From a virus, in the IMG/VR virus record IMGVR_UViG_3300030333_004509, positions 1 through 62,866 of that record: 62,866 nt of DNA. One strand, written 5' to 3'. The notes beneath the pieces were generated by a model. That model had not been told where the DNA came from. It saw only the letters and a list, made by a program, of their open reading frames with translations, and made no database searches. Position numbers and translations under genes: made by a program. Shown one piece after another: positions 1 through 62,866 of this stretch; position 1 is the stretch's first letter, and the number at the start of each line of letters is the position of its first letter.

Positions 1-52
1 CATGCAGGTAAGACACGCAAGACGGCGGTTGACGCGATCCAGGAGCGTATTG

Positions 53-328
53 GTGGAGCCTGAGGATGTTCGATCGTATCTTGCAGAGCTTAATCCACAG
101 GCTTTACTGGCTGACGGTTTCGATCGAGCTCTGGTTGGTGTTGCGGGGCGTTGTGGTATGGCTGCTCTTGCGGTATACGATCGAGACAAGTGTATCGAGA
201 TTCTCATGGAAGAGGGTATGGACTGGCCTGAGGCAGAGGAGTACTTCTGCTTCAATGTAGAAGGTGCCTACTTGGGTGAGGGGACCCCGTTATTCGCGGT
301 CCTCTCTACGCCTGATTGCTACGGTTGA
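53..328 (+). CDS. Conserved small phage protein of unknown function
   Basis: This 91-residue protein resembles a small family widespread in phages. The family core looks like 'ALLADGFDRALVG', then 'YDRDKCIEILM', an acidic helix, then 'FNVEGAYLGEGTPLFAV'. I recognise the family but know no function for it. I place the start at the GTG at 53 because AGGAG at 41-45 lies 7 nt upstream and the family-like sequence begins just after it. An in-frame ATG at position 2 would add 17 basic residues with no visible ribosome site. It converges on the leftward block that ends at 353. Its promoter would lie left of the window, or in the right-end region if the molecule is circular or permuted. Confidence 0.7.
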   Translation: MEPEDVRSYLAELNPQALLADGFDRALVGVAGRCGMAALAVYDRDKCIEILMEEGMDWPEAEEYFCFNVEGAYLGEGTPLFAVLSTPDCYG

Positions 329-352
329 TACCTCAACCCTGTAGCTCTCCGA

Positions 353-613
353 CTACCCGACTCGCTTCTTCGACAGGTCTTCGACCCACTCGAGCATCAA
401 CCACTTGTTGACGACGTGCTCTGCGTCAGAAGCAGCCACTCCATTGAGCGTCTGTATTCCGGCATTGTAACGAAGGTGCAGCTGGTCGCCTGGTCCGACT
501 GATATGCCCGCCACATGACGCAAGTCAATGTAGTGAGTCTCTTCGCCCATGCGGTCGAAGACTTCGATGTGTGCACCCAGGTCGTGGTCTTGAATCAGTG
601 TAAGCTGGTTCAT
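353..613 (-). CDS. Hypothetical protein, last gene of the packaging block
   Basis: An 86-residue protein that I do not recognise. The first half is predicted beta-rich (alternating hydrophobic residues in IEVFDRM, HYIDLRHVAGI, LHLRYNAGI). The C-terminus is a short helix ending in basic residues. Its ATG overlaps the stop of the upstream scaffold candidate in an ATGA junction at 610-613, with a G-rich ribosome site inside that gene's end, so the two are probably translationally coupled. It is the distal gene of the leftward operon. Confidence 0.65.
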   Translation of the reverse strand: MNQLTLIQDHDLGAHIEVFDRMGEETHYIDLRHVAGISVGPGDQLHLRYNAGIQTLNGVAASDAEHVVNKWLMLEWVEDLSKKRVG

Positions 614-1533
614 CCTACCCCCTGTGCCTGTCGGCGTAGTGCATCCATCATCTCAGCGAAAGAACCGCTATTGCCTTGTGCCGTACTGGCTGCTTGGCTT
701 GTACCCAGGTTCATGAGGTTCACACTCTCAGGCACTGGTTCAGGCTCAGCAGGTGCGGGCTCAGCGGGTTCAGGCGCTGGGTACATGATCCGTACCATCT
801 GGAGTGCCTGCTCTCGAGTCACGTTGGGGAGAGCCGCGACCTGACAGAAGTGCTCGAATGAATCATTGAGTCGCTTCTGCTCTGCCTCGTCCTCGACCTC
901 CTTGTACATCTCAGGAGCTTGCTCTCTCAACCAGTTGTCCCACTCAGAAGCTTCCTTGTCGAGGGCGGCTTCTTCCGCGGCGTTGACCCGAGACTGGATC
1001 TCTTCAGCCAGCTTCTGAGCCTCGTCCCGCTCATTGATGATCTTCTGGAGCTCTTCTTGCGTGACCTCTGAGCGCTTCGAGAGAATCTCTGTGTGCTCCT
1101 TGGTCATCTGGGCCATAGCTTCTTCGTGGGCCTTCTTCAGGCTCTCGATCTCTGCGTTCTTGGCTTCGAGGGGATCTTCTTCCCCGTAGAGCCAGCGCTG
1201 AACTTGCATCTCAGAAGACTTGAGAGCGGCTGCCCTCTCATCCAGTTGCTTGCGTTGAGACGCAGCGGCTTCAAAGGCCTTGGTGTAGCCCCTCTGCCAG
1301 TTCTTGTACTTGTTCTCCATTCCGCCGAATAGCTTGTCTCGAGTCGCATCATCGATCCCGCTCAACCACTCAGCGCTTCTCAGACTCTCCAGCTCACCGT
1401 TCCAATCTGCAGGTTCGGTGGTTGCGGTCTCAGAAGAAGCCTCGGCAGTTTCAACAGGTTCAGACGAAGTCGATGTCTCTACGGCTTCAGTTCCGCTGTC
1501 CTGTACCTCTGCGGTACCTTCTTCAGATGTCAT
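610..1533 (-). CDS. Acidic coiled-coil protein, candidate capsid scaffold
   Basis: A 307-residue protein. Its N-terminal ~45 residues are almost entirely Ser, Thr, Glu, Ala and Val. Residues ~85-215 form a strong coiled coil rich in Glu, Lys, Ala and Gln. A Pro/Ala/Glu stretch near 250-265 precedes a short helix (FAEMMDALRRQAQ). Acidic, helical, low-complexity proteins of this size encoded near the portal are typical scaffolding proteins, which is the basis for the call; there is no diagnostic motif. The capsid gene lies about 8 kb away on the opposite strand, which is unusual for a scaffold. Alternatively it is an internal head protein. Confidence 0.5.
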   Translation of the reverse strand: MTSEEGTAEVQDSGTEAVETSTSSEPVETAEASSETATTEPADWNGELESLRSAEWLSGIDDATRDKLFGGMENKYKNWQRGYTKAFEAAASQRKQLDERAAALKSSEMQVQRWLYGEEDPLEAKNAEIESLKKAHEEAMAQMTKEHTEILSKRSEVTQEELQKIINERDEAQKLAEEIQSRVNAAEEAALDKEASEWDNWLREQAPEMYKEVEDEAEQKRLNDSFEHFCQVAALPNVTREQALQMVRIMYPAPEPAEPAPAEPEPVPESVNLMNLGTSQAASTAQGNSGSFAEMMDALRRQAQGVG

Positions 1534-1541
1534 AGCTTAGG

Positions 1542-1814
1542 CTACTCCTTTTTCATTTTTTCGTGCTTCTTGATGGAGCCAACGCTTCCGTGCTCGGCTC
1601 CTTGTCTCTTGTGATCCGATTTCGACTCCAGGATTAGACGCTTCTTCTCCTCGCTGTCGAGGGATTCCCACTCGTCCGGGCTATACCCAGGCAGAGGGGT
1701 GCGCATCTCCTTAGCTGTGACGGTCTCGGCTTTCTTTAGTTTCTTAAGCAGGGAGTCAGGGGTCGTCATCATCGGAGCCAGCCCGGCCATCTTTATGCTT
1801 CTCATGTCAGCCAT
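1542..1814 (-). CDS. Small protein sharing a motif with the 4190-residue virion protein
   Basis: A 90-residue protein of unknown function with a hydrophobic, Met-rich N-terminus and a basic C-terminus. Residues 38-65 (beginning RTPLPGYSPDEW and ending EKKRLILESK) match residues ~3876-3903 of the giant protein encoded at 26087-38659. The match is ungapped at 16 of 28 identical positions. The shared pattern is RTPL-x-GY-x-PD-x-W, seven variable positions, then EK-x-RLIL-x2-K. A docking or assembly role linking the packaging block to the giant protein is inference. It is spaced 3 nt from the upstream gene and 8 nt from the scaffold candidate. Confidence 0.65.
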   Translation of the reverse strand: MADMRSIKMAGLAPMMTTPDSLLKKLKKAETVTAKEMRTPLPGYSPDEWESLDSEEKKRLILESKSDHKRQGAEHGSVGSIKKHEKMKKE

Positions 1815-1817
1815 AGC

Positions 1818-2354
1818 TTACATCCCAGGTGGCATCATGCCGCCCATCGGAGGTCCGCCCATTGGCGCACCTTCAGGGGCACCTTCAGGGGCACCCATCG
1901 ACTCAGCAGCCATAGCTTCGCCTTGAGCTGCAAGCTTCTTGAGCTCCATAAGGAGATTGCTGTCTTCCTTGATCTTTGCGACAAGTTCTTCGACAGTCAA
2001 GGAGGCCAGGTCGTCCCGCATACCAGCAGCGTTCCAGAGGTCCCCTGCTTGCTTAGTGGCTTCTTCTGTCGACAGCTCAGGGTTGTTCTCCATGAGCATC
2101 TTCTCGATAGGCTCGAGCACAACCTCACCACCTGCAGCATCTCCTGCGGGGGCCTCTTCGGCGGGCGCTTCATCCATAGGTGCCTCTTCTGCGGGGGCAC
2201 CCTCAGCCGGTGCACCTTCTTCAGGAGGAGGAGATTCAGCCAGGATCTCGTCGGCCATATCCATCAGGGCCTTCATGTCGCTGTCGGGACCAACAGGTAC
2301 TTCGTCACCCTTCTTCGGCGCCTTTGCTGCGAGCTCGTCAAACTTGTCTGCCAT
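1818..2354 (-). CDS. Acidic Ala/Pro/Glu-repeat protein, possible head-assembly factor
   Basis: A 178-residue protein. Residues ~40-75 are tandem variants of E-E-A-P/E-G-A-P. A folded-looking helical part follows (residues ~78-150). The tail is Gly/Pro/Met-rich and ends GGPPMGGMMPPGM. A similar GGPPMG stretch occurs near the C-terminus of the portal protein encoded at 5782-7497. Low-complexity acidic proteins next to portal and scaffold genes are often assembly factors, but nothing specific identifies this one. Confidence 0.55.
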   Translation of the reverse strand: MADKFDELAAKAPKKGDEVPVGPDSDMKALMDMADEILAESPPPEEGAPAEGAPAEEAPMDEAPAEEAPAGDAAGGEVVLEPIEKMLMENNPELSTEEATKQAGDLWNAAGMRDDLASLTVEELVAKIKEDSNLLMELKKLAAQGEAMAAESMGAPEGAPEGAPMGGPPMGGMMPPGM

Positions 2355-2355
2355 T

Positions 2356-2619
2356 TTAGTCTCCAGATTCGTCGAGCTCTGACTCGAACTCAGGTTGGGG
2401 GGTTGCTAACTCATAGGCCGCGTTGGACCCTATTGCAAGCAGTGTCTTGCGGGGTACCTGACGCCTTTCGCCAGTTGCCCGATCTTCGTACAGAATAGTA
2501 TCACTTTGTGCGACTTCACCGACACGTCGAAGTGATCGAGGTCTCATAGTAGCTCTCTGAACCGCTTCCTTGACCCGTCCAGGGTCAGAGAACGCGCTAG
2601 TAGCCTGCGATTTTGGCAT
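2356..2619 (-). CDS. Hypothetical protein
   Basis: An 87-residue protein with a basic N-terminal half and an acidic C-terminus. I do not recognise it. The ribosome site GGGAGG lies directly before its ATG, and its first 23 nt overlap the end of the upstream zinc-ribbon gene, which supports real coupled translation. It lies 1 nt from the downstream gene. Confidence 0.6.
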   Translation of the reverse strand: MPKSQATSAFSDPGRVKEAVQRATMRPRSLRRVGEVAQSDTILYEDRATGERRQVPRKTLLAIGSNAAYELATPQPEFESELDESGD

Positions 2620-3145
2620 TGGGCCTCCCGTTTAGAGCCGCGCTCGTCGCAGAGATACCCCTCTCCTTAACGGCATGCTTACCTGCAACTCGACTGTTCT
2701 TATTGTGAGACAGGGCCTTCCGTTCTGCCTCGCGCTGAATCGCCTTGTTCGCCTCTTTAGTCTCAGCCATGAGCTGTGCGTCGACACCGTTCTTCTTTCG
2801 CTGCAGCCAGGTTCGGTGCCGCTTCTCATCGGCGCGCGTCTGCTTATCCGTTCTCGAGTCATGCTCGATGTTCATGGTCTGACCGGGAAAGCGAGCCTCT
2901 ACTATAGCTTTAGCTCTGTCGAACTTTTCTTTCGTGTCACAGTAGCCTAAGACTCCCATATCCACGGGGGTGAATCCACCATAGCCCTCTCCCTTAACTC
3001 CAGGGAACTTCCGGTGTGACCAATCCACCACCCGTTTTTCCCCGCACTCGGGACAAGCCGGGGGACCATCGGACCTTCTATAAAAGACGTGGTCTTCGAT
3101 TAGCTCGCACTCAGTGCAGCGTAGTCCGTGGGCAACGAATGACAT
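2597..3145 (-). CDS. Zinc-ribbon protein
   Basis: A 182-residue protein starting MSFVAHGLRC. An N-terminal zinc ribbon (CTEC ... CPEC, about 20 residues apart) is followed by a tryptophan/glycine segment and a long basic helix rich in Lys, Arg and Glu. This layout (FmdB-like ribbon plus charged helix) suggests a nucleic-acid or protein scaffold role, but the function is not known. The reading frame extends upstream to 3223. I prefer the ATG at 3145 because AGGA lies 5 nt ahead of it and because the longer start would run into the preceding gene. Confidence 0.65.
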   Translation of the reverse strand: MSFVAHGLRCTECELIEDHVFYRRSDGPPACPECGEKRVVDWSHRKFPGVKGEGYGGFTPVDMGVLGYCDTKEKFDRAKAIVEARFPGQTMNIEHDSRTDKQTRADEKRHRTWLQRKKNGVDAQLMAETKEANKAIQREAERKALSHNKNSRVAGKHAVKERGISATSAALNGRPNAKIAGY

Positions 3146-3152
3146 TAGTATC

Positions 3153-3950
3153 CTACTTTGTGGCTCGACCGCTTCCACCGGCCATTGTCTTGTACTTCTG
3201 CATTGCTGCGTCACCCTCGGCACCGCGCTCCAGCTTCTTTGCTGTAGTCGAGAGCTCTTCTGCCAGCTTCATACGCTCAGCATCTTCCTGCTCTTGGTGA
3301 AAGTCTGAGAACTCATCGAGCGGATCAAGGAAGTAAGATGGGGTTTTCTTATGTCGGGCTTTGATCGTCGCTTCGTGAAGATCGCCCTTATAGGGGTCTT
3401 GCGCTGTCTTCGCTTCCCTGACTTCGCCTTTAAGCTGCTTAATCTTTTCAGTGTGTGTTTGGCCATACTCGCCGGGACCAACGGTCTTCGCCTCTCGCTT
3501 AAGCTTCCTTGCAGCACCTTGGCCGCCCATGTACTCTTGGCCCCTTTCAGTAAACGGACCTATACCGCTTCCGGGATAGAAGCCTGTAAAGAAGTACGCC
3601 ACGTTAGCGGGACTCCTGATAATCGTCTCTCCGACCTTTCGGACACGTCTTGCGTGTATCTTTGCGGCCCCGGCATGGGCTTCGCGCCGGGCCGACCGTT
3701 TCGCCTGCTTGGCTTCTTTCACTCTTTCTTGTGCGCCCTCGACCTTAGTCTTGACCTCACCTCTCTCAACCTCCGGCGTCATAAGCCTGGAGTGCTCGAG
3801 CTGCTCTGCTCGAGTGTAGCGACTTTCTGGGGGGGCTGCCGCGCTCGGTCTTTCTTGCGCGTACCTACTGCCTCTCTCGCGAGCTCTGGCTATTGCTTTC
3901 TGCTTTGCCGCCTTCGCCTCTTTCGATTCAAGTTCTTTGATTGTGGCCAT
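3153..3950 (-). CDS. Basic helical protein of the packaging block
   Basis: A 265-residue, very Lys/Arg/Glu/Ala-rich protein. It is helical throughout except for a central hydrophobic, Gly/Pro-containing patch (VAYFFTGFYPGSGIG) that could contact a membrane or another virion protein. The start at 3950 shares one base with the upstream stop (TAATG), and GGGAG lies about 9 nt upstream. It is of unknown function; a packaged DNA-binding or core protein is one possibility. Confidence 0.6.
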   Translation of the reverse strand: MATIKELESKEAKAAKQKAIARARERGSRYAQERPSAAAPPESRYTRAEQLEHSRLMTPEVERGEVKTKVEGAQERVKEAKQAKRSARREAHAGAAKIHARRVRKVGETIIRSPANVAYFFTGFYPGSGIGPFTERGQEYMGGQGAARKLKREAKTVGPGEYGQTHTEKIKQLKGEVREAKTAQDPYKGDLHEATIKARHKKTPSYFLDPLDEFSDFHQEQEDAERMKLAEELSTTAKKLERGAEGDAAMQKYKTMAGGSGRATK

Positions 3951-4369
3951 TACTGTTGTCTCCCTGCCCAGACAATACAGACTCTCTGGGACGCACATTT
4001 GAAGTCAAGGGCTTGGCAGTAGCCAAGATCCCCGCCCATGATAGCAGTTTCTGGGTCAGGCTCGTCACCTATCCCCATAGCGATGCAGTTAAGGGTCTGA
4101 TCTGTAGTATCAAAGAAGGTGCAGTTGCCGCAACGCATCGTCATTACATTCTCGATACTGTCGTTAAACTTGTCTGCGTATTTCTGCCAGAACTCCTCGT
4201 TCCCGCCTTCCTCGTCGAGCGCAGGGTTGGCTGGTCCGTATTCCTTGGTGTCTAACGCAGACTGACGGTTCTCGAGATTGAGTTCAAGGTTCTGTGTAGC
4301 CTCGGGGCACGCATCTGCTGTCTGAGCGTCTTGCCTGAGAGCTCCCATCATCTCGTCGTATTCAGCCAT
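3950..4369 (-). CDS. Cysteine-cluster protein (CxxC-x-FFD type)
   Basis: A 139-residue protein. Residues 1-75 are acidic and helical. The C-terminal third holds a compact cysteine cluster: CGNCTFFD, then NCIAMG, then GYC, KC and VC-x2-W. Small proteins with this arrangement are common beside structural genes in marine podoviruses and probably bind zinc or an iron-sulfur centre; the exact role is not known. The start is the ATG in a TAATG junction at 4369. Another ATG two codons upstream is less favoured. Confidence 0.65.
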   Translation of the reverse strand: MAEYDEMMGALRQDAQTADACPEATQNLELNLENRQSALDTKEYGPANPALDEEGGNEEFWQKYADKFNDSIENVMTMRCGNCTFFDTTDQTLNCIAMGIGDEPDPETAIMGGDLGYCQALDFKCASQRVCIVWAGRQQ

Positions 4370-4674
4370 TACCATTTCACCTTGTCGGCCCAGTAGGCGG
4401 CGCTCATCTTGCCCTTGGCGATATCCTTGCCGTGCCGAGACTTGAAGCTCTTGCGCTTCTTCTTCATCTTGTCGGACTCGCCCTTCTTTGGCTTACCCGC
4501 GGTCTTAGCTCCCTGCTCACCAAAGCGGATCAACTTCTGCTTATTACCCTCTTTAGCCAGAACGATATGACTCTTCTTAGGGTGACTCGGCGTCCTCTTG
4601 GGTTTATTGACACCCGATAGCCCATGCTTCTTCAGGAGCGTCTTTCTCAGCGCTGCTCGACGTTCATCAGACAT
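4369..4674 (-). CDS. Small basic conserved marine-phage protein
   Basis: A 101-residue, strongly basic protein with the recognisable C-terminal pattern KRKSFKSRHGKDIAKGKMSA followed by AYWADKVKW, and a middle segment 'LIRFGEQGAKTAGKPKKGES'. I associate this pattern with a small conserved family in marine phages (possibly DUF6321), quoted from memory and not searched. Its function is unknown; the charge and Lys/Arg/Ser content suggest DNA contact. It is coupled at both ends by 1-nt overlaps (TGATG at 4674, TAATG at 4369). Confidence 0.75.
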   Translation of the reverse strand: MSDERRAALRKTLLKKHGLSGVNKPKRTPSHPKKSHIVLAKEGNKQKLIRFGEQGAKTAGKPKKGESDKMKKKRKSFKSRHGKDIAKGKMSAAYWADKVKW

Positions 4675-4784
4675 CAGCTTTTCTTCCTTCTCTTGGACAG
4701 AGCAATAGCAATCGCTTGCTTGTGTGGCTTACCGTGAGACATGTACTTCTTGATGTCTTTAGAGACTTGATCTTTCTTAGCCAT
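4674..4784 (-). CDS. 36-residue basic microprotein
   Basis: This very short gene encodes MAKKDQVSKDIKKYMS, then HGKPHKQAIAIALS, then a Lys/Arg tail. The 'KPHKQAIAIALS' pattern is shared by a family of small phage and bacterial proteins (DUF6496-like, from memory). The gene is real on position evidence: its ATG shares a base with the stop of the 332-residue gene (TGATG at 4784) and its own stop shares a base with the next ATG (4674). Function unknown. Confidence 0.7.
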   Translation of the reverse strand: MAKKDQVSKDIKKYMSHGKPHKQAIAIALSKRRKKS

Positions 4785-5782
4785 CAGCCTTCCTCATCTG
4801 CTTGAGGCTCTTTATAGTCAGGGTGCGTGTGATCATACCCGGGGTGGCCGGTAACATTGATGTTGCCTTCTCCTGTCCACATGAAGAACGTGCCGTTACC
4901 AAACTCGGTTATCACCGCTCCGTCAATCTCGCGTGTCTCTACCTCGCCGCCATCAGGGTCGTCTCGCGCTGCCGCGAAGTCTTTGGCGGACGCTTCGTAG
5001 ACTTCTTCGTCGGTTAAGTTTTGTCCGTGGTAGGGACCGTGTTCAGCTGCGTAGCCCAGAGCGTCACCTTCTATTTCCCTTGCCCGCTGCTGGTACGAAA
5101 CGAATGGTGTGGTCACTGCTTCCATGTCTTCAAGGAACTCCCTGCCCATGTCGGAGAGAACGGGGTTGGGCTGCCGCAACGCTTCCATCTCTGCGCTCTC
5201 AAGCGCCTCTTCCTCAGCTTGAGCCTCAGCTTTCATCTTTCTTAGCAAGGCTTCAGGGTTAGGGAGTCGGCCCAAAGACTCTTTAGGAATAAACAGCAGC
5301 TCGTCATCGCTTGTTAGAACAACGACGCCCGTGGGTTTACCGTCCAAGCCTCTCGGAATATCGGCAATCTCGACTATGTTTGTTCCCTCGTAGCCATGCT
5401 CGTAGGCGAACTTTTTATCCGACTTTGGGCGTGCCGTGAGAGGTCCTTTGTAGTCTTGGCCGACTCGGACAAGCTCACCTGGTTTGCCCTGTTCATAAGT
5501 GATGTGTGCTTGGTAGGGGTTGTTTGGGTCCTCCGGGTCTCCTACAAGTCGGATGTTGCCGCCCTTGATGAACCCGTGTGGGTGCTCGTCTTGTTGCGGG
5601 TTGTAGCTAAGTACCTCCCCCGCCTCTTCTCTCAGCTTTTGGTACATGCTCGAGAGAGTGTCGGATCCGTAGTCTATTACTTTCGGGAGTCCCTTGGCGG
5701 CTTCTGCACCTAGCTCCCCGAGCATGCTTAAGGGTTTAGTGACACTCCCTTCTTCCTCAGGTTTTGGTTTGGTGTCAGGCAT
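4784..5782 (-). CDS. Hypothetical 332-residue protein downstream of portal
   Basis: The protein is acidic. Residues ~85-180 are predicted beta-rich, containing a small beta-domain around GFIKGGNIRLVGDPE and VVVLTSDDELLFIP. A coiled coil follows at ~185-215. The C-terminal ~60 residues contain ITEFGNGTFFMWTGEGNI, then a His/Asp-rich end (HPGYDHTHPDY). I do not recognise it. Direct coupling to the portal gene (TGATG at 5782) suggests a head or portal-vertex protein. Confidence 0.6.
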   Translation of the reverse strand: MPDTKPKPEEEGSVTKPLSMLGELGAEAAKGLPKVIDYGSDTLSSMYQKLREEAGEVLSYNPQQDEHPHGFIKGGNIRLVGDPEDPNNPYQAHITYEQGKPGELVRVGQDYKGPLTARPKSDKKFAYEHGYEGTNIVEIADIPRGLDGKPTGVVVLTSDDELLFIPKESLGRLPNPEALLRKMKAEAQAEEEALESAEMEALRQPNPVLSDMGREFLEDMEAVTTPFVSYQQRAREIEGDALGYAAEHGPYHGQNLTDEEVYEASAKDFAAARDDPDGGEVETREIDGAVITEFGNGTFFMWTGEGNINVTGHPGYDHTHPDYKEPQADEEG

Positions 5783-7497
5783 CAGCCCGCCTCTCTAATA
5801 GGTGCGCCGCCTCCTGCAGCCATACTCTCTTCTGGTTCAGCTCCTCCAGCTTCCGCACCCTCCATGAGAGCTGCGAGCTCAGGCGGGAGACCACCCTCGG
5901 CTCCCATAGGAGGTCCGCCTCCACCGGCAGCCCCACCCATAGCCATCTGCTGAGCAGCCATTTGCTGCGCCTGTACCTTGGCCGCGACGTCTTGCTCCGA
6001 CATAAGGATGCGGTTCGGAAGGCCCAGACCGCGTATGAGTGACTCCATGAGCTGTCGAGTGTCCACGTTTGGATCCTGTAGAAGCACCGGCAGCAGCTGC
6101 ATAAGCGTCTCGGTCATGACTGCCGGGTTGCTCTGCATTGGGCTGTAGCTCACCATCTCGAACTCAACGTCTACATCAGCAATCGTGTTAAGGTTCACTT
6201 CCATCCACTTACGGTTTCCAGTTACCTTAATCATCTTCTCACCCTTCATGTATTTCTGGGTGAGGTAGAAGCACTTGGAAGCGACATCCTCGAGAGCGTC
6301 ATTGACGTGACCTTCGCGGGTTGCCAAGCGGTTCTTCATCTGGGCGTCGATGATTGCCATCTCAGTAGCAGTACGAGCTCCAACGACTTGACCTCGAGCA
6401 GCTTCAGCCAAAGCTGAGATGAACGCAGCGTCCTCTTCCTGTCTCGCCGTGAACTCTTTCACACCCGTAGGGTTCTGAGGGTAGGGCATCTCGTAGAACA
6501 GTGAGCCCAGAGTTCTAAGGGCCTCTGCGTTCTGCGGCGTGACTCCGACAAAAGAACCTGCCGATGCCTCAACAGCCTTGTTCAAGTCTTCTTCGCTGAG
6601 GCGACCGGCATCGTAGAGAACTCGAGGGATCATCAGGTAAGTGATCCGCTTCATGTGAGTCAGCAAGTCGTTGACAGTCTCTTGCTGGGTCAGCACAAGC
6701 TGCACCTCAGACAAGCCTAAGCAGTCCACACCCGACTGGTTCAAGCTGAACATCGAGTAGGGCACGTAGTCGATGTCATCCTCAAAGACGACAGCATCCA
6801 GCTGACGAACGTAGTGCTGGACCTTGCCGGTCTCGAGGTTGTAGTACTCGTATACAGTGATCCACTCGAAGGCGTCACGCACAGTCTCAGACGCATTCTT
6901 CTGGCGGTCACCTAAGATCCATTTCGGATACCGATCAGGCTTGACGTCCTCCATGTCGGCCTTGTACTTACCTGACTCGACACGCGACTTGAATACCGAG
7001 AATGGTAGAACTGTAGCTTCAATCCAGTAGCGGATGTCATCTACATCCCGCACGGTCAGATCAAAGAAGATTGTTGCCGGGTCACATACCTTAATGACAG
7101 GTCGGTCAGCTTCAGTATCCCAACCAGTCTTGAAGATGCCTCGCTTGCAGAGCACAGCGTCGATCAGTGCGGTGGCGGCCCTACGTCTCATGCGGTTGGA
7201 GCGGAAGATGTACTCCAGTAGACCGTTGATTGCCGGGACAGCCTCTTGGCTGCGGGGGCTTCGAGGCTGAGCCGCTACCTGAGGGTTTGGTCCAAGCAAT
7301 GCACTGATTGCCGTGTCTGCAATAGCGTAGATCAGGTTCTTGCTGCAGAGATTGAGGTTCGAGACCTGTTCAGTGTCAGCAGAACGGTTGACCCAGAAGT
7401 CGCCGCGGTAGTACCTTCGAGCTTTGTCGAAGGTCTCCTTCTCGTTTCGTTCATAGAACTTCTTGTGACGGTCAATCAGAGAAGACAGCTTAGGCAT
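5782..7497 (-). CDS. Portal protein
   Basis: A 571-residue protein that would form the dodecameric DNA gate at the capsid vertex. It shows podovirus portal hallmarks: an N-terminal helical wing (KARRYYRGDFW, SNLNLCSKNLIYAIADTAISALLG), a clip/stem region, and the long helix with 'ARTATEMAIIDAQ', which corresponds to the portal TATE-like motif. The tail is rich in Gln, Ala and Gly with GGPPMG. I start it at the ATG at 7497, which overlaps the end of the upstream small gene and is preceded by GGTGAG. A GTG at 7506 is the alternative. It follows terminase by two small genes, the usual order. Confidence 0.9.
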   Translation of the reverse strand: MPKLSSLIDRHKKFYERNEKETFDKARRYYRGDFWVNRSADTEQVSNLNLCSKNLIYAIADTAISALLGPNPQVAAQPRSPRSQEAVPAINGLLEYIFRSNRMRRRAATALIDAVLCKRGIFKTGWDTEADRPVIKVCDPATIFFDLTVRDVDDIRYWIEATVLPFSVFKSRVESGKYKADMEDVKPDRYPKWILGDRQKNASETVRDAFEWITVYEYYNLETGKVQHYVRQLDAVVFEDDIDYVPYSMFSLNQSGVDCLGLSEVQLVLTQQETVNDLLTHMKRITYLMIPRVLYDAGRLSEEDLNKAVEASAGSFVGVTPQNAEALRTLGSLFYEMPYPQNPTGVKEFTARQEEDAAFISALAEAARGQVVGARTATEMAIIDAQMKNRLATREGHVNDALEDVASKCFYLTQKYMKGEKMIKVTGNRKWMEVNLNTIADVDVEFEMVSYSPMQSNPAVMTETLMQLLPVLLQDPNVDTRQLMESLIRGLGLPNRILMSEQDVAAKVQAQQMAAQQMAMGGAAGGGGPPMGAEGGLPPELAALMEGAEAGGAEPEESMAAGGGAPIREAG

Positions 7498-7654
7498 CGG
7501 GCTCACCCCTACGTACTGGTTTAGGCCTGAGTCCTTCTTTGCGCTTTTCCTCGAGATCGAGAAGTAGCCGAGTCTGATCAGGCGTCATCTTCTCCTCTGG
7601 TATAGCCAGAAGGTCCAAGTACTGCTTCTTTTCCGGGAATGTAAGGCTAGGCAT
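7490..7654 (-). CDS. 54-residue helical protein between terminase and portal
   Basis: The protein begins MPSLTFPEKKQYLDLLA and is mostly charged helix. It overlaps the upstream 46-residue gene by 8 nt and the portal start by 8 nt, so the three are translated as a chain. Its size and place suggest a small terminase- or head-associated factor, but I see no motif. Confidence 0.6.
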   Translation of the reverse strand: MPSLTFPEKKQYLDLLAIPEEKMTPDQTRLLLDLEEKRKEGLRPKPVRRGEPDA

Positions 7655-7787
7655 TGTTGTCCAACTTCGCCTTGGCAAGCAGGTCAGCGCGTATCTTGGC
7701 GACGGTTTTTGCGAACTCTTTGGCGTCGGGTCGACTTACAGTGTCCTGGTCAGGCTTCTCTTTCTTCTTGGGGGTACGTTTAGCCAT
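7647..7787 (-). CDS. 46-residue basic protein directly after terminase
   Basis: A short gene encoding MAKRTPKKKEKPDQDT, then a helix KEFAKTVAKIRADLLAKAKL. The ATG at 7787 follows the terminase stop (TAG at 7789-7791) by one base, and its end overlaps the next start. The tight packing and helix-forming composition support a real gene. Function unknown. Confidence 0.6.
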   Translation of the reverse strand: MAKRTPKKKEKPDQDTVSRPDAKEFAKTVAKIRADLLAKAKLDNNA

Positions 7788-7788
7788 G

Positions 7789-9432
7789 CTACATCCAGTG
7801 TCGAGGGGGTGGTTTGAACAGGTTCTTAGCGTCGGACTTAGCGCGCTTCTTATGTTGATCTAAATCAGCAACTGTGACTTGTCCGGGGACTCTTTCAGGT
7901 TCTGAGTCCTCGATGTTAGCGCGTGTGAAGCGTCGACGCGACAGTATATCAGCCGCCATGACAGCGGTACGTGCGCGGTCGAAGTGATGTTGGCTGCCGT
8001 CAAGCCCTTGTGTGCGTTTCTTGCGGCTCCCGTCATAGTTCACAAGTTGGTGCAAGAGCCCTCTACTGAGCAGTGTGATGTCTCCTTCGCGGAGCATCTG
8101 GACAAGTCTTGCCTCAGCCTCTTGCAGTCTCTTGGATGTCGCGTACCAACCTGGGTGGTTTCGGTCAGTCCATAAGAGATTCCGGCACTGAGCGTCTTTG
8201 AGCACTGCAATACATGCCATCGCGTTAGACTCGACTGCGAGCAGTGCGTTGTTGTAGTAGCTCTGGATCTGCATGAGTCGGCGGGCGAAGCGACCAGGAT
8301 CTTCTCGATCTTCCCAGAAGGCGACTTCACGTCTCTCAAGCGCGTTCCACACAGTGAGTGCGCTCTTATCACCTGACCCACCAAAGCCAGCGGGGTCAGC
8401 TGTGATGAGATACTTTTGGTTCGCTTCTGGTCCAGTCATGATGCAGCAGCCTGCAGGACTGAGTGGTGGATCAGGTACTGCGCGGGCCAGTGCAGGCTTC
8501 AATACTTCGACAGGCATGATTGGCGCGAGACTGCCCAACCAACCATCGTATGGGTCAGATGGATACTTGGCGCTGAACAAGCGATCGTCGCCAACAAACT
8601 CTGTGTTGAGTGCGCTGCGACGGAATGCCATGTTCGCGAGGTTCATCCCGTCATGGCGGGCCTGGTAGGTTTTCTCGGCTTCCGTCAGCTTGATGCTCGG
8701 ATCGTCGATCTGGCAGCTGTCATCGTCCCACCAGTCTAAGAATAGAGGGTGGAACCGACTCTTACCCTCGAGTGCTGACTGCCACATCTGTTCGTGGTGT
8801 GAGCCAGCTCGTCCGGGTGTCGACTCTAATATAACTCTGGCGTTCACCCTTTTATTCACAGTGGGGAAGATATTGATTGCCGCCTTCTTTTGCCACTGGG
8901 CTTCACCAAACTCGGTGATGACCAGTCGGTCAATCGAACGTCCAATAGCTGGTGAGCGACCACCAGCGGTCAGAATCTTGATTCCGCCACCGTGACAGAA
9001 GTGCATCTGCGTAGTTCCTGCTCTGCGACCCTTGGCCAGGGGCATTCTTACATCAGCCGGGAGTCGGTGGTAGGCGAATAAGATGCGCTCGAAGATATCC
9101 TCGGCTGTATCCTGACGCTCTGCGATGAGCAGTCCTTTGACCCCGTTCAGGTACATGCAGTCCCGTAGTAGGAGCATGACAGAGATGGTAGTGATCTTTG
9201 CCTGACGGAACTTGTTGACGAGTACCCAGCGATTGTCGTGCACAGCTTGCAGCAGTTTGCGCTGCGTCTTTGTAGGCTCGAGGTAACCGATAGACTCGTC
9301 CTCTCGCACGATCTGGCACATCGACACAAAAGCATCAGGGGTCGAGAAGAGAGCTCGGATCTTAGACTGGTTGAGTCCAGGTGCGGTTGCTAAGTTCGCA
9401 CCCTTTGTAAGAGCTGAAGTCTGAATAGGCAC
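7789..9432 (-). CDS. terL: Terminase large subunit
   Basis: A 547-residue DNA-packaging ATPase/nuclease. The ATPase half shows a variant Walker A at residues 74-82 (KFRQAKITT, lacking the usual GK[ST]) and a Walker B-like strand 'RLVITEFGEA' with E174 as the probable catalytic glutamate. The nuclease half has three acidic clusters typical of RNase H-fold terminases: D346 in 'TADPAGFGG', E401 in 'VESNA', and D485/D495 in 'FDRARTAVMAAD'. It starts with GTG at 9432, preceded by GGGAGG at about 6 nt. No small terminase subunit was recognised. It is transcribed away from the capsid gene. Confidence 0.93.
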   Translation of the reverse strand: MPIQTSALTKGANLATAPGLNQSKIRALFSTPDAFVSMCQIVREDESIGYLEPTKTQRKLLQAVHDNRWVLVNKFRQAKITTISVMLLLRDCMYLNGVKGLLIAERQDTAEDIFERILFAYHRLPADVRMPLAKGRRAGTTQMHFCHGGGIKILTAGGRSPAIGRSIDRLVITEFGEAQWQKKAAINIFPTVNKRVNARVILESTPGRAGSHHEQMWQSALEGKSRFHPLFLDWWDDDSCQIDDPSIKLTEAEKTYQARHDGMNLANMAFRRSALNTEFVGDDRLFSAKYPSDPYDGWLGSLAPIMPVEVLKPALARAVPDPPLSPAGCCIMTGPEANQKYLITADPAGFGGSGDKSALTVWNALERREVAFWEDREDPGRFARRLMQIQSYYNNALLAVESNAMACIAVLKDAQCRNLLWTDRNHPGWYATSKRLQEAEARLVQMLREGDITLLSRGLLHQLVNYDGSRKKRTQGLDGSQHHFDRARTAVMAADILSRRRFTRANIEDSEPERVPGQVTVADLDQHKKRAKSDAKNLFKPPPRHWM

Positions 9433-9449
9433 AGGTTGCCTCCCTGGTT

Positions 9450-9459
9450 ATGCTATCAT
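9450..9459. promoter_or_regulatory. Bidirectional extended -10 promoter between terminase and virion blocks
   Basis: ATGCTATCAT here reads as TGCTATCAT on the plus strand and TGATAGCAT on the minus strand, so each strand carries an extended -10 element (TG-N-TANCAT). It lies in the 52-bp gap between the terminase GTG (9432) and the first rightward ATG (9485). It sits inside a 16-bp imperfect palindrome (9448-9463, 13 of 16 positions symmetric). No convincing -35 is present on either side, as is usual for extended -10 promoters. Confidence 0.5.
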
Positions 9460-9484
9460 GACCCCACTATTCCAGCGAGAAGTC

Positions 9485-9658
9485 ATGGCTATCGGATCTG
9501 ACATTAAAGCAGTTACCCGCGCCTCTATGAAGGGGGCAGAGAAAAAGTCTGAAAAGCTTGAGAGTATTCGGTCTATGCTGGCTAAGATTCAGGGCAGTAA
9601 GAAGAAGCAAAATAACCCTGCTGGTAATCTACCCTCGGGCAGGGCTTACGGTAAGTAG
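9485..9658 (+). CDS. 57-residue helical protein before the capsid gene
   Basis: The protein begins MAIGSDIKAVTRASMKG. A charged helix rich in Lys, Ser and Glu is followed by a Gly/Asn/Pro tail ending RAYGK. I take the ATG at 9485 rather than the in-frame ATG at 9458, which lies inside the promoter. It is the first gene of the rightward virion block. Unknown function. Confidence 0.55.
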   Translation: MAIGSDIKAVTRASMKGAEKKSEKLESIRSMLAKIQGSKKKQNNPAGNLPSGRAYGK

Positions 9659-9841
9659 GTCATTTTTTGACCCGAAAGTCTTGCAAAACAATATCTGACG
9701 ACGTAGATTTAGTGCAGCACCCGTTGTGCTGCCGGGTAGCCTCCGTCGAGGTCCGGCACTTTAGGCACTAGGGCAGGCATCAACAGGCTTTTGTTTTTTA
9801 CTTGTCGGACTACTTTAGTCTGACTCAGACAGGTGCATTAT
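9659..9841 (+). other. Structured leader ahead of the capsid gene
   Basis: The 183-nt gap holds no gene. It contains four inverted repeats: GGTCA-TTTTT-TGACC (9658-9672), GCAGCAC-CCGTT-GTGCTGC (9714-9732), GACTA-CTT-TAGTC (9808-9820), and a perfect GTCTGA-C-TCAGAC (9818-9830) ending right at the capsid ribosome site AGGTG. None is followed by a uridine tract, so I do not call them terminators. They may stabilise or regulate the capsid message. No strong promoter was found here. Confidence 0.5.
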
Positions 9842-10891
9842 ATGTCCATCTCTACCGAAGTATTGAATACTACGTTTGCTGATCTTCGTGGTCCTCTCGT
9901 AAATTCTTTTGTTCGGAGCAATGAGCTGTTCGACGCACTGGATGCCAAGGCTCGCATGCCCATGGAAAGCGGCTCGTATATCGAGCGTACTTTCACGGGT
10001 GGTGCTCCTGCTCGAGGTGTCGGTGTGTTCGTCGGTGACGAGCTTCTGAACATGACTCGGCGTCAGCAGGTGAAGAAGTTCCAAGTGGAACCTCATCGTC
10101 TCGTTGTTGCCATCAACATTCCCAAGAAGGAACTACTGTTCAACAGTGGTAAGCTTGCAGTTATCCGACTGATTGAGGAGTATCCTCAGACTGTCATGGA
10201 AGCTGTCAAGGCTGACCTGAACAAGTATCTTCTGACTGGTGTAAGTCGCGGCCTGGTATTCCAGACAGCTGAGCTCAAGGGTCTTATGACTCTGAATGGT
10301 CAGTTCTCTACGGGTATCGGAGCTGGTGTGACTAACGGCCTTCTCGACTTTGCTGCTCCGTCCGCTCAGACGCAGACTGTGCAGAGTGTTGCGAAGAGCT
10401 CCAGCTACTTCCACTTCAACAACTATCTTGACATCGGTACCTGGGCGACTGACGGTCTTCTCGACCTGCGCAAGGTGTATCGTCAGTGCTCCCACTATGC
10501 CGGTGGCGTAGGTAAGGGACCTGACCTGGTCATCATGGATGACGACACCTTCGCTAACTTCGAGGAAACTCGTCGTAGCCAGATTCGTATCTCGATGGTT
10601 GAAGACAAGACCGCCAAGAGCAACATGCTGGGCCTCGAGCTCGGAGTTGCCAAGGTCACGTCTTCGATTGATCTGGATCGCGGAGACTTTAGCGGTGACG
10701 CGGCTGACGGTGTTACCTATATGCTCAACACTGATTACTTCGAGTTCCCGATGCATGAGGCTCCTCAGATCGGTAAGTTCACGGAGCGTGTTGGGGATCA
10801 GGACGTTGTCACGGCACTTTTCTCGATGCAGGGTAACCTCATCTGTACTAAGCTCCCCGCACAGGGTGCTGTTTCCGGCGGATCCGCTTAG
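9842..10891 (+). CDS. Major capsid protein
   Basis: A 349-residue protein beginning MSISTEVLNTTFADLRGP. Its length, composition and order (N-terminal arm, 'RRQQVKKFQVEPHRLVVAI', 'EEYPQTVMEAVKADLNKYLL', 'PDLVIMDDDTFANFEETRR', then the C-terminal 'QGNLICTKLPAQG') fit an HK97-fold major capsid protein of the type found in marine podoviruses. The ATG at 9842 has AGGTG 6 nt upstream; a GTG at 9833 is less likely. The 187-residue decoration-like gene follows at once, which supports the call. Confidence 0.88.
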   Translation: MSISTEVLNTTFADLRGPLVNSFVRSNELFDALDAKARMPMESGSYIERTFTGGAPARGVGVFVGDELLNMTRRQQVKKFQVEPHRLVVAINIPKKELLFNSGKLAVIRLIEEYPQTVMEAVKADLNKYLLTGVSRGLVFQTAELKGLMTLNGQFSTGIGAGVTNGLLDFAAPSAQTQTVQSVAKSSSYFHFNNYLDIGTWATDGLLDLRKVYRQCSHYAGGVGKGPDLVIMDDDTFANFEETRRSQIRISMVEDKTAKSNMLGLELGVAKVTSSIDLDRGDFSGDAADGVTYMLNTDYFEFPMHEAPQIGKFTERVGDQDVVTALFSMQGNLICTKLPAQGAVSGGSA

Positions 10892-10900
10892 GAGGTTATC

Positions 10901-11464
10901 ATGGCTTTGGGAAATCGAGTAAAGACCGATGCGCTCAATACGACTTATACTACTGAGCAGTATGCTTTGGGTACTAAGTTTGTGGAGTCCGCGGAGGAAG
11001 TAGCAGCCAATGGTTCAGGGGTTAATACCTCGGTCACACTGACTGCTGCGCAGAAGCTGATGCTTGCCGGTGAGCGTACCTGGGTCTTTATTAAGTCCTC
11101 GGGTACGATTGCTGCTGGTGATCTGGTCAAGCGAACTGCCGACACTGACGCCTATACGGGTGTTCAAGACGATAGTGACGAGGGCGCGAAGTATGACATG
11201 CTCGGCGTAGCCGACCATGCGATTGCTTCTGGTGAGTACGGCTGGATTATCTGCAAGGGTGCTTGTGTTGTTCAGGCTGAGTCTGGAGTTGCGGCAGGTC
11301 ATCTACTTGCTTCTGACGGTAATAATACCGCCGGAGAGGTTGATACCTGGACCTCGGGTGCCGGGACTAGTCACAAGTGTATTGGCATTGCCCTTGAGGC
11401 GGAAGATAGCGGGTCTACTTTCGGTGCGGGCTACGTCATTGCGCGGATTGATATCCCCGCTTGA
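10901..11464 (+). CDS. Probable capsid decoration / head-fibre-like protein
   Basis: A 187-residue, Ala/Gly/Thr/Asp-rich beta protein. The middle reads 'GTIAAGDLVKRT', 'GVADHAIASGEYGWIICKG', 'GVAAGHLLASDG' and 'IGIALEAEDSG', a pattern of repeated short strands I associate with small capsid decoration proteins encoded right after the major capsid gene. AGGAGG precedes the ATG. The gene ends just before a strong terminator, so capsid and decoration genes may be expressed at a higher level than those downstream. Confidence 0.65.
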   Translation: MALGNRVKTDALNTTYTTEQYALGTKFVESAEEVAANGSGVNTSVTLTAAQKLMLAGERTWVFIKSSGTIAAGDLVKRTADTDAYTGVQDDSDEGAKYDMLGVADHAIASGEYGWIICKGACVVQAESGVAAGHLLASDGNNTAGEVDTWTSGAGTSHKCIGIALEAEDSGSTFGAGYVIARIDIPA

Positions 11465-11473
11465 TCAGCTGAT
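11464..11473. repeat. 10-bp perfect palindrome ATCAGCTGAT
   Basis: The palindrome overlaps the stop codon end of the decoration gene and lies 13 bp before the terminator stem. It may be a protein-binding site, or simply coincidence. Confidence 0.3.
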
Positions 11474-11486
11474 TCGTGATACATTA

Positions 11487-11521
11487 GGGTCGGGGCTCAT
11501 CGAGCCTCGGCCCTTTCTTTT
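11487..11521 (+). terminator. Intrinsic terminator after capsid/decoration genes
   Basis: A 12-bp stem (GGGTCGGGGCTC with GAGCCTCGGCCC, two G-U pairs), a 3-nt loop ATC, and a TTTCTTTT tract. It separates the high-demand capsid genes from the adaptor and tail genes. Because I see no strong promoter before 11531, it may be partially read through. Confidence 0.85.
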
Positions 11522-11530
11522 GGAGGTGGT

Positions 11531-13228
11531 ATGGATGTATCTCTCGGAGCGCTTCGTCGAAGACTTTTAGAGTTTCGATCATGGGATAGTTCAGGTAAGG
11601 CGTTCGACATTCGGGTACGAGAGTCTCTGAACTTTGCGTTGGACCGCATGGCAGGCGATGTGCCTGAGGCGCTTATCCCCTCGGAAGAGCATATTGTTCT
11701 GCACGCTGATGTGAAGGGCACTGATTCAGACGTCGCGGCTCGCTTGGCTTATGCGTCGAGTACTGATGACTACTTGAAGTTTGTCGATACAGCAGGCACA
11801 GACATTGGGGCGAGTTCTCTTACTACCTGGAGGCCGACGATCGACGGTACCTGGGATGGCATCATGCATCTCGAGATCACAGACTCTGATGGCGTAAAAC
11901 ACCGACGCCAATCTCGCGAATGGTGGAAAGACGGCAATGCTTACTATGTAAGCCTTGACCGTCCTTGGAGAGATGACTTCGCCTCTGACATCAGCATGGA
12001 TTTCCGTATCCATCAACCAGAGTTTTTTGTTTCTGATGATGTGATGGAGGTTCTTGAGCCTGCGCGTATCTGGGATAGTAGTCGTCAACAAGTCTGGGCG
12101 ATTGATACAGCAGGTGCTTATCGTCAGGACATGGTTGATTTTCAGGGTGAAAGCCAAGGGCGACCCTATAGATTTTGGCGAGGGCGACACTACCAGATCC
12201 CCGCTCCGCATGAAGTGCCTGACATCGAAGCTAAGGACTATGGCGGCCAGCCTCCGACAGGAATCTTTGATCCGCCTGATCTCCCTAAAGAGCAGAAGAC
12301 AGTACCTGATCCGATAAATGTACAGCTGATATCCAAATCTGGGTCCACAGCGACTGTCTCGACGTCACTATCGAGGCTGTCTTTGTCGAAGACAACAGGC
12401 TTGAGAACTGCTGCGACAGCTAAGATACCTAAGGGTGCGGGTATTACCTGGGTCGGCCCCGTAGCAGAGGGTGCCTTCCAGTTTTGCTACACGTATGTCT
12501 GGGGTCGCAGAGACGAAGAGTGGCAAGATGCGCCGCTTGGAACTCGAGATCCTCAGTGGGAAAGCGCTCCGTCTCCGATAAGCTCCGTGATGAATCACGA
12601 AGAGTTTCCGGGCTCAGCTGTCGATATTCTCATTACCAATATCGATGCGATGTTGGAGTACGACACGTTTGCTTCTAGCGGCGCAGATTTTATCAAGCGC
12701 GGTAAGTCAGGTCTGAGGATCCGTATCTACGTGGCCCGCCTCGATGTACGCAAGGAAAGCAAAGTCAGCACTTTTGACCGAGTAGAGAGCTCAGGCAAGT
12801 TTTATCTGCTGACTGAGATCGAACCGGTCATGAAGAAGTATACGTGGACAGGGGCTGTGACACCTGACTACCACCGACCCCTTAAGCACAGTACAGGGTA
12901 CTACGCTCACAAGGTGTACCCGCACCAAGATGCTCGCTATGAAGTCGATCTTCGTGTACTGCGGCTACCGCGCAAGTTTGTGTCCGACCAGGACACAGCC
13001 CCGATTCAGAGAGACTCAGTTCCAGCACTGCTTGAACTGGCTCTTTATTATCTCTGTCTACAAGATGGTGTGGATCAGCAGAGTGCGACATTGCACTTAG
13101 ATCGTTACAACGAGCTGGCCCGCAGGTATCGCATGCGGTACGCTAACCCAGGCCGAATCGTGGAGCCCGTTCCGATCTACGGACATACGACACGAAAGCG
13201 TTTCGGCACATTTAGTAACTCAACATAG
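11531..13228 (+). CDS. Probable head-tail adaptor / neck protein
   Basis: A 565-residue protein. The N-terminal ~50 residues (LRRRLLEFRSWDSSGKAFDIR, split here for brevity, then ESLNFALDRMAGDVPEALIP) form the helical bundle common in podovirus adaptor/neck proteins. The rest is beta-rich with a Pro-rich linker near 235-255. The C-terminus returns to helices (LLELALYYLCLQDGVDQQSA). Position between capsid and nozzle genes fits an adaptor. It is larger than classical adaptors (about 200 residues), so it may include an extra tail or fibre-attachment domain. GGAGG precedes the ATG at 11531. Confidence 0.55.
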   Translation: MDVSLGALRRRLLEFRSWDSSGKAFDIRVRESLNFALDRMAGDVPEALIPSEEHIVLHADVKGTDSDVAARLAYASSTDDYLKFVDTAGTDIGASSLTTWRPTIDGTWDGIMHLEITDSDGVKHRRQSREWWKDGNAYYVSLDRPWRDDFASDISMDFRIHQPEFFVSDDVMEVLEPARIWDSSRQQVWAIDTAGAYRQDMVDFQGESQGRPYRFWRGRHYQIPAPHEVPDIEAKDYGGQPPTGIFDPPDLPKEQKTVPDPINVQLISKSGSTATVSTSLSRLSLSKTTGLRTAATAKIPKGAGITWVGPVAEGAFQFCYTYVWGRRDEEWQDAPLGTRDPQWESAPSPISSVMNHEEFPGSAVDILITNIDAMLEYDTFASSGADFIKRGKSGLRIRIYVARLDVRKESKVSTFDRVESSGKFYLLTEIEPVMKKYTWTGAVTPDYHRPLKHSTGYYAHKVYPHQDARYEVDLRVLRLPRKFVSDQDTAPIQRDSVPALLELALYYLCLQDGVDQQSATLHLDRYNELARRYRMRYANPGRIVEPVPIYGHTTRKRFGTFSNST

Positions 13229-13235
13229 GTGATTT

Positions 13236-13688
13236 ATGAGTCAGTCAATGACACTTCCACGTCCCAAGCTGGGCGACCATCTCTACCGCCACACTCTTGT
13301 CGGCCTTGTCGAAGAAGCCCTGGTCGTCAGTATCAGTGGCCCCGAGAAGCAACCAGATATGTGGACCGCGGTTGTTATGACACGTTGCGGCGTCGAGTTT
13401 GTGAGCTCCGACCGAGAGTTTCGCAGCAAGCATGACTGGGTACCTTCGAGCTGGATGTACGACGAAGAGCGTAAGTGCTGGGTGATTCCCGCAGTAAACA
13501 CGCAAGCAGCTAAAGATGCGAGCGGCTGGAATCTTCCTGCACCGAATACAGGCGAGAAGTACATGAGCTGGAGAGCTCGAGTCTTCCGAGAAGTGCCCAT
13601 GCTCAAGAAGAGCGACAACATGAATGACATCTTGTCTGATGCTTGGAAGTCGCTTGATCGAATCGAGATGACTCCTGCCTCGGCTTAA
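13236..13688 (+). CDS. Hypothetical structural protein
   Basis: A 150-residue protein with a compact beta N-terminus and Trp-rich middle (HDWVPSSWMYDEERKCWVIP). It is unrecognised. Placement between the adaptor and nozzle genes suggests a neck component or head completion protein. Confidence 0.55.
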   Translation: MSQSMTLPRPKLGDHLYRHTLVGLVEEALVVSISGPEKQPDMWTAVVMTRCGVEFVSSDREFRSKHDWVPSSWMYDEERKCWVIPAVNTQAAKDASGWNLPAPNTGEKYMSWRARVFREVPMLKKSDNMNDILSDAWKSLDRIEMTPASA

Positions 13689-13707
13689 CCTCAGCTGAGA
13701 CACGTTC

Positions 13708-15891
13708 ATGGCAGGTCCCCGACAGAATCAACCTGTGGAGTTTGTTGTTCCTGCTGGTGAGCAGCAGGTTCAGTACTCTCCAAGTGCTTTAGCGTACAAG
13801 ATCCAGAACTTCGAGTTTACGCCTGAAGGCACATTGAAGTCTGTTGTGGGGCCTTGTGTGTATGAGCCCGCCCGTTCTGCTGATGAGCAGACAGCAATCA
13901 CCACTCGGTTGGGTGAGGCTCACGGAGTGTTTCACGCGAAGCTGAACGGAGGTGTCAGTGAGATGCTCCTCGTTCGGGCTGGGACTAAGCTGTACCAGCA
14001 TCATGGGTGGAACCGCGAGTTCAAGGAGCTCAAGTCGGGGCTGTCTTCAGACACTCGAGCTACTTACCCTGACCAGTTCGTCATCTTAAACGACAACATT
14101 ATTTGGACGAATGGCGTTGATCGGCCTCTTGTAGTCTCACACGACGGCATGACGTTACCCCTGGGATTCGCTGAAGTACCTGGTGCGCCTCAAGTTGAAG
14201 GACCTGAGAATCCCGACTCTGATAATGTAGACACGTTCTACCCAAACACGATGGGGTATTCGTGGCTTGGTAATATCGGCACTGTCGGTGACTTCCTGGA
14301 TGGATCAGCGGGCTCACTTCGAGAGGGTGGTTGGTACTACTATCTCCAATATGAAGATGTTCACGGGAACCTGTCTCAACCTTCTGCTTCAAGTAACTTA
14401 GTCAAGGTGCACGCAGCCCAAGCCGACCCTTTCGACCCAGATATAGAGAAGAGGTTTGACGATGACAGTGACCGGTACAATCGGTCGTTGGCTCTTGAGA
14501 TAGACGACCTGCAGAAGCAGTTCCTGGTTCGAGTCGCGAGCAACGGACCAGACCACTGCGTAGCTATGCGGTTGTATCGCACACCTGACGTTAACAACAC
14601 CAGCACTATTCCGCGGTTCTTGGCTCGTATCCCAAATAATCGCTCGTTTAGTTATCCCGATAACATTCGTGATTCTCAGCTGGGCTTGGACATGCTGGAG
14701 ATGATTCGAGTCCCTGTGTTCCGTGTGATGTGCACGCATCAGGGACGCCTGGTTATCGGTAACATCGTGGGTGACCCCGGCATTGTGCGTCGATCTTTAC
14801 CGGGTCGACCGGGCACATTCCCTCGACTCGAGTACGTATACCCCGACAGCGGCGGCGCTGAGGTCACGGCAGTCACATCTCACAATGGCGTGCTGCTTGC
14901 CTTTACTGAGGACAGCGTGTACTCGCTCGAAGAGTTTAACGCCCCTAGACCTCTCGCCCAGGGGATTGGCTGCGTTGCTCCCAGGTCGATTCAGGCTATG
15001 CCTGACGGCACACTAATCTGGTTGTCTCGAGATGGGTTTTATGGGATGAGGAATGGTCCGCCTGTTTTGCTGAGCGGACCGATCCAGAGAACGATAAAGA
15101 ACTTTGTTAATCGACCTCGAACTCGCATGGCGGTCTCGGCAATCGATCCTTTGACAGGTGAGTACCGTTGCGCCTTAGCTCCGGCGGGGAATCCAAAGAA
15201 CACGCTCATTCTTTGCTTTGATGGTCAGAGCTGGCGACGCATGGATCTGGGCCTGGAAGTCGCTGATATTTGTCAGACTCGAGATTGGCGACAGTACTTA
15301 CTGTTTATGGGTAAAGACCCAAATGTCGAGTATGAAGGTGAGATAACCAACTACCAGGTGCTCAGAGATAACCAGGTCGCGCTTGAGACTAAGACAGTGG
15401 CGCTCTCGGGGTACAACGAGCTATTCGTCATGGACAGGGAGAACCGTACATACACGCCTCCGTTCCGCGACTATGTCTACCGATCAGGCTGGATGCGGGC
15501 GGACACTGTAGCCTTGACTCCAATGCATATCAGGTCGATGTACCTGGGACTGGTCGACTCCTGGAACGGTGAGTTCAAGATTCGCTTTTACCGAAACGGA
15601 TCATGGGCTGAAGTCGTGGGTATGGAAGACGTGCTCTCAATCGGCGTCGACGATGACACAGGGGTTGTCTCTGACATCGCAGGCTCAGCTGTAATCGGGG
15701 CAGCACGGACTCATGATCCGAGACTATTCTGGCGTCAAGTGCCTGTAGGTCTCGAGAACTCGTACTCCTGGGCGTTTGAGATCAGCGCCAGTCATCCTAC
15801 TCGGCTGCACATCGCGTCTTTTGTTTTTGATGTTACGGTTGCTACGACGGGCAATGTCCGCGGACGTGTACCTCGCAGATCTGACATATAG
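13708..15891 (+). CDS. Tail nozzle-like protein (tubular B / gp10-type)
   Basis: A 727-residue beta-rich protein. The region ~330-500 contains 'THQGRLVIGNIVGD', 'AVTSHNGVLLAFTEDSVYSL' and 'MPDGTLIWLSRDGFYGMRNG', the repeated blade-like strands of podovirus tail-nozzle proteins with a beta-propeller core. The length matches that family. It would form the distal tube through which DNA and internal proteins leave. The gene follows the adaptor, as in other podoviruses. Confidence 0.75.
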   Translation: MAGPRQNQPVEFVVPAGEQQVQYSPSALAYKIQNFEFTPEGTLKSVVGPCVYEPARSADEQTAITTRLGEAHGVFHAKLNGGVSEMLLVRAGTKLYQHHGWNREFKELKSGLSSDTRATYPDQFVILNDNIIWTNGVDRPLVVSHDGMTLPLGFAEVPGAPQVEGPENPDSDNVDTFYPNTMGYSWLGNIGTVGDFLDGSAGSLREGGWYYYLQYEDVHGNLSQPSASSNLVKVHAAQADPFDPDIEKRFDDDSDRYNRSLALEIDDLQKQFLVRVASNGPDHCVAMRLYRTPDVNNTSTIPRFLARIPNNRSFSYPDNIRDSQLGLDMLEMIRVPVFRVMCTHQGRLVIGNIVGDPGIVRRSLPGRPGTFPRLEYVYPDSGGAEVTAVTSHNGVLLAFTEDSVYSLEEFNAPRPLAQGIGCVAPRSIQAMPDGTLIWLSRDGFYGMRNGPPVLLSGPIQRTIKNFVNRPRTRMAVSAIDPLTGEYRCALAPAGNPKNTLILCFDGQSWRRMDLGLEVADICQTRDWRQYLLFMGKDPNVEYEGEITNYQVLRDNQVALETKTVALSGYNELFVMDRENRTYTPPFRDYVYRSGWMRADTVALTPMHIRSMYLGLVDSWNGEFKIRFYRNGSWAEVVGMEDVLSIGVDDDTGVVSDIAGSAVIGAARTHDPRLFWRQVPVGLENSYSWAFEISASHPTRLHIASFVFDVTVATTGNVRGRVPRRSDI

Positions 15892-15899
15892 GAGTCGTT

Positions 15900-17489
15900 G
15901 TGCCTTACATTTTTCCGAAGCGACGACTGCAGCCTCAAGATGTGTTGGATCCTATTGAGCTCAACGAGGACTTGATTCCCGCTGCTGATCTATACGCGGG
16001 GGAGATTAACGCTCACAATGTCAGTGCTACGGTTCAAGGTAATATCACGCAACCTGCCGCAGCGACTCACTCTTATGTCTACAAAGAGAAGATGTCAGAT
16101 CCGGGGCTGGGTGACTCATCCTCGGGCTATACGCACCCGACACCGGGAACTGCATCAGGTAGCTTAGTCGCCAGTCACAAGATTGCGAATGACATGAACT
16201 GGGACCTCGTCTCTGACATGTCTTTTGAGAAGACGACGGGGAGCTCCAAGCTCTGGATCGTAGGCCACGTCACGTATATCTGGCTGGGCTTTACAACTAT
16301 CAGCGACAGTTGGGGTCATCGGTTCTCGTCGGGTACGCCTACGGACGTACAGCGCTCACCGTTTCACCCGGCTGGTGTCCAGTTCGCCCTTCGTGTAGAT
16401 GGTCACCTCATCGAATCTACGATGACCGGCAAGATCAGTTCTTGGCAGAAAGTATCTATGCCCGCCAAGGCACAGGACCAAAGAACGTCCGGGTCTGCGC
16501 ACCGTAAGTTTCCTGGCCCAGGCATACCCACTGAGCTCGAGACGCATACAATGGGGCCGCACTGCGCATCAGTCAGACTGGGAACTTTCTACGAGGTCAT
16601 GCCCGGTACGCATACGATTGAGATTGTAGCTCGACGGTTTCCACCATTCGGTCAAGCAACGCACGAAGGTACCGGTAGCTGGGCGGCAAACGAACCTAAC
16701 TTCGTGCATGTTTACAACCGTAAGTTGTTCGTCCTGGATATGCCTGAGAACCCGCCGAATAGCTCCGCGGATACAGCTATATCAGTTGGCACCTTCGACA
16801 CTGAGGCTGTGTTTGATCGTCCTTCGATCGAAGCCGAGAAGGTAGATCGCCTGGCCGCGGCTTTTACGAATGTCCAAAATGGGTCGCTTGCTCGAGGAGC
16901 GTTGAACCACTATCACCTGACGTCTCCCGTGATCGCCGCGAACCAAGCAACAATCACTCATAGCGTGTCCGCGCTTGAGAGTAAGTACAACGGCTATAAC
17001 GACCAATCCGTCACAACAAGCACGTCAGGTACAGGCTGGTACTTGCTCAACAACGGAGGCGGCGAATATCTGTACACTGCTGGGTCACCGCTTAACTGGG
17101 AGACTTCTGACAGCTCGATATTTATTATTCTGGCTAACGTGCAAGTAAAGTCTCTCAGGAAGCACCTGACTAACTACATGGACTTTTTCGGCTCCCTGGT
17201 CCTTGGGTATAAACCCGCTGGTGGCGGTTCGGCTGTAATCTTGGGTCAGTCAGAGGTCTACATCAACGACTACAATCACCTGGCCCGAAACGACGGACCC
17301 ACATACCGGCACTTGGACGAGAGCTACGATGTCGCGTTGTTTGCTGTTGTGAAGTCAACCGATATCACGGATAGTGAGGTCAACTATTTTGGTGTGTACG
17401 GCGCAACGACAGGCTCGACGCATACTTCAGGTCAAAGCGTGATGACGTTCCACCGCGGCAGCATTCAAGTAATCCAGTTGAAGGCGTAG
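15900..17489 (+). CDS. Virion structural protein, tail/fibre-associated
   Basis: A 529-residue, Ser/Thr/Gly/His-rich beta protein starting with GTG (GGAG 5 nt upstream). It has no long coiled coil. The N-terminal ~45 residues (MPYIFPKRRLQPQDVLDPIE) look like an anchoring segment and the rest like a beta-sandwich appendage. The following gene shares style and the same 'DP' plus Asn/His-rich N-terminus. Likely a tail spike or fibre adaptor; the exact role is unknown. Confidence 0.55.
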   Translation: MPYIFPKRRLQPQDVLDPIELNEDLIPAADLYAGEINAHNVSATVQGNITQPAAATHSYVYKEKMSDPGLGDSSSGYTHPTPGTASGSLVASHKIANDMNWDLVSDMSFEKTTGSSKLWIVGHVTYIWLGFTTISDSWGHRFSSGTPTDVQRSPFHPAGVQFALRVDGHLIESTMTGKISSWQKVSMPAKAQDQRTSGSAHRKFPGPGIPTELETHTMGPHCASVRLGTFYEVMPGTHTIEIVARRFPPFGQATHEGTGSWAANEPNFVHVYNRKLFVLDMPENPPNSSADTAISVGTFDTEAVFDRPSIEAEKVDRLAAAFTNVQNGSLARGALNHYHLTSPVIAANQATITHSVSALESKYNGYNDQSVTTSTSGTGWYLLNNGGGEYLYTAGSPLNWETSDSSIFIILANVQVKSLRKHLTNYMDFFGSLVLGYKPAGGGSAVILGQSEVYINDYNHLARNDGPTYRHLDESYDVALFAVVKSTDITDSEVNYFGVYGATTGSTHTSGQSVMTFHRGSIQVIQLKA

Positions 17490-17491
17490 TC

Positions 17492-18241
17492 ATGTCTGTA
17501 GTCATACCTTACAAGTACATCACGGGATCAATACTAGATCCTGATGGGCACAACCAAAACATCTACACCGACACGCCGCACACAGGGATCATGTCTACGG
17601 CGAATGGTCAGCTTCACAGCACGAACTTTGACTCGTCATTCCAAGTTCAGTCAGAGCATATTCATCCTGAAGAGGTGCTGAGAGGACGGCAAGACTCAGG
17701 TCTCGAGACATTGGACTATTTCTCTGACGGAATCGCGGACTCAGACCAAGCAACTTTCGTGAACGTCGCTGGTTGCGGGGTCAAGGTCTACGTACCCTAC
17801 AGCGCTACCTTGGCTTTGTGGCAGTGGTCCTTCTTCTTTAGTAATCTCAAGTCAGTCACGCTTGATCAGCACGACGAGTATGTCTCGGGGGATATTGTTG
17901 TTCGCGCCGCACTGAACGGGACAGCACTTCAACACACGATGCGCGGTCTCCCTGAGACATCGACGCATGGTGTGTACGCGGGCTACAACAACTCGAACGA
18001 GACCATGGCTTGCCAGTACTGGGATATGTCTCACCTTCAGACTAATCTAAGCGCTGGTTGGCATGACTTGAACCTAACGATTTATATGCAGCAAGTGCTT
18101 GATAGCGACAGTGCAGGTACACATTACCAGTCAGCGACTCGTAAGACAGGTGTCTTCTCAGGCTCAACCTCGATAAGACACTACATCTATAATCGAGCCT
18201 CTTTTGGTGTGCGTAATGCTCGAGTCCTCACGATTTTATGA
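17492..18241 (+). CDS. Virion structural protein, beta-sandwich type
   Basis: A 249-residue beta-rich protein. Hydrophobic/aromatic strands (VKVYVPYSATLALWQWSFFF) alternate with polar loops, typical of phage appendage or receptor-binding domains. It begins 3 nt after the previous gene and is probably part of the same tail-surface complex. No specific family is recognised. Confidence 0.5.
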   Translation: MSVVIPYKYITGSILDPDGHNQNIYTDTPHTGIMSTANGQLHSTNFDSSFQVQSEHIHPEEVLRGRQDSGLETLDYFSDGIADSDQATFVNVAGCGVKVYVPYSATLALWQWSFFFSNLKSVTLDQHDEYVSGDIVVRAALNGTALQHTMRGLPETSTHGVYAGYNNSNETMACQYWDMSHLQTNLSAGWHDLNLTIYMQQVLDSDSAGTHYQSATRKTGVFSGSTSIRHYIYNRASFGVRNARVLTIL

Positions 18242-18252
18242 TGAAAACAAGA

Positions 18253-18268
18253 TATACTTTTAGCGGAG
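18253..18268 (+). promoter_or_regulatory. -10/ribosome-site module before internal virion genes
   Basis: TATACTTTTAGCGGAGGA combines a good -10 (TATACT, 18253-18258) with the ribosome site GGAGGA only 6 nt later, ahead of the ATG at 18275. No good -35 is visible. Nearly the same module stands at 38691 and 45120. A start from this -10 would give a leader of about 10 nt. Confidence 0.45.
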
Positions 18269-18274
18269 GATTCG

Positions 18275-18787
18275 ATGCCTGATCCCGTCACTATAGGAAT
18301 CATTGGTAGCTTGGCGTTGAAGCATGCTGCTGCACCGATAGCAGGTCTTATTGCTGAGCGTAAGACAAGGAAGGAGCTCGAGGCTCTGGCTGAAGAAGGT
18401 GTCGGGGGACAAGTCAGTGCAGCTGAGCAGCAGCAACGGATAGCCGACACTAAAGAGGCCATGCGGGAACAGCAGGGCGGCGAATACGAAGCTCCAGGCA
18501 GCGACGACCCTGAGCAAAAGCGCAAACTTGCCATGATGCGAGAAGCGATAAAGTCGAAGGGGATTGGTCAGGCAATGCGCGACTTAGGTCAAGAAGCGCT
18601 CCAGAGATACCAGATTAAGAAGTCTGATATTGAGCGGCTGGGCGATAAGCGGAAGGAAGCAATTACTGGCGTAGTCAAAGGCATTGGCGAGGCAGGCGCA
18701 GAGATCTCAGGTTTCGCTGGGATGAAGCAAACAGAGGGTCTCGCCAAAGCAGCCGGGGCAGCTTCAGGTCTATACGGTAAGGGGTAG
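18275..18787 (+). CDS. Small internal-virion-type protein
   Basis: A 170-residue protein with an N-terminal hydrophobic helix (VTIGIIGSLALKHAAAPIAGL), a charged helical middle, and a Gly/Ala-rich amphipathic C-terminus (GIGEAGAEISGFAGM). It resembles the smallest core protein of podoviruses, which inserts in the cell envelope during DNA ejection. It is immediately followed by the 1410-, 1021- and 4190-residue genes, so the group looks like an ejection-protein cluster. Confidence 0.55.
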   Translation: MPDPVTIGIIGSLALKHAAAPIAGLIAERKTRKELEALAEEGVGGQVSAAEQQQRIADTKEAMREQQGGEYEAPGSDDPEQKRKLAMMREAIKSKGIGQAMRDLGQEALQRYQIKKSDIERLGDKRKEAITGVVKGIGEAGAEISGFAGMKQTEGLAKAAGAASGLYGKG

Positions 18788-18789
18788 TC

Positions 18790-21700
18790 ATGTCGTTCTA
18801 TCAAATGTACATGTCGACACTGGGCTACAGTGGTGTACCCGCAGGCACCTCAACGCGCGATCCTGAAGCTGTCGATATGTACCAGACACTGATCAAGACG
18901 ATCGGTAGATATCGGACAGCTACGGGTAAACGTCTGGCGCAGCAAGAGATCGCCCTGCTGAAGTCTCAGGTTGCGATTGCCAAGACGAACGCCGACATGA
19001 TCGGCATGATCCATGGTGTTGATGCCGACAACGCAGACTCGGTTCGAGATGCGCTGGTCACTCACCGTAGGACGATCCAGGACAACCGCACAAAGCTAGT
19101 TGCGGCGAGGTCTCAGTACAACGATCGCCTGATGCAATATGTGCGTGAGGATTATCGTAAAGCTTCAGGCAACCCGAATGCGGCGGCATGGGAGGCCTTG
19201 ACGGGTGGACTCTTAGATGGCCCAGAAGGTACGGCAGCCGACATTGAGATTCCGCAACTTCTGATGAGCATGCGGGAGGAGGGGTACGAAGGTATTCAGT
19301 TCGATAAGGACTTCAATATCACGTACAACGCCTATTCTGGCACGACGCTTGGCAAGAACATCGTAAGAATGTTCGAGAAAGCCAAGCAAGTTCAGGCGAG
19401 ACAGGCCAGTGCTGCTGCGTCCCTTGACACGGAAATGGCGAATCTTGGTAGCACAGTCATGTTCGATGACAAGACCTGGGCTACGATGAGTGAAGAACAG
19501 AAGGTGAAGGCCCTTAAAGATTCTCTTGGTACAGTCGAGTCAATCACTAAAACTGTTAGGGACTCAGACGGCATCACTCGATTCGACAAGTCTCAGGAGG
19601 TTCTGAATGAGCTTGAAGAACACGACACGTATGTCAAGGCTGCTGAGGGTGATCTCGACAAGCTACGCACAGAGCTCTTTGGGGCCAAGGCAGCTTCGTC
19701 AGATGTCATGGGTAAGGGTATCCAGGCTCTGGTTGATTCTGGCTGGGCCGAGTCTAATGGGTTTGAGCTCGGTCGATATATAGACAGTGACGGCGACGGC
19801 ATACCGGATAACTACGTTGAAGGTCCCGATGACCGTAAAGCCATGCTTGCCTGGAGACGCCAGCTAAAGCGCGGCACCAGTCGATACGGGATGCGAGGCG
19901 GCTCAACCGGTATGTGGGTTGAGATGCAGGTCGCTCTTAGCGACGACCAAGTCAACGAGTACCGCACCACAAGCGGGTTTGCTTACGTCGGCGAGACTCC
20001 AGAGGACGGTCGCTGGATGAGCGGGGCTCAGATTGATGCTGAGCTCGAACGCGCAGTGTCCTCTCCAGTGAAGCTTGTGGAGATCAATGGTGGCGAAGAC
20101 TACGTAGTCATGAACAGCTCAGGTGATTTCTTCCGGTATGCCGACTCTGACGGAGACGGAGCTGATGATTACTTTATCGAGATCACCGATGATGAACGGG
20201 CCGCTCTTCAGGCTAAGGTAGCTGATGGTACGTACAAGACTACGTATCTTCGCGCCGGGACAGAGGTTGATAAGGACGGCAACTTTGTCAGTGGAAGCCT
20301 GGCTACTGACGCCGATATCATTACTGAGCCGGGTGACCCCACCAAGCTAACCGCAGAAGACTTTGAAGATCTCTGGGATATCTCCCCCGATGACCCAAAG
20401 ATTCAAGCGATGCTTCAAGCCCGCGCGTTGTCTGACATGGGCGTTAAGTTCGTTGATGAGGCCACGTTCAAGTCGCTCAAGAGTCATCGAGTGGTGGGGC
20501 GGCTCAAGAAGCAACACGCTTACGACGATCTTGTCCGAGGAGTCGGTACTGTCCGGGTAGAGACTGAATACGGCGAGAAAGCATTCACACCTGATCAGAT
20601 TATCGGTAACCCAAAGGTAGTCAGCAAGAAGTCCAACATGACATTCCGCTCAGTCGTCGACCGAGCTCAGGGAGCCTATGTTGCCGATCAACTGGGTTAC
20701 GGTACCGAGGGTGTGCCGACCGAGCCCAAGACGTTTCAGCGCGGTGGTACCGTCTTCGAGGATGAGGCTGATGTCCGAGACAATGCCTATGACTGGCTGG
20801 AGACCCAGGTAGGTAACCTACCTGAATCGCCCGGCCTCGCTGAGATTCGTGACCAGTTGGCTATGGGCACGGCTGAAGGTATTCAGGAGATTGAAGGCAG
20901 CATTGACGTCACTCAATCTCAGCTGGCGGCAGTCGAGAAGAATCTTTCGACCTTCGATGCTGCAACCGAGAGGATGATCGAGAACCTGACCGAGCCTGAA
21001 AAGAGCGCTGTTCGGCGAGATCGAACTGAAGAGCGTGACCGCTTAGTTGGTGAACGCAATGAGATTCAGAATGAGCTGGCGAAGCTTGAGCGGCAGAAGG
21101 CCAGGGCTGAGCGGCAGTTTAAGCGCCAGGCTACGCCAGAGGTTGAAGAGGAAGTCGCAACGGAGATCGTGGGTCGGGACCGCGCAAGGACTCAGCGGGA
21201 ACGCGAGAAGTCTATTGCCTCAGACGCTGAGAGGTACAACGCACTTCTTAAGAACTTTGTAGAAGCTGATGATGACGGCGACGGGGTACCCAACGGGATT
21301 AAGGGCCTGGTAAACGACGATGATCTAGAGTTCTTCCTGGACTACCTGGTCATGGAAGATAGCGGCGAGAAAGCTCGTTTAGTCGACAAGGGCCTTATTA
21401 CAGAGGCAGATCTCGACAAGGCGCGAGATGCCGCAGCCTCTCGCGGGATGATCAAGTCTCGGACCGAAGCTGCCTACGCTGACCGCTATAAAATCGGTGC
21501 CCTGAGCGATGAGATTCATGAAGTGGGTGGTCTAAGGGATCAGTTGACGGATCACATGAACAACATCGAAACTATGAAGCCTCAGGTTGAGGCAACTCTC
21601 AAAGCTGTCCAGGCAAAAGGTAGGACTGAGCCTGTTACGGCAGAAGAGAAGGAGATACTCGCCAAGTATTACAAAGAGCTCGACGATCTCTCGAAAGTTC

Positions 21701-23022
21701 GCGGAGAGATAAAGACGCGGAAGGATGAGATCGATCGTATCGAGCTGAGGCCTCTTGGTTTCTTGGGCCCTGATGAGAAGCCTAAATATCGAGTCGGCAT
21801 CAGAACTCAACAGGGTCTGACTCAGCGAAAATACACGCCTCCTATGGAGCTCTTGGACAAGACTATTAGAGGTACCGAGCCTGAGGCAGTAAGCGAGGTA
21901 CAGGACAGGTTGATTGCTCTGGGTATCACTGAAGGTGGTACAGACGACGACTTCTACACTGGCCTGGAGAGGGCGCTAAAAGACTTCCAGACAAAGCAGG
22001 GCCTAACAGTCACGGGCACGACCACCGAAGAAACATGGCGTAGGCTTAGAGAGCTTACACCCGGCATCGTTGTGGACAGAGACGGTGACGGCAAAGAAGA
22101 CGAGGTCGAAACCTACACTATCGTCAGCATTGACGGGGAGACGAAGGATCGGATTCGATACGATCAAAGTGAAGACATTTACTATGTGCGCACCGAAGAC
22201 GCTAAGGACAAGAGTCTTCGCGATGTGTCGGATGTAACAGGGTCTGACTGGAAAGCGATACCCTGGAGCATTACAGACGCGGACGGAGAGCCGAGGAGAA
22301 CTGAAGCAAGCAGAAAGCTTGAGTCCCTGTTGTTCGACAGCGGGATTAGCCGTGAGGCGTTGAATTACCGTGACGTAGGAAAGGAAAATCGTGAGCGCTT
22401 CTACGACATCATGGAGGCGATCGGAGAGGGTACAGCCGACGCTGACGACTGGCGTGACCTGAAGTCCCTGATTGATCCTACTAAGCCTGACAGGCCGGTA
22501 GATATCGAGACAGAGGAGCCTATCGAGGTGTCAAAAGTTGATCCTTCTAAGGGGTCGACACTAAAGAAGAAGCCGACACCGACACCGACACCGACACCAG
22601 TTCCGACTGGCCCGATCACTGTCGCGGATGACAAGCCTGATGAGGTAGAAGAGATCCCAAAAGTAGCAGATACTGTCGAGTCTCATCCCTTCATGGTCGC
22701 TAAGGAGAGGCAAGAACAGGATGCGGCTAAGAAAGCTGAGATTGATTTTATACGGGAGTCCTTAGAAGACAAACGTAAGCGCACAGCGCAAGCGACGATG
22801 GAAGCTATCGGGCTCGATGCGCTGTCCGCCACAAAGCCTGAGCCTAAGCCTGCGACTACACCTGAGCCGCCCCCGAGTGGTGAGCCCTCAAAACCCTTGA
22901 CTATGCGACAGAAATTACTCGAGAAGTTTAAGCGGCGGAAAGCAGGCTCTGAGGTCGAAGTCCCCTCAGCCAAAACACCCCCATTGGGTGAGACTCCCGT
23001 AGCGGAAGAGGAAGAGGAATAA
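18790..23022 (+). CDS. Internal virion protein with peptidoglycan-binding domain
   Basis: A 1410-residue, mostly helical acidic protein. Residues ~1030-1092 (EAVSEVQDRLIALG ... ALKDFQTKQGLTVTGTTTEE) form a clear PG_binding_1-like domain. Four calcium-loop-like DxDGDG motifs start near residues 332, 452, 827 and 1096. A Thr/Pro repeat linker (KKKPTPTPTPTPVPTG) sits near 1255-1270. No lytic catalytic site was recognised. A role in crossing the cell wall at ejection is inferred from the wall-binding domain and from position. It ends in TAATG with the next gene. Confidence 0.65.
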   Translation: MSFYQMYMSTLGYSGVPAGTSTRDPEAVDMYQTLIKTIGRYRTATGKRLAQQEIALLKSQVAIAKTNADMIGMIHGVDADNADSVRDALVTHRRTIQDNRTKLVAARSQYNDRLMQYVREDYRKASGNPNAAAWEALTGGLLDGPEGTAADIEIPQLLMSMREEGYEGIQFDKDFNITYNAYSGTTLGKNIVRMFEKAKQVQARQASAAASLDTEMANLGSTVMFDDKTWATMSEEQKVKALKDSLGTVESITKTVRDSDGITRFDKSQEVLNELEEHDTYVKAAEGDLDKLRTELFGAKAASSDVMGKGIQALVDSGWAESNGFELGRYIDSDGDGIPDNYVEGPDDRKAMLAWRRQLKRGTSRYGMRGGSTGMWVEMQVALSDDQVNEYRTTSGFAYVGETPEDGRWMSGAQIDAELERAVSSPVKLVEINGGEDYVVMNSSGDFFRYADSDGDGADDYFIEITDDERAALQAKVADGTYKTTYLRAGTEVDKDGNFVSGSLATDADIITEPGDPTKLTAEDFEDLWDISPDDPKIQAMLQARALSDMGVKFVDEATFKSLKSHRVVGRLKKQHAYDDLVRGVGTVRVETEYGEKAFTPDQIIGNPKVVSKKSNMTFRSVVDRAQGAYVADQLGYGTEGVPTEPKTFQRGGTVFEDEADVRDNAYDWLETQVGNLPESPGLAEIRDQLAMGTAEGIQEIEGSIDVTQSQLAAVEKNLSTFDAATERMIENLTEPEKSAVRRDRTEERDRLVGERNEIQNELAKLERQKARAERQFKRQATPEVEEEVATEIVGRDRARTQREREKSIASDAERYNALLKNFVEADDDGDGVPNGIKGLVNDDDLEFFLDYLVMEDSGEKARLVDKGLITEADLDKARDAAASRGMIKSRTEAAYADRYKIGALSDEIHEVGGLRDQLTDHMNNIETMKPQVEATLKAVQAKGRTEPVTAEEKEILAKYYKELDDLSKVRGEIKTRKDEIDRIELRPLGFLGPDEKPKYRVGIRTQQGLTQRKYTPPMELLDKTIRGTEPEAVSEVQDRLIALGITEGGTDDDFYTGLERALKDFQTKQGLTVTGTTTEETWRRLRELTPGIVVDRDGDGKEDEVETYTIVSIDGETKDRIRYDQSEDIYYVRTEDAKDKSLRDVSDVTGSDWKAIPWSITDADGEPRRTEASRKLESLLFDSGISREALNYRDVGKENRERFYDIMEAIGEGTADADDWRDLKSLIDPTKPDRPVDIETEEPIEVSKVDPSKGSTLKKKPTPTPTPTPVPTGPITVADDKPDEVEEIPKVADTVESHPFMVAKERQEQDAAKKAEIDFIRESLEDKRKRTAQATMEAIGLDALSATKPEPKPATTPEPPPSGEPSKPLTMRQKLLEKFKRRKAGSEVEVPSAKTPPLGETPVAEEEEE

Positions 23023-26000
23023 TGCCTGAAGAGACCGAGATACCGATTCCGGGTGAAGATGTAGGCACCTCGACAGGGAAGAAGAAGAAGAAGAAGAAGA
23101 AGAACACAACTGTTGGGTCGACCGAAACTGATTCGGGCGAAACTACTAAGTCTCAGCGTGTTGTTATCCCTGAGGATAAACCTGAGGATACGGGTGAAGT
23201 CGAGAGTGAGTCTCAAGCTGGACCTCCGATCGAGGATCAGCCCGAAGAAGACACTGGACCTACAACTAGTGCTCAGCCACCCTCAACCTATAAGCCTAAG
23301 CCAGTAGATCCTGAACCCGTAGTCAAACCTGAGGTTAAGCCCTCGAAGCCTATTGTTCCTGCGGAGGTGAAGGCCGCGAGGAAAGCTCGAGCAGCGCACG
23401 ACACGGACGAGGCTCGACTCTACGGGTACTTAGGACCGGATGTTCCGCAGACGGAAGCACGACTTACGACAGATGTATTCAGGTCCGAAGAAGCTCAGAA
23501 CGCTCTGACTCCGCTTATCAGCGGCGAGACAATCGACGAGCAGAGAGCTGATTACTACAAGAGACTCATGGCTGATGTACCTCAGCCTATTCAAGACGCT
23601 TTCGGTCACAAGGGCATGGGGCTGTATAGGATGTGGGATGATATCGCATACCGAGCAGCTGTCGAGTCGGGCAAGATAGATGAGAAGACTATCGGGGTTG
23701 TACCTCACGACTCAATGCTACCTGGAGCTAGACACTCAGGGTTTCAACCTCTAAACCTTTTCGACATCGTGCTCGTCCCCCAGATAATGGCTGATGAGCA
23801 GACAACTGACAGCTTCATTGGGCGGATTGACGATGTTGCAGCGAAGATGCTTGACCCAAAAGACCTCGACGAGAGTGGGATCAGTAAGACTGCGCAGGAA
23901 TATGTTGAAGGCTTATCCTTGCCTGAGCTCCATGCACTAGACACTAAGATCCTCCCCACGATGATATACAATCTTGCAGGTCAGCATTATGGTTATGACC
24001 CAGCGGTAATCGAAGCCTACCAGGCAATGACTGGAGGCGAGTTACCTCAAGATGTTAACGGGAGGCCTATCTCTGCGTATAAGACTCAGTCAAGTGGTGG
24101 TGGAGCTTTCGGTGTACAAGAGCTGGTTCCGAGAGAGGGTTCACCCTATGCAGATGATCCCGAGCAGTACAAGTCATTCTTACTAGTGCACGACAGGCTC
24201 AGGCTGCTTGTCGATCTCGAGACACAAGAACGGGAAGCGAAGTCTGAGGAACTTCGCATGGGCGCCGACGAAGCCGAGGTAGAGCGCCGCGAGACAGAAG
24301 TTATCGGAGCTCGAGGTGGGGTGAGTATTGCTCGAGAAGTGCTCGAGAACCGAGGCGAGAGCCCACCTGAGATAGGTACAATCGAGTATGAGCGAACTAC
24401 CAGTAATGGGCGTATTTCGGACTATCAAAGATTACTTGCAACCCCCTATCTCAGTCACGACCGCTATGTACCGGTGGACTCTATGCCCGGTACTTACAAA
24501 GGCTATGACCAGGGTGTGGTTGACACCTACCGAGAAGAGGCTCGAGTGGTGGGGACATTTGCGTCTGGAGGCAAAAGACCGACACCCGCACCGGGTCGGG
24601 TAATGCCCGCCACTCCACAAAAGAGGGTCTCACTCCCTGGAAGTGAGAGGATTGTAAGTGTGCAGCCTCTGCGGCAAGCTATGCCCAGACCTGAATCAGG
24701 TCTCTCGCTTCCAGCTATGGGCGGACCACCACCACCATCACCGTTTGAGCCCGGAGAACTTTGGTCTGTCAAGAAAGGCTTCATCGCAAAAGTAACCCCG
24801 ACTCACACAGCCAGCGAGGGAGTAGCCTACTTAACTAGGAGCGACGATAACGACCCTCGCATCACATACGCTACCGTTGATCCTACCATTAAGCCTCACC
24901 CTCTGGATGTTGACCGCAAGATACGTCAGCTCAGAGATGCGGGTGAAGACGAGAACGGGAACACCGTAGACGACGCTTACATCAATCGCTTCATGGCACG
25001 CATGAACACGTCGCCTGATGAGATCGATACTTATCGTCGACTTATTCAGGCTGAAGAAGAGCACCTGGCTCGGCTGTTTAGTCGCGAAGGCGGCGAGGGC
25101 GGCACGACTAGAAACGTCCGAATCGAAAACTTAAAGAAAGAGATCAAAGACCTGGAAGCTGAGAGAGCTACCTTGACGGCAGAGCGTGAGGGTCTCGAAG
25201 AATCCCCTGAGGGTTATAGTCGAGGTACAGCCATTAACCGAAGACTGAAGGCGATCGCAGCCGAGATCCCCAAAGCACAAGCGGATGTCGACAGGTTGTC
25301 TGAGACTCGGAGGATGCGCACCGTAAGCCCCGCATCAGGTGAAACGATCTCTATGGACATAGAGCGATACCCGCAGAAAGCGGATGAGAGCCCGCTCGAG
25401 TATATGCGTAGGCTCGCGATCTTACGGGTCGATCTGAAGGTACGCATCGCTCGAAATAAGAACGTGATTGCAGCTCTAAGAGAGAAACAGACTAAGCTCG
25501 AGTCCACTAAGGCAGCCCCCACAGACGAAGCATGGATTGAGTTTATCGGCTCTCTGGAAGAGGTGATGAATGAGCGGGCTGTGCAGGCAAGAGAGTCCGA
25601 AAAGTATTTAACTGCGGCTAGAGCCGGTAGTGCCGCTGTTGGTGCTGGTCGAAATAGACCGGATGACCCTGAAGGTACCGCTATTGAGAAGTTCGGTTAC
25701 ATTCAACCTCCGAGACCTTATGCCGAGTATATATGGGCAGAAAGTCCCGATATCGAAGAGATCGGTTACCCCGTGTACTGGCTAGATGACGGTAACGAGC
25801 ATACCCACGGAGACGCACGACACCCGATTGCCATCAGACAAGGTCTTGTCTTCAATCGAAGGCTGACACTTACAGATAAAGAAGACAAATACGGCCCTAT
25901 AACCGGCTACTGGGTGACGATAGAAGAAGACAAGCTAATCAACCAGCTGTTAAAAGTGCGGGACGAGCAAGATGCTGAAGCACAAAAGCTGCAGGAGCAA

Positions 26001-26087
26001 ATTGAGGCCGTCAATGCTAAAGTCAGGGAGCTCAACCGGGTTACTGGAATGGAGCAAGAACAGCTTAGGCTGATAGGTGGTATCTAG
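23022..26087 (+). CDS. 1021-residue internal-virion-type protein
   Basis: The N-terminal ~100 residues are low complexity: a run of eight lysines (residues ~20-27), then Ser/Thr/Glu- and Pro-rich sequence. Next is a helical region (FGHKGMGLYRMWDDIAYRAA), and then long coiled coils at ~680-760 and ~800-870. The C-terminus contains a small beta/helix part. I recognise no catalytic motif. It overlaps the 1410- and 4190-residue genes by one base each, suggesting co-production as a complex. Probably an ejected core protein; function otherwise unknown. Confidence 0.55.
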   Translation: MPEETEIPIPGEDVGTSTGKKKKKKKKNTTVGSTETDSGETTKSQRVVIPEDKPEDTGEVESESQAGPPIEDQPEEDTGPTTSAQPPSTYKPKPVDPEPVVKPEVKPSKPIVPAEVKAARKARAAHDTDEARLYGYLGPDVPQTEARLTTDVFRSEEAQNALTPLISGETIDEQRADYYKRLMADVPQPIQDAFGHKGMGLYRMWDDIAYRAAVESGKIDEKTIGVVPHDSMLPGARHSGFQPLNLFDIVLVPQIMADEQTTDSFIGRIDDVAAKMLDPKDLDESGISKTAQEYVEGLSLPELHALDTKILPTMIYNLAGQHYGYDPAVIEAYQAMTGGELPQDVNGRPISAYKTQSSGGGAFGVQELVPREGSPYADDPEQYKSFLLVHDRLRLLVDLETQEREAKSEELRMGADEAEVERRETEVIGARGGVSIAREVLENRGESPPEIGTIEYERTTSNGRISDYQRLLATPYLSHDRYVPVDSMPGTYKGYDQGVVDTYREEARVVGTFASGGKRPTPAPGRVMPATPQKRVSLPGSERIVSVQPLRQAMPRPESGLSLPAMGGPPPPSPFEPGELWSVKKGFIAKVTPTHTASEGVAYLTRSDDNDPRITYATVDPTIKPHPLDVDRKIRQLRDAGEDENGNTVDDAYINRFMARMNTSPDEIDTYRRLIQAEEEHLARLFSREGGEGGTTRNVRIENLKKEIKDLEAERATLTAEREGLEESPEGYSRGTAINRRLKAIAAEIPKAQADVDRLSETRRMRTVSPASGETISMDIERYPQKADESPLEYMRRLAILRVDLKVRIARNKNVIAALREKQTKLESTKAAPTDEAWIEFIGSLEEVMNERAVQARESEKYLTAARAGSAAVGAGRNRPDDPEGTAIEKFGYIQPPRPYAEYIWAESPDIEEIGYPVYWLDDGNEHTHGDARHPIAIRQGLVFNRRLTLTDKEDKYGPITGYWVTIEEDKLINQLLKVRDEQDAEAQKLQEQIEAVNAKVRELNRVTGMEQEQLRLIGGI

Positions 26088-29000
26088 TGAGCGATTACGA
26101 GGACACGCCGGAGGGACTCCCTGAACCTGAAGTCCCTAAGATTGATGATACTTATGGCCTCCGCGAGGAGGACATCAAAGAGTATATGGACATCGCAGGC
26201 GTCAGCCGTCAGAAGGCTATTCGAGTTTTAGCCCCCAATCTCGGAGCTCAAGTTGCGCAACGAGAAGCAAAGCTGGACATACGTAAGCAGCAAGATGAAG
26301 TAGTTGATCGCCTCGATATTACCGGTTTAGGTAACAAGCTGAAGGGCAACCAAGGCGCGATCGAAATGGGCTTGACCCCGCGCTATACAGATCACAACGA
26401 CGTATTGGATAAGCACGCTCAATCAGTCGGTATGTCAGCGGATGAATATCGCCAAGAACTTGGAGCACTCAACGTCGGGTACGAAGCTCTGGTCGAGGAC
26501 ATCGTTACGCGCGGACGACCAGTAGAGCACGCACTCAAGATGGCGGATAAACGTGGGTCACTGGCAAGAGTGGATTCCCGTACACGCGAGATTGAGCAGA
26601 CTGGTCATTACCTCCAGACAAAAGCCCGGGTCTTAGCTCGTACCGATCCTGAGGCAGCTAAGGAGTTAGGGATTGAGATTGATCCTATCTTCGTTGACGA
26701 AGAAAGCTCCTTTGGCCTAAGCGGCACCTCTGAGTATGAGAGGCGACAAGTCGTATCTCAGCCAGGCGAATACGGATTTCAAGCTGCCCAGATGCAAGCT
26801 GAAGCCTTGGTGACCTCAAACCCTGAGCTTGGTCAATGGGTCAAAGAGCTCAGCGCAAGTCATGTCGGTGGCGATACTTACATCACTCGACGCGCTACGC
26901 AGAAACTCGATAAGTGGAAGGCGGCAAACCCTGGGTACGACCAGAAAGAAGCAGAAGACTTGGAGAAAGTCTTCATCGACCAAGCCATGGAAGAGCTGGG
27001 CATATTCAAGACTATTGGTTGGTGGCAGATGCCCATCTTCATGTCTTCGCGGTATCGGTATGGAGATGCGAAAGACGATAGTTTTATTACAGCAATGGCG
27101 CCTCAGATTGAGATTGTCGGCCTTAACAACAAGGGTCACGTCGTTACTCGGACTGCAGGTGCAGGGCAGTATGGGATAAAGACCGTCGACTTTCTTCAGG
27201 CCGGTGTTGTTGGCGGCTTGGCTACGATAGGTACCGAAGAAGACTGGTGGAGTGGGTCTAAGCGAGGTATCGCGAATCAACGTGACTTCTTAGAGTGGTC
27301 TCAAGATCTAGCAGGTCATGACGCAAGCACCATAAAGAAGGCAGGCTACGGTATAGCCGCGTTGCCATTCTTGCTGCTTACCCCAGACGCACTATTCGGT
27401 ACAGCAGGCGCAGCCAAGATCGCTGGTCGCGGCGGCAAGCTTGTGCGCAAAGGTGCGGTAACTCGCAAGCACATGACTTCGATTGAAGACATTTTGTCAG
27501 GGGCTAAAGGCGGCGACATTGATGCGCTCACCATGGCAGACATCGAGCGGATCCAAGCACTCGATAAGAGCCTGATGCTGAATGACGAGATTGCGGAGCA
27601 GATGGACCTATTGGATGGTCAGATCGGTGCCTTCTTGGGTCGATCAAATCCATATACAGGCTTTACGTTTGTCAAGGGTGAGCCTAACAAGGGCATAAAG
27701 CTGGCCGACGATCTACCCGGTAATCTGGGTGGTCAGGGTATCAATCTTCACCCCACACGAAGAAAGGCAAGGGCTAAAGCTCAGGCGCAAGAGTTAGCCG
27801 AGCGTGAAGCCAGGGCTAAGGCGAAGGGCAAGGTCGAGAAGAAGGGCATAGAGATTGAGACGCCCAAGGTCGAGATACCCGACCTCTACGACTATGCCGG
27901 TCATCTGAAGAGGATTCGTACTGCGAGAAAAGCCGTGGATGATCTGGATGTCGGGGACTTTGCTCCGCGGCTCGACGCAGACATTACGTCTGAGTCCGTG
28001 CGGATCACGAATATCATCTCAGATATTGCTGACGCCGAGGTCGCAGCGAACTTTCGTCTGAAGATGAAGGGCAGCTTAGATGACGCGCTGAAGCGGCCTG
28101 GTGTTCCTGCGAGAGGTGCGAACACGGAAGACGCGGCTCGTTTTTGGTATTCCGATATGGTCGAGGAAGTACGCAAGCTTCCAGGCATGGAGAAGGCAAC
28201 TGATGAGCTTGCTGCGATTGACCGAGCTCTTGCCGCGGGGGAGATCACCGAGGCAGAAGCTAAGGCGGCAAGAAAGCCGTTCCAGGCACAGGCTGCAGCA
28301 CGTCGACAAGTCTACAACCAGCTTGAGTCTATCGCTAAGAAGGCGCAAAAGATTGCAGACGACAGCCCTCTGAAGAGAACAAAGCAAGCATTGGATCGTG
28401 CTGAAGAGGCTGTCAAGGCAAACCTCGAGAGTCGCATCGCTGCTTGGTACGTGTTGCATGACCAGCTACAGGGCGGGCTGTTGTTCAAGGGTCGACGTCG
28501 AGTAAACCCGCTGGCTGAAGGTAGTAAGCTAGCCAACAAGATCAAAGACTTTATTGATCTCACGCCAGATGCTCAGAACTTCGCAGGTATGCTGCAGAAG
28601 TACTTCAACATGAGCCAAGCAGAGGCCGACGCAAACGCCCGACTCTTTGATGCCGCAGCTAAAGCGTGGGCCTACCAGAATCAGCGCACCCCGCATGACT
28701 GGTGGAAGCGTACAATCGCAGGCGTCAAGTCCAAGGAAGACTTCATTGAGCGGTTCAAGAATGGGCCTCCAGATGTGACTAATCCTCCAGGTAAGGGAGG
28801 TAAGGTTACGCCTGACGGGGATGGACCCACACCTGATCCTACCGGGATGGTACCTGTCGTCGCCCCTCACTGGCAGGGCAACATGAACACTGTGGCAGGT
28901 CGAGCATCTACGGCTCTACCCGATGGCTACAGACTTGAAGGGTTTGGCGGCGAGGCTCTCGAGTTTCCCTCTGGTATCGGACCTAAGGGTGACCGCGGAC

Positions 29001-32000
29001 TGATGAACAAGCTGGCTATCCGCATCCGAAACGCGGGAGTCGATATTGATCCATACAGAACAAGCAAGAAAGACTTGTTCGAGTCAATCAATAAAGGTCT
29101 GCTTGAGCTCTCCGAGACAGCGAATGGTCGTGTAGTTATTGACGAGCTGGTCGAAGAAGGATTCTTCCGTAATATCGGTCAACGTAACTGGAAAGTTATT
29201 GGTCCCGATGGCAGTGTCGTCAAGGAAGTCACGAACAGTGATGCGCTGGATGTAGTAGCGCAGGCAGTCGAGAAGCTTCTTGATGACGGAGTCATGGTCC
29301 GGCACGCAGAGGACATGGGCGGGGACATTCGTGTAGGTCCGGTGGTTTACGGTATGTCACACGCAGCTGTCCGAGCTGCCCTGAAGGATCATCCAAGGGA
29401 AGTCGGAGTTCACTTCATCGGAGATCAGCAGATCTTCAGATTTGGAGATGAGTTCGACGACAAGGTTAAGTACGGTCATGACAATACCGCGGCACTAGCT
29501 AAGCGGCCTGACCATGTCGCGTATCACAACCACCCAGACCCTGAAGGTTATCGGAACTGGTTCTCTCGGGATGACTTGATGTTCTTCCCCTTCTTGGCGC
29601 TCAGAGAACAGCGCGTAATCATGGCTGACGGTAGTGTGCTTCAGCTCGAGATGCTGGGAGATGCTGGATGGAACGGCTGGAACAATCTCAGTCACATTGG
29701 CCGCCTCTTTAACGGTGATTACACTACTGTCGCCGAGATGGAGCGTGGCGATGCCGTGTTCCACGCCGTGTTAAGAGACTACTCAGAGAGGATAGACAAT
29801 GACGTATTTGAAGCCGCAGAAGCCGCGCACAGGGCCGATGTCAACGCCGGAAAGTTCGGCCCCCGACCAGAAGCCGGACCCGAGCTCGTCGAGTACAACA
29901 AGCGCCAAAATCGGGCTCTCTTTGAATCCCTCTCCAGAAGATATGAGAAACTACTTAAAGAAGATTACGGAATCGATGCCCGAGTTACCGTCTACGAAGG
30001 ACGGATTCCTGATAGACGACTCGCACCAGATGTTGAAGCAGTTTCGGATCCCCGCCCCGTCGCCCGAGAAGGGGAGCTCCGAGTAAAGGATCCGATAGAG
30101 CCTCTTGCTGTAAAGCGAGCAGACGATACACCGCAGGTACCGGTAGAAGAAGAGTTCACCAGCTTAGTTAAGAAGCTTGGTCCAGACGGGCTCAACGCAC
30201 TGAGCTTTAAGTCAGACGACTTTATGCGCAATGTCATAACGCGCAATCAGTCAGGCACCGTTACGTCTGAGGTAGTTGAGTTTATTCCCGTCGACAAGAT
30301 CGGCCTGGGTAGGCTTGCTAACCTGGGTGACTGGCGCGTCACAGATAACGCGAAGATAGAGCAAGCTAAGAATCTGCTGAGGGGGTTCATAAACGACTAC
30401 AGACAGAAACTTGTCGACATAGGCGCTGTTAAGAAGGTCGATAATAAAGATCGAATTCAGTACCGAATAGATCGCGAAGAAGATGTGTGGGACACGACAT
30501 GGATGAACTATGACGCCAACGTAGAGGCGGCTATCCTCAGTGACGCCTGGTTGGACGGACCAGTCAGCATCCTCGCACATACCGCGCATGACCTGGACCG
30601 TCAGTTCGCAATGCTGTCGCGAGACATATTCAGTCCCGCTGAAGTCGCCGCCATCAAGCAGGAACTTGCAAGCGACCCTCGTATACTAGACGCGATTGAG
30701 CTGATTAACGAAAGCACAGCGTATAAACCAGGCAGACAACCGCGATTTTACCGAGAGAAAAAGGAGGCTCCGACTAAGTTATCGGCTGACCCGCAAAACA
30801 ATGAGGTGGCGACGTTCTTGGGTACCCTGCGGGCATCACCTGAACCTTTCGGTGAAGCAGCAGATAACTTCAAGCAAAAGCTATTGGTGCTAAAGGATCA
30901 CGCTAGTCAGCTTGGTGACTTACTCGTACCTTATCAAGATAAGTTCTTAGGCCTTATAGCTGATGACGACAACCTGATTCAACTGGCCCTCGTAGCTGAC
31001 GCTAGACGGAACTCGGGATTCTTCAAGCAGACAAGTCAACCGGGTAATATATCCGATCATTGCCGGAAGATAGCCACCTTAAAATGGAGGCTGCGGACGG
31101 GTGACTTCAAGGGCGGGAGTATAGATCCGGCAATACAAGAGATTGCAAGTGATCTCTTGCCGACAGAGCTTGATCTTCAGAGGATGTTAGCTGACGAACA
31201 AGCTTTTCTACGCAATGAGCTAGATATTCTAAGGGGGCAGTTACAAAAAGAGCGGCACCAGCTTGTCCGAGATCTACGTGTGTTGGACACGATAGGTATA
31301 ATCAACGCTAAAAATGCAAGTTTCGATTCTACTATCGCCGAAGCCAAGGCCCGACTACAGTCGCCCGTAAATTCAGCCTTTGAATATATGGAACTGATGA
31401 ATATGGGAGGTCCGCCTAAGACTCACATGTACGGTCTTCGCGTTCGAGATCCTGAAAAACTTCAGGAATATATTACAAGCGTCGAGACTAAGCTCAGAGA
31501 CCCGTCCTTGGAGGCTGAGAAAACAGCGCACCTGCTGGGTCGAAGACGTGAGCTCAAAGATCACTTGTTTATTCAGAGCCGGTGGCGCAAAATGCTCGAG
31601 GAGGCGAGTAAACGACCAGGCAGCTACCTCGAGGAGGCAGTACCGACTCTCACGAAGACTGAAGAGTTTGCGCCTCCAAACTTTCCGGGTCTCGATAAAC
31701 ACTTCAACCCGCGAGACGCAGAACGTATCCGCAATGAAGTGGCGTGGCTGCAAGATCCCGAAAACGTCGGGATGGATGATGGGTCGCCCGTAGTCGCGGG
31801 TATCGGACTCGACAGCGGCTCGTCTGTCACAGTTATGCTCTTGGACGAAGGCTACATTGAGATCCAGCCCACAGATATGCTCAGTCAGCTGGAGCGGATG
31901 GAAAGATCCGATGCTTACGAATATGTCGGTGTCCCCCACCTAAAAGGTTTCCTTTCACCTAAAGCCGAGACCTCCGCGCCAACTATCACAGAGTTCAATA

Positions 32001-35000
32001 TGTTCACCGCGGATGTTAAGCATGAGGAGATCAGCGCTCGAGCCCGAGATCTTCAAGGCGAGATAGCTCGCGCAGCCCATGCTGTGCGGAACTTAGCCTC
32101 AGAAATAAGAAGCGGTATAACTTATGCTGGCGACGGTAAGCAGGTATACCGAGACTACAAGTATGGCTTAGGACGATTCGCGTCCTTAATGACGGACTCG
32201 ATCCGCGAAAGCAAGCACAGCTTCGTCGCCCTGGATAACGCAAAGAATGTCCCGATTAGTTCTCCGGCCTTGGGCTTAGGAGAGACCGTCCTCGAGAACT
32301 TGGCACGTCAAGGTGTTCCAGCAGACACCTCAGTTCACACACTCGTCGGTATGCTGAATAACCGTACATCGTTGATGCACAACCTCAGCCCAACAACTCG
32401 AGAAATCATCGAGCGTAGAGCTTTCGACCAAGACATGATCCGGCATGCGAGCGCCGCAGAGTCTCACGAACTCATGGTTAGTCAGGTGAACGCTACACCT
32501 TGGTTCCACGCTACGCAGAGCGACTTTAATATCTACGACTACTCCCTCAAGTACTCAGGTAAGCATTACGGTAATGCCTTTGGTCCAGGTCTATACTTGG
32601 CAGAGAACCCTGAACTTTCGGTTGTTAAGTACATGGCAGGCGCAGGTCTGGGCACACGGACTATTCCTGATGCTCGCAATCAACTTGCTGCCGTCAAGGT
32701 TAACGCACGAAACATAATCGACATCCGCGGGTACCCCGAGGACTTAGCTAACCAGTTCGATGAACTTGGTATGCCGATGGAAGCCTTAGTTCTTCGAGGT
32801 GGATACCAACCCTTGACTCAAAAGCTTCTGGACGAAGCCACGGGGAGAACGCGAACTCGCACAGGCGCTACTTTTTACAGAGGCTACATGACACCGACTA
32901 GGATGTCTAACGAGGGCCTCTTCAATGCGAGCAGCGAGATCCATCTCATAAGTAGGGCGCAAGCAAAGTTGCAGAGCATCGCGGAGGAGCTGGGTCTCAA
33001 AGCTGCCGATGTCACGGATGACGCGCAATACGCGACCCTCACAAGTGACGAGTCTCTGATGTCCCGCTTAGATACGGATAGGCGGACGTTTGGAGCTCAC
33101 CCGAGCGATGAAGCTATTTCTGACATCGAAGCGCTCGCTAAAGCAGGTGATTCAGAGCCATTCCCCGTACCAGGAAGTGAGCCGATTCCGGGGTTCTTTT
33201 ATACGCCTGCGGCAGAGAGCTGGCTCTGGCGTGAGATGCTCATGGATAACGCGGCGCACATCGCTTACGATCCGAGATTCTACTCGAGAGGTGGCGCCGA
33301 GATTATCGCAGACTTGAGCCATCGAGACATGGCATACCAGCTTGATCGGCTCAGATATGAGACATCGCAGAAGTTCAGAAATCGTTCTGTGAGTCGCGCC
33401 CCTGATGCGTGGAATATGCTTCGTAAGATGTATTCTGGTCGAGGCAAGCAGCTCAGAGCCGCGGAGAGCGGATCCGACACGATGCGTGCAGTCCAAGAGG
33501 CTCGACAGAAAGATCTACAAGAGTGGGTGCACCAGTCATACGAGACTGACGCAGGCACTCAGCGATTCCCTGAGCTACCTGAATATCCTGGTGACGATAG
33601 CGTAGGCTTTACAGGCGACCCTCCAGACACTCCGTCAGAAGAACTGCAGCTACTCGAAAACTTTGCTCGAGAGGTTCTCGACGCAGCTAAGGAAGGTAAG
33701 CTCGACAAATACGCAACAGGTGAGCGGAGGATCTTTGGAGACATACACAGTGAGTACCAGCCTTGGGACGTGGATGATCATGTCTTTGGCTGGAACATAC
33801 TGGATAGTATCGGATCTATTGAGTACAACCTACCCACCGCTTCAGGGCAGACAGAGCTCCCAAATCTTAGGCGTCTTGCACGACTTCACAAGAGGGGTAG
33901 GCTTCCCCCCGGAGGTTTGAATAAGTTTAAGCTCAACATGATCCAGACTTTGGAGCACAACGGAATCAATACCCTGGATGATCTTCGTGTCTACTACAAC
34001 ATGGATCGAACTCGTCGGGCTGACACCGTGTTCCGTCTTAAGGGACCGGATGGAAAACAGCTGGATAAGCCTTCCTCAGAGTACCTAACCGCCCTGGTTC
34101 TTGGCGGCGGTATTGCCGCACGCGCACCTAAGCAAGCTGACATTAGCGGACTCATAGAGCGCTGCCACAAGTTCCTCGACGCCCGTGCGCCGACCAAGAT
34201 TGATCTGCACACGATGCTGATGAATAACAACGTCGACGGAGCTCTACACTTTGGGTCTATGGACTCCAACGTGCTTATCTTGTTCGACCCCATGGCATCT
34301 AAGCTGGACAACGCTGTTGAAGTATTGGTCGAGAAGGGTCGAGTCTTCGACGACGACATTCTCTATCACACACGTAGAGTCGACGATCTTATCGAAGAAG
34401 AGAGAGCCGCGGTCGAGTTCTTGGATGATGGACGCGCAGTCATTTACGCTCTCGGAGAACCCGATCCAGTCTCAGTGATTCATGAGCTCGGTCATATTCT
34501 TCGGCGCCAGATGTCGAAAGATGACCTGGATGGCGTCACGGCATATCTGAATAAGAAGCTGGGTCTTGAGGGTGAAGACGCGCTTACTCACAAGGGTAAC
34601 AAGTTTGTCGGCTCAAAAGAGAACGTCAGGAGAGCTGAAGAGCACTTCGCAGAAGCCTTCGAGGCTTATGTAGCTCGAGGTACGGCAGCAACCGACATTA
34701 AACCTGCGTTCTCCAGGCTCAAGGTATTCCTGGGCCAGGTTGTTGCTCGCATGACCCGCAGTAACCAGACCATAGATATCGACCCTGATGTCGAGGTGTT
34801 CTTTGACAAGCTGTTGAAGGAGACCCCTGACGCAGAGCCAATCCTTAGGCGCGTGTCAGGTAGAGTACAGGAGCACATGAACATCTCAGGTACGGGTAGT
34901 CCCTTCCCTGAAGTCAGCGCATTCGAGTTCTTCTCAGAAGAGTCTCGTCGCGTCGGAGCTACGCATATCGGTACAAAGCTTGATGCGGATGGCAATGTAA

Positions 35001-38000
35001 CCGAGACTATTGAGCTGACGCGCGAAAGCCTTGAAGCCGAATACGACAAGCTGCAGAACCTGGTGGATTCAAAGAAGCTTGACCCAGAAGAAGCGGTGCT
35101 TCGGATTGTCGATGAAGACGGTAACGCTGTTCCTGTCATGCACGACATGTATGATGGTGGTAAGTCGACTTTCGACCTGAATGATGTAGGTAGTCTCCAA
35201 GTCAGGCTGGAGCGAGAAAGAGCGGAAGCTCTTACCGCCACAATGCCCATGGCTCACACTAAGTCTGCCGCACACGCGGTCAAGGAGTTCAGCCCGATTG
35301 AAGCGCTTCAGTCTCGCCTGGCTACCCCCGGCGCAAAGGCGGGTATCGGTCGAGCCGCACTGTTCACGTTCTTTGGTGGTGATCCCAACAAGGCGCTGAG
35401 ACTGCTACCCCCGATGCAACGCATGGAGATACGGGCGGGATCTCGGTCTGTCGAGCAAGCCATCGGTGAGTGCGTCACGTTGGTCGCCGAGGCGAACCAA
35501 TATGAGAAGGGTGGCTTGGGTAAAGTCGTTAAGTATCTGACGGGTGAGATACTGAACTTCGAGTTCGGTGGTAGATCTGTCATGAGTTCGGGGTGGAACT
35601 CCGCGAGCTCGGTCGCTGACGCAATCCGAGTCTCTGCAACGGAGGCTCTCGAGACAGATCACAAGGCTCTTATGGGAGCTCTGACTGTCTTTATTGAGCG
35701 CACAAAGCCTCACAAGGCAGATGAACGGACCTTCACCGAGATGTTCGACCAGTTTGCTCGTAACGACCCTGATGCGGCACAGCTCTTAGACAAGGCCATG
35801 CATCGCATGTTCAAGGGTAAAGGTAGCTTCCTGTCTGACGTAGGTAATGTGATTCAGATCGGTAAGAATCCCACACCTGAAGAGTACAAGTTGCTCGAAG
35901 CGCTGCTGTACTTCTCGGGCAGCACTAAGAGAAACGGTAAGCTGATCGATGATGCGGGGCTTACGTGGGAGCAGAGAACTACGAAGCTCTTCGACGAAGT
36001 CAACAAGATCTACGGACCTAAGGGTGATATCGTAACGAAGAAGATGGCCTTGGTTATGGCCGGTCACGGCACTGCAGGTAGAGTCTTCCGTAGCTGGACA
36101 GACATGGGCGTGGCTGTCGAAGAAGATGTTGTCGCCGCGTTCAAGAAGATGATGATGGGTGAGGCTATCAGTCCTGAGATCCGACCCAGGGTCATGGATG
36201 TGGTGCGACGCTACGGGTACAACCCGTTCTTCCTCGAATCAAGCATGTTGGATGCTGGCTACCACCTACCACTTCAAGCCCGTAAGAAGCTGAGCGAAGC
36301 TTTGGCTCGCGGGCTGGAGAAAGCTGACCCTCGAGTAGAGAAGTGGGAGAAGCTCGGTAATATACCCGCTTCATTCCAGAAGTTCCTGGGCAGTGAGCAG
36401 AACATGAAGAGCGTGTTCGGTGCCTGGTTCCGGTACATGAAGCTGCGCATGACTCGCGGTGCCGTGATGATTCGGCCACGCTACTTCCTGATGAACACGA
36501 TCGATCACTTCACCCAGATGGGTATGGTAACTGGTATACGTCCCGCTTTGATCTCTACGGTCAGGCTCAGCGCTCAGAATGCCTTGGCTGTTCCAGGAGT
36601 CAATAAAGCTTTGGCTATTCTCGAGAAAGCATCGACCCTCCCTGCAGGCGGCAAGTACCAAATCAAGGTTGAGCAGGCGCGAAAGATTCTGCAGAGTGGT
36701 GGTGACGCAGTTGCAAATGCGCTCGGTAAGATGATGGGTGCGTCTAAGTACAACATCAAGTTGAATGATATTCTCGAGGGCAAGCCAGGCACATTCAAGG
36801 TTACTGACAAGAATGGCTTGATCAAGGTCTACAGCTACCAAGACATCCGGGCCATCATGGTTCAGGAGGGTATCTTCGCGACCTTCGACACGACAGCTCT
36901 GGGCAAGGTCGTGCGAGAGAGCGTAGAGAACCAATGGAGAGGTAGCACTTTTAAGGATGCAAAGACGAAAGCTCGGTACCTGGCGGAAGACCTACTGTTC
37001 AACTCGATTGATGACATCGCTGAAGCTTGGTCAGAGCGTGAGCGTGCCGGTGCCGTGATTACATTGATCGAGATGGGCTATGATCCCAAGACAGCTTCTC
37101 GAATGACCATTGATGCTCTGTACGATTATGCAGGCACTATGACTTCGATAGATCGGCATTGGCTGATGTCGCTTATGTTCCCCTTCTGGGCTTATCAGAA
37201 GAACGCGAACCGGCAAATCTTCAACATGATGTTTAGTCCGAGAGGTGCCTACCGCATGGGCGTGATCCGACGATTCCATGAAGGCTCTACTTACCTCGCA
37301 AGTGAGCTGTACTGGAGCGCAATCGTTGATCCCTACGGTGTCTACTACGACGGCTTAGATGATAACCAGAAGAAGACTTACGACGCTGTCCGTACTCGCA
37401 TCGAGTTCGGTTACGGACCTATCGACGAGCTCTCGGATGAGCATCGTGAACGCATGGAACGTGCGTTTAATGTACAAGACCTTAAAGATCTAAGCGCTGA
37501 GCAAATCAACATCATTGAGAACGGCTACGGCTCTCCAAGTCAGCAGTCTCCCAAGGTACGTACAGCAATCATGAGATTGTTTGCTGGGCATGGTTCAGGT
37601 GCTGTCCGAGTTACGGATGGTCGAATCCTGGATATGTCAGACTTCATGTCGATCTACTCTGGGTACGACTCATCCGGCGCTGACTACTACAACGTGACCG
37701 GTGAAGAGCTACGCACGCCCCTCTCAGGCTACGACCCAGATGCCTGGGTCAAGATGTCAGTCAAGGAAAAGGAGCGACTTATTCTTAACGCTAAGTTGGA
37801 AGAGTCAAAGACAGCTTTCCGTATGGCAACTCTACCTCGACCTCAAGAGCATGAGCTCCCCTCGTATTATCGAGATCGCGCCTTCATCTCCATCCCACCC
37901 ATCTTCGACAAGAATACACAGCAATACCACAAGCTACTTCAGGACACGGGACACGAATCTCCTTGGACAGGTGTATTCCTGCCAGAAAACACAATCCAAG

Positions 38001-38659
38001 GCGGGTTCGGTCACATGGCGAACATGACAGCCTTCTACCTTCTTGCGGGTGAATGGGTGCTCGGATCTAACGGCTTGCACTTGATCGACGACAAGGACGA
38101 AGGCTCGGCTATGCTTGGGTATGCGATGAACAACGCACTCGAGGAAGTCGTAAATGTACGGAATGCGCCGATTGCGGGTGAAGTGCTTGACTGGATCTCA
38201 GACGAGAAGATGCAGTACCCAAGACGGATCTCGGATACTACCGCGAACTTGATTGAATCAAGCGGGATTCTGGGGATGATCCCTGTGTTGCGGACACAAG
38301 AGGTGGCCGAGTGGATGGAGGAAGATGAGCGGCGTGCGGCATTCAAGGAAGGGTGGGTCGCTGCAGAAGAAGCCGAGATGGCTGGAGCTCGAGTTCGCCC
38401 AAGACGTAATTACATTCCGCCAGGTATGATCACGTTCCTCTTTGACAACAGTCCTCTCGGAGAGTTTGACCGCATGATGAAAGCTTGGGAGATGACTCCG
38501 CAAGAAGAGACTATGGAGTTTCAAGGTCAGCTCTACCGCTGGGCACGTACTTTGGCGGGGGCGGATATCCAAGAGATTCGGGGTAGCCGCACTGCATCGC
38601 TTGAAGAACCTTATAGCATGCGCAAGTTTAGAGGCATGCCTGAAGAACCAATGGATTAG
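26087..38659 (+). CDS. Giant polyvalent virion protein (JAMM, ART and zincin signatures)
   Basis: A 4190-residue protein starting at GTG (TAGTG overlap). Visible parts, in order: a helical N-terminus with a hydrophobic stretch near residue 425 (AALPFLLLTPDALFG); a JAMM/JAB-like metallopeptidase site H1147-N-H1149-P with S1160 and D1163; an ADP-ribosyltransferase-like segment with H2141 (WFHATQSDF) and Y2170 (FGPGLYLAEN), plus an ART-like end near 2715 (NVDGALHFG ... LILFDP); a zincin HELGH at 2799-2803 with EEHFAEAFEAY downstream; and a C-terminal ~1000-residue helical region with membrane-like patches (HWLMSLMFPFWAY) and the RTPLSGY motif near 3876. This matches the concept of phage polyvalent proteins. 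Ejection into the host is inferred from position. Confidence 0.75.
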   Translation: MSDYEDTPEGLPEPEVPKIDDTYGLREEDIKEYMDIAGVSRQKAIRVLAPNLGAQVAQREAKLDIRKQQDEVVDRLDITGLGNKLKGNQGAIEMGLTPRYTDHNDVLDKHAQSVGMSADEYRQELGALNVGYEALVEDIVTRGRPVEHALKMADKRGSLARVDSRTREIEQTGHYLQTKARVLARTDPEAAKELGIEIDPIFVDEESSFGLSGTSEYERRQVVSQPGEYGFQAAQMQAEALVTSNPELGQWVKELSASHVGGDTYITRRATQKLDKWKAANPGYDQKEAEDLEKVFIDQAMEELGIFKTIGWWQMPIFMSSRYRYGDAKDDSFITAMAPQIEIVGLNNKGHVVTRTAGAGQYGIKTVDFLQAGVVGGLATIGTEEDWWSGSKRGIANQRDFLEWSQDLAGHDASTIKKAGYGIAALPFLLLTPDALFGTAGAAKIAGRGGKLVRKGAVTRKHMTSIEDILSGAKGGDIDALTMADIERIQALDKSLMLNDEIAEQMDLLDGQIGAFLGRSNPYTGFTFVKGEPNKGIKLADDLPGNLGGQGINLHPTRRKARAKAQAQELAEREARAKAKGKVEKKGIEIETPKVEIPDLYDYAGHLKRIRTARKAVDDLDVGDFAPRLDADITSESVRITNIISDIADAEVAANFRLKMKGSLDDALKRPGVPARGANTEDAARFWYSDMVEEVRKLPGMEKATDELAAIDRALAAGEITEAEAKAARKPFQAQAAARRQVYNQLESIAKKAQKIADDSPLKRTKQALDRAEEAVKANLESRIAAWYVLHDQLQGGLLFKGRRRVNPLAEGSKLANKIKDFIDLTPDAQNFAGMLQKYFNMSQAEADANARLFDAAAKAWAYQNQRTPHDWWKRTIAGVKSKEDFIERFKNGPPDVTNPPGKGGKVTPDGDGPTPDPTGMVPVVAPHWQGNMNTVAGRASTALPDGYRLEGFGGEALEFPSGIGPKGDRGLMNKLAIRIRNAGVDIDPYRTSKKDLFESINKGLLELSETANGRVVIDELVEEGFFRNIGQRNWKVIGPDGSVVKEVTNSDALDVVAQAVEKLLDDGVMVRHAEDMGGDIRVGPVVYGMSHAAVRAALKDHPREVGVHFIGDQQIFRFGDEFDDKVKYGHDNTAALAKRPDHVAYHNHPDPEGYRNWFSRDDLMFFPFLALREQRVIMADGSVLQLEMLGDAGWNGWNNLSHIGRLFNGDYTTVAEMERGDAVFHAVLRDYSERIDNDVFEAAEAAHRADVNAGKFGPRPEAGPELVEYNKRQNRALFESLSRRYEKLLKEDYGIDARVTVYEGRIPDRRLAPDVEAVSDPRPVAREGELRVKDPIEPLAVKRADDTPQVPVEEEFTSLVKKLGPDGLNALSFKSDDFMRNVITRNQSGTVTSEVVEFIPVDKIGLGRLANLGDWRVTDNAKIEQAKNLLRGFINDYRQKLVDIGAVKKVDNKDRIQYRIDREEDVWDTTWMNYDANVEAAILSDAWLDGPVSILAHTAHDLDRQFAMLSRDIFSPAEVAAIKQELASDPRILDAIELINESTAYKPGRQPRFYREKKEAPTKLSADPQNNEVATFLGTLRASPEPFGEAADNFKQKLLVLKDHASQLGDLLVPYQDKFLGLIADDDNLIQLALVADARRNSGFFKQTSQPGNISDHCRKIATLKWRLRTGDFKGGSIDPAIQEIASDLLPTELDLQRMLADEQAFLRNELDILRGQLQKERHQLVRDLRVLDTIGIINAKNASFDSTIAEAKARLQSPVNSAFEYMELMNMGGPPKTHMYGLRVRDPEKLQEYITSVETKLRDPSLEAEKTAHLLGRRRELKDHLFIQSRWRKMLEEASKRPGSYLEEAVPTLTKTEEFAPPNFPGLDKHFNPRDAERIRNEVAWLQDPENVGMDDGSPVVAGIGLDSGSSVTVMLLDEGYIEIQPTDMLSQLERMERSDAYEYVGVPHLKGFLSPKAETSAPTITEFNMFTADVKHEEISARARDLQGEIARAAHAVRNLASEIRSGITYAGDGKQVYRDYKYGLGRFASLMTDSIRESKHSFVALDNAKNVPISSPALGLGETVLENLARQGVPADTSVHTLVGMLNNRTSLMHNLSPTTREIIERRAFDQDMIRHASAAESHELMVSQVNATPWFHATQSDFNIYDYSLKYSGKHYGNAFGPGLYLAENPELSVVKYMAGAGLGTRTIPDARNQLAAVKVNARNIIDIRGYPEDLANQFDELGMPMEALVLRGGYQPLTQKLLDEATGRTRTRTGATFYRGYMTPTRMSNEGLFNASSEIHLISRAQAKLQSIAEELGLKAADVTDDAQYATLTSDESLMSRLDTDRRTFGAHPSDEAISDIEALAKAGDSEPFPVPGSEPIPGFFYTPAAESWLWREMLMDNAAHIAYDPRFYSRGGAEIIADLSHRDMAYQLDRLRYETSQKFRNRSVSRAPDAWNMLRKMYSGRGKQLRAAESGSDTMRAVQEARQKDLQEWVHQSYETDAGTQRFPELPEYPGDDSVGFTGDPPDTPSEELQLLENFAREVLDAAKEGKLDKYATGERRIFGDIHSEYQPWDVDDHVFGWNILDSIGSIEYNLPTASGQTELPNLRRLARLHKRGRLPPGGLNKFKLNMIQTLEHNGINTLDDLRVYYNMDRTRRADTVFRLKGPDGKQLDKPSSEYLTALVLGGGIAARAPKQADISGLIERCHKFLDARAPTKIDLHTMLMNNNVDGALHFGSMDSNVLILFDPMASKLDNAVEVLVEKGRVFDDDILYHTRRVDDLIEEERAAVEFLDDGRAVIYALGEPDPVSVIHELGHILRRQMSKDDLDGVTAYLNKKLGLEGEDALTHKGNKFVGSKENVRRAEEHFAEAFEAYVARGTAATDIKPAFSRLKVFLGQVVARMTRSNQTIDIDPDVEVFFDKLLKETPDAEPILRRVSGRVQEHMNISGTGSPFPEVSAFEFFSEESRRVGATHIGTKLDADGNVTETIELTRESLEAEYDKLQNLVDSKKLDPEEAVLRIVDEDGNAVPVMHDMYDGGKSTFDLNDVGSLQVRLERERAEALTATMPMAHTKSAAHAVKEFSPIEALQSRLATPGAKAGIGRAALFTFFGGDPNKALRLLPPMQRMEIRAGSRSVEQAIGECVTLVAEANQYEKGGLGKVVKYLTGEILNFEFGGRSVMSSGWNSASSVADAIRVSATEALETDHKALMGALTVFIERTKPHKADERTFTEMFDQFARNDPDAAQLLDKAMHRMFKGKGSFLSDVGNVIQIGKNPTPEEYKLLEALLYFSGSTKRNGKLIDDAGLTWEQRTTKLFDEVNKIYGPKGDIVTKKMALVMAGHGTAGRVFRSWTDMGVAVEEDVVAAFKKMMMGEAISPEIRPRVMDVVRRYGYNPFFLESSMLDAGYHLPLQARKKLSEALARGLEKADPRVEKWEKLGNIPASFQKFLGSEQNMKSVFGAWFRYMKLRMTRGAVMIRPRYFLMNTIDHFTQMGMVTGIRPALISTVRLSAQNALAVPGVNKALAILEKASTLPAGGKYQIKVEQARKILQSGGDAVANALGKMMGASKYNIKLNDILEGKPGTFKVTDKNGLIKVYSYQDIRAIMVQEGIFATFDTTALGKVVRESVENQWRGSTFKDAKTKARYLAEDLLFNSIDDIAEAWSERERAGAVITLIEMGYDPKTASRMTIDALYDYAGTMTSIDRHWLMSLMFPFWAYQKNANRQIFNMMFSPRGAYRMGVIRRFHEGSTYLASELYWSAIVDPYGVYYDGLDDNQKKTYDAVRTRIEFGYGPIDELSDEHRERMERAFNVQDLKDLSAEQINIIENGYGSPSQQSPKVRTAIMRLFAGHGSGAVRVTDGRILDMSDFMSIYSGYDSSGADYYNVTGEELRTPLSGYDPDAWVKMSVKEKERLILNAKLEESKTAFRMATLPRPQEHELPSYYRDRAFISIPPIFDKNTQQYHKLLQDTGHESPWTGVFLPENTIQGGFGHMANMTAFYLLAGEWVLGSNGLHLIDDKDEGSAMLGYAMNNALEEVVNVRNAPIAGEVLDWISDEKMQYPRRISDTTANLIESSGILGMIPVLRTQEVAEWMEEDERRAAFKEGWVAAEEAEMAGARVRPRRNYIPPGMITFLFDNSPLGEFDRMMKAWEMTPQEETMEFQGQLYRWARTLAGADIQEIRGSRTASLEEPYSMRKFRGMPEEPMD

Positions 38660-38667
38660 GAATCCGA

Positions 38668-38696
38668 TTAACTTACTCGCTTAAATGAGTTACACT
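38668..38696 (+). promoter_or_regulatory. Promoter for fibre/lysis genes
   Basis: TTAACT (38668-38673), a 17-nt spacer and TACACT (38691-38696) lie in the 53-nt gap after the giant gene. The -10 runs into TTTCGCGGAG, placing the ribosome site 6 nt after it, as at 18253 and 45120. Confidence 0.55.
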
Positions 38697-38712
38697 TTTC
38701 GCGGAGATCATC

Positions 38713-39168
38713 ATGAACTACAACGGCTGGAATCGATACGGAGTTTCTCGGGGTGGTCCGTCAGACCCGACCTCTGCTACAGCACTGACTACGTCATTCC
38801 AAGTCTTCGCCTGCACAGCAGACGCTACAAACCATGCAGGCTCAGCCAACTTTCCCGCGCACTGCATTCTTATGGGCGTCGAAGTAGAGCTCAACGGAAT
38901 CACAGCTGCGTCGGGTACAGAAGTTACTATGTACATTGCTCGAGACGCTGCGGGTGATGTGCCTCTGACACCCAGCACCACCTCAGGTGCGGTGCAAGAG
39001 ATCACTTTCGGGAAGACAACGTCAACTGAAGGTGGGGTGCTCTTCCCCGTCGAAGTGGATTATCACTTCTTCAGTGAGACCGATACAGCCAATAACATCT
39101 ATGTCTGCCTCAAGACTTCAGCCACTGCTGTCAAGGTCAAGCATATCCGCGTTAACTGGAGGGCATAA
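38713..39168 (+). CDS. Small virion surface protein
   Basis: A 151-residue Thr/Ala/Ser-rich beta protein with an N-terminal MNYNGWNRYGVSRGG. The size and composition fit a fibre-base or decoration domain. It has its own promoter and is joined to the following fibre gene by TAATG. Confidence 0.55.
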   Translation: MNYNGWNRYGVSRGGPSDPTSATALTTSFQVFACTADATNHAGSANFPAHCILMGVEVELNGITAASGTEVTMYIARDAAGDVPLTPSTTSGAVQEITFGKTTSTEGGVLFPVEVDYHFFSETDTANNIYVCLKTSATAVKVKHIRVNWRA

Positions 39169-40544
39169 TGGCTCGGTTTAGTGATGTCTTTGCCCCCAAG
39201 AGCCAGACAATCGTCGGCACACTCACAGCGGGTGATCTCGAGGTCGACAGTCCCACACTCAGCATTGACGCGACTAATGACCGTGTCGGCATAGGACTCA
39301 CAGACCCCGACAGTAAGCTGGAAGTTCTTGCCACAACCACTCAACAGAAGTGGTCCTATGACGCAGACAGCTTCGCCACAGTTACCGTTGCGGATGCCAG
39401 CCACACGACGATTGCCACGGGAGAGTCTGGGAACCTTATACTGGATGCGGCGGGTGACATCGAGCTGAACGCTGACAGCGCTGACATCGTGTTCAAGGAT
39501 GGGACGCACCAGCTGGCTAAGATTGCCTCCGGTTCAGCCACCATGACCATCGGTTCTGGCGTAGCCGAGGATACTTTTCTGGTCTTCGACGGTAACGCCG
39601 CTGATTGGCGTATCGGTATTGACGATTCCGCCGATGAACTTGAGATCGGCGTGGGTGGAGCGCACGACACTACTCCTGCGATTATCATCGACACTTCGGC
39701 CAATGTGACCGTAAGCACAGACCTCACCGTAGCTGGCGGCGACATCACCTATGGCAACGGACAGAATGCTACAGCATCCGTCGCAGCTACAGCCCACAAC
39801 GTTGCCGGTAAGAACCTGACCATCACAGCCGGTCCGACAACGGCAGGCACGACGAACAACATTGCTGGTGGGAGCCTGACTCTACAGGCAGGGCAAGGCA
39901 AGGGCTCTGGTGCCGGTGGTGACATCATCTTCCAGACCGCCAACGCGGGGGGTTCAGGTAGTAGCTTGAACTCTTTGGCTACAGCACTCACAATCAGCGA
40001 CGATCTAAGCTCAACATTCACGGGACACGTAGTCTTCGCCGAGAGCACCTCAGTGAAGTGCGGAAGTAACGCCATCCTGTCGGATAGCAGCGGCACGATG
40101 ACACTGTCGAATATCGACGCATTGGACGCCACGACTGAAGCTACGATCGAGAGTGCAATCGATACCTTGTCCAACCTGGCCAGCATCGGAACGATTACCA
40201 CTGGCGTCTGGAATGGGACCGCAATCGCCCAGGCCTATATTGCCGCCGATGCGATTAACGGGGACAAGATCGCCGACGATGCTATTGATTCGGAGCACTA
40301 TGTAGATGGGTCGATCGATACCGCACATATCGCCGACAACCAGGTGACCCTGGCCAAGATGGCCGGGTTGGCGCGAGGTAGCATCATCGTTGGAAACGCC
40401 AGCGGAGATCCAACCGCTCTGGCAATCGGGTCTAACACCTACGTCCTCAAGTCAGACGGAACCGACATCGCTTGGGCCGCGTCTTCCGGGGGCGTTGCCG
40501 TTGACGACCCAAACCTTATTCTTCACACTCAAGTTTTCTCGTAG
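39168..40544 (+). CDS. Tail fibre protein
   Basis: A 458-residue, Thr/Ser/Ala/Asp-rich protein. It has an N-terminal attachment (MARFSDVFAPKSQTIVG), the phage-fibre signature 'DRVGIGLTDPDSKLEV', repeated beta turns (LTISDDLSST, GSLTLQAGQGKGSGAGGD), and C-terminal short repeats (ADAINGDKIADDAIDSEHY, GSIDTAHIADNQV) that are typical of trimeric fibre shafts in marine phages. No chaperone or enzyme domain is seen. It probably contacts the host surface. Confidence 0.75.
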   Translation: MARFSDVFAPKSQTIVGTLTAGDLEVDSPTLSIDATNDRVGIGLTDPDSKLEVLATTTQQKWSYDADSFATVTVADASHTTIATGESGNLILDAAGDIELNADSADIVFKDGTHQLAKIASGSATMTIGSGVAEDTFLVFDGNAADWRIGIDDSADELEIGVGGAHDTTPAIIIDTSANVTVSTDLTVAGGDITYGNGQNATASVAATAHNVAGKNLTITAGPTTAGTTNNIAGGSLTLQAGQGKGSGAGGDIIFQTANAGGSGSSLNSLATALTISDDLSSTFTGHVVFAESTSVKCGSNAILSDSSGTMTLSNIDALDATTEATIESAIDTLSNLASIGTITTGVWNGTAIAQAYIAADAINGDKIADDAIDSEHYVDGSIDTAHIADNQVTLAKMAGLARGSIIVGNASGDPTALAIGSNTYVLKSDGTDIAWAASSGGVAVDDPNLILHTQVFS

Positions 40545-40552
40545 GATAAATC

Positions 40553-40924
40553 ATGGCTGCTATTACTAAGCGCGCACTTCAGCCTGCTGCCAGCGGTAGC
40601 GAGGTTGTTGCTGTATCTGTTGACGCTACATCCAGCGCAGGTACGGCTGTGCACGAAGGTCCAAGCAACACGTCTCATTATGATGAAGTCTGGATCTGGG
40701 CGACTAACATCAACACATCGACTGAAACGCTTACGATCGAGTTTGGCGGGACAACCGCAGCGCTGCACCACTTCGTCACCACCATCAACCCCAATGAGAC
40801 TGTCTTGGTGGTTCCTGGTTGGGTGCTGAAGGGAGCGGGCACTGAACTTGTCGTCAAAGCGTTTTCCACCACAGCCGATAAAGTCAATCTCACGGGATAC
40901 GTTAACCGTATCGATCAGTCGTAA
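40553..40924 (+). CDS. Small beta-sandwich structural protein
   Basis: A 123-residue beta-rich protein (YDEVWIWATNINTSTETLTI, then TVLVVPGWVLKGAG) of the kind that decorates phage capsids or fibres. Its overall style resembles the two related small proteins at 43736 and 44125. It is joined to the next gene by TAATG. Confidence 0.55.
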   Translation: MAAITKRALQPAASGSEVVAVSVDATSSAGTAVHEGPSNTSHYDEVWIWATNINTSTETLTIEFGGTTAALHHFVTTINPNETVLVVPGWVLKGAGTELVVKAFSTTADKVNLTGYVNRIDQS

Positions 40925-41769
40925 TGAGTAGTAGACACACGCGAATACCGGGTCCGATCAATCTCCAGACGACTATGAAGCAGCGTCGGGAGATTATTGG
41001 TCGCAGTGAGTGGATCTCCATCGACATCAACGATGGTAGCTGGACGGAGAATGATCCGAATAGCACGCTTGTGTCTAAGGCCACTGGAACCGGCGGAATG
41101 ACAATCTCACTGGAATCTGACCGAGACAGCGATACTTGGAGCACAGCTAACCAGACTTGTGTTCGATGGTTCAAGCCACTCACTACGCCTGTCGGTAGCT
41201 TGATGAAGTGGGAAGACGAGTTTGGTGTAGAGTTCCTCGTCCAGCGGATGTCTACCACGGCTAACGACGACAACATGTTGGTTGTCGGACTATCGGATGA
41301 TCCCACTGATACATCGGGACAGAAGTGGGCTGGTGGTCAGATGACCAACAAAGGCAACGGCGACTTTGTTTTGAAGTTCGGCGGCGATCAAGACTTGAAC
41401 ACGCTGACCGGTGGGTCCAGTGACATCGGAAGCACACCAAGGGCATACGTCAACTGCATGCTGCAGATCACAGACGATCGAAGCAGTGACGCGATTGAGC
41501 CCATGGGCGTGACTGGCGTCGTCTTGGATTCAGACAACGATGCCCTCACCAACCTCAACGCAAACGGCCAGAACATTGGGTGGAACAACTCCAACAATGT
41601 CTACCTCGTTGTGGCTGCAGGGTGGGCAACGTCTGGCGCGAGCTCAGACTCAAGCGCGGTATGGAAGGTCTGGTATCGACTGACTCACAGCTTCTCTAAG
41701 CTGGATCCTCAGTACATCCCTGGCGGAGGAAATAATCCTCGCGGTGGTATACCAGGATCGAGTAGGTAA
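40924..41769 (+). CDS. Virion surface protein, lectin-like fold possible
   Basis: A 281-residue, Gly/Ser/Asp-rich protein. The spacing of Trp and Gly residues in 'SLMKWEDEFGVEFLVQRMS' and in 'NVYLVVAAGWATSGASSD', and the end in a flexible Gly/Pro/Asn tail (YIPGGGNNPRGG), suggest a jelly-roll carbohydrate-binding or fibre-tip domain. That is inference from composition only. Confidence 0.5.
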   Translation: MSSRHTRIPGPINLQTTMKQRREIIGRSEWISIDINDGSWTENDPNSTLVSKATGTGGMTISLESDRDSDTWSTANQTCVRWFKPLTTPVGSLMKWEDEFGVEFLVQRMSTTANDDNMLVVGLSDDPTDTSGQKWAGGQMTNKGNGDFVLKFGGDQDLNTLTGGSSDIGSTPRAYVNCMLQITDDRSSDAIEPMGVTGVVLDSDNDALTNLNANGQNIGWNNSNNVYLVVAAGWATSGASSDSSAVWKVWYRLTHSFSKLDPQYIPGGGNNPRGGIPGSSR

Positions 41770-41771
41770 TC

Positions 41772-42020
41772 ATGGCAGATACACAGATCGACAAAGTTTG
41801 GGCTGTCACTAACGGAATCCGCAAAGACGTTAGTGAGATTAAGATCTGCATGGCAAGACTTGATGAGCGATCGGCAGCGAGAGAGAAAGCCGTGGAGTTA
41901 CAGTCGACCCGACTGGACTACATGGAAAGGAAACTCCAGAAGCTAGATCTGAAGGTGGCCGCGGCTATGGGTGGCGTGGCTCTGATCTCTTATGGACTTC
42001 AACTCTTGGTGCAAACATGA
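41772..42020 (+). CDS. XhlA-like holin candidate
   Basis: An 82-residue protein with a charged coiled-coil N-terminus (residues ~8-58) and a single C-terminal membrane helix (VAAAMGGVALISYGLQLLV, residues ~62-80). This is the topology of XhlA-type holin partners. The next gene is the lysin candidate, overlapping by 4 nt, so a lysis role is likely. Confidence 0.65.
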   Translation: MADTQIDKVWAVTNGIRKDVSEIKICMARLDERSAAREKAVELQSTRLDYMERKLQKLDLKVAAAMGGVALISYGLQLLVQT

Positions 42021-42607
42021 GTTATCTACCTCCAGTATTACGGGCTGCTAAAGCGCAGGATTATGCCGTCTTTGACGGTAACGAAGACTATGACTTGAAC
42101 ATTATCGGTGTGCGCAACGACATCTCGCACCGCAAGCCAGATCTCTACCTGGACGATCTGTACGTCTTCTGGAAGCAATCAGGTATCTGGCGATGCTTCA
42201 ACGCCGCGATGACTACAACTCCCGGCGAGTACTACCTGGTCCACCCGATGCGCCCATCGCAAGGCTGCGCCATCATGGTGCCTGGACAATACAGGGGTGC
42301 ATATAAGCAAGGGCTCCACAAGGGTAAGCCAGGACTTCTTCAGAGAGGGGCCAAGGTCAAGTGGTACAGAGACAACGATCGAGACACTGTACTTGACCTC
42401 GACCCCGCAACTATCGGAGAAGGCTACGCTGGGTTGAACATCCACCGAGGGGGGCGAAGTGATCGAGTCGGGCGATGGTCCGCCGGATGCCAGGTCCTCC
42501 ATCCCCCCGACATGGATTTTTTGCTCGAGCTCTGCAAGAAGCAAGTCGAGACCAATGGGTGGGAGAGCTTCACCTACACCCTTCTTACAGAGGACCAGCT
42601 TAAATGA
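42017..42607 (+). CDS. Endolysin candidate, L,D-transpeptidase-like (SAGCQV) hydrolase
   Basis: A 196-residue soluble protein. The key segment 'YAGLNIHRGG ... VGRWSAGCQVL' has an upstream His and an S-A-G-C motif, recalling the H/SxGC active site of YkuD-type L,D-transpeptidase-like enzymes. Here it lies in a small family whose N-terminus reads 'IIGVRNDI'. The gene sits between membrane lysis proteins, so cutting of peptidoglycan peptides is likely. No signal peptide is seen, so it would depend on a holin. Enzyme class is inferred from the motif. Confidence 0.6.
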   Translation: MSYLPPVLRAAKAQDYAVFDGNEDYDLNIIGVRNDISHRKPDLYLDDLYVFWKQSGIWRCFNAAMTTTPGEYYLVHPMRPSQGCAIMVPGQYRGAYKQGLHKGKPGLLQRGAKVKWYRDNDRDTVLDLDPATIGEGYAGLNIHRGGRSDRVGRWSAGCQVLHPPDMDFLLELCKKQVETNGWESFTYTLLTEDQLK

Positions 42608-42840
42608 GTAGGCTTACCCGCGATCAAAGGCGTGCTCGCCGCCGTAGAGTAATCTCGAGAGCCGTAGCTCTCGCCCGTGAACTACACATGGGAGACGAAG
42701 AAAAGCAAAAAGAGTTTATTGTTGAGATTGTAAATCGTGCTATTGATATTCCAGGGCTGACAGAGAACGCAGAAAAGAAACTACTGATGGCAGTAGCGGA
42801 AGTTCTGATCGACTTGGTATCGGAGAACAGCGATGGATAA
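42604..42840 (+). CDS. Hypothetical helical protein of the lysis cassette
   Basis: A 78-residue protein, with a basic N-terminus (RDQRRARRRRVISRA) and an acidic helical remainder. No membrane segment. It overlaps both neighbours (ATGA junction at 42604; 8 nt at 42833). Function unknown. Confidence 0.55.
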   Translation: MSRLTRDQRRARRRRVISRAVALARELHMGDEEKQKEFIVEIVNRAIDIPGLTENAEKKLLMAVAEVLIDLVSENSDG

Positions 42841-43033
42841 GAAACTAAAGGGTGCGGTTGTCGCACTGATCGGGTCTCTATGCTACGGAGGTGCTCAGCT
42901 GATGGGCATGGAAGAGCGTATTGCTAAGCTCGAGGAGCTCGTACTCGCTGAGCCTGAAGAAGAGTCTGAAGAGTCTGAAGAGATCGAAGAGTCTGAAGAG
43001 TCCCCTGAAGAGACCGAGACTGAAGAGGGGTAA
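42833..43033 (+). CDS. Small membrane protein with acidic tail
   Basis: A 66-residue protein. Residues ~6-22 (KGAVVALIGSLCYGGAQL) form a short membrane helix preceded by lysines. The last ~25 residues are Glu/Ser repeats (EESEESEE). Possible second holin or antiholin; position in the lysis cassette is the only support. Confidence 0.5.
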   Translation: MDKKLKGAVVALIGSLCYGGAQLMGMEERIAKLEELVLAEPEEESEESEEIEESEESPEETETEEG

Positions 43034-43038
43034 ACGCG

Positions 43039-43371
43039 ATGGATCCGTCGATGCTAGTGGAACACATCGACGCCATCGGGCTCATACCTTTGCTCATCTG
43101 GCAGTCGTTGAGAATGGAGAAGAAGCTCGACGCTCAGGCTGAGCAGATGGCTAAGCAGCGCAAAGAGAACGATGCCCGCAATGTAGAGATGGTGAAGGGC
43201 TGGGAGAAGCAGCTGGTAGCTCTCGTCAACAAGTACGAAGAGCGAGAAGACGAGATTCGCACCCGCTACGATAATGTAATCGCAAACTACAACAACGAGC
43301 GGGATCGCATGTTCCGTGACATGGATCGCAAACTCGACGATGCGATCCGCTTCTTCCAAGCGAGACCTTGA
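43039..43371 (+). CDS. Membrane-anchored coiled-coil protein, spanin- or BhlA-like
   Basis: A 110-residue protein with an N-terminal membrane-like segment (IDAIGLIPLLIWQSL, residues ~10-24) followed by a charged coiled coil to the end. This shape fits an inner-membrane spanin or a BhlA/UviB-type bacteriocin-like holin. No lipoprotein partner was found nearby. The stop overlaps the next ATG (TGATG at 43371). Confidence 0.5.
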   Translation: MDPSMLVEHIDAIGLIPLLIWQSLRMEKKLDAQAEQMAKQRKENDARNVEMVKGWEKQLVALVNKYEEREDEIRTRYDNVIANYNNERDRMFRDMDRKLDDAIRFFQARP

Positions 43372-43727
43372 TGGCGGGGCGTAAGAACAGGCATCTTAAA
43401 GACGCTGTACCGCGAGATAGGAAACTTAAACGTCAGGTACAAGAAGCTGTAGCACCACGCACTTTGTCGATGGGTACTGCGTCTCACGCACCATTCGGGT
43501 TTCAGGTTCAGGGTGAGCTAAGCGTAGAAGACGCGGCTACCTTCAGTGCGGGAGTTACAGCCAATGGTGGTGTGACTATTACGACAACCACCGCAGCCTT
43601 AACCTTACCTCGTATGACAACGACTCAGCGCAATGCTTTGACTGCAGCCGTGGGCATGATAATCTACAACACAACAGATTCTAAGTTCCAGGGCTACGCA
43701 GGTAGTTCCTGGGTCAATCTACATTAG
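43371..43727 (+). CDS. Short fibre-type protein
   Basis: A 118-residue protein with a basic N-terminus (MAGRKNRHLKDAVPRDRK) and a C-terminus that reads 'LPRMTTTQRNAL ... GMIIYNTTDSKFQGYAGSSW', a pattern very common at the ends of phage tail-fibre proteins. It may be a fibre tip or an accessory subunit. Confidence 0.65.
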   Translation: MAGRKNRHLKDAVPRDRKLKRQVQEAVAPRTLSMGTASHAPFGFQVQGELSVEDAATFSAGVTANGGVTITTTTAALTLPRMTTTQRNALTAAVGMIIYNTTDSKFQGYAGSSWVNLH

Positions 43728-43735
43728 AGGTTCCC

Positions 43736-44113
43736 GTGGCTACTTCAATCACGACTCTCAGTTCTCAGTTTGAAGACGTCATCATTCAAGACACGAATAC
43801 TGACGAGAACATTAAGAACGACATCACCCAAGGAACCGGATCCGTCTACTCGATTCAAGTGGCCAACGGTATCGGATCAACGTCTATCTTCTTCAAGATC
43901 TATGACGGTAACTCTGCCGTAGTCGGAACCACAGAACCCATCTTCATCATGAAGGTTGCAGCCAGCGCTACTAAGCAGCTGATTATCCCTGACGGTATGC
44001 CCTTCACCACAGGTCTCTGCTACTGCACGACGGATCAGAACGGAAGTCAGGGAGCTGGCGGCGGTTACTCCAGTGCCTCAGGCAACGTCACTGTTCGCAT
44101 CGTTACGAGCTAA
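43736..44113 (+). CDS. Small structural protein, paralogue of next gene
   Basis: A 125-residue beta-rich protein starting at GTG. Its central pattern (SIFFKIYDGNSAVVGTTEP, then QLIIPDGMPF) matches the next protein (AVYLKVYDLASG...VGQTHP, then QFNFPDGIAF) along the full length. The two are tandem paralogues and may form a mixed surface array. Confidence 0.6.
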   Translation: MATSITTLSSQFEDVIIQDTNTDENIKNDITQGTGSVYSIQVANGIGSTSIFFKIYDGNSAVVGTTEPIFIMKVAASATKQLIIPDGMPFTTGLCYCTTDQNGSQGAGGGYSSASGNVTVRIVTS

Positions 44114-44124
44114 AGGAACACATC

Positions 44125-44496
44125 ATGGCAGTTAATCTCGGACATATCCCAGGCTCTTATATCGGTGCGACCCTTATCGAAGACACTGCCGCAAACGCGA
44201 CTAAGCAGATTGGTAAGGCGAGCTCAGGTACAATCTACCAGGTCTTTATCGACAACACGTCGAACAGTAGCGCAGTTTACCTGAAGGTCTACGACCTCGC
44301 GTCAGGCAGCGTGACTGTCGGCCAGACGCACCCAGACTTCGTGTTCCCATGTCCTGGATCTGGTAAGCGACAGTTTAACTTCCCTGACGGAATCGCATTC
44401 GCTACGGCGTTCACCTACGCTATTACGACTTCGCCGGGAACCGCGGGGTCAAGCGACCCCTCTCCGACCCCGACAGTCCGAATCACGATCAGTTAA
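44125..44496 (+). CDS. Small structural protein, paralogue of previous gene
   Basis: A 123-residue beta-rich protein related to the one at 43736. It has an additional N-terminal glycine-rich segment (MAVNLGHIPGSYIGATL). It is the last gene of the rightward virion block, and its end overlaps by 4 nt the end of the convergent leftward gene at 44493. Confidence 0.6.
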   Translation: MAVNLGHIPGSYIGATLIEDTAANATKQIGKASSGTIYQVFIDNTSNSSAVYLKVYDLASGSVTVGQTHPDFVFPCPGSGKRQFNFPDGIAFATAFTYAITTSPGTAGSSDPSPTPTVRITIS

Positions 44497-44729
44497 GCCT
44501 GGGGGATCCGCGTTACGAAGAGCTCGATGACCCGGTTGTACAGTCGGTCCATCGCAGTCACCGGATTCTCAGCTGTCGCAGCGGTCACAAATGCGCCCTC
44601 GACAAACAGCATCCAGCTGTCTTCCTGGCATACCACGATCGCGTCAAAGCCCCAGCACTGCAGGGCCTCGACAAGATCATCGGCACCTTCGTGCGCGTAC
44701 TCCAATCCCATAGCTACTACGTCTTCCAT
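44493..44729 (-). CDS. Hypothetical protein downstream of the HTH regulator
   Basis: A 78-residue acidic protein (MEDVVAMGLEYAHEGADD ...) with alternating helix and strand (FDAIVVCQEDSWMLFVEGAF). The ATG at 44729 is preceded by GAGG at 6 nt; an upstream in-frame ATG lies on the ribosome site. It is probably co-transcribed with the regulator gene. Function unknown. Confidence 0.55.
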   Translation of the reverse strand: MEDVVAMGLEYAHEGADDLVEALQCWGFDAIVVCQEDSWMLFVEGAFVTAATAENPVTAMDRLYNRVIELFVTRIPQA

Positions 44730-44737
44730 GTTCATCC

Positions 44738-45037
44738 TCAAGACTCATTCTTACGTTTAGACTCATTCCGGTCAACCCGAGCTTTCTCTCCCAGGTCAAC
44801 AAGCAGGCTCAACCAGGCCTCGTAAGGCTTTGGATCATTACCTGCGCGTCGCTTATTGTCTGAAGCGAGCGCCTCTGCAATACCTTTGACGTGGCGCAGA
44901 GTCGGTGTTCTCATGCCTGACTCGAGACGACTAATCTCAGAGCAGCTTAGGCCTGATCGGTTCGAGAGCTCTTGTTGTGTCCAGTGACGTAGACTTCGAT
45001 GAGTCTTAATGAAGCGACTAAATGCGCTGCTGTACAT
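44738..45037 (-). CDS. XRE-family helix-turn-helix transcription regulator
   Basis: A 99-residue DNA-binding protein. Residues ~15-50 hold the HTH: 'WTQQELSNRSGLSCSEISRL' with the recognition helix followed by ESGMRTPTL. The C-terminus is a basic tail. The ATG at 45037 is chosen because a perfect AGGAGG lies 5 nt upstream; the longer frame to 45088 would run into the promoter. It is transcribed divergently from the helicase gene, as expected for a Cro/CI-like switch that controls its own promoter and the replication block. Confidence 0.85.
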   Translation of the reverse strand: MYSSAFSRFIKTHRSLRHWTQQELSNRSGLSCSEISRLESGMRTPTLRHVKGIAEALASDNKRRAGNDPKPYEAWLSLLVDLGEKARVDRNESKRKNES

Positions 45038-45059
45038 GGTACCTCCTATTGCTGGATCA

Positions 45060-45088
45060 ATCGTAGCCACGAGTTTCCGTCGCGTCAA
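45060..45088 (-). promoter_or_regulatory. Leftward promoter of the HTH regulator
   Basis: On the minus strand TTGACG (plus 45083-45088) is followed by a 17-nt spacer and TACGAT (plus 45060-45065). The -35 hexamer forms one arm of an inverted repeat with the -35 of the rightward promoter. Confidence 0.65.
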
Positions 45089-45102
45089 GTTTCTTGTTGA
45101 CG
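45083..45102. promoter_or_regulatory. Inverted repeat formed by two back-to-back -35 boxes, likely operator
   Basis: CGTCAA (45083-45088) and TTGACG (45097-45102) are perfect inverted arms 8 bp apart. Each arm is the -35 hexamer of one of the two divergent promoters, so a dimeric regulator binding here would control both directions. The adjacent HTH protein is the obvious candidate ligand; that link is inferred. Confidence 0.5.
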
Positions 45103-45125
45103 ACCTGGAACTACGTAACTACACT
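45097..45125 (+). promoter_or_regulatory. Rightward promoter of the replication block
   Basis: TTGACG (45097-45102), 17-nt spacer, TACACT (45120-45125). The ribosome site GGAGG (45132-45136) begins about where transcription should start, so the leader would be only ~11 nt. Confidence 0.7.
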
Positions 45126-45142
45126 TGTGCCGGAGGATGAAC

Positions 45143-47056
45143 ATGTGGGACCAACCGCACTTTAATTATCATATCGATCTCGAGGGAATCCCTCAGACCA
45201 ACTTTGAGATACTCGATAATCTCGAAGCGATGGTGCCTGGTTGCCTGGTTTACGCCATCGGTAACCAACATCTTAAGTATCGAGTAGGGAAGCGTGTAGT
45301 ACCTGACCACGTTGAACTGACAGGCTACCGAGTCATGGTTCCTGTCCACGGAGCTTGGCTGGTTGAAGGCTACCTGCAACAACATTTAGTGGCGTATGAG
45401 CCTGAGCCTGTAGGTGTTAACGGGCTCGTCCCTTGGAGCTCCGACTCTTACAGACTCGAGACCTTAGAAGATATTGGTCGAGAAGTCTTGTACCGTCGAA
45501 CTTTGGAGGGTGAAGTCAAGGAGTCGGTGCGTGAGCTTATCACGCCTTACCAGCTTAGAAACGTAGGCTGGGCTACGAGTAGGCCCTGGGTCATGAATGT
45601 CTGGCCTTGTGGATCAGGCAAGACCCTGGGTTCTTTGCTCAGCGCACTGACTGTTGACGGTCCCGTGCTTGTCGTGTGTCCCGCAAAGGCTCGCCATGTC
45701 TGGTGGAGCCAGGTACAGGAGTACACCAACATCAAGCCTTATCGTGTTGTACCTCGATCTAATCGACGGAAGAAATACCAAGAGCTACCCCAGTACCTGC
45801 ACGAATGTCGGACGCATAGACGTAGACCATTCATCATTGTGGGTGCTGAGTCGTTAGCCGATTACCTTGAAGAGATGCGCTTGATTAAGCCCACCGTGCT
45901 GGTGCTGGATGAACTGCACATACACGGTAGCCGTAAACGCTGGACTGCAATCCAAGAAGCCGATGGTTCTGTGTCATTCGAGCGGCGCAAGACCAAGATG
46001 AGCGACAGGGATAACCGAGCCGTTGCCGTCATGGATGCCAGTCGTATCGAGAGTCTCGAGCTCTGCATCGGACTAACTGCTACCCCCTTGGATGATGGTA
46101 GGCCGCGGAGACTCTGGTCTCAGTTGGACCTACTCTGCCCCGGAGGATTTGCGTATAGCTACAGCAAGTTCGCCAACCGTTACTGTGACGCGCGACCTGG
46201 ACAGTTCGGTGGTCTTGATGACACAGGCGCCAGTAATATCGAGGAACTCAGAGCTCGCTGCTCATTCTTTACGCACGAAGTCCCCTACTCTGAATCTCAT
46301 TCAGCGCTGCCCTCAACCCGAGTACAAGTGGTTTACCTAAGTCAGCAGGACCTGGTGCGAGCTGACCGATTCAGTGATGGTCAGACTTTTAACCAAGCCC
46401 TTAAGAGTATGAACCGGGAGGCACGCAGCAACCCGCTCATGCGAGAGCGTGTGGTGGAGTCTCGCTTGGCCGAGGCTTGTAGTCGGAAGCGCCGCTACGT
46501 TGTGGATGAGATCAAGGAGGGACTCAAAGGTGGGGGCAAGGTAGTTGTCTTCACAGCTCGTAGACGAGAAGCTGAGTTGTGGGCTCACCAGGTACGCAAA
46601 GCCATCAAGCGCGGCGACGAAGCTATGCAGCACGTTCCAATCTGGATGGGTCACGGTGGCGTGAGCGAGCAAGAGCGTGATGAAATGGTCGACGCTTTCC
46701 GTGAATCTGACGGTCCCTGCTGCCTGATTGGTACAGGGCAAGCGTTCGGTACAGCCGTCGACGGTATGCAGACAGCTGACTTGGCGATCTTTGCGATGTT
46801 ACCGTGGAAACCTGGAGACTTCGTGCAGTGGAAGGGAAGGTTTGATAGACTGGGCGGACGTGCCACGTTGCTCAAGGTTGTTGTTGCGACCGGCACCTAC
46901 GATGAACGAGTCGTTGAGATCCTTGTCGAGAAGTTCGGGCCTATCGAGCAGTTTCTAAAAGCTGACGAGCTCCGAGGTCTGGACGAGAAGCTGCTTGGTC
47001 TTGAAGATCAAGAGAGCATTGTTGACAGCATTATAGGAAAACTGGAGATTGGATGA
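45143..47056 (+). CDS. SNF2-like superfamily 2 helicase
   Basis: A 637-residue DNA helicase/translocase. Walker A is GSGKT (residues 157-161), with the following motif 'VLVVCPAKARHVWW'. Motif II is DELH (256-259), motif III is 'LTATPLDD', and the second RecA lobe carries 'VVVFTARRREAELWA' and a motif VI-like 'VQWKGRFDRLG'. The 'GPVLVVCP ... VLDELH ... YSKFANRYC' order is SNF2-like. The start at 45143 has GGAGG 6 nt upstream. It leads the block, and its end overlaps the nuclease gene by 4 nt, suggesting the two proteins work together in replication or recombination. Confidence 0.88.
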   Translation: MWDQPHFNYHIDLEGIPQTNFEILDNLEAMVPGCLVYAIGNQHLKYRVGKRVVPDHVELTGYRVMVPVHGAWLVEGYLQQHLVAYEPEPVGVNGLVPWSSDSYRLETLEDIGREVLYRRTLEGEVKESVRELITPYQLRNVGWATSRPWVMNVWPCGSGKTLGSLLSALTVDGPVLVVCPAKARHVWWSQVQEYTNIKPYRVVPRSNRRKKYQELPQYLHECRTHRRRPFIIVGAESLADYLEEMRLIKPTVLVLDELHIHGSRKRWTAIQEADGSVSFERRKTKMSDRDNRAVAVMDASRIESLELCIGLTATPLDDGRPRRLWSQLDLLCPGGFAYSYSKFANRYCDARPGQFGGLDDTGASNIEELRARCSFFTHEVPYSESHSALPSTRVQVVYLSQQDLVRADRFSDGQTFNQALKSMNREARSNPLMRERVVESRLAEACSRKRRYVVDEIKEGLKGGGKVVVFTARRREAELWAHQVRKAIKRGDEAMQHVPIWMGHGGVSEQERDEMVDAFRESDGPCCLIGTGQAFGTAVDGMQTADLAIFAMLPWKPGDFVQWKGRFDRLGGRATLLKVVVATGTYDERVVEILVEKFGPIEQFLKADELRGLDEKLLGLEDQESIVDSIIGKLEIG

Positions 47057-48003
47057 GCATGTTGATTGACGCCGGTAAGAGCGAGCGAGGTTGGTCGAGG
47101 ATCGGCCAGTTCATGAAGTGCCCTCAACTGTTTGCTTACACCAACAGACTGAATCTCAGCATGATCCCCGCGAGTGCCCTGACTCGAGGATCGATCGGCC
47201 ACATCCTACAAGCACACCAACACGCAATCTGGGGAGCCAAGCAGGGCGGGTGCTTTGTGGGAGACGACTGGGTCACAGATCCAAAAGACGTCCTACCTCC
47301 CGAAGAAGCAGCGCTTGCTTACTGCGACAAGGAAGGTGAAGGACACGAACACCTGGACCGAATGGTCGAGACCTTCCGCCGGTACATGGCTCGCTATCCT
47401 GAACCACCCGGCGCTATCGTAGCCGTGGAGTATCCGATTACAGGAATGCTTGGTCACCTTGACGGACAGTGGGGCCTATGGGCGGTCACAAGTGATACCA
47501 AGGATCAGATCCAGCCTACGCCACTGAACTGCCCCGGTCATCCCGACCACGGCAAACCACTGACTCTTACCAGACGTTTAGATCTTGTGATTAAGGATCG
47601 TAGTGGGCGCGTCTATGTGTGGGATCATAAGCACCAAGCTCGAGTTGAGCCTGGCAGATCGGTAGACGCTTACGCTATTGATGGGGGCTTCGCAGCCTTC
47701 CGCATCCTGGGTCAGCAGATCTGGGGACCAAAGACAGGGGTGGCACTGAATCTTATTCAGACCCAAGATCCTTGGAGAGTAGCCCGACCCATCGTCCCCG
47801 TCACACCCCACAGAGACCGACACTTCGCCCAGATGTTGTGGCGCGCAGAGCATGAAATAGCTCGTCTGGATCTCGGTTGCGAGGACTTGTGGAGCTGGCC
47901 CAAGAGTCAGCATGAGACCACTTGCTATGGTCGCTACGGCGCATGTTCCGCTATCAAACTATGTTTTTACGGAGAATCAGAAATATCCACATTTAGTGGT
48001 TGA
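47053..48003 (+). CDS. Cas4/RecB-like PD-(D/E)XK nuclease with probable Fe-S cluster
   Basis: A 316-residue exonuclease candidate. The N-terminus 'WSRIGQFMKCPQLFAY' is the S-x-x-x-F-x-x-C-P motif of this family. D177 (RRLDLVI) and D191-H-K193 (VWDHK) supply the active site. C23 together with C291, C298 and C304 fit the one-plus-three cysteine arrangement of an Fe-S cluster in Cas4/AddB-type nucleases. It is not linked to any CRISPR locus. Likely 5'-end resection for recombination or host DNA breakdown. Confidence 0.8.
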   Translation: MSMLIDAGKSERGWSRIGQFMKCPQLFAYTNRLNLSMIPASALTRGSIGHILQAHQHAIWGAKQGGCFVGDDWVTDPKDVLPPEEAALAYCDKEGEGHEHLDRMVETFRRYMARYPEPPGAIVAVEYPITGMLGHLDGQWGLWAVTSDTKDQIQPTPLNCPGHPDHGKPLTLTRRLDLVIKDRSGRVYVWDHKHQARVEPGRSVDAYAIDGGFAAFRILGQQIWGPKTGVALNLIQTQDPWRVARPIVPVTPHRDRHFAQMLWRAEHEIARLDLGCEDLWSWPKSQHETTCYGRYGACSAIKLCFYGESEISTFSG

Positions 48004-48028
48004 CCCGATATGTGGTAGCGATTACTCT
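48000..48028 (+). promoter_or_regulatory. Candidate promoter for ATPase/ssDNA-binding genes
   Basis: TTGACC (48000-48005), 17-nt spacer, TACTCT (48023-48028). The inverted arms CCACAT (47987-47992) and ATGTGG (48010-48015) straddle the -35, which would suit an operator. The -10 is weak (3 of 6). Confidence 0.4.
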
Positions 48029-48066
48029 CTCTGTACCCTAACCCAACCTGTCAACATGGAGTCACG

Positions 48067-49053
48067 ATGAGTGACGGTAGTACCGCGCATCCATCCGTAA
48101 TGATTTGCTCATACGGTAAACCAAAAAAGCGTAAGACATCTGATGCGATTGCAGCTTTCCCCAGCGCCTTATTTGTAGGTGTGCCCAGTGCGATTACTTT
48201 GGTCGCGCAGAACGAGCTCGGGTTTACACCTGCGGTTCATCCCAGCCCACCTCAGACCCTACCTGAACTGGTTGCTCTACTCGAGCACCTGGGTAGCACC
48301 AACATGGCTGAAGCTTACGGGGCACTCGTCATCGACGATGCCAGCCACATCTGCAAGCGCAGCATGCTTGTCTGGAATGAGGAAGCGCCTTCTGGTCGTA
48401 GCGGTAAGAAGGATCGCTTCTACGCTTACCAGCAGCTGAATCGTTACCTGCTGGAGATGTCCAGCCTTGCTCGTCATCTTGGTGTTCACCTTGTCACAAC
48501 GTGGCATGAGCGCATGCCGGGCAGCAACGCTGACGGACACTTCAGCCCAGGCGGACCCGATGTTCCCTCGCGGAACCAGACGGAGACGATCCCTTCCTGG
48601 TGCGACATCAACGTCCGCGCCATGGTTGACCCCGGATACCCCGACCCTTGGTTCCCCTCTGTCTACTACTGCGATCCTACTGATAGCAACTGGATTACTG
48701 GTGACCGCACAGGTGTGTGTACCCAGAAGACCCCGGGCAACCTAAGAGAGATCTTGCGAGCCAGCGAGTCAGGCTACCAGCTTAGCCGTCTGCCCGGTCT
48801 CGAGTGGCAAGATGAGCTCGCTGACCTGATCGCAACTCAAGTCGCTACTGGCGCAGATGTACGCGCTACGGTACAGAACATCGCGGGCCAGTATCAAGCT
48901 AACCCTTTGCATTTACGCTGGGCATGCCAAGACGGTATTGCTCGCGGAATCTTGCGGATGAATCGGCAGAAAGGTCTGTTTGATTTTTCCTCTACCCAGG
49001 TCGAACAGAAGAAAGAGGGGGCAGCTCTCCCTCCACCTCCCCCGACCGCTTAA
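48067..49053 (+). CDS. RecA-like recombination ATPase with degenerate P-loop (Sak4-like)
   Basis: A 328-residue protein. It begins with a strand and a P-loop-like segment Y16-G17 ... R22-K23-T24 in which the usual second glycine is Arg. Then come a Walker B-like strand (GALVIDDASHI) and a sensor-like region 'LGVHLVTTWHERM'. The size and layout fit the Sak4 branch of phage RecA-like single-strand annealing proteins, which are usually encoded beside a ssDNA-binding protein, as here. The altered P-loop may change or abolish ATP use. It ends in GAALPPPPPTA, similar to the next protein. Confidence 0.65.
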   Translation: MSDGSTAHPSVMICSYGKPKKRKTSDAIAAFPSALFVGVPSAITLVAQNELGFTPAVHPSPPQTLPELVALLEHLGSTNMAEAYGALVIDDASHICKRSMLVWNEEAPSGRSGKKDRFYAYQQLNRYLLEMSSLARHLGVHLVTTWHERMPGSNADGHFSPGGPDVPSRNQTETIPSWCDINVRAMVDPGYPDPWFPSVYYCDPTDSNWITGDRTGVCTQKTPGNLREILRASESGYQLSRLPGLEWQDELADLIATQVATGADVRATVQNIAGQYQANPLHLRWACQDGIARGILRMNRQKGLFDFSSTQVEQKKEGAALPPPPPTA

Positions 49054-49088
49054 CCGGACTACAAGTCCACAACAGGAGATAGAACCTC

Positions 49089-49733
49089 ATGACTACTATC
49101 ATGATCCCCGGTTCAGATTTTGAGGGCATCGGAGCTCTCAATGCAGCGCCACCCGACGCAGGCGTCTACGAAGTGAGCATCACTAAGCTCGAGCGTCATC
49201 CCAGCGACAAGCCTGGTGTTCGTCGTGTCCACGTCTTGTTCCCTAACGGGTTCACGATGTTTACCTTTGTGCACTTCGCACATGAGCAGGATTCCAGCGG
49301 CAACTTCGTCCGCATCCCTAACCTGCCCGACAACAAGTTCATTGGCCGCATGAAAGCGATCAAGACGATCCTCTACTCGCTGGGTTACGCCGACGAGCAG
49401 ATCCAGAGTGGTGACATCCACGATGGTTGGTTCATTACAGCCCAGTCTAACAACAAGGGCTTCGTGGACTTTACTCCCGGTCAGCGTGGAGTGCAGGGCA
49501 GCTACAGCAACGTCAACAGCTGGCTGACCAAAGCTCAATACGAGAGCCGGAAGAGCCAGCCTGCTGCAGCTCAGACCAAGGCAAGCCCCGCGGCTGTCAA
49601 GGTGGGCGCGGCTCCTCTGCCCGCAGCCAAGCAGACCATGTCTGCTCCGGCCCCGACCAATGGTGCTGGCGCACCGTCTGTCGGCGCGGCTCTGCCCCCG
49701 CCACCTTCAGTGGCGCAGGGAATCGTGAGCTGA
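49089..49733 (+). CDS. Probable ssDNA-binding protein
   Basis: A 214-residue protein. The N-terminal ~145 residues are a beta-rich domain (DAGVYEVSITKLERHP, HVLFPNGFTMFTFVHF), and an Ala/Pro/Lys-rich flexible tail follows. The layout of an OB-like domain plus disordered tail, directly after a RecA-like ATPase and before DNA polymerase, fits a phage SSB. The tail ends GAALPPPPSVAQGIVS, sharing GAALPPPP with the upstream ATPase rather than the acidic tip of bacterial SSB. Confidence 0.6.
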   Translation: MTTIMIPGSDFEGIGALNAAPPDAGVYEVSITKLERHPSDKPGVRRVHVLFPNGFTMFTFVHFAHEQDSSGNFVRIPNLPDNKFIGRMKAIKTILYSLGYADEQIQSGDIHDGWFITAQSNNKGFVDFTPGQRGVQGSYSNVNSWLTKAQYESRKSQPAAAQTKASPAAVKVGAAPLPAAKQTMSAPAPTNGAGAPSVGAALPPPPSVAQGIVS

Positions 49734-49799
49734 GTGATAGACCGTGGCCGGGGGGAGGTTTACCTCTCTTTTCTCCTCCCTCCCGCCATCATTACCGCA

Positions 49800-49845
49800 C
49801 AGGGAGGCACAGCGGTGGTTGCATCAGGTGTCTCATCCTTTTTAG
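49800..49845 (+). repeat. Hairpin repeat 1 of 3
   Basis: CAGGGAGGCAC stem-loop: GAGGCAC (49804-49810) pairs with GTGTCTC (49828-49834) around a 17-nt loop containing GGTGGT, followed by TTTTT at 49839-49843. It may act as an intrinsic terminator. Confidence 0.7.
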
Positions 49846-49875
49846 ACCGAGGGTACTTCATGCCCTTCGAGCCGA

Positions 49876-49919
49876 GCAGGGAGGCATGTCGGTGGTCGCA
49901 TAGATGTCTCACTCTTTTT
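49876..49919 (+). repeat. Hairpin repeat 2 of 3, with compensatory change
   Basis: GAGGCAT (49881-49887) pairs with ATGTCTC (49904-49910). Relative to repeats 1 and 3 the innermost C-G pair is replaced by T-A on both sides, so pairing is kept. The loop is 16 nt and shares GGTGGT with repeat 1. TTTTT follows at 49915-49919. Confidence 0.7.
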
Positions 49920-49987
49920 CTCCAACCCTCAAGTCGGAGACTAGGCCAGACGGAGGTTTTTTCTAGGTCCTCCGAATCGTAACCCGG

Positions 49988-50033
49988 ACAGGGAGGCACA
50001 CCGGGGGCTGTACCAGGTGTCTCATTTTTCTTT
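49988..50033 (+). repeat. Hairpin repeat 3 of 3
   Basis: GAGGCAC (49993-49999) pairs with GTGTCTC (50017-50023) around a 17-nt loop (GGGGG in place of GGTGG), then TTTTT at 50025-50029, about 25 nt before the polymerase start. Confidence 0.7.
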
Positions 50034-50054
50034 ACAACCCTTTAGGGGGAGCAG

Positions 50055-52787
50055 TTGTCACAGTCTCTATCACAGTGCAAAACTCAGCAAGGTGACGCCC
50101 AATGTGATAGCTGCCCGCTCAGGAACGGGGGGCCACTTTCGGAGGGAGAGTGGAAACCGGTGGGACCTGAGCTACACCAAAGAGCGACCGTAATTGCAAT
50201 TGCAGAGTCGCCCGGTCCCGAGGAGGTCGAGAGAGGCCGACCCCTTGTGGGCCGCTCTGGTGGTGAGTGGAACGATGCCCTGCGTGCTGCGGGCAAGACT
50301 CGCCCCGAAGTGGACCTAACCCACGTAATCCTCTGCCGCCCACCAGGACAGTCTTCTGGTGCCTGGGGTCGGATGGAGAAGAAGTTAGACAAGCTAAACA
50401 AGAAGCGAGAGAAAGACGGGCTGGACCCGCTGCCTCACCCGGCAGAGTGCTGTCGCCCTCGACTACTCGCTGAAGTATCAAAGTACGATCACATCATCAC
50501 GCTGGGTAAGACCGCCACTCGAGCTCTGACCGGCTCATCAGGATCCATCCAGGCTATGCGCGGTGGACCACTGTGGGTCGACGAAGACTGGCAGATCACG
50601 ACAGACGATGACGCCAAGCTACGCCGAGTCATGCCGACTCTGCACCCCTCGTTTGTACTGCGCTCACCCAGCTGGCGTAACGTCTTGCACTCTGACATCG
50701 GTAAGGCTTTCCGTTGGTTCGGCGGGGCACTACGCTGGACTGAACCCGACATCCTATGGCGACCTTCACCCGAAGAGCTTGAGGAGTGGCTTAGTCAACC
50801 AGCTCCTTTCTGGGCTTATGACGTGGAGACTGACGGTATCAACGCGCTCGAGTGCGGGTTGCGCACCTTGGCTATCGCCATCCCTGACATGGACGACCAA
50901 GGTCGAGTGGCTGACCCCACCATGGGTCGACAGGTCCACACGAACGCCAGGTCTGTAGGGTTGACATTCATGACTGTGAGTGGGGTCGCATGGTTCGACA
51001 CCGAGGAAGGCGCAGAGATCAAGGAGATCCTTCGACGGGCTTTCACTGATGGGCGTCCCTGGGTCGGACACAATGCCGGGTTCTTCGATCGACTGGTGAT
51101 CGAGAACCACTTTGGTGTGACGCCATACCCCCTCATCGACACGCTCTTCCCCGCACGTTTCCGTGCACCTGACCTGCCCAAAGGTCTCAAGACTGTGGGT
51201 TCGGTACTCACCGACGTAGAGCGCTGGGAGAGTACAGAGAAGGGAACGAAGATCGCGACAGGCAGTGAAGACGACGATGAGCTGTTGCGTTACAACATCA
51301 TTGACGCTGTAGTGAACGCACGTATCGTTCCTCCGCTTATCGTAGCTACTGAGAAAGCAGGCGCATTCCGCCCATGTAACCCAGCGTTTCGTCCATCAGG
51401 TTGGCCCAGCCATAGACCCTGGGATCTCAACGAAGTGGATCACGCCACGCAGGAGATGTGTGTTGAGCTCCACAGGAACGGTATCTGGGTCGACCAGGCT
51501 AAGCGGCTAAGTCTCGAGGCAGAGTATGAGATCAGCGTTCAGCAACGACATAAACGGCTTAATGGTTTTATCGATGGAGTCCCCATCAATCCCGGTAGTG
51601 CTGATCAAATACGCGATCTACTGTATCGTCGTTGGGGCCTGGGCATACCACCTCAGATGGAAGCGAGAGACTTCTACACCGAGACTGGTGCCCCTGGAAC
51701 AGGTGACGCTGTTCTCCGAGGACACTTAGCCAGCGGAAACTTGACGGCACAACAGGAAGAGTTCATACGTGAGCTGAGGTTGTACCGTAGAGAAAAGAAC
51801 AAGATCTTAGGTACGGTGTTGATCCCGATGCGTCGACGAGACATCGACCTCAAGAAAGGCTTGGTCTGGGAAGACGGGCGTGTCCGCAGTAACTGGAACG
51901 CTCACGTCACCAGCGTAGGTAGGCTGTCCAGTAGTGGACCCAACCTCCAGAACATCGGTAACCGAAAGGGGCAGGGCAGGCTGAAGAGTATCTTCGCAGC
52001 ACCACCTGGACGTGCTTACATCGGGGCTGACCTAGACCAGGCTCACCTGCGGATCACAGCCAACTACTGGCAGATACCACGTCTACTCGAGTGCTTCGCG
52101 GAGAAGAAAGACCCGCACAACCTGCTGGCCTATGACGTATTCGGCTCGAAGTTTAAGAACGCTGATGGGTGGGGACCGGAAGGATTCAGCCTCAAGCGTA
52201 AGCCTACAAGCGGCTCAGCTAAAGCGATGCGTGATGTGATGAAGACGTTCCGCTATGCCTCGATCTACTGGGCAGATCCCATGACCGTCTGGCAGGTGCT
52301 CACCTCAACGGAGACAAACGACGGCAAGATGCCGTACCTCAAGTTCGAGACTCGAGAGGTACGCCACTTCCATCGCAAGTGGTTGGAGGCTGAGCCTGAG
52401 TGGATGGATGCGTGGAACCGCATGCTCACGATCTACCGATACCAGAACTATATGGAGGAGCCTGTGCTGGGTAGGCGCAGCGGCGGGCTGAGTGACGGCA
52501 AGAAGAACGAGGTTGTTAACTTCCCGATCCTCGCCGCGGAGAGCTCGCTCATGCGACTGGCTGAGCAGGCTGTCATCGAAGCATTCCCGTTCCAGTTTGA
52601 CGGGCCCGGCACTGGCATGATTCACCAGTGTCACGACAGTATCTGTGTCGAGGTCCCTGATGCAGGAGAAGAGCAGCTCGAGGAATGGCGCTGCATCGTA
52701 GAAGAATGCATGACAATCAAGGTGCCTGGCTGGGAGGTCGACCTGACTTCTGAGGCGGACATCGGACGAACACTAAAGGATGTGTAA
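50055..52787 (+). CDS. DNA polymerase I family protein fused to uracil-DNA glycosylase domain
   Basis: A 910-residue replicative polymerase. Residues ~10-225 look like family-4 uracil-DNA glycosylase: Cys17/Cys20, 'AESPGPEEVERGRPLVGRSG' with E51, the later Cys pair for a 4Fe-4S cluster, and H197-P-S. Residues ~250-420 are the 3'-5' exonuclease (DVETDG from D256, 'GHNAGFFDRL', 'YNIIDAVVNA'). The polymerase follows: motif A 'ADLDQAHLRI' (D659), motif B K730-TFRY with Y734 at the position of E. coli F762, and motif C H860-D861-S. It starts at TTG within a predicted hairpin. Confidence 0.88.
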   Translation: MSQSLSQCKTQQGDAQCDSCPLRNGGPLSEGEWKPVGPELHQRATVIAIAESPGPEEVERGRPLVGRSGGEWNDALRAAGKTRPEVDLTHVILCRPPGQSSGAWGRMEKKLDKLNKKREKDGLDPLPHPAECCRPRLLAEVSKYDHIITLGKTATRALTGSSGSIQAMRGGPLWVDEDWQITTDDDAKLRRVMPTLHPSFVLRSPSWRNVLHSDIGKAFRWFGGALRWTEPDILWRPSPEELEEWLSQPAPFWAYDVETDGINALECGLRTLAIAIPDMDDQGRVADPTMGRQVHTNARSVGLTFMTVSGVAWFDTEEGAEIKEILRRAFTDGRPWVGHNAGFFDRLVIENHFGVTPYPLIDTLFPARFRAPDLPKGLKTVGSVLTDVERWESTEKGTKIATGSEDDDELLRYNIIDAVVNARIVPPLIVATEKAGAFRPCNPAFRPSGWPSHRPWDLNEVDHATQEMCVELHRNGIWVDQAKRLSLEAEYEISVQQRHKRLNGFIDGVPINPGSADQIRDLLYRRWGLGIPPQMEARDFYTETGAPGTGDAVLRGHLASGNLTAQQEEFIRELRLYRREKNKILGTVLIPMRRRDIDLKKGLVWEDGRVRSNWNAHVTSVGRLSSSGPNLQNIGNRKGQGRLKSIFAAPPGRAYIGADLDQAHLRITANYWQIPRLLECFAEKKDPHNLLAYDVFGSKFKNADGWGPEGFSLKRKPTSGSAKAMRDVMKTFRYASIYWADPMTVWQVLTSTETNDGKMPYLKFETREVRHFHRKWLEAEPEWMDAWNRMLTIYRYQNYMEEPVLGRRSGGLSDGKKNEVVNFPILAAESSLMRLAEQAVIEAFPFQFDGPGTGMIHQCHDSICVEVPDAGEEQLEEWRCIVEECMTIKVPGWEVDLTSEADIGRTLKDV

Positions 52788-53239
52788 TGAGTACTGCAAG
52801 ATGGTTCCTGGCGCATGACAAGTCGGTTGAGGAAGATCTCATCAACATGTGGGCCAAAGAACTAAAAGAACTGTTGGCTTCCCCCGGCTTTGAAGTCGAA
52901 GTAACTTCAGGTCGAGATGACTACATCGCTCGATCTGCAGCCTTGGGTGGCTGGGCTCGTTGGTGCGGTGATGTCCCGCACGGTCGACGCTACGATGGTG
53001 ATCCCATGTTCCATGGTGTAGTCGTACCCGTCAGTCCTGGTGACATGAAGCCGCTGGTCGGCAAGGCTACCTGTCAGATCGTCGCTGGCTTTATCAGCGA
53101 GATGAAGCACGCCTACACCTGGTGCCCCGCATCTGGTGAGTTTCAACGCATCGAAGATGTTCAAACGACTGACATGGACGACTGGCGTGGCTGGGCTCAA
53201 CTAATACTTGAGGTTGACGCCTCGTCACAATGTGAATAG
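52787..53239 (+). CDS. Hypothetical protein after DNA polymerase
   Basis: A 150-residue acidic protein with an N-terminal helix (VEEDLINMWAKELKELLA) and a mixed remainder with several Trp. Unrecognised. It is joined to the polymerase gene by a TAATG junction, so a replication-accessory role is possible. Confidence 0.55.
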   Translation: MSTARWFLAHDKSVEEDLINMWAKELKELLASPGFEVEVTSGRDDYIARSAALGGWARWCGDVPHGRRYDGDPMFHGVVVPVSPGDMKPLVGKATCQIVAGFISEMKHAYTWCPASGEFQRIEDVQTTDMDDWRGWAQLILEVDASSQCE

Positions 53240-53271
53240 TCTACCAGTATCCTAAACTCAAGGAGGGATGA

Positions 53272-55026
53272 ATGTCTAAGACACCTTCGCCTGATCCCTA
53301 TGTCAGGCTCATAGAGAGCAACGTAAAGAGTCCCACGGGGGACTTCTGGAAGCTAGAGCTCAGTCCTCGAACGCTGCTCGTTGGCTCAAACACATCACAT
53401 AAGAGCGCGGTTCTGCAGTCAGTAGAGCTGGCATTGACGGGTGCTGCCGATGATATTGTCGGTCGATCTGCTGTCAAGGATGCGGGCTTGCTCATGACTC
53501 TGTCCCCAAGCGACACGCTTGAGACTACAGCTTGTTTCTCGGATGGGTCAGAAGCTTTCTTCCGCGTCAAGAGTGACGGCAAGAAAGTCAGCAAGCCAGA
53601 GCACGCTCACGATCTCGATACCAAGCAGAGCCTACTGCTGCGTCAGGTTCGCTCAGTGCTTGCCTCAGGCACAGATACCTCTCGCCGCGCGTTTCTCCGG
53701 TGGGTAGGTAGAAACCTACAGGAAGAAGACATCCTGGCTTTCGTACCGACAAACCTGCACTCTAAGTATCGCGACTGGGCTGAGCATATCCGCGGAGATG
53801 ACCAGGTAGACACGCTTCTTAAGATCTACGATTACGCAGCCAAGAAGCAGAGAGACTTGGGTCGACAGGCACAGGCGGCTCGCGCTGTGGTGCAGAGTCT
53901 CAGTGAAGATGTTGAGCTGGGTGACAGTGCTCAAGTCGGACATCTTAAAGAGAAGATCAGCAATCACATCTCGTTGATGGCTCACGCCTACACGGGCAGT
54001 CACCTGCCGGAAGGATGGAAGCACGTCGATGTATCTAAGCAGGCAGTGAACTTTGCGATTGAACAGGACCTCGAGTCGTGTCCTCTGTGCGGCAGCAACG
54101 TAGGCAACGAGCACTTTCACCGAGTCCTGGATTACTACCTCAAGGCTTGCGAAGACGTGGATCGAACTGATCAAGCAGCTTACTTGTTTGAGAAGAATAC
54201 GGAGCTTCAAGAGATGCTCAACCAGCTGGCTGATCTGTCGAATAAGCAGGGGCAGCGTAGCTCAATGATGGACACGCAGGCCAAGGTGATCGAGCTTACG
54301 CAAGAAGCTGAGAACTACAAGCTCTACAAGTCACAGCTGTCTGACACTGTACTTCAGCTACTTCGCTCTTCTTTTGTCCAAGACTTCTGTCTGCAAGTTA
54401 GCGAGTACCTACCAAAGAACTGGCGCTTCTCAGTCAGGCTCAACGAGGGTGACCGCCAGGTGTTCCGGGTAGGTCTGTATGACTCCGAGTCTGGGCGTGT
54501 GCGCTGCGCTTTGTCCGGTGCTGAGTGGGCTACAGTCACATCAGCGCTGGCTATGTGCGTGGCCGATGGACTGCCGGAGACTACACCTCGAGTGATTATT
54601 CCTGAGGATCGAGCTTGGGATAAGAAGACCTTGGCGGCTGTTATGCGGAGCTTTAACTCCTTCGATGGTCAGGTCCTGATGGCGAGCACCATCCGACCGC
54701 AGGGTCGCACTCCCAAGGGCTGGACCATTATCGACATGGACCAGTGGCTGGAGGAAGAGATCGAAGGCTCAGCTGAGGCTGCGGATGAGCAAGCAGAGCT
54801 TAGCTCATGTCCCGTAGACACTGAACCTGAGCGACCAGTCTCGAGCAAGGGAGCGAAGATCCTTACCGGTCTTGGCTACGACAAGGAGCAGATCACGCAC
54901 ATGAACGTGTCGACTGCTGCGGCTATCATCAAGCAAGGTTTGTTGGCTGAGTACACTCACATCAGCTCAGACGGCGGTTATGAGTTCACTCAGAGCAGCA
55001 AGCTGATTAAGTTGCCAGAACAATGA
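53272..55026 (+). CDS. Rad50/SbcC-like ATPase with zinc hook
   Basis: A 584-residue SMC-type protein. Walker A is G38-SNTSH-K44-S45. Short coiled coils flank a zinc hook C270-P-L-C273. The signature is 'ALSGAEWATVTSAL', and a degenerate Walker B follows (RVIIPEDRAW). The coiled coil is short compared with cellular Rad50, as in other phage versions such as T4 gp46. A C-terminal extension after residue ~495 is acidic, then ends in a small helical domain. No SbcD/Mre11-like partner was found; the Cas4-like nuclease may substitute. AAGGAGGG precedes the ATG. Confidence 0.75.
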   Translation: MSKTPSPDPYVRLIESNVKSPTGDFWKLELSPRTLLVGSNTSHKSAVLQSVELALTGAADDIVGRSAVKDAGLLMTLSPSDTLETTACFSDGSEAFFRVKSDGKKVSKPEHAHDLDTKQSLLLRQVRSVLASGTDTSRRAFLRWVGRNLQEEDILAFVPTNLHSKYRDWAEHIRGDDQVDTLLKIYDYAAKKQRDLGRQAQAARAVVQSLSEDVELGDSAQVGHLKEKISNHISLMAHAYTGSHLPEGWKHVDVSKQAVNFAIEQDLESCPLCGSNVGNEHFHRVLDYYLKACEDVDRTDQAAYLFEKNTELQEMLNQLADLSNKQGQRSSMMDTQAKVIELTQEAENYKLYKSQLSDTVLQLLRSSFVQDFCLQVSEYLPKNWRFSVRLNEGDRQVFRVGLYDSESGRVRCALSGAEWATVTSALAMCVADGLPETTPRVIIPEDRAWDKKTLAAVMRSFNSFDGQVLMASTIRPQGRTPKGWTIIDMDQWLEEEIEGSAEAADEQAELSSCPVDTEPERPVSSKGAKILTGLGYDKEQITHMNVSTAAAIIKQGLLAEYTHISSDGGYEFTQSSKLIKLPEQ

Positions 55027-55256
55027 AATGCCCTGTCTGCAATCAGAAGACTGTCGTTTGCACCACTCGTACAAGCGACAGTCCGCGAGGTTACAAGGCG
55101 GCTCGTCTTGTAAAAGAGTCGGTGTCTTGGTACACCAGTGATTGGGTTGCTCGCATACGATCCTGCTCCAACTGCGGTTGGAGTGGGCCAACAGTCGAGC
55201 TTCCACTCGAGGATTTGAAGGGTGGTTGGAAACATGCCTACCCGCACAAACCTTGA
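55023..55256 (+). CDS. Zinc-ribbon protein
   Basis: A 77-residue protein with two zinc-knuckle pairs, CPVC at residues 3-6 and CSNC near 48-51, separated by a basic segment. It resembles the zinc domain of NrdR-like regulators without the ATP-cone. It overlaps the Rad50-like gene by 4 nt. Function unknown; nucleic-acid binding is likely. Confidence 0.6.
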   Translation: MKCPVCNQKTVVCTTRTSDSPRGYKAARLVKESVSWYTSDWVARIRSCSNCGWSGPTVELPLEDLKGGWKHAYPHKP

Positions 55257-55282
55257 CAGCATGGTCCGCGACTCGATAGATT
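55253..55282 (+). promoter_or_regulatory. Promoter ahead of the DUF927 gene
   Basis: A consensus -35 TTGACA (55253-55258), 18-nt spacer and TAGATT (55277-55282) begin in the stop region of the preceding gene. It would give a ~155-nt leader for the gene at 55444. A second -10-like TACACT (55417-55422) lies closer to the start but lacks a -35. Confidence 0.55.
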
Positions 55283-55292
55283 GATCGAACCC

Positions 55293-55312
55293 ACCAGACT
55301 GCGCGGTCTGGT
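55293..55312 (+). other. Hairpin in the DUF927 leader
   Basis: ACCAGAC (55293-55299) pairs perfectly with GTCTGGT (55306-55312) around TGCGCG, a few bases after the predicted transcription start. There is no T tract, so it is more likely a 5' stabilising structure than a terminator. Nothing else is seen in 55313-55416. Confidence 0.5.
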
Positions 55313-55443
55313 TCCTGTAACAAGGATTGGGTTTAGGGTTGCGTCATCCGTTTGAGCTCGGGCGGGTGGCGCATTTCCTTGTCCCTCAGCGCACTTCTTT
55401 GATCCCCCCCTAACGGTACACTTCATGATCCCCGGAGTCCCTC

Positions 55444-57534
55444 ATGCCAGATACGGCGCAAGCCGATGGAGCTCAAGCTGAAAACCCTGAACCCATCTCA
55501 GCAATCGAAGCCCTTGAGAATCTACTAACTGCCGCGAGAGAACAGAACGCTGAAGCTCGCGACTCTGCCTGGTCCCAGATCCAGGACCCTGATGTAATGG
55601 ATGAGCTAGCTCGAGAGTGGCGCACATCCAGCGATCGGATCACCGCACTGATCTCAGCGCTTGAAACAACAAGAGGTCAGGCTCGTCGAGCCCGGACACT
55701 GCGTAACGCAATCAGGCGACTGGCTGAAGAGCGTGCTCGCCAGATGGCTGAGCAGTGGCTCAATGAACTACAAGAGGACATGACCAGGCTACCTACCCTG
55801 GCCGAGGCGCTGAGCCTGGGCGGGCCGCCCGCGGGCGTAGTGGATCCCCTGGTCCTGGCGAACCTGCATGTACCTCGAGGATTCCAGATCGAAGTCTCGG
55901 GAGTCTACCGATTGACTCCTGGGATGGACGGTGACATGCAGCGCACAAAGATCTGTTCCGCTCCGATGTTTATCTCAGGCCGGACCATCGATGTCCTTAC
56001 CGGAGAAGCGAAACGTCAGGTTGTGTGGCGGGGGCCCAGTGGTTGGTGCTGCCGTGTCGTAGACAGGAGAACGATCCTTGACGGCTCACGCATCATGTCC
56101 CTTGCGGATCTCGAGGCCCCGGTAAACTCAATCACAAGCGGACAGGTTATCACTTACCTGGCAGAGTTCGAGTCCGAGAACAGTCACCGCTTCCCGGCAA
56201 TCCGCTCAGCTTCGCGCATGGGCTGGCTCCCGGACGGCTCCTTTATCCTGCCGGACGTTCACTACACGCCGGACGATGAGCCCACCAGGTTCGCCTTGAC
56301 CGCACCTCCCGGACTCGAGCAGCTATCCAAGGGTTGGGGCTCGGCAGGCACCTGGAACGAGTGGTGCAACGGTGTGCGCCAGATCTGTGAGTTCCCGCAC
56401 ATGATGATCTCCATCTATGCCGCGGCAGCTGCCCCGATCCTTACTGTCCTGCGCCTTCCCGGATTCGTCGTAGACTTCAGCGGCGAGACCAGCGGAGGTA
56501 AAACCACAGCTCTTCGTATGGCTGCGTCTGTGTGGGGTCGGCCCGCAGACAGTTATCCTACGGCGATGTATAGCTGGGACGCCACCAAGGTCTGGATCGA
56601 GCGCACCACCGGCTACCTCCACAACCTGCCCTTGATTCTCGATGAGACCAAGCGCGTGCGTCATCCCCGGATGATTCGAGATGTGATCTATGACTTCTGC
56701 CAGGGGCAGGGTCGAGGCCGCGGATCGGTCGACGGCACCAGGTCCATGGCATCCTGGCGCTCTGTCCTGATCAGCTCCGGCGAAGGTGCAGCCACCAGCT
56801 TCAGCCAAGATGCCGGAACTCGAGCTCGAGTCCTTAGCCTCAAAGGTAAGCCGTTGGGTAACAACGCAGAGGAAGGCGGCAAGATCAGCGAGAACATACA
56901 GGTGATTCTTTCGGATAACTACGGACACCTGGGCCGGAGGCTCGCTCATTACCTGGTCGCTAACACCGCAAACCATGACCAGATTCGGCAGGTCTTCAAG
57001 GAAGCTCGGGACCGGTACTCGAACATTGCACAGACTGCGGTAGCTCGTAGACACGCAGCTCACCTGGCTGTTCTCGAAGTAACCGCACAGATCGTTCATC
57101 AGCTTGACGTGCCTCGTCCGCTCGAGGATCCCTTCGCTCGACTGATCGAGGCCGCGGCGGACGCAGGCATCGACGCCGACCGACCGTTCGCTGCGATGCA
57201 GGACATCGTGAGCTGGTGCGCAGCCAATCGCACACGGTTCTGGGGCCGACATGAGAGCACCTCCTTTGGCCCACGCACACCCGGAAACGGTTGGGCTGGG
57301 GCCTGGTCAGACGAGGAGGGCTGGGAGTTCATCGCGATAACCACACTAACGCTTCGTCAGATTCTGGATGAGCTGGGCCACCATCCTGACGAGGTGATCA
57401 CCCGGTGGGACGAGAGAGGCTGGCTCTTCAGGGGACGAGGGCGAAACCGAACCAAGGTCGTGCGCGTGGATGGCTCCCCGATCCGCTGCTACTGCATCGA
57501 CCGGAGAGCTGCTGACCTGGCGCTGGATGACTGA
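55444..57534 (+). CDS. DUF927-family helicase-like ATPase
   Basis: A 696-residue protein. Residues ~1-120 are an acidic/helical N-terminus. The DUF927 core follows: P-loop G347-ETSGGKTT ('FSGETSGGKTTALRMAASVWG', split here), then WDATKVWIE, D400-E401 in 'LILDETKR', and 'SMASWRSVLISSGE'. DUF927 proteins are relatives of hexameric replicative helicases found in phages and mobile elements, so this is the best candidate for the replicative helicase. No primase motif was recognised. The C-terminus contains a winged-helix-like part. It precedes the FmdB gene by 0 nt. Confidence 0.8.
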   Translation: MPDTAQADGAQAENPEPISAIEALENLLTAAREQNAEARDSAWSQIQDPDVMDELAREWRTSSDRITALISALETTRGQARRARTLRNAIRRLAEERARQMAEQWLNELQEDMTRLPTLAEALSLGGPPAGVVDPLVLANLHVPRGFQIEVSGVYRLTPGMDGDMQRTKICSAPMFISGRTIDVLTGEAKRQVVWRGPSGWCCRVVDRRTILDGSRIMSLADLEAPVNSITSGQVITYLAEFESENSHRFPAIRSASRMGWLPDGSFILPDVHYTPDDEPTRFALTAPPGLEQLSKGWGSAGTWNEWCNGVRQICEFPHMMISIYAAAAAPILTVLRLPGFVVDFSGETSGGKTTALRMAASVWGRPADSYPTAMYSWDATKVWIERTTGYLHNLPLILDETKRVRHPRMIRDVIYDFCQGQGRGRGSVDGTRSMASWRSVLISSGEGAATSFSQDAGTRARVLSLKGKPLGNNAEEGGKISENIQVILSDNYGHLGRRLAHYLVANTANHDQIRQVFKEARDRYSNIAQTAVARRHAAHLAVLEVTAQIVHQLDVPRPLEDPFARLIEAAADAGIDADRPFAAMQDIVSWCAANRTRFWGRHESTSFGPRTPGNGWAGAWSDEEGWEFIAITTLTLRQILDELGHHPDEVITRWDERGWLFRGRGRNRTKVVRVDGSPIRCYCIDRRAADLALDD

Positions 57535-57735
57535 ATGCCAATCTACGAATACAAATGTGCGAAGTGCAACATCAGTATCGAACGACTCGTTCGTATGAAT
57601 GAGACTGCTAAGCCAGACTGTCCGATGTGTAATGAAGAGATGAAGCGCATAATCAGTCAAACCAGCTTCGTCCTTAAGGGCGGAGGCTGGTTCGCTGATA
57701 GCTACTCCTCGAGCTCCGCGGACCCAAACAAGTAA
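57535..57735 (+). CDS. FmdB-family zinc-ribbon protein
   Basis: A 66-residue protein beginning MPIYEYKCAKCN, with a second pair CPMC and 'FVLKGGGWFADSY'. This is the full FmdB pattern; the family is a putative regulatory zinc ribbon of uncertain function. It is the last gene of the rightward block. Its stop is one base from the stop of the convergent gene at 57737, leaving no room for a terminator between them. Confidence 0.85.
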   Translation: MPIYEYKCAKCNISIERLVRMNETAKPDCPMCNEEMKRIISQTSFVLKGGGWFADSYSSSSADPNK

Positions 57736-57736
57736 C

Positions 57737-58015
57737 TCAGTACAAGTCTGGGTCTGCCTTTATCTGGTCAATCAACCTACCCAGATACATGTTCGCTCGC
57801 CTTGTTCCCTTGATCTCTTCATCTGCATCCTGCGCGATTGCCACGCGCATACGCTCGGCCATGCCGGGACGGATTGCCTCGACGCAGAACAGCACCTCGT
57901 TCATCTTCTCGATCATGAACTCCAACTCTTGCTTCAAGTCGTCGCAGATTTGCTCCTGCAATCCAAGCTCATGGATGGCGTCTGCCATCGTTTCGATATG
58001 TTCTTCTAATCTCAT
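57737..58015 (-). CDS. Hypothetical acidic helical protein
   Basis: A 92-residue all-helical protein (MRLEEHIETMADAIHELG ...). Unrecognised. GGAG lies about 10 nt before the ATG, next to a GTTACGAT that differs by one base from the right-end repeat unit. It is the last gene of the leftward accessory block. Confidence 0.55.
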   Translation of the reverse strand: MRLEEHIETMADAIHELGLQEQICDDLKQELEFMIEKMNEVLFCVEAIRPGMAERMRVAIAQDADEEIKGTRRANMYLGRLIDQIKADPDLY

Positions 58016-58080
58016 GGGTTACGATTCTCCTTCGTTCATTAGTAGGAACGATTGGTAGGTCTGAAAGTGGACACGAACTT

Positions 58081-58329
58081 TTAGATTTTTCTTCGCACCT
58101 CCGCCAGCAGCTCATCTCGCTCGGCCTCCATCGCCTCAAGCTCCTCGACCCTGCGGAAGTACTGCTGACGCATCAAGCGGATCTCACGCTTAAGCTCTTC
58201 GACCTCGCGCTCCTGCGCATCTACAAGCTCCTCGACCTCGGCCTTCAGCTTTCGGACTTGCATGTGCAGTTGTCCGTTCTCGGCCTCGACCTCCTCGTAC
58301 CTGTCTGCCATCCTCATAAATGCGCTCAT
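58081..58329 (-). CDS. Coiled-coil protein
   Basis: An 82-residue protein predicted to be one continuous coiled coil with heptads of Leu, Val and Met among Glu and Arg. The start at 58329 shares one base with the upstream stop (TGATG). Function unknown. Confidence 0.55.
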   Translation of the reverse strand: MSAFMRMADRYEEVEAENGQLHMQVRKLKAEVEELVDAQEREVEELKREIRLMRQQYFRRVEELEAMEAERDELLAEVRRKI

Positions 58330-58688
58330 CACTTACCTTCCAACGAGTCAGCAAGCTGCTCGAGTTCTTCGATGATGTCTGCCGATGCGACTGCTCTGGT
58401 CCTTGTGCCGACAGCTGCTGCTGACGCGGCCCCGTTATCGAGCAGACCCTGCGCTCGATTGAGCACGCTAATCGTCCATTCGTCTCCCTTGTTAACCAGA
58501 TCCCAGACTACCGAGTCAACGTCTTTGTACTCGGTGAGATCCAGCAGATCCTTCACAGACTCCTGCAAGAGATCGTACTCAAGCTCGACAGCATCGCACG
58601 CGAGGATCAGATCCTGCTTCCAGTCCGGCTTGCGGCTACCTGCCACCACATCACAGACACACTCGACCAGTCTTTGCATTGCTTCCAT
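58329..58688 (-). CDS. Hypothetical helical protein
   Basis: A 119-residue protein, acidic and helical (LVECVCDVVAGSRKPDWKQD ...). Unrecognised. The start at 58688 lies in a GGAGGTGAGTGATG junction that also encodes the GGE end of the upstream protein. Confidence 0.55.
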   Translation of the reverse strand: MEAMQRLVECVCDVVAGSRKPDWKQDLILACDAVELEYDLLQESVKDLLDLTEYKDVDSVVWDLVNKGDEWTISVLNRAQGLLDNGAASAAAVGTRTRAVASADIIEELEQLADSLEGK

Positions 58689-59173
58689 CACTCACCTCCC
58701 AAACCATTCAATCGGCTGCGGGGAACACCTGTCGTCAGACCTCGAGCCAGTCGAGCTTCGTAGCAGGCCTCCCTGACGGACTCGATCTCACTCTCAGTCA
58801 GCCAGACTACCCGGGTCTCCTTGTCGTGGCTTCCGACACTCAGTCGCTCAGCCACCCTGATGTAGTCCGTGCCCCGGTAGATGTACTCCTTCTCCAGGCC
58901 ACCGTGCTGGTCGTGGCGATGTCTCCACGGTCGGCACTTGAGCTTCGACCCGGTGTCGGGGCCAGCCTTCAGCTCGGGCTCCTCACCGGGGTCAGGGCTG
59001 GGCGCTTCCTTGCGCCTCGTCTCCAGCTCGTAGAGAACCACATCTGGCTCTTTGCCGTCCGTAATCGCAGCGATCAAGTCTTCGGCTCCCCACCTGTCTG
59101 GGCTGTCATACCCACAGATGGCTTCGTCGAAGATGAACTTGCCTGTGATCTGTACCTCGTAAACTTTCTGCAT
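58688..59173 (-). CDS. Hypothetical protein under the 29-nt control element
   Basis: A 161-residue protein with an N-terminal beta segment (KVYEVQITGKFIFDEAI) and an internal low-complexity Pro/Glu/Asp region; it ends in GGE. An AGGAGG ribosome site lies 9 nt upstream, and the duplicated control element (59194-59222) lies just before that. Function unknown. Confidence 0.6.
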   Translation of the reverse strand: MQKVYEVQITGKFIFDEAICGYDSPDRWGAEDLIAAITDGKEPDVVLYELETRRKEAPSPDPGEEPELKAGPDTGSKLKCRPWRHRHDQHGGLEKEYIYRGTDYIRVAERLSVGSHDKETRVVWLTESEIESVREACYEARLARGLTTGVPRSRLNGLGGE

Positions 59174-59193
59174 AGTAGTTACCTCCTGAATCT

Positions 59194-59222
59194 AATGTTG
59201 ACACGTTGGAAATATAGTCAAC
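59194..59222 (-). promoter_or_regulatory. 29-nt control element, copy 1
   Basis: Twenty-four of 29 positions match the element at 62318-62346. It holds a perfect dyad TGTTGAC (59196-59202) / GTCAACA (59217-59223) with a 14-bp spacer. On the leftward strand TTGACT could be a -35, with a weak AACATT 16 bp later. It precedes the gene at 58688-59173 and overlaps the end of the gene at 59218. Confidence 0.6.
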
Positions 59223-59745
59223 AACTTTCTTCGATCTTTTTTATAAACTGTTGAGCTGATCTTACGGTTGCAAACCTAAGCCAATCTTCTGTTTGCTCCG
59301 GTGCTTTCAGCGTAGTCCCACATCTTGCTTGCGGGTTCTTAAGTAGGACAGACCCCGGTCTCTGCTGACCGAACATACTAAACCTGTCGGTAGCAAGAAC
59401 GTAAGGACCATTCCTGTGGCTACGAGTCTCGAGGATCTTAGCCAACCATTCCATGCGTTGGTTCAGGGGCAGGGGCGAGACCACATCGTGCAGCTGGATG
59501 TATGGTTCAGACAGTCGAGCCAGGACGTACCGTCCAGCGAAGTCTTTGCATGATCCGCGGAGTGGTCCATCTAATCTCACATGTCGTGAGCCATTGTAGG
59601 TACGCACCAGTCCGCTGCCAATCACAACGTCCATTCCTTTGGCTAAGATCTGCATGGTCCAGTCACCTTGGGCTCGAGTCAGCTCCTCCCCCGGTGTGGG
59701 TCGAAGCGGAAACCCACACCAGGAATATCCGTTGAGCCGGGTCAA
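59218..59745 (-). CDS. Hypothetical protein, TTG start
   Basis: A 175-residue protein of mixed basic/beta composition (GDWTMQILAKGMDVVIGSGL; ARLSEPYIQLHDVVSPLPL). The frame is open to 59955, but starts there would run through the upstream gene. I prefer TTG at 59745 because it overlaps the upstream stop as TTGA and has GCGAGG 6 nt upstream. ATGs at 59781 or 59772 are alternatives. Unrecognised. Confidence 0.5.
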   Translation of the reverse strand: MTRLNGYSWCGFPLRPTPGEELTRAQGDWTMQILAKGMDVVIGSGLVRTYNGSRHVRLDGPLRGSCKDFAGRYVLARLSEPYIQLHDVVSPLPLNQRMEWLAKILETRSHRNGPYVLATDRFSMFGQQRPGSVLLKNPQARCGTTLKAPEQTEDWLRFATVRSAQQFIKKIEESC

Positions 59746-60077
59746 GGTATGCCTCGCTTCGAGCCTGTGCATGGGCAGCATGGGTCGGAGCACTGGCACC
59801 AGTCCTGCTGGTTCTGCCAGACTTCGTAGTGATCCTCCTCGGGACCCTCCTGCGCACAGGACAGAGTCTCGAAGACTTCGACGTGGGGCTCCTCGTTCCA
59901 GGACACGTACCACAGAGTCTTGAACTTGCCGTCCTCTGTCGAGCGAACCTCGCACCAGCTGTCGTTGTCAATCTGGAGATACAGCATCACCTCGACCTGG
60001 TCTTCAGGCTCATGGTTGATCTTGTCGTCCTGCCACGGAGTCCCCTCGTACTCGGGTGGATTCGGTAGTCTGCGCAT
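59742..60077 (-). CDS. Hypothetical acidic protein with C-terminal Cys cluster
   Basis: A 111-residue protein. The N-terminus is Pro/Glu-rich (LPNPPEYEGTPWQDDK), the middle is a small beta domain (VEVMLYLQIDNDSWCEV), and the end is CQCSDPCCPCTGSK, a dense cysteine cluster that may bind metal. The start at 60077 shares a base with the upstream stop in the GGAGGTGAGTGATG junction. Confidence 0.55.
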   Translation of the reverse strand: MRRLPNPPEYEGTPWQDDKINHEPEDQVEVMLYLQIDNDSWCEVRSTEDGKFKTLWYVSWNEEPHVEVFETLSCAQEGPEEDHYEVWQNQQDWCQCSDPCCPCTGSKRGIP

Positions 60078-60661
60078 CACTCACCTCCCTTTGCTTGCTC
60101 GATTGCTTCGCGCAGGTCAGCTTCCCACCGCTCTTGGCAGTCGTTCGCGTCCTTGCACTCCTGCTCGGTCCACGGGGTTCCGTCGTCCATGCCGATACCC
60201 GTCCAATAGTCGGGGAGACTAAACGGTGCCTTGTCAGCCTCGACCACACTGCTCTCCAGTGTGTCGGTGAAGCCACCACTGTCGCTGTTGACAACGACAT
60301 GGAAAGCAACCAGCACACCTCGGCTCGGGTGCTTCCAGACCTTGAAGTCGAAGCAGGCCAACCAGTCGCCCATATCCCGCTCGGTGTAGACCCCCTTGGC
60401 GTCATTCTCCTCATCCGAATAGCCGGTGGTGTAGGTCAGGTGACCGTAGGCATCGAGAGACTTTAACTGGCTCTCGTCCGTGGGCACGGGCTCACCCTTT
60501 CGGCAGGGCTCAGAGCAGTACCCCTCCCACCAAGGACTCACTCCTGTGATGCCATTCTCTGGGTCAGGGTCTTCATCGGGTAGGTCGCATCCACAGCTGA
60601 AGCAGACGGTATCGTCCCAAGGCTCATCCGGTCCACCAGGATATGTTGTTCTGTAGGTCAT
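60077..60661 (-). CDS. Hypothetical protein with N-terminal Cys motif
   Basis: A 194-residue acidic protein. N-terminal 'CFSCGCDLP' and 'YCSEPCRKGE' suggest a zinc site; the rest is unrecognised, with Trp-rich strands and a helical end finishing in KGGE. It is coupled to both neighbours through 1-nt overlaps. Confidence 0.55.
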   Translation of the reverse strand: MTYRTTYPGGPDEPWDDTVCFSCGCDLPDEDPDPENGITGVSPWWEGYCSEPCRKGEPVPTDESQLKSLDAYGHLTYTTGYSDEENDAKGVYTERDMGDWLACFDFKVWKHPSRGVLVAFHVVVNSDSGGFTDTLESSVVEADKAPFSLPDYWTGIGMDDGTPWTEQECKDANDCQERWEADLREAIEQAKGGE

Positions 60662-61131
60662 CACTCACCTCCTTGAGTCGCTGAGGCGAACAGGTCGGGG
60701 TCGCATGCCCCAGTCGTAGCCCCACAATCAGGGCATGGGACTACAGGGTTCATGTCCTCGGACAGCTTGTCCATCGCCTCGTTTGTTTGCTTGTATGTCT
60801 TGAGCTCCACGAAGCAATGCTCCTCGCAGCTGTGACACCACTGGGTCTCGGTGCTGCTCCCCGAACCGTACCAATCGTTTGGCTGACTCGTATTCGGGTT
60901 GACCCACGTCGCGACCTCGACGTCTGCGCTTCCGCATTCCTGGCACACGTACTCTTCGAGCGGAGAGTCCTCCTGCTTCAATGCTTCCGCGGCTACGTCT
61001 GCTGCCCAGTCATCGAAGCACTGGGTGTTCTGGTCGGGTCCATTCGGGGGCAACGGGTACTCGGCGTTGTTTGCGTGGTAGTCCCTTGCGTCCACAATCT
61101 TACGGAGCGCCTCTTCCATTCGTTTACTCAT
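60661..61131 (-). CDS. Zinc-ribbon hypothetical protein
   Basis: A 156-residue acidic protein with several Cys pairs (CQEC, CHSC with EEHC, CPDC), suggesting two zinc sites, the last being close to the C-terminus that reads TQGGE. Function unknown; possibly binds nucleic acid or host protein. The start at 61131 lies in a GATGATG junction with the DUF2786 gene. Confidence 0.6.
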   Translation of the reverse strand: MSKRMEEALRKIVDARDYHANNAEYPLPPNGPDQNTQCFDDWAADVAAEALKQEDSPLEEYVCQECGSADVEVATWVNPNTSQPNDWYGSGSSTETQWCHSCEEHCFVELKTYKQTNEAMDKLSEDMNPVVPCPDCGATTGACDPDLFASATQGGE

Positions 61132-61889
61132 CATCCACCCCCAATCATCTTGCTGTTGCTTCGAGCGCCAACCCCACGATTGAGGGAGATGGTTCTACCC
61201 GCGGCTCGACCCTGAGCTGACCCGCCCACGCCTCCGCTGTAGCCGCTGCCCAACCGCGGGTTGTGCTGTCGCATGAAACCATCCGCCCGCTGCTTCCGGG
61301 TCTGGAGTGCGATGGCCGTGCAGCTCGACACGTCCTGCCGGTTTGCTGCTCGACGCTGCTCGTACAGCTTAGCGCTGAGACCCTGGACTGCGCCCTCGCG
61401 GAAGCGAGTCACGTCGGTGCGGCTGGGAGTCTCCCAGTAGTCGTTGCGATACTCTTCGCGGAACTTCTTAGCCAATCGCTGAATCTCACGTTCAGCTACT
61501 GAGTAGAGGTACCGCCAAACTTCCAGGTCAGACTTGTGACCATACGCCAGGGCGAAGGTGCGCCGCTTCCAGCCCTTGCGGTCTGTGGAGTCAGGCACCC
61601 AAGGGTTCCGGTTGGTGTGGCGGACGGCACGCAGAGCGGACACGTTGCAGTGGTTGGCCAGTGCCCACGCCAGCTGAATGGCCCAGGTGTTCTTCCCTAC
61701 CTCGATGGCAGTCACCTCCATAGGATCTTCGCTTAGGATCTGATCCTCGCGCAGAGCGTGCAGACTGACTGCGTGTTCACGCATGAGCTTGTCTGCCATC
61801 TTGGCTGCGGCAGCAGCTTCGCCACCCTCGGACCCCTCAGCCAATGCGAGGAGCTTGCGGATTCTGCTGGTGATTCTTTCGGTTGTCAT
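61131..61889 (-). CDS. DUF2786-domain protein
   Basis: A 252-residue protein. The N-terminal ~45 residues ('RIRKLLALAEGSEGGEAAAA' then AKMADKLMREH) are the DUF2786 signature, followed by the long helical region usual in the phage members (EVWRYLYSVAEREIQRLAKK) and a Gly/Ser/Arg-rich tail. Function is unknown, although such proteins are common in phage early regions. The ATG overlaps the upstream stop in ATGA at 61886-61889. Confidence 0.75.
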   Translation of the reverse strand: MTTERITSRIRKLLALAEGSEGGEAAAAAKMADKLMREHAVSLHALREDQILSEDPMEVTAIEVGKNTWAIQLAWALANHCNVSALRAVRHTNRNPWVPDSTDRKGWKRRTFALAYGHKSDLEVWRYLYSVAEREIQRLAKKFREEYRNDYWETPSRTDVTRFREGAVQGLSAKLYEQRRAANRQDVSSCTAIALQTRKQRADGFMRQHNPRLGSGYSGGVGGSAQGRAAGRTISLNRGVGARSNSKMIGGG

Positions 61890-62275
61890 TCTGCACCTTC
61901 CTTCGACAGGTTCTCTGCCTCTTCGATGATCTCTCTCATGCGAGCCATAGCGCGGCTGAAATCTCGGTCTGTCAAGGAGGTCCAGTTATCCGCGTCACCT
62001 CGACCTTGGAGCCCTCCCTCTGCGACTGCGCGTACGGAAGGCAGGACGTGATGCTTCAGCAGAGCCGACAGTAGCATGCGGGCCTCGCGAGGATACAGCT
62101 CTGCGATGTCCTCCTCGTTGAACTCGACTTCGTGCTCTTGCTCGTCGAACTCAACGGTGACGTCCGTGCCTACGTCGATGCACTCGTCCCCGATGTTGAT
62201 CTCTCCGTGCACCTCGACGCACTGCGTGTGCGGTGTGACGCTCTTGTACGCTGTGAATAGTGTGATTGCTGACAT
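61886..62275 (-). CDS. Hypothetical first gene of the leftward accessory block
   Basis: A 129-residue acidic protein. The first 60 residues are beta-rich (SVTPHTQCVEVHGEINIGDE), the rest helical (SRAMARMREIIEEAENLSKE). Unrecognised. AGGAG lies 9 nt before the ATG and the second copy of the 29-nt element ~45 nt upstream, so it is the likely first gene of a transcript started at the right end. Confidence 0.6.
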   Translation of the reverse strand: MSAITLFTAYKSVTPHTQCVEVHGEINIGDECIDVGTDVTVEFDEQEHEVEFNEEDIAELYPREARMLLSALLKHHVLPSVRAVAEGGLQGRGDADNWTSLTDRDFSRAMARMREIIEEAENLSKEGAE

Positions 62276-62317
62276 GTGATGTACTCCTGAGTGCGGGCTC
62301 CGTTGCCTCGCAGAATG

Positions 62318-62346
62318 AATGTTGCCACGTGGGAAACATCGACAAC
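62318..62346 (-). promoter_or_regulatory. 29-nt control element, copy 2
   Basis: This matches the element at 59194-59222 at 24 of 29 positions. The dyad is imperfect here (GTTGCC ... GACAAC). On the leftward strand it reads TTGTCG, 16 bp, AACATT. Its core CACGTGGGAAACATC is conserved with copy 1 (CACGTTGGAAATATA). It likely directs the leftward accessory operon. Confidence 0.6.
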
Positions 62347-62505
62347 CCCTTGGGCAAAGAAAGTTGTAGATTGCAGCGCAGTCGTGCGATTAAAAACTTT
62401 CTGATATTTCCTCCTTGTCATGTTGATCGCCGTGCCTACATTCTTTGTGAGCGGGGCACACGGCACTGACGCCAGCCTCAAGGAGGTGACGATAGCCTAA
62501 GCAAG

Positions 62506-62524
62506 GCGGACAGAAAGTGTCCGC
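62506..62524. other. Hairpin next to the GTTACGAC array
   Basis: GCGGACA (62506-62512) pairs with TGTCCGC (62518-62524) around GAAAG, 3 bp before the first repeat unit. It may be part of an origin or control structure. Confidence 0.45.
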
Positions 62525-62526
62525 GT

Positions 62527-62865
62527 AGCGTTACGACCTACGAGGGAGGGTATGTCGTAACGCTGAAAGAGCAGGTCGAACCTAACCTATCGCCCAGTTC
62601 TTGACAGTTCTTTGACATCTCTGTTACGACCCCGTCGTAACAACCATTCAACAGGTTGAACCTGGACAATGGTCGAGCCTCGGGGGGCGTTACGACATGA
62701 TCGCACAACACATAGACATGTCTCTGGATGGATAAGCATAAGCACATAAACAGGCTGCAATGACCTATCCAACCAGTCAGAAGGGTATATGTAAGAGTTT
62801 AGGTCGTAACACGTTATTTTGCGGGCGATTGTTCCGCTTCAACCTACACTCTGAGCGTTACGACC
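62527..62865. repeat. Alternating GTTACGAC repeat array
   Basis: Seven exact copies of the 8-mer occur in strictly alternating orientation: plus at 62530, 62623, 62689 and 62857; minus at 62554, 62634 and 62803. The first pair extends to 11-bp arms (AGCGTTACGAC / GTCGTAACGCT, 16-bp spacer) and the second to 9-bp arms with a 3-nt CCC loop. Two TTGACA boxes (62601, 62612) lie among them. The last copy abuts the window end and may have a partner beyond it. Fits an iteron origin or a multi-operator control region. Confidence 0.75.
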
Positions 62866-62866
62866 C

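Follow-up and report, generated by a model that had tools for sequence, protein, structure and literature searches.

A 4190-residue protein of an uncultured marine phage as a probable ejection protein with exchangeable enzyme cargo

A single gene, P0001, occupies 20% of the window analysed here (bases 1-62,866 of a 70,080-base IMG/VR record from an uncultured marine phage), which raises the question of what one chain of such length contributes to infection. An earlier note on this DNA had described a polyvalent protein bearing three enzyme-like signatures in a partly hydrophobic body. The frame (26087-38659, + strand) begins at GTG, encodes 4190 aa and is unbroken by any internal stop. The three signatures lie where they had been placed, with HxH at residue 1147, ART-like motifs at 2141-2170 and HELGH at 2799. 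The hydrophobic character of the body is weak, with Kyte-Doolittle values above 1.4 (19-aa windows) at ~419-441 and ~1901-1919 only. The parts of the gene are as follows.

26087..38659, + strand: giant P0001, putative inner virion protein that would be ejected carrying polyvalent cargo
26384..28756, + strand: residues 100-890, the conserved and wholly helical N part (psiblast against the family; AF2)
29135..29686, + strand: JAMM/JAB-type domain, residues 1017-1200 (homologue alignment)
29954..32476, + strand: unmatched part of the variable middle, residues 1290-2130 (phmmer slices, PDB sequences)
32489..32731, + strand: ART-like first half (suggestive), residues 2135-2215, with H2141 and Y2170
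34157..34372, + strand: possible ART second half (suggestive), residues 2691-2762, with D2717 and LFDP
34382..34756, + strand: zincin-like domain, residues 2766-2890, with H2799, E2800, H2803 and E2851
35144..37606, + strand: conserved C core, residues 3020-3840, the best-conserved part of the family
37784..38650, + strand: conserved C-terminal tail, residues 3900-4188

Family databases offer little purchase on this protein. Searches of P0001 with hmmscan against Pfam, PHROGs and NCBIfam gave no credible match, and among Pfam LPD profiles set against the N part and C core none was significant (best LPD1, E 0.095). LPD38 was considered as the identity of the C core and dropped, as Pfam LPD38 is absent among the matches of 13 giants. 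The AF2 model of residues 100-1290 (26384-29956) has a strong BFVD match to the unnamed entry A0A516MAA7 (E 1.5e-10) and no match in the PDB. Residues 1290-2130, some 840 in all, match neither the giants of the family (phmmer slices) nor PDB sequences.

The surroundings of the gene are more informative. PHROGs recognises terminase, major head, tail and fibre genes in the window as well as a replication block, and the giant gene is placed among late virion genes. Its neighbours are listed below, with the portal gene.

5782..7506, - strand: portal of the SU10/P22 type (podovirus portals)
18275..18787, + strand: small protein with a hydrophobic N terminus, at a T7 gp14-like position
18790..23022, + strand: 1410-aa protein with PG_binding_1 at residues 1032-1086 (E 1.2e-12), at a T7 gp15-like position
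23022..26087, + strand: 1021-aa protein with no family match, within a coupled gene run
38713..39168, + strand: 151-aa protein immediately 3' of the giant, kept in 44 loci
39168..40544, + strand: fibre-like protein

The start of P0001 and the stop before it share 1 nt, and the same 1-nt overlap joins 18790-23022 to 23022-26087. The two larger upstream products had been called peptidoglycan-binding core proteins, a name that PG_binding_1 bears out for 18790-23022 only. The order of tail, 15900-like, 17492-like, small hydrophobic, PG-binding, giant, 38713-like and fibre genes is kept wherever the related loci reach, with ORFs of 188-286 aa at the place of the small hydrophobic protein in 11 relatives. 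The arrangement resembles that of T7 genes 11/12 to 17. The SU10/P22-type portal and the lack of long-tail families together lead us to infer a short-tail morphology.

Relatives of P0001 became visible only by indirect routes. A scan of viral contigs with the whole protein returned no relatives, as did one with the slice 2090-2760. With the terminase as a bridge query, 80 related contigs were found, the records of which contain giants of about 2.4-4.2 thousand residues, and an alignment of the C core used as query recovered 42 IMG/VR loci (numbered here with the prefix L). Family lengths range from 2,183 to 4,385 aa; the 33 complete giants have a median of 2870 aa and lie between 2183 and 4227 aa. 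This set leaves out L131, whose 4385-aa frame is truncated by the end of its locus. The frame of L121 is split at runs of N (an assembly gap), which was not taken as a genuine break. INPHARED cultured phages gave no tblastn match to P0001 or to a relative's C core, no genome matched in a bacterial and archaeal genome set, and no cultured member of the giant family turned up in the collections searched.

By sequence comparison, the family is one of constant ends and a swapped middle. In P0001 numbering, the constant parts are the N part (100-890) and the stretch from the zincin through to the end (2770-4188). The middle is mostly unshared: within 880-2760, only 936-1200 matches the family by phmmer, in L135 and L136. 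In the nearest relative by C core, L128 (44% identity there), the middle differs, and the searches used found neither a JAMM nor an ART.

Within this middle, the JAMM domain is the best-supported enzyme-like element. Its residues in P0001 are E1105, H1147-N-H1149-P, S1160 and D1163, with an HxH-to-S spacing 3 above the canonical 7. The region 1017-1200 aligns with L135, L136 and L129 at 25-36% identity to the window, and the E, HxH, S, D set is invariant across four divergent homologues. In the AF2 model, which has low to moderate confidence here, strands and helices follow one another around these residues as expected, and a fold search with this low-confidence model gave no JAB match. The Prok-JAB (PF14464) profile and PDB sequences likewise left the domain unmatched, and it is seen in the giant family only. 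As such, the claim of a JAMM signature stands on catalytic residues conserved in divergent homologues but finds no curated family or solved structure to match; we regard the domain as supported by its residue set, with membership of the JAB family unproven.

The ART-like region is a weaker case. WFHAT (H2141) and GLYL (Y2170) are present, and H2141, Y2170 and D2717 fit the H-Y-D active-site pattern described for the ART-PolyVal clade (PMC5512222), in an alignment that is not significant and leaves ~475 residues between the halves. The top match of a deep ART profile inside P0001 falls at 2140-2178 and was equalled in 6 of 300 shuffles. The second half is matched by hhalign at 2711-2740, the expected place, with a weak score, and this possible half ends in an ILY-type tail immediately before the zincin. 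In half-profile and hhalign rankings the expected ART places come high yet near background, and the search window at 2959 outscores them. No ART-PolyVal (PF18760) profile match rose above the cut-off in P0001, and in the AF2 model of 2085-2960 an ART was not built, the zincin alone being confident. Six relatives do carry ART-PolyVal, namely L160 (2.1e-24), L135 (2.4e-21), L136 (1.2e-15), L129, L127 and L131; it immediately precedes the zincin in L135, L136 and L160, and the order JAMM-ART-zincin is common to L135, L136 and L129. The candidate ART of P0001 would resemble PF18760 in the succession H, G-x-G-x-Y, D directly ahead of the zincin, an arrangement shared by L135, L136 and L160, but differs in its non-significant profile score and in the ~475 aa between its halves. 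The ART is thus suggestive in P0001, favoured by position and order and unproven by sequence statistics. It had been claimed too firmly: the motifs are there and the relatives' domains are secure, but the match in P0001 itself is near chance.

The zincin-like domain is common to far more of the family. In P0001 it comprises HELGH (2799-2803) and AEE (2850-2852, with Glu 2851), HExxH being on one helix and the Glu on a later helix, after a sheet. AF2 models the domain at pLDDT 78-95, and Foldseek of the whole AF2 slice 2085-2960 found no PDB match at E <= 0.001. The residues claimed for a zincin are therefore intact and confidently modelled, but no solved structure or curated family matches them. 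The domain aligns in 33 relatives, some of them near-duplicates, with HExxH intact in 11 and lost in 22; the HExxH/AEE pair occupies the same place in 11 relatives. As most relatives lack HExxH, the frame cannot depend on the zincin as an essential protease, and where the motif is lost only a structural role is left to the domain. On the C-core tree, the HExxH state changes at least five times, and ART presence changes at least six times with the window counted as ART-bearing; independent pairs for relating ART to intact HExxH are few on this tree. Release of cargo by the zincin where HExxH is intact would be compatible with the processing idea put forward for polyvalent proteins (PMC5512222).

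Relatives carry further enzymes in the middle: GNAT in L117, L118, L135 and L136, a PBECR5 nuclease in L131, HATPase in L127 and, in the cargo slot of L160, a C5 cytosine DNA methylase (approximately L160:7742-8218, + strand; E 1.9e-22). This methylase could protect incoming DNA. The N-terminal part bears Phage_lysozyme2 in L118 and L124 and M23 in L117; a wall-degrading domain is absent near the N terminus of P0001, and PG_binding_1 is found in its neighbour instead. The family appears to be a delivery frame whose cargo can be exchanged; only part of that cargo can be confirmed from sequence.

On balance, P0001 is probably a giant gp16-like ejection protein of the podovirus type that doubles as a carrier of polyvalent effectors, and it most likely resides in the virion and passes into the host together with the DNA. 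The N part and C core would make up a frame, packaged close to the portal, that exits along with the DNA, as suggested by the gene order and by the wall-degrading domains fused in relatives. The variable middle would hold exchangeable enzyme domains, which in P0001 would be the JAMM (supported) and probably an ART (suggestive). The zincin that opens the C core would most likely cut the chain and set cargo free, either inside the head or once in the host; in the cytoplasm, this cargo may then act early in infection on the host's proteins or nucleic acids. A bolder version is more tentative, and we would sooner bet against it than for it: conserved ends for ejection, headed in some members by a wall-degrading part, would surround one slot whose enzymes are swapped between phages and released by the zincin, and the JAMM, as infection begins, would remove ubiquitin-like or other conjugates made by the host's immunity. 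The picture in the earlier note is right in outline and overstated as to the ART; family architecture and synteny give good support for a candidate polyvalent protein within an ejection cluster of the podovirus type.

The loss of HExxH in 22 of 33 relatives that retain the zincin domain, the non-significant ART in P0001 and the existence of members down to 2183 aa with little middle would also suit a purely structural inner-core protein, an ejection core or DNA conduit whose enzyme-like segments would be passengers in decay or folds with a structural role. We consider this unlikely, since the JAMM residues are invariant in divergent copies, the same slot holds intact Pfam-level enzymes in relatives and the cargo changed repeatedly on the tree. 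Enzyme cargo by itself needs no packaging, and P0001 could be a host-takeover protein made in the infected cell and kept out of the particle; such a role is improbable for a gene whose place is kept in the late virion run from tail to fibre genes, and the wall-degrading modules in the giants of L117, L118 and L124 would be useless in the cytosol.

Two further readings draw on profile matches in relatives. PHROG tape-measure matches occur in a few relatives, plausibly via shared lysozyme or M23 modules, and it is very improbable that P0001 is the tape measure of a long-tailed phage when the portal is of the SU10/P22 type and no tail-tube, chaperone or baseplate family was found among the proteins scanned. 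Least credible is a diverged N4-type virion RNA polymerase. The profile phrog_2206 (virion RNA polymerase) does match middle segments of L116, L119 and L123 around a zincin-like HExxH, but the match is limited to profile positions ~1984-2266 around that motif, and P0001 lacks any polymerase family match (a single-subunit RNAP domain was sought). We also note that the giant of L128 (L128:674-13357, + strand) has two middle HExxH motifs at residues 1332 and 1944, beyond the core zincin at 2911, and that the L123 region matching the N4 polymerase family is that of these extra motifs.

Several known systems resemble the preferred ejection and carrier role. Polyvalent proteins are one precedent for virion-packaged multi-enzyme giants (Iyer et al. 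2017, PMC5512222), and those of phages share with P0001 a very long single chain, a zincin hub, ART (suggestive in P0001) and other enzyme domains, a late virion gene place and predicted injection. The P0001 frame is new by comparison, its N part and C core having no significant Pfam LPD; P0001 has a JAMM in a phage-type protein, whereas the JAB relative RadC was confined to conjugative elements in that study's comparison of themes; and the cargo slot of the P0001 family emerges from a comparison of 41 members. A second precedent is the 3,398-aa virion RNA polymerase of phage DEV (gp71), an ejection protein beside two further ejection proteins (PMC10925440). Like this N4/DEV type (Schitoviridae), P0001 would be a giant ejection protein (~3,400 aa in that case) that bears an enzyme and belongs to a short-tailed phage whose genome is ~70-75 kb, its role being predicted from genes, and a zincin-type module is common to that polymerase and some P0001 relatives. 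P0001 differs in lacking an RNA polymerase domain, in its other cargo, in its greater length and in its SU10/P22-type portal. The locus follows the small hydrophobic, mid-size, largest and fibre order of T7 gp14-gp15-gp16, and in L117, L118 and L124 the largest protein bears a wall-degrading domain near its N terminus, as T7 gp16 does. Compared with the T7 set, P0001 is three times as long, carries enzyme cargo and has an extra mid-size gene beside it; no sequence match links it to T7 or other solved ejection proteins. Finally, T4 Alt is a packaged and injected ART acting on host proteins, as proposed for P0001, but it is a stand-alone ART of the R-S-E clade, while that of P0001, if real, would belong to the H-Y-D clade.

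One gene family would thereby join podovirus DNA-ejection machinery with polyvalent effector proteins. Its constant frame and varied cargo amount to a natural series, which makes the passage of very large enzymes through a short tail approachable. The same holds for the identity of the host-modifying or counter-defence enzymes that phages send in first, because new ones can be read from a known gene slot. The family is of real interest because comparison separates frame from cargo.

Two minor observations concern other genes of the window. The product of 42017-42607 (+ strand), with a weak match to YkuD (L,D-transpeptidase) and a match to phrog_3000, is encoded downstream of the giant in 18 loci and is perhaps a wall enzyme for lysis. 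A 90-aa protein encoded in the portal gene run (1542-1814, - strand) has ~35 aa (RTPL.GY.PD.W....EK.RLIL, 54% identity) in common with the giant at ~3876-3910 (37712-37816, + strand), a stretch that is an insert in the window's giant only and is possibly a shared docking or packaging motif. Related small ORFs occur in L012, as two in tandem, and in L016.
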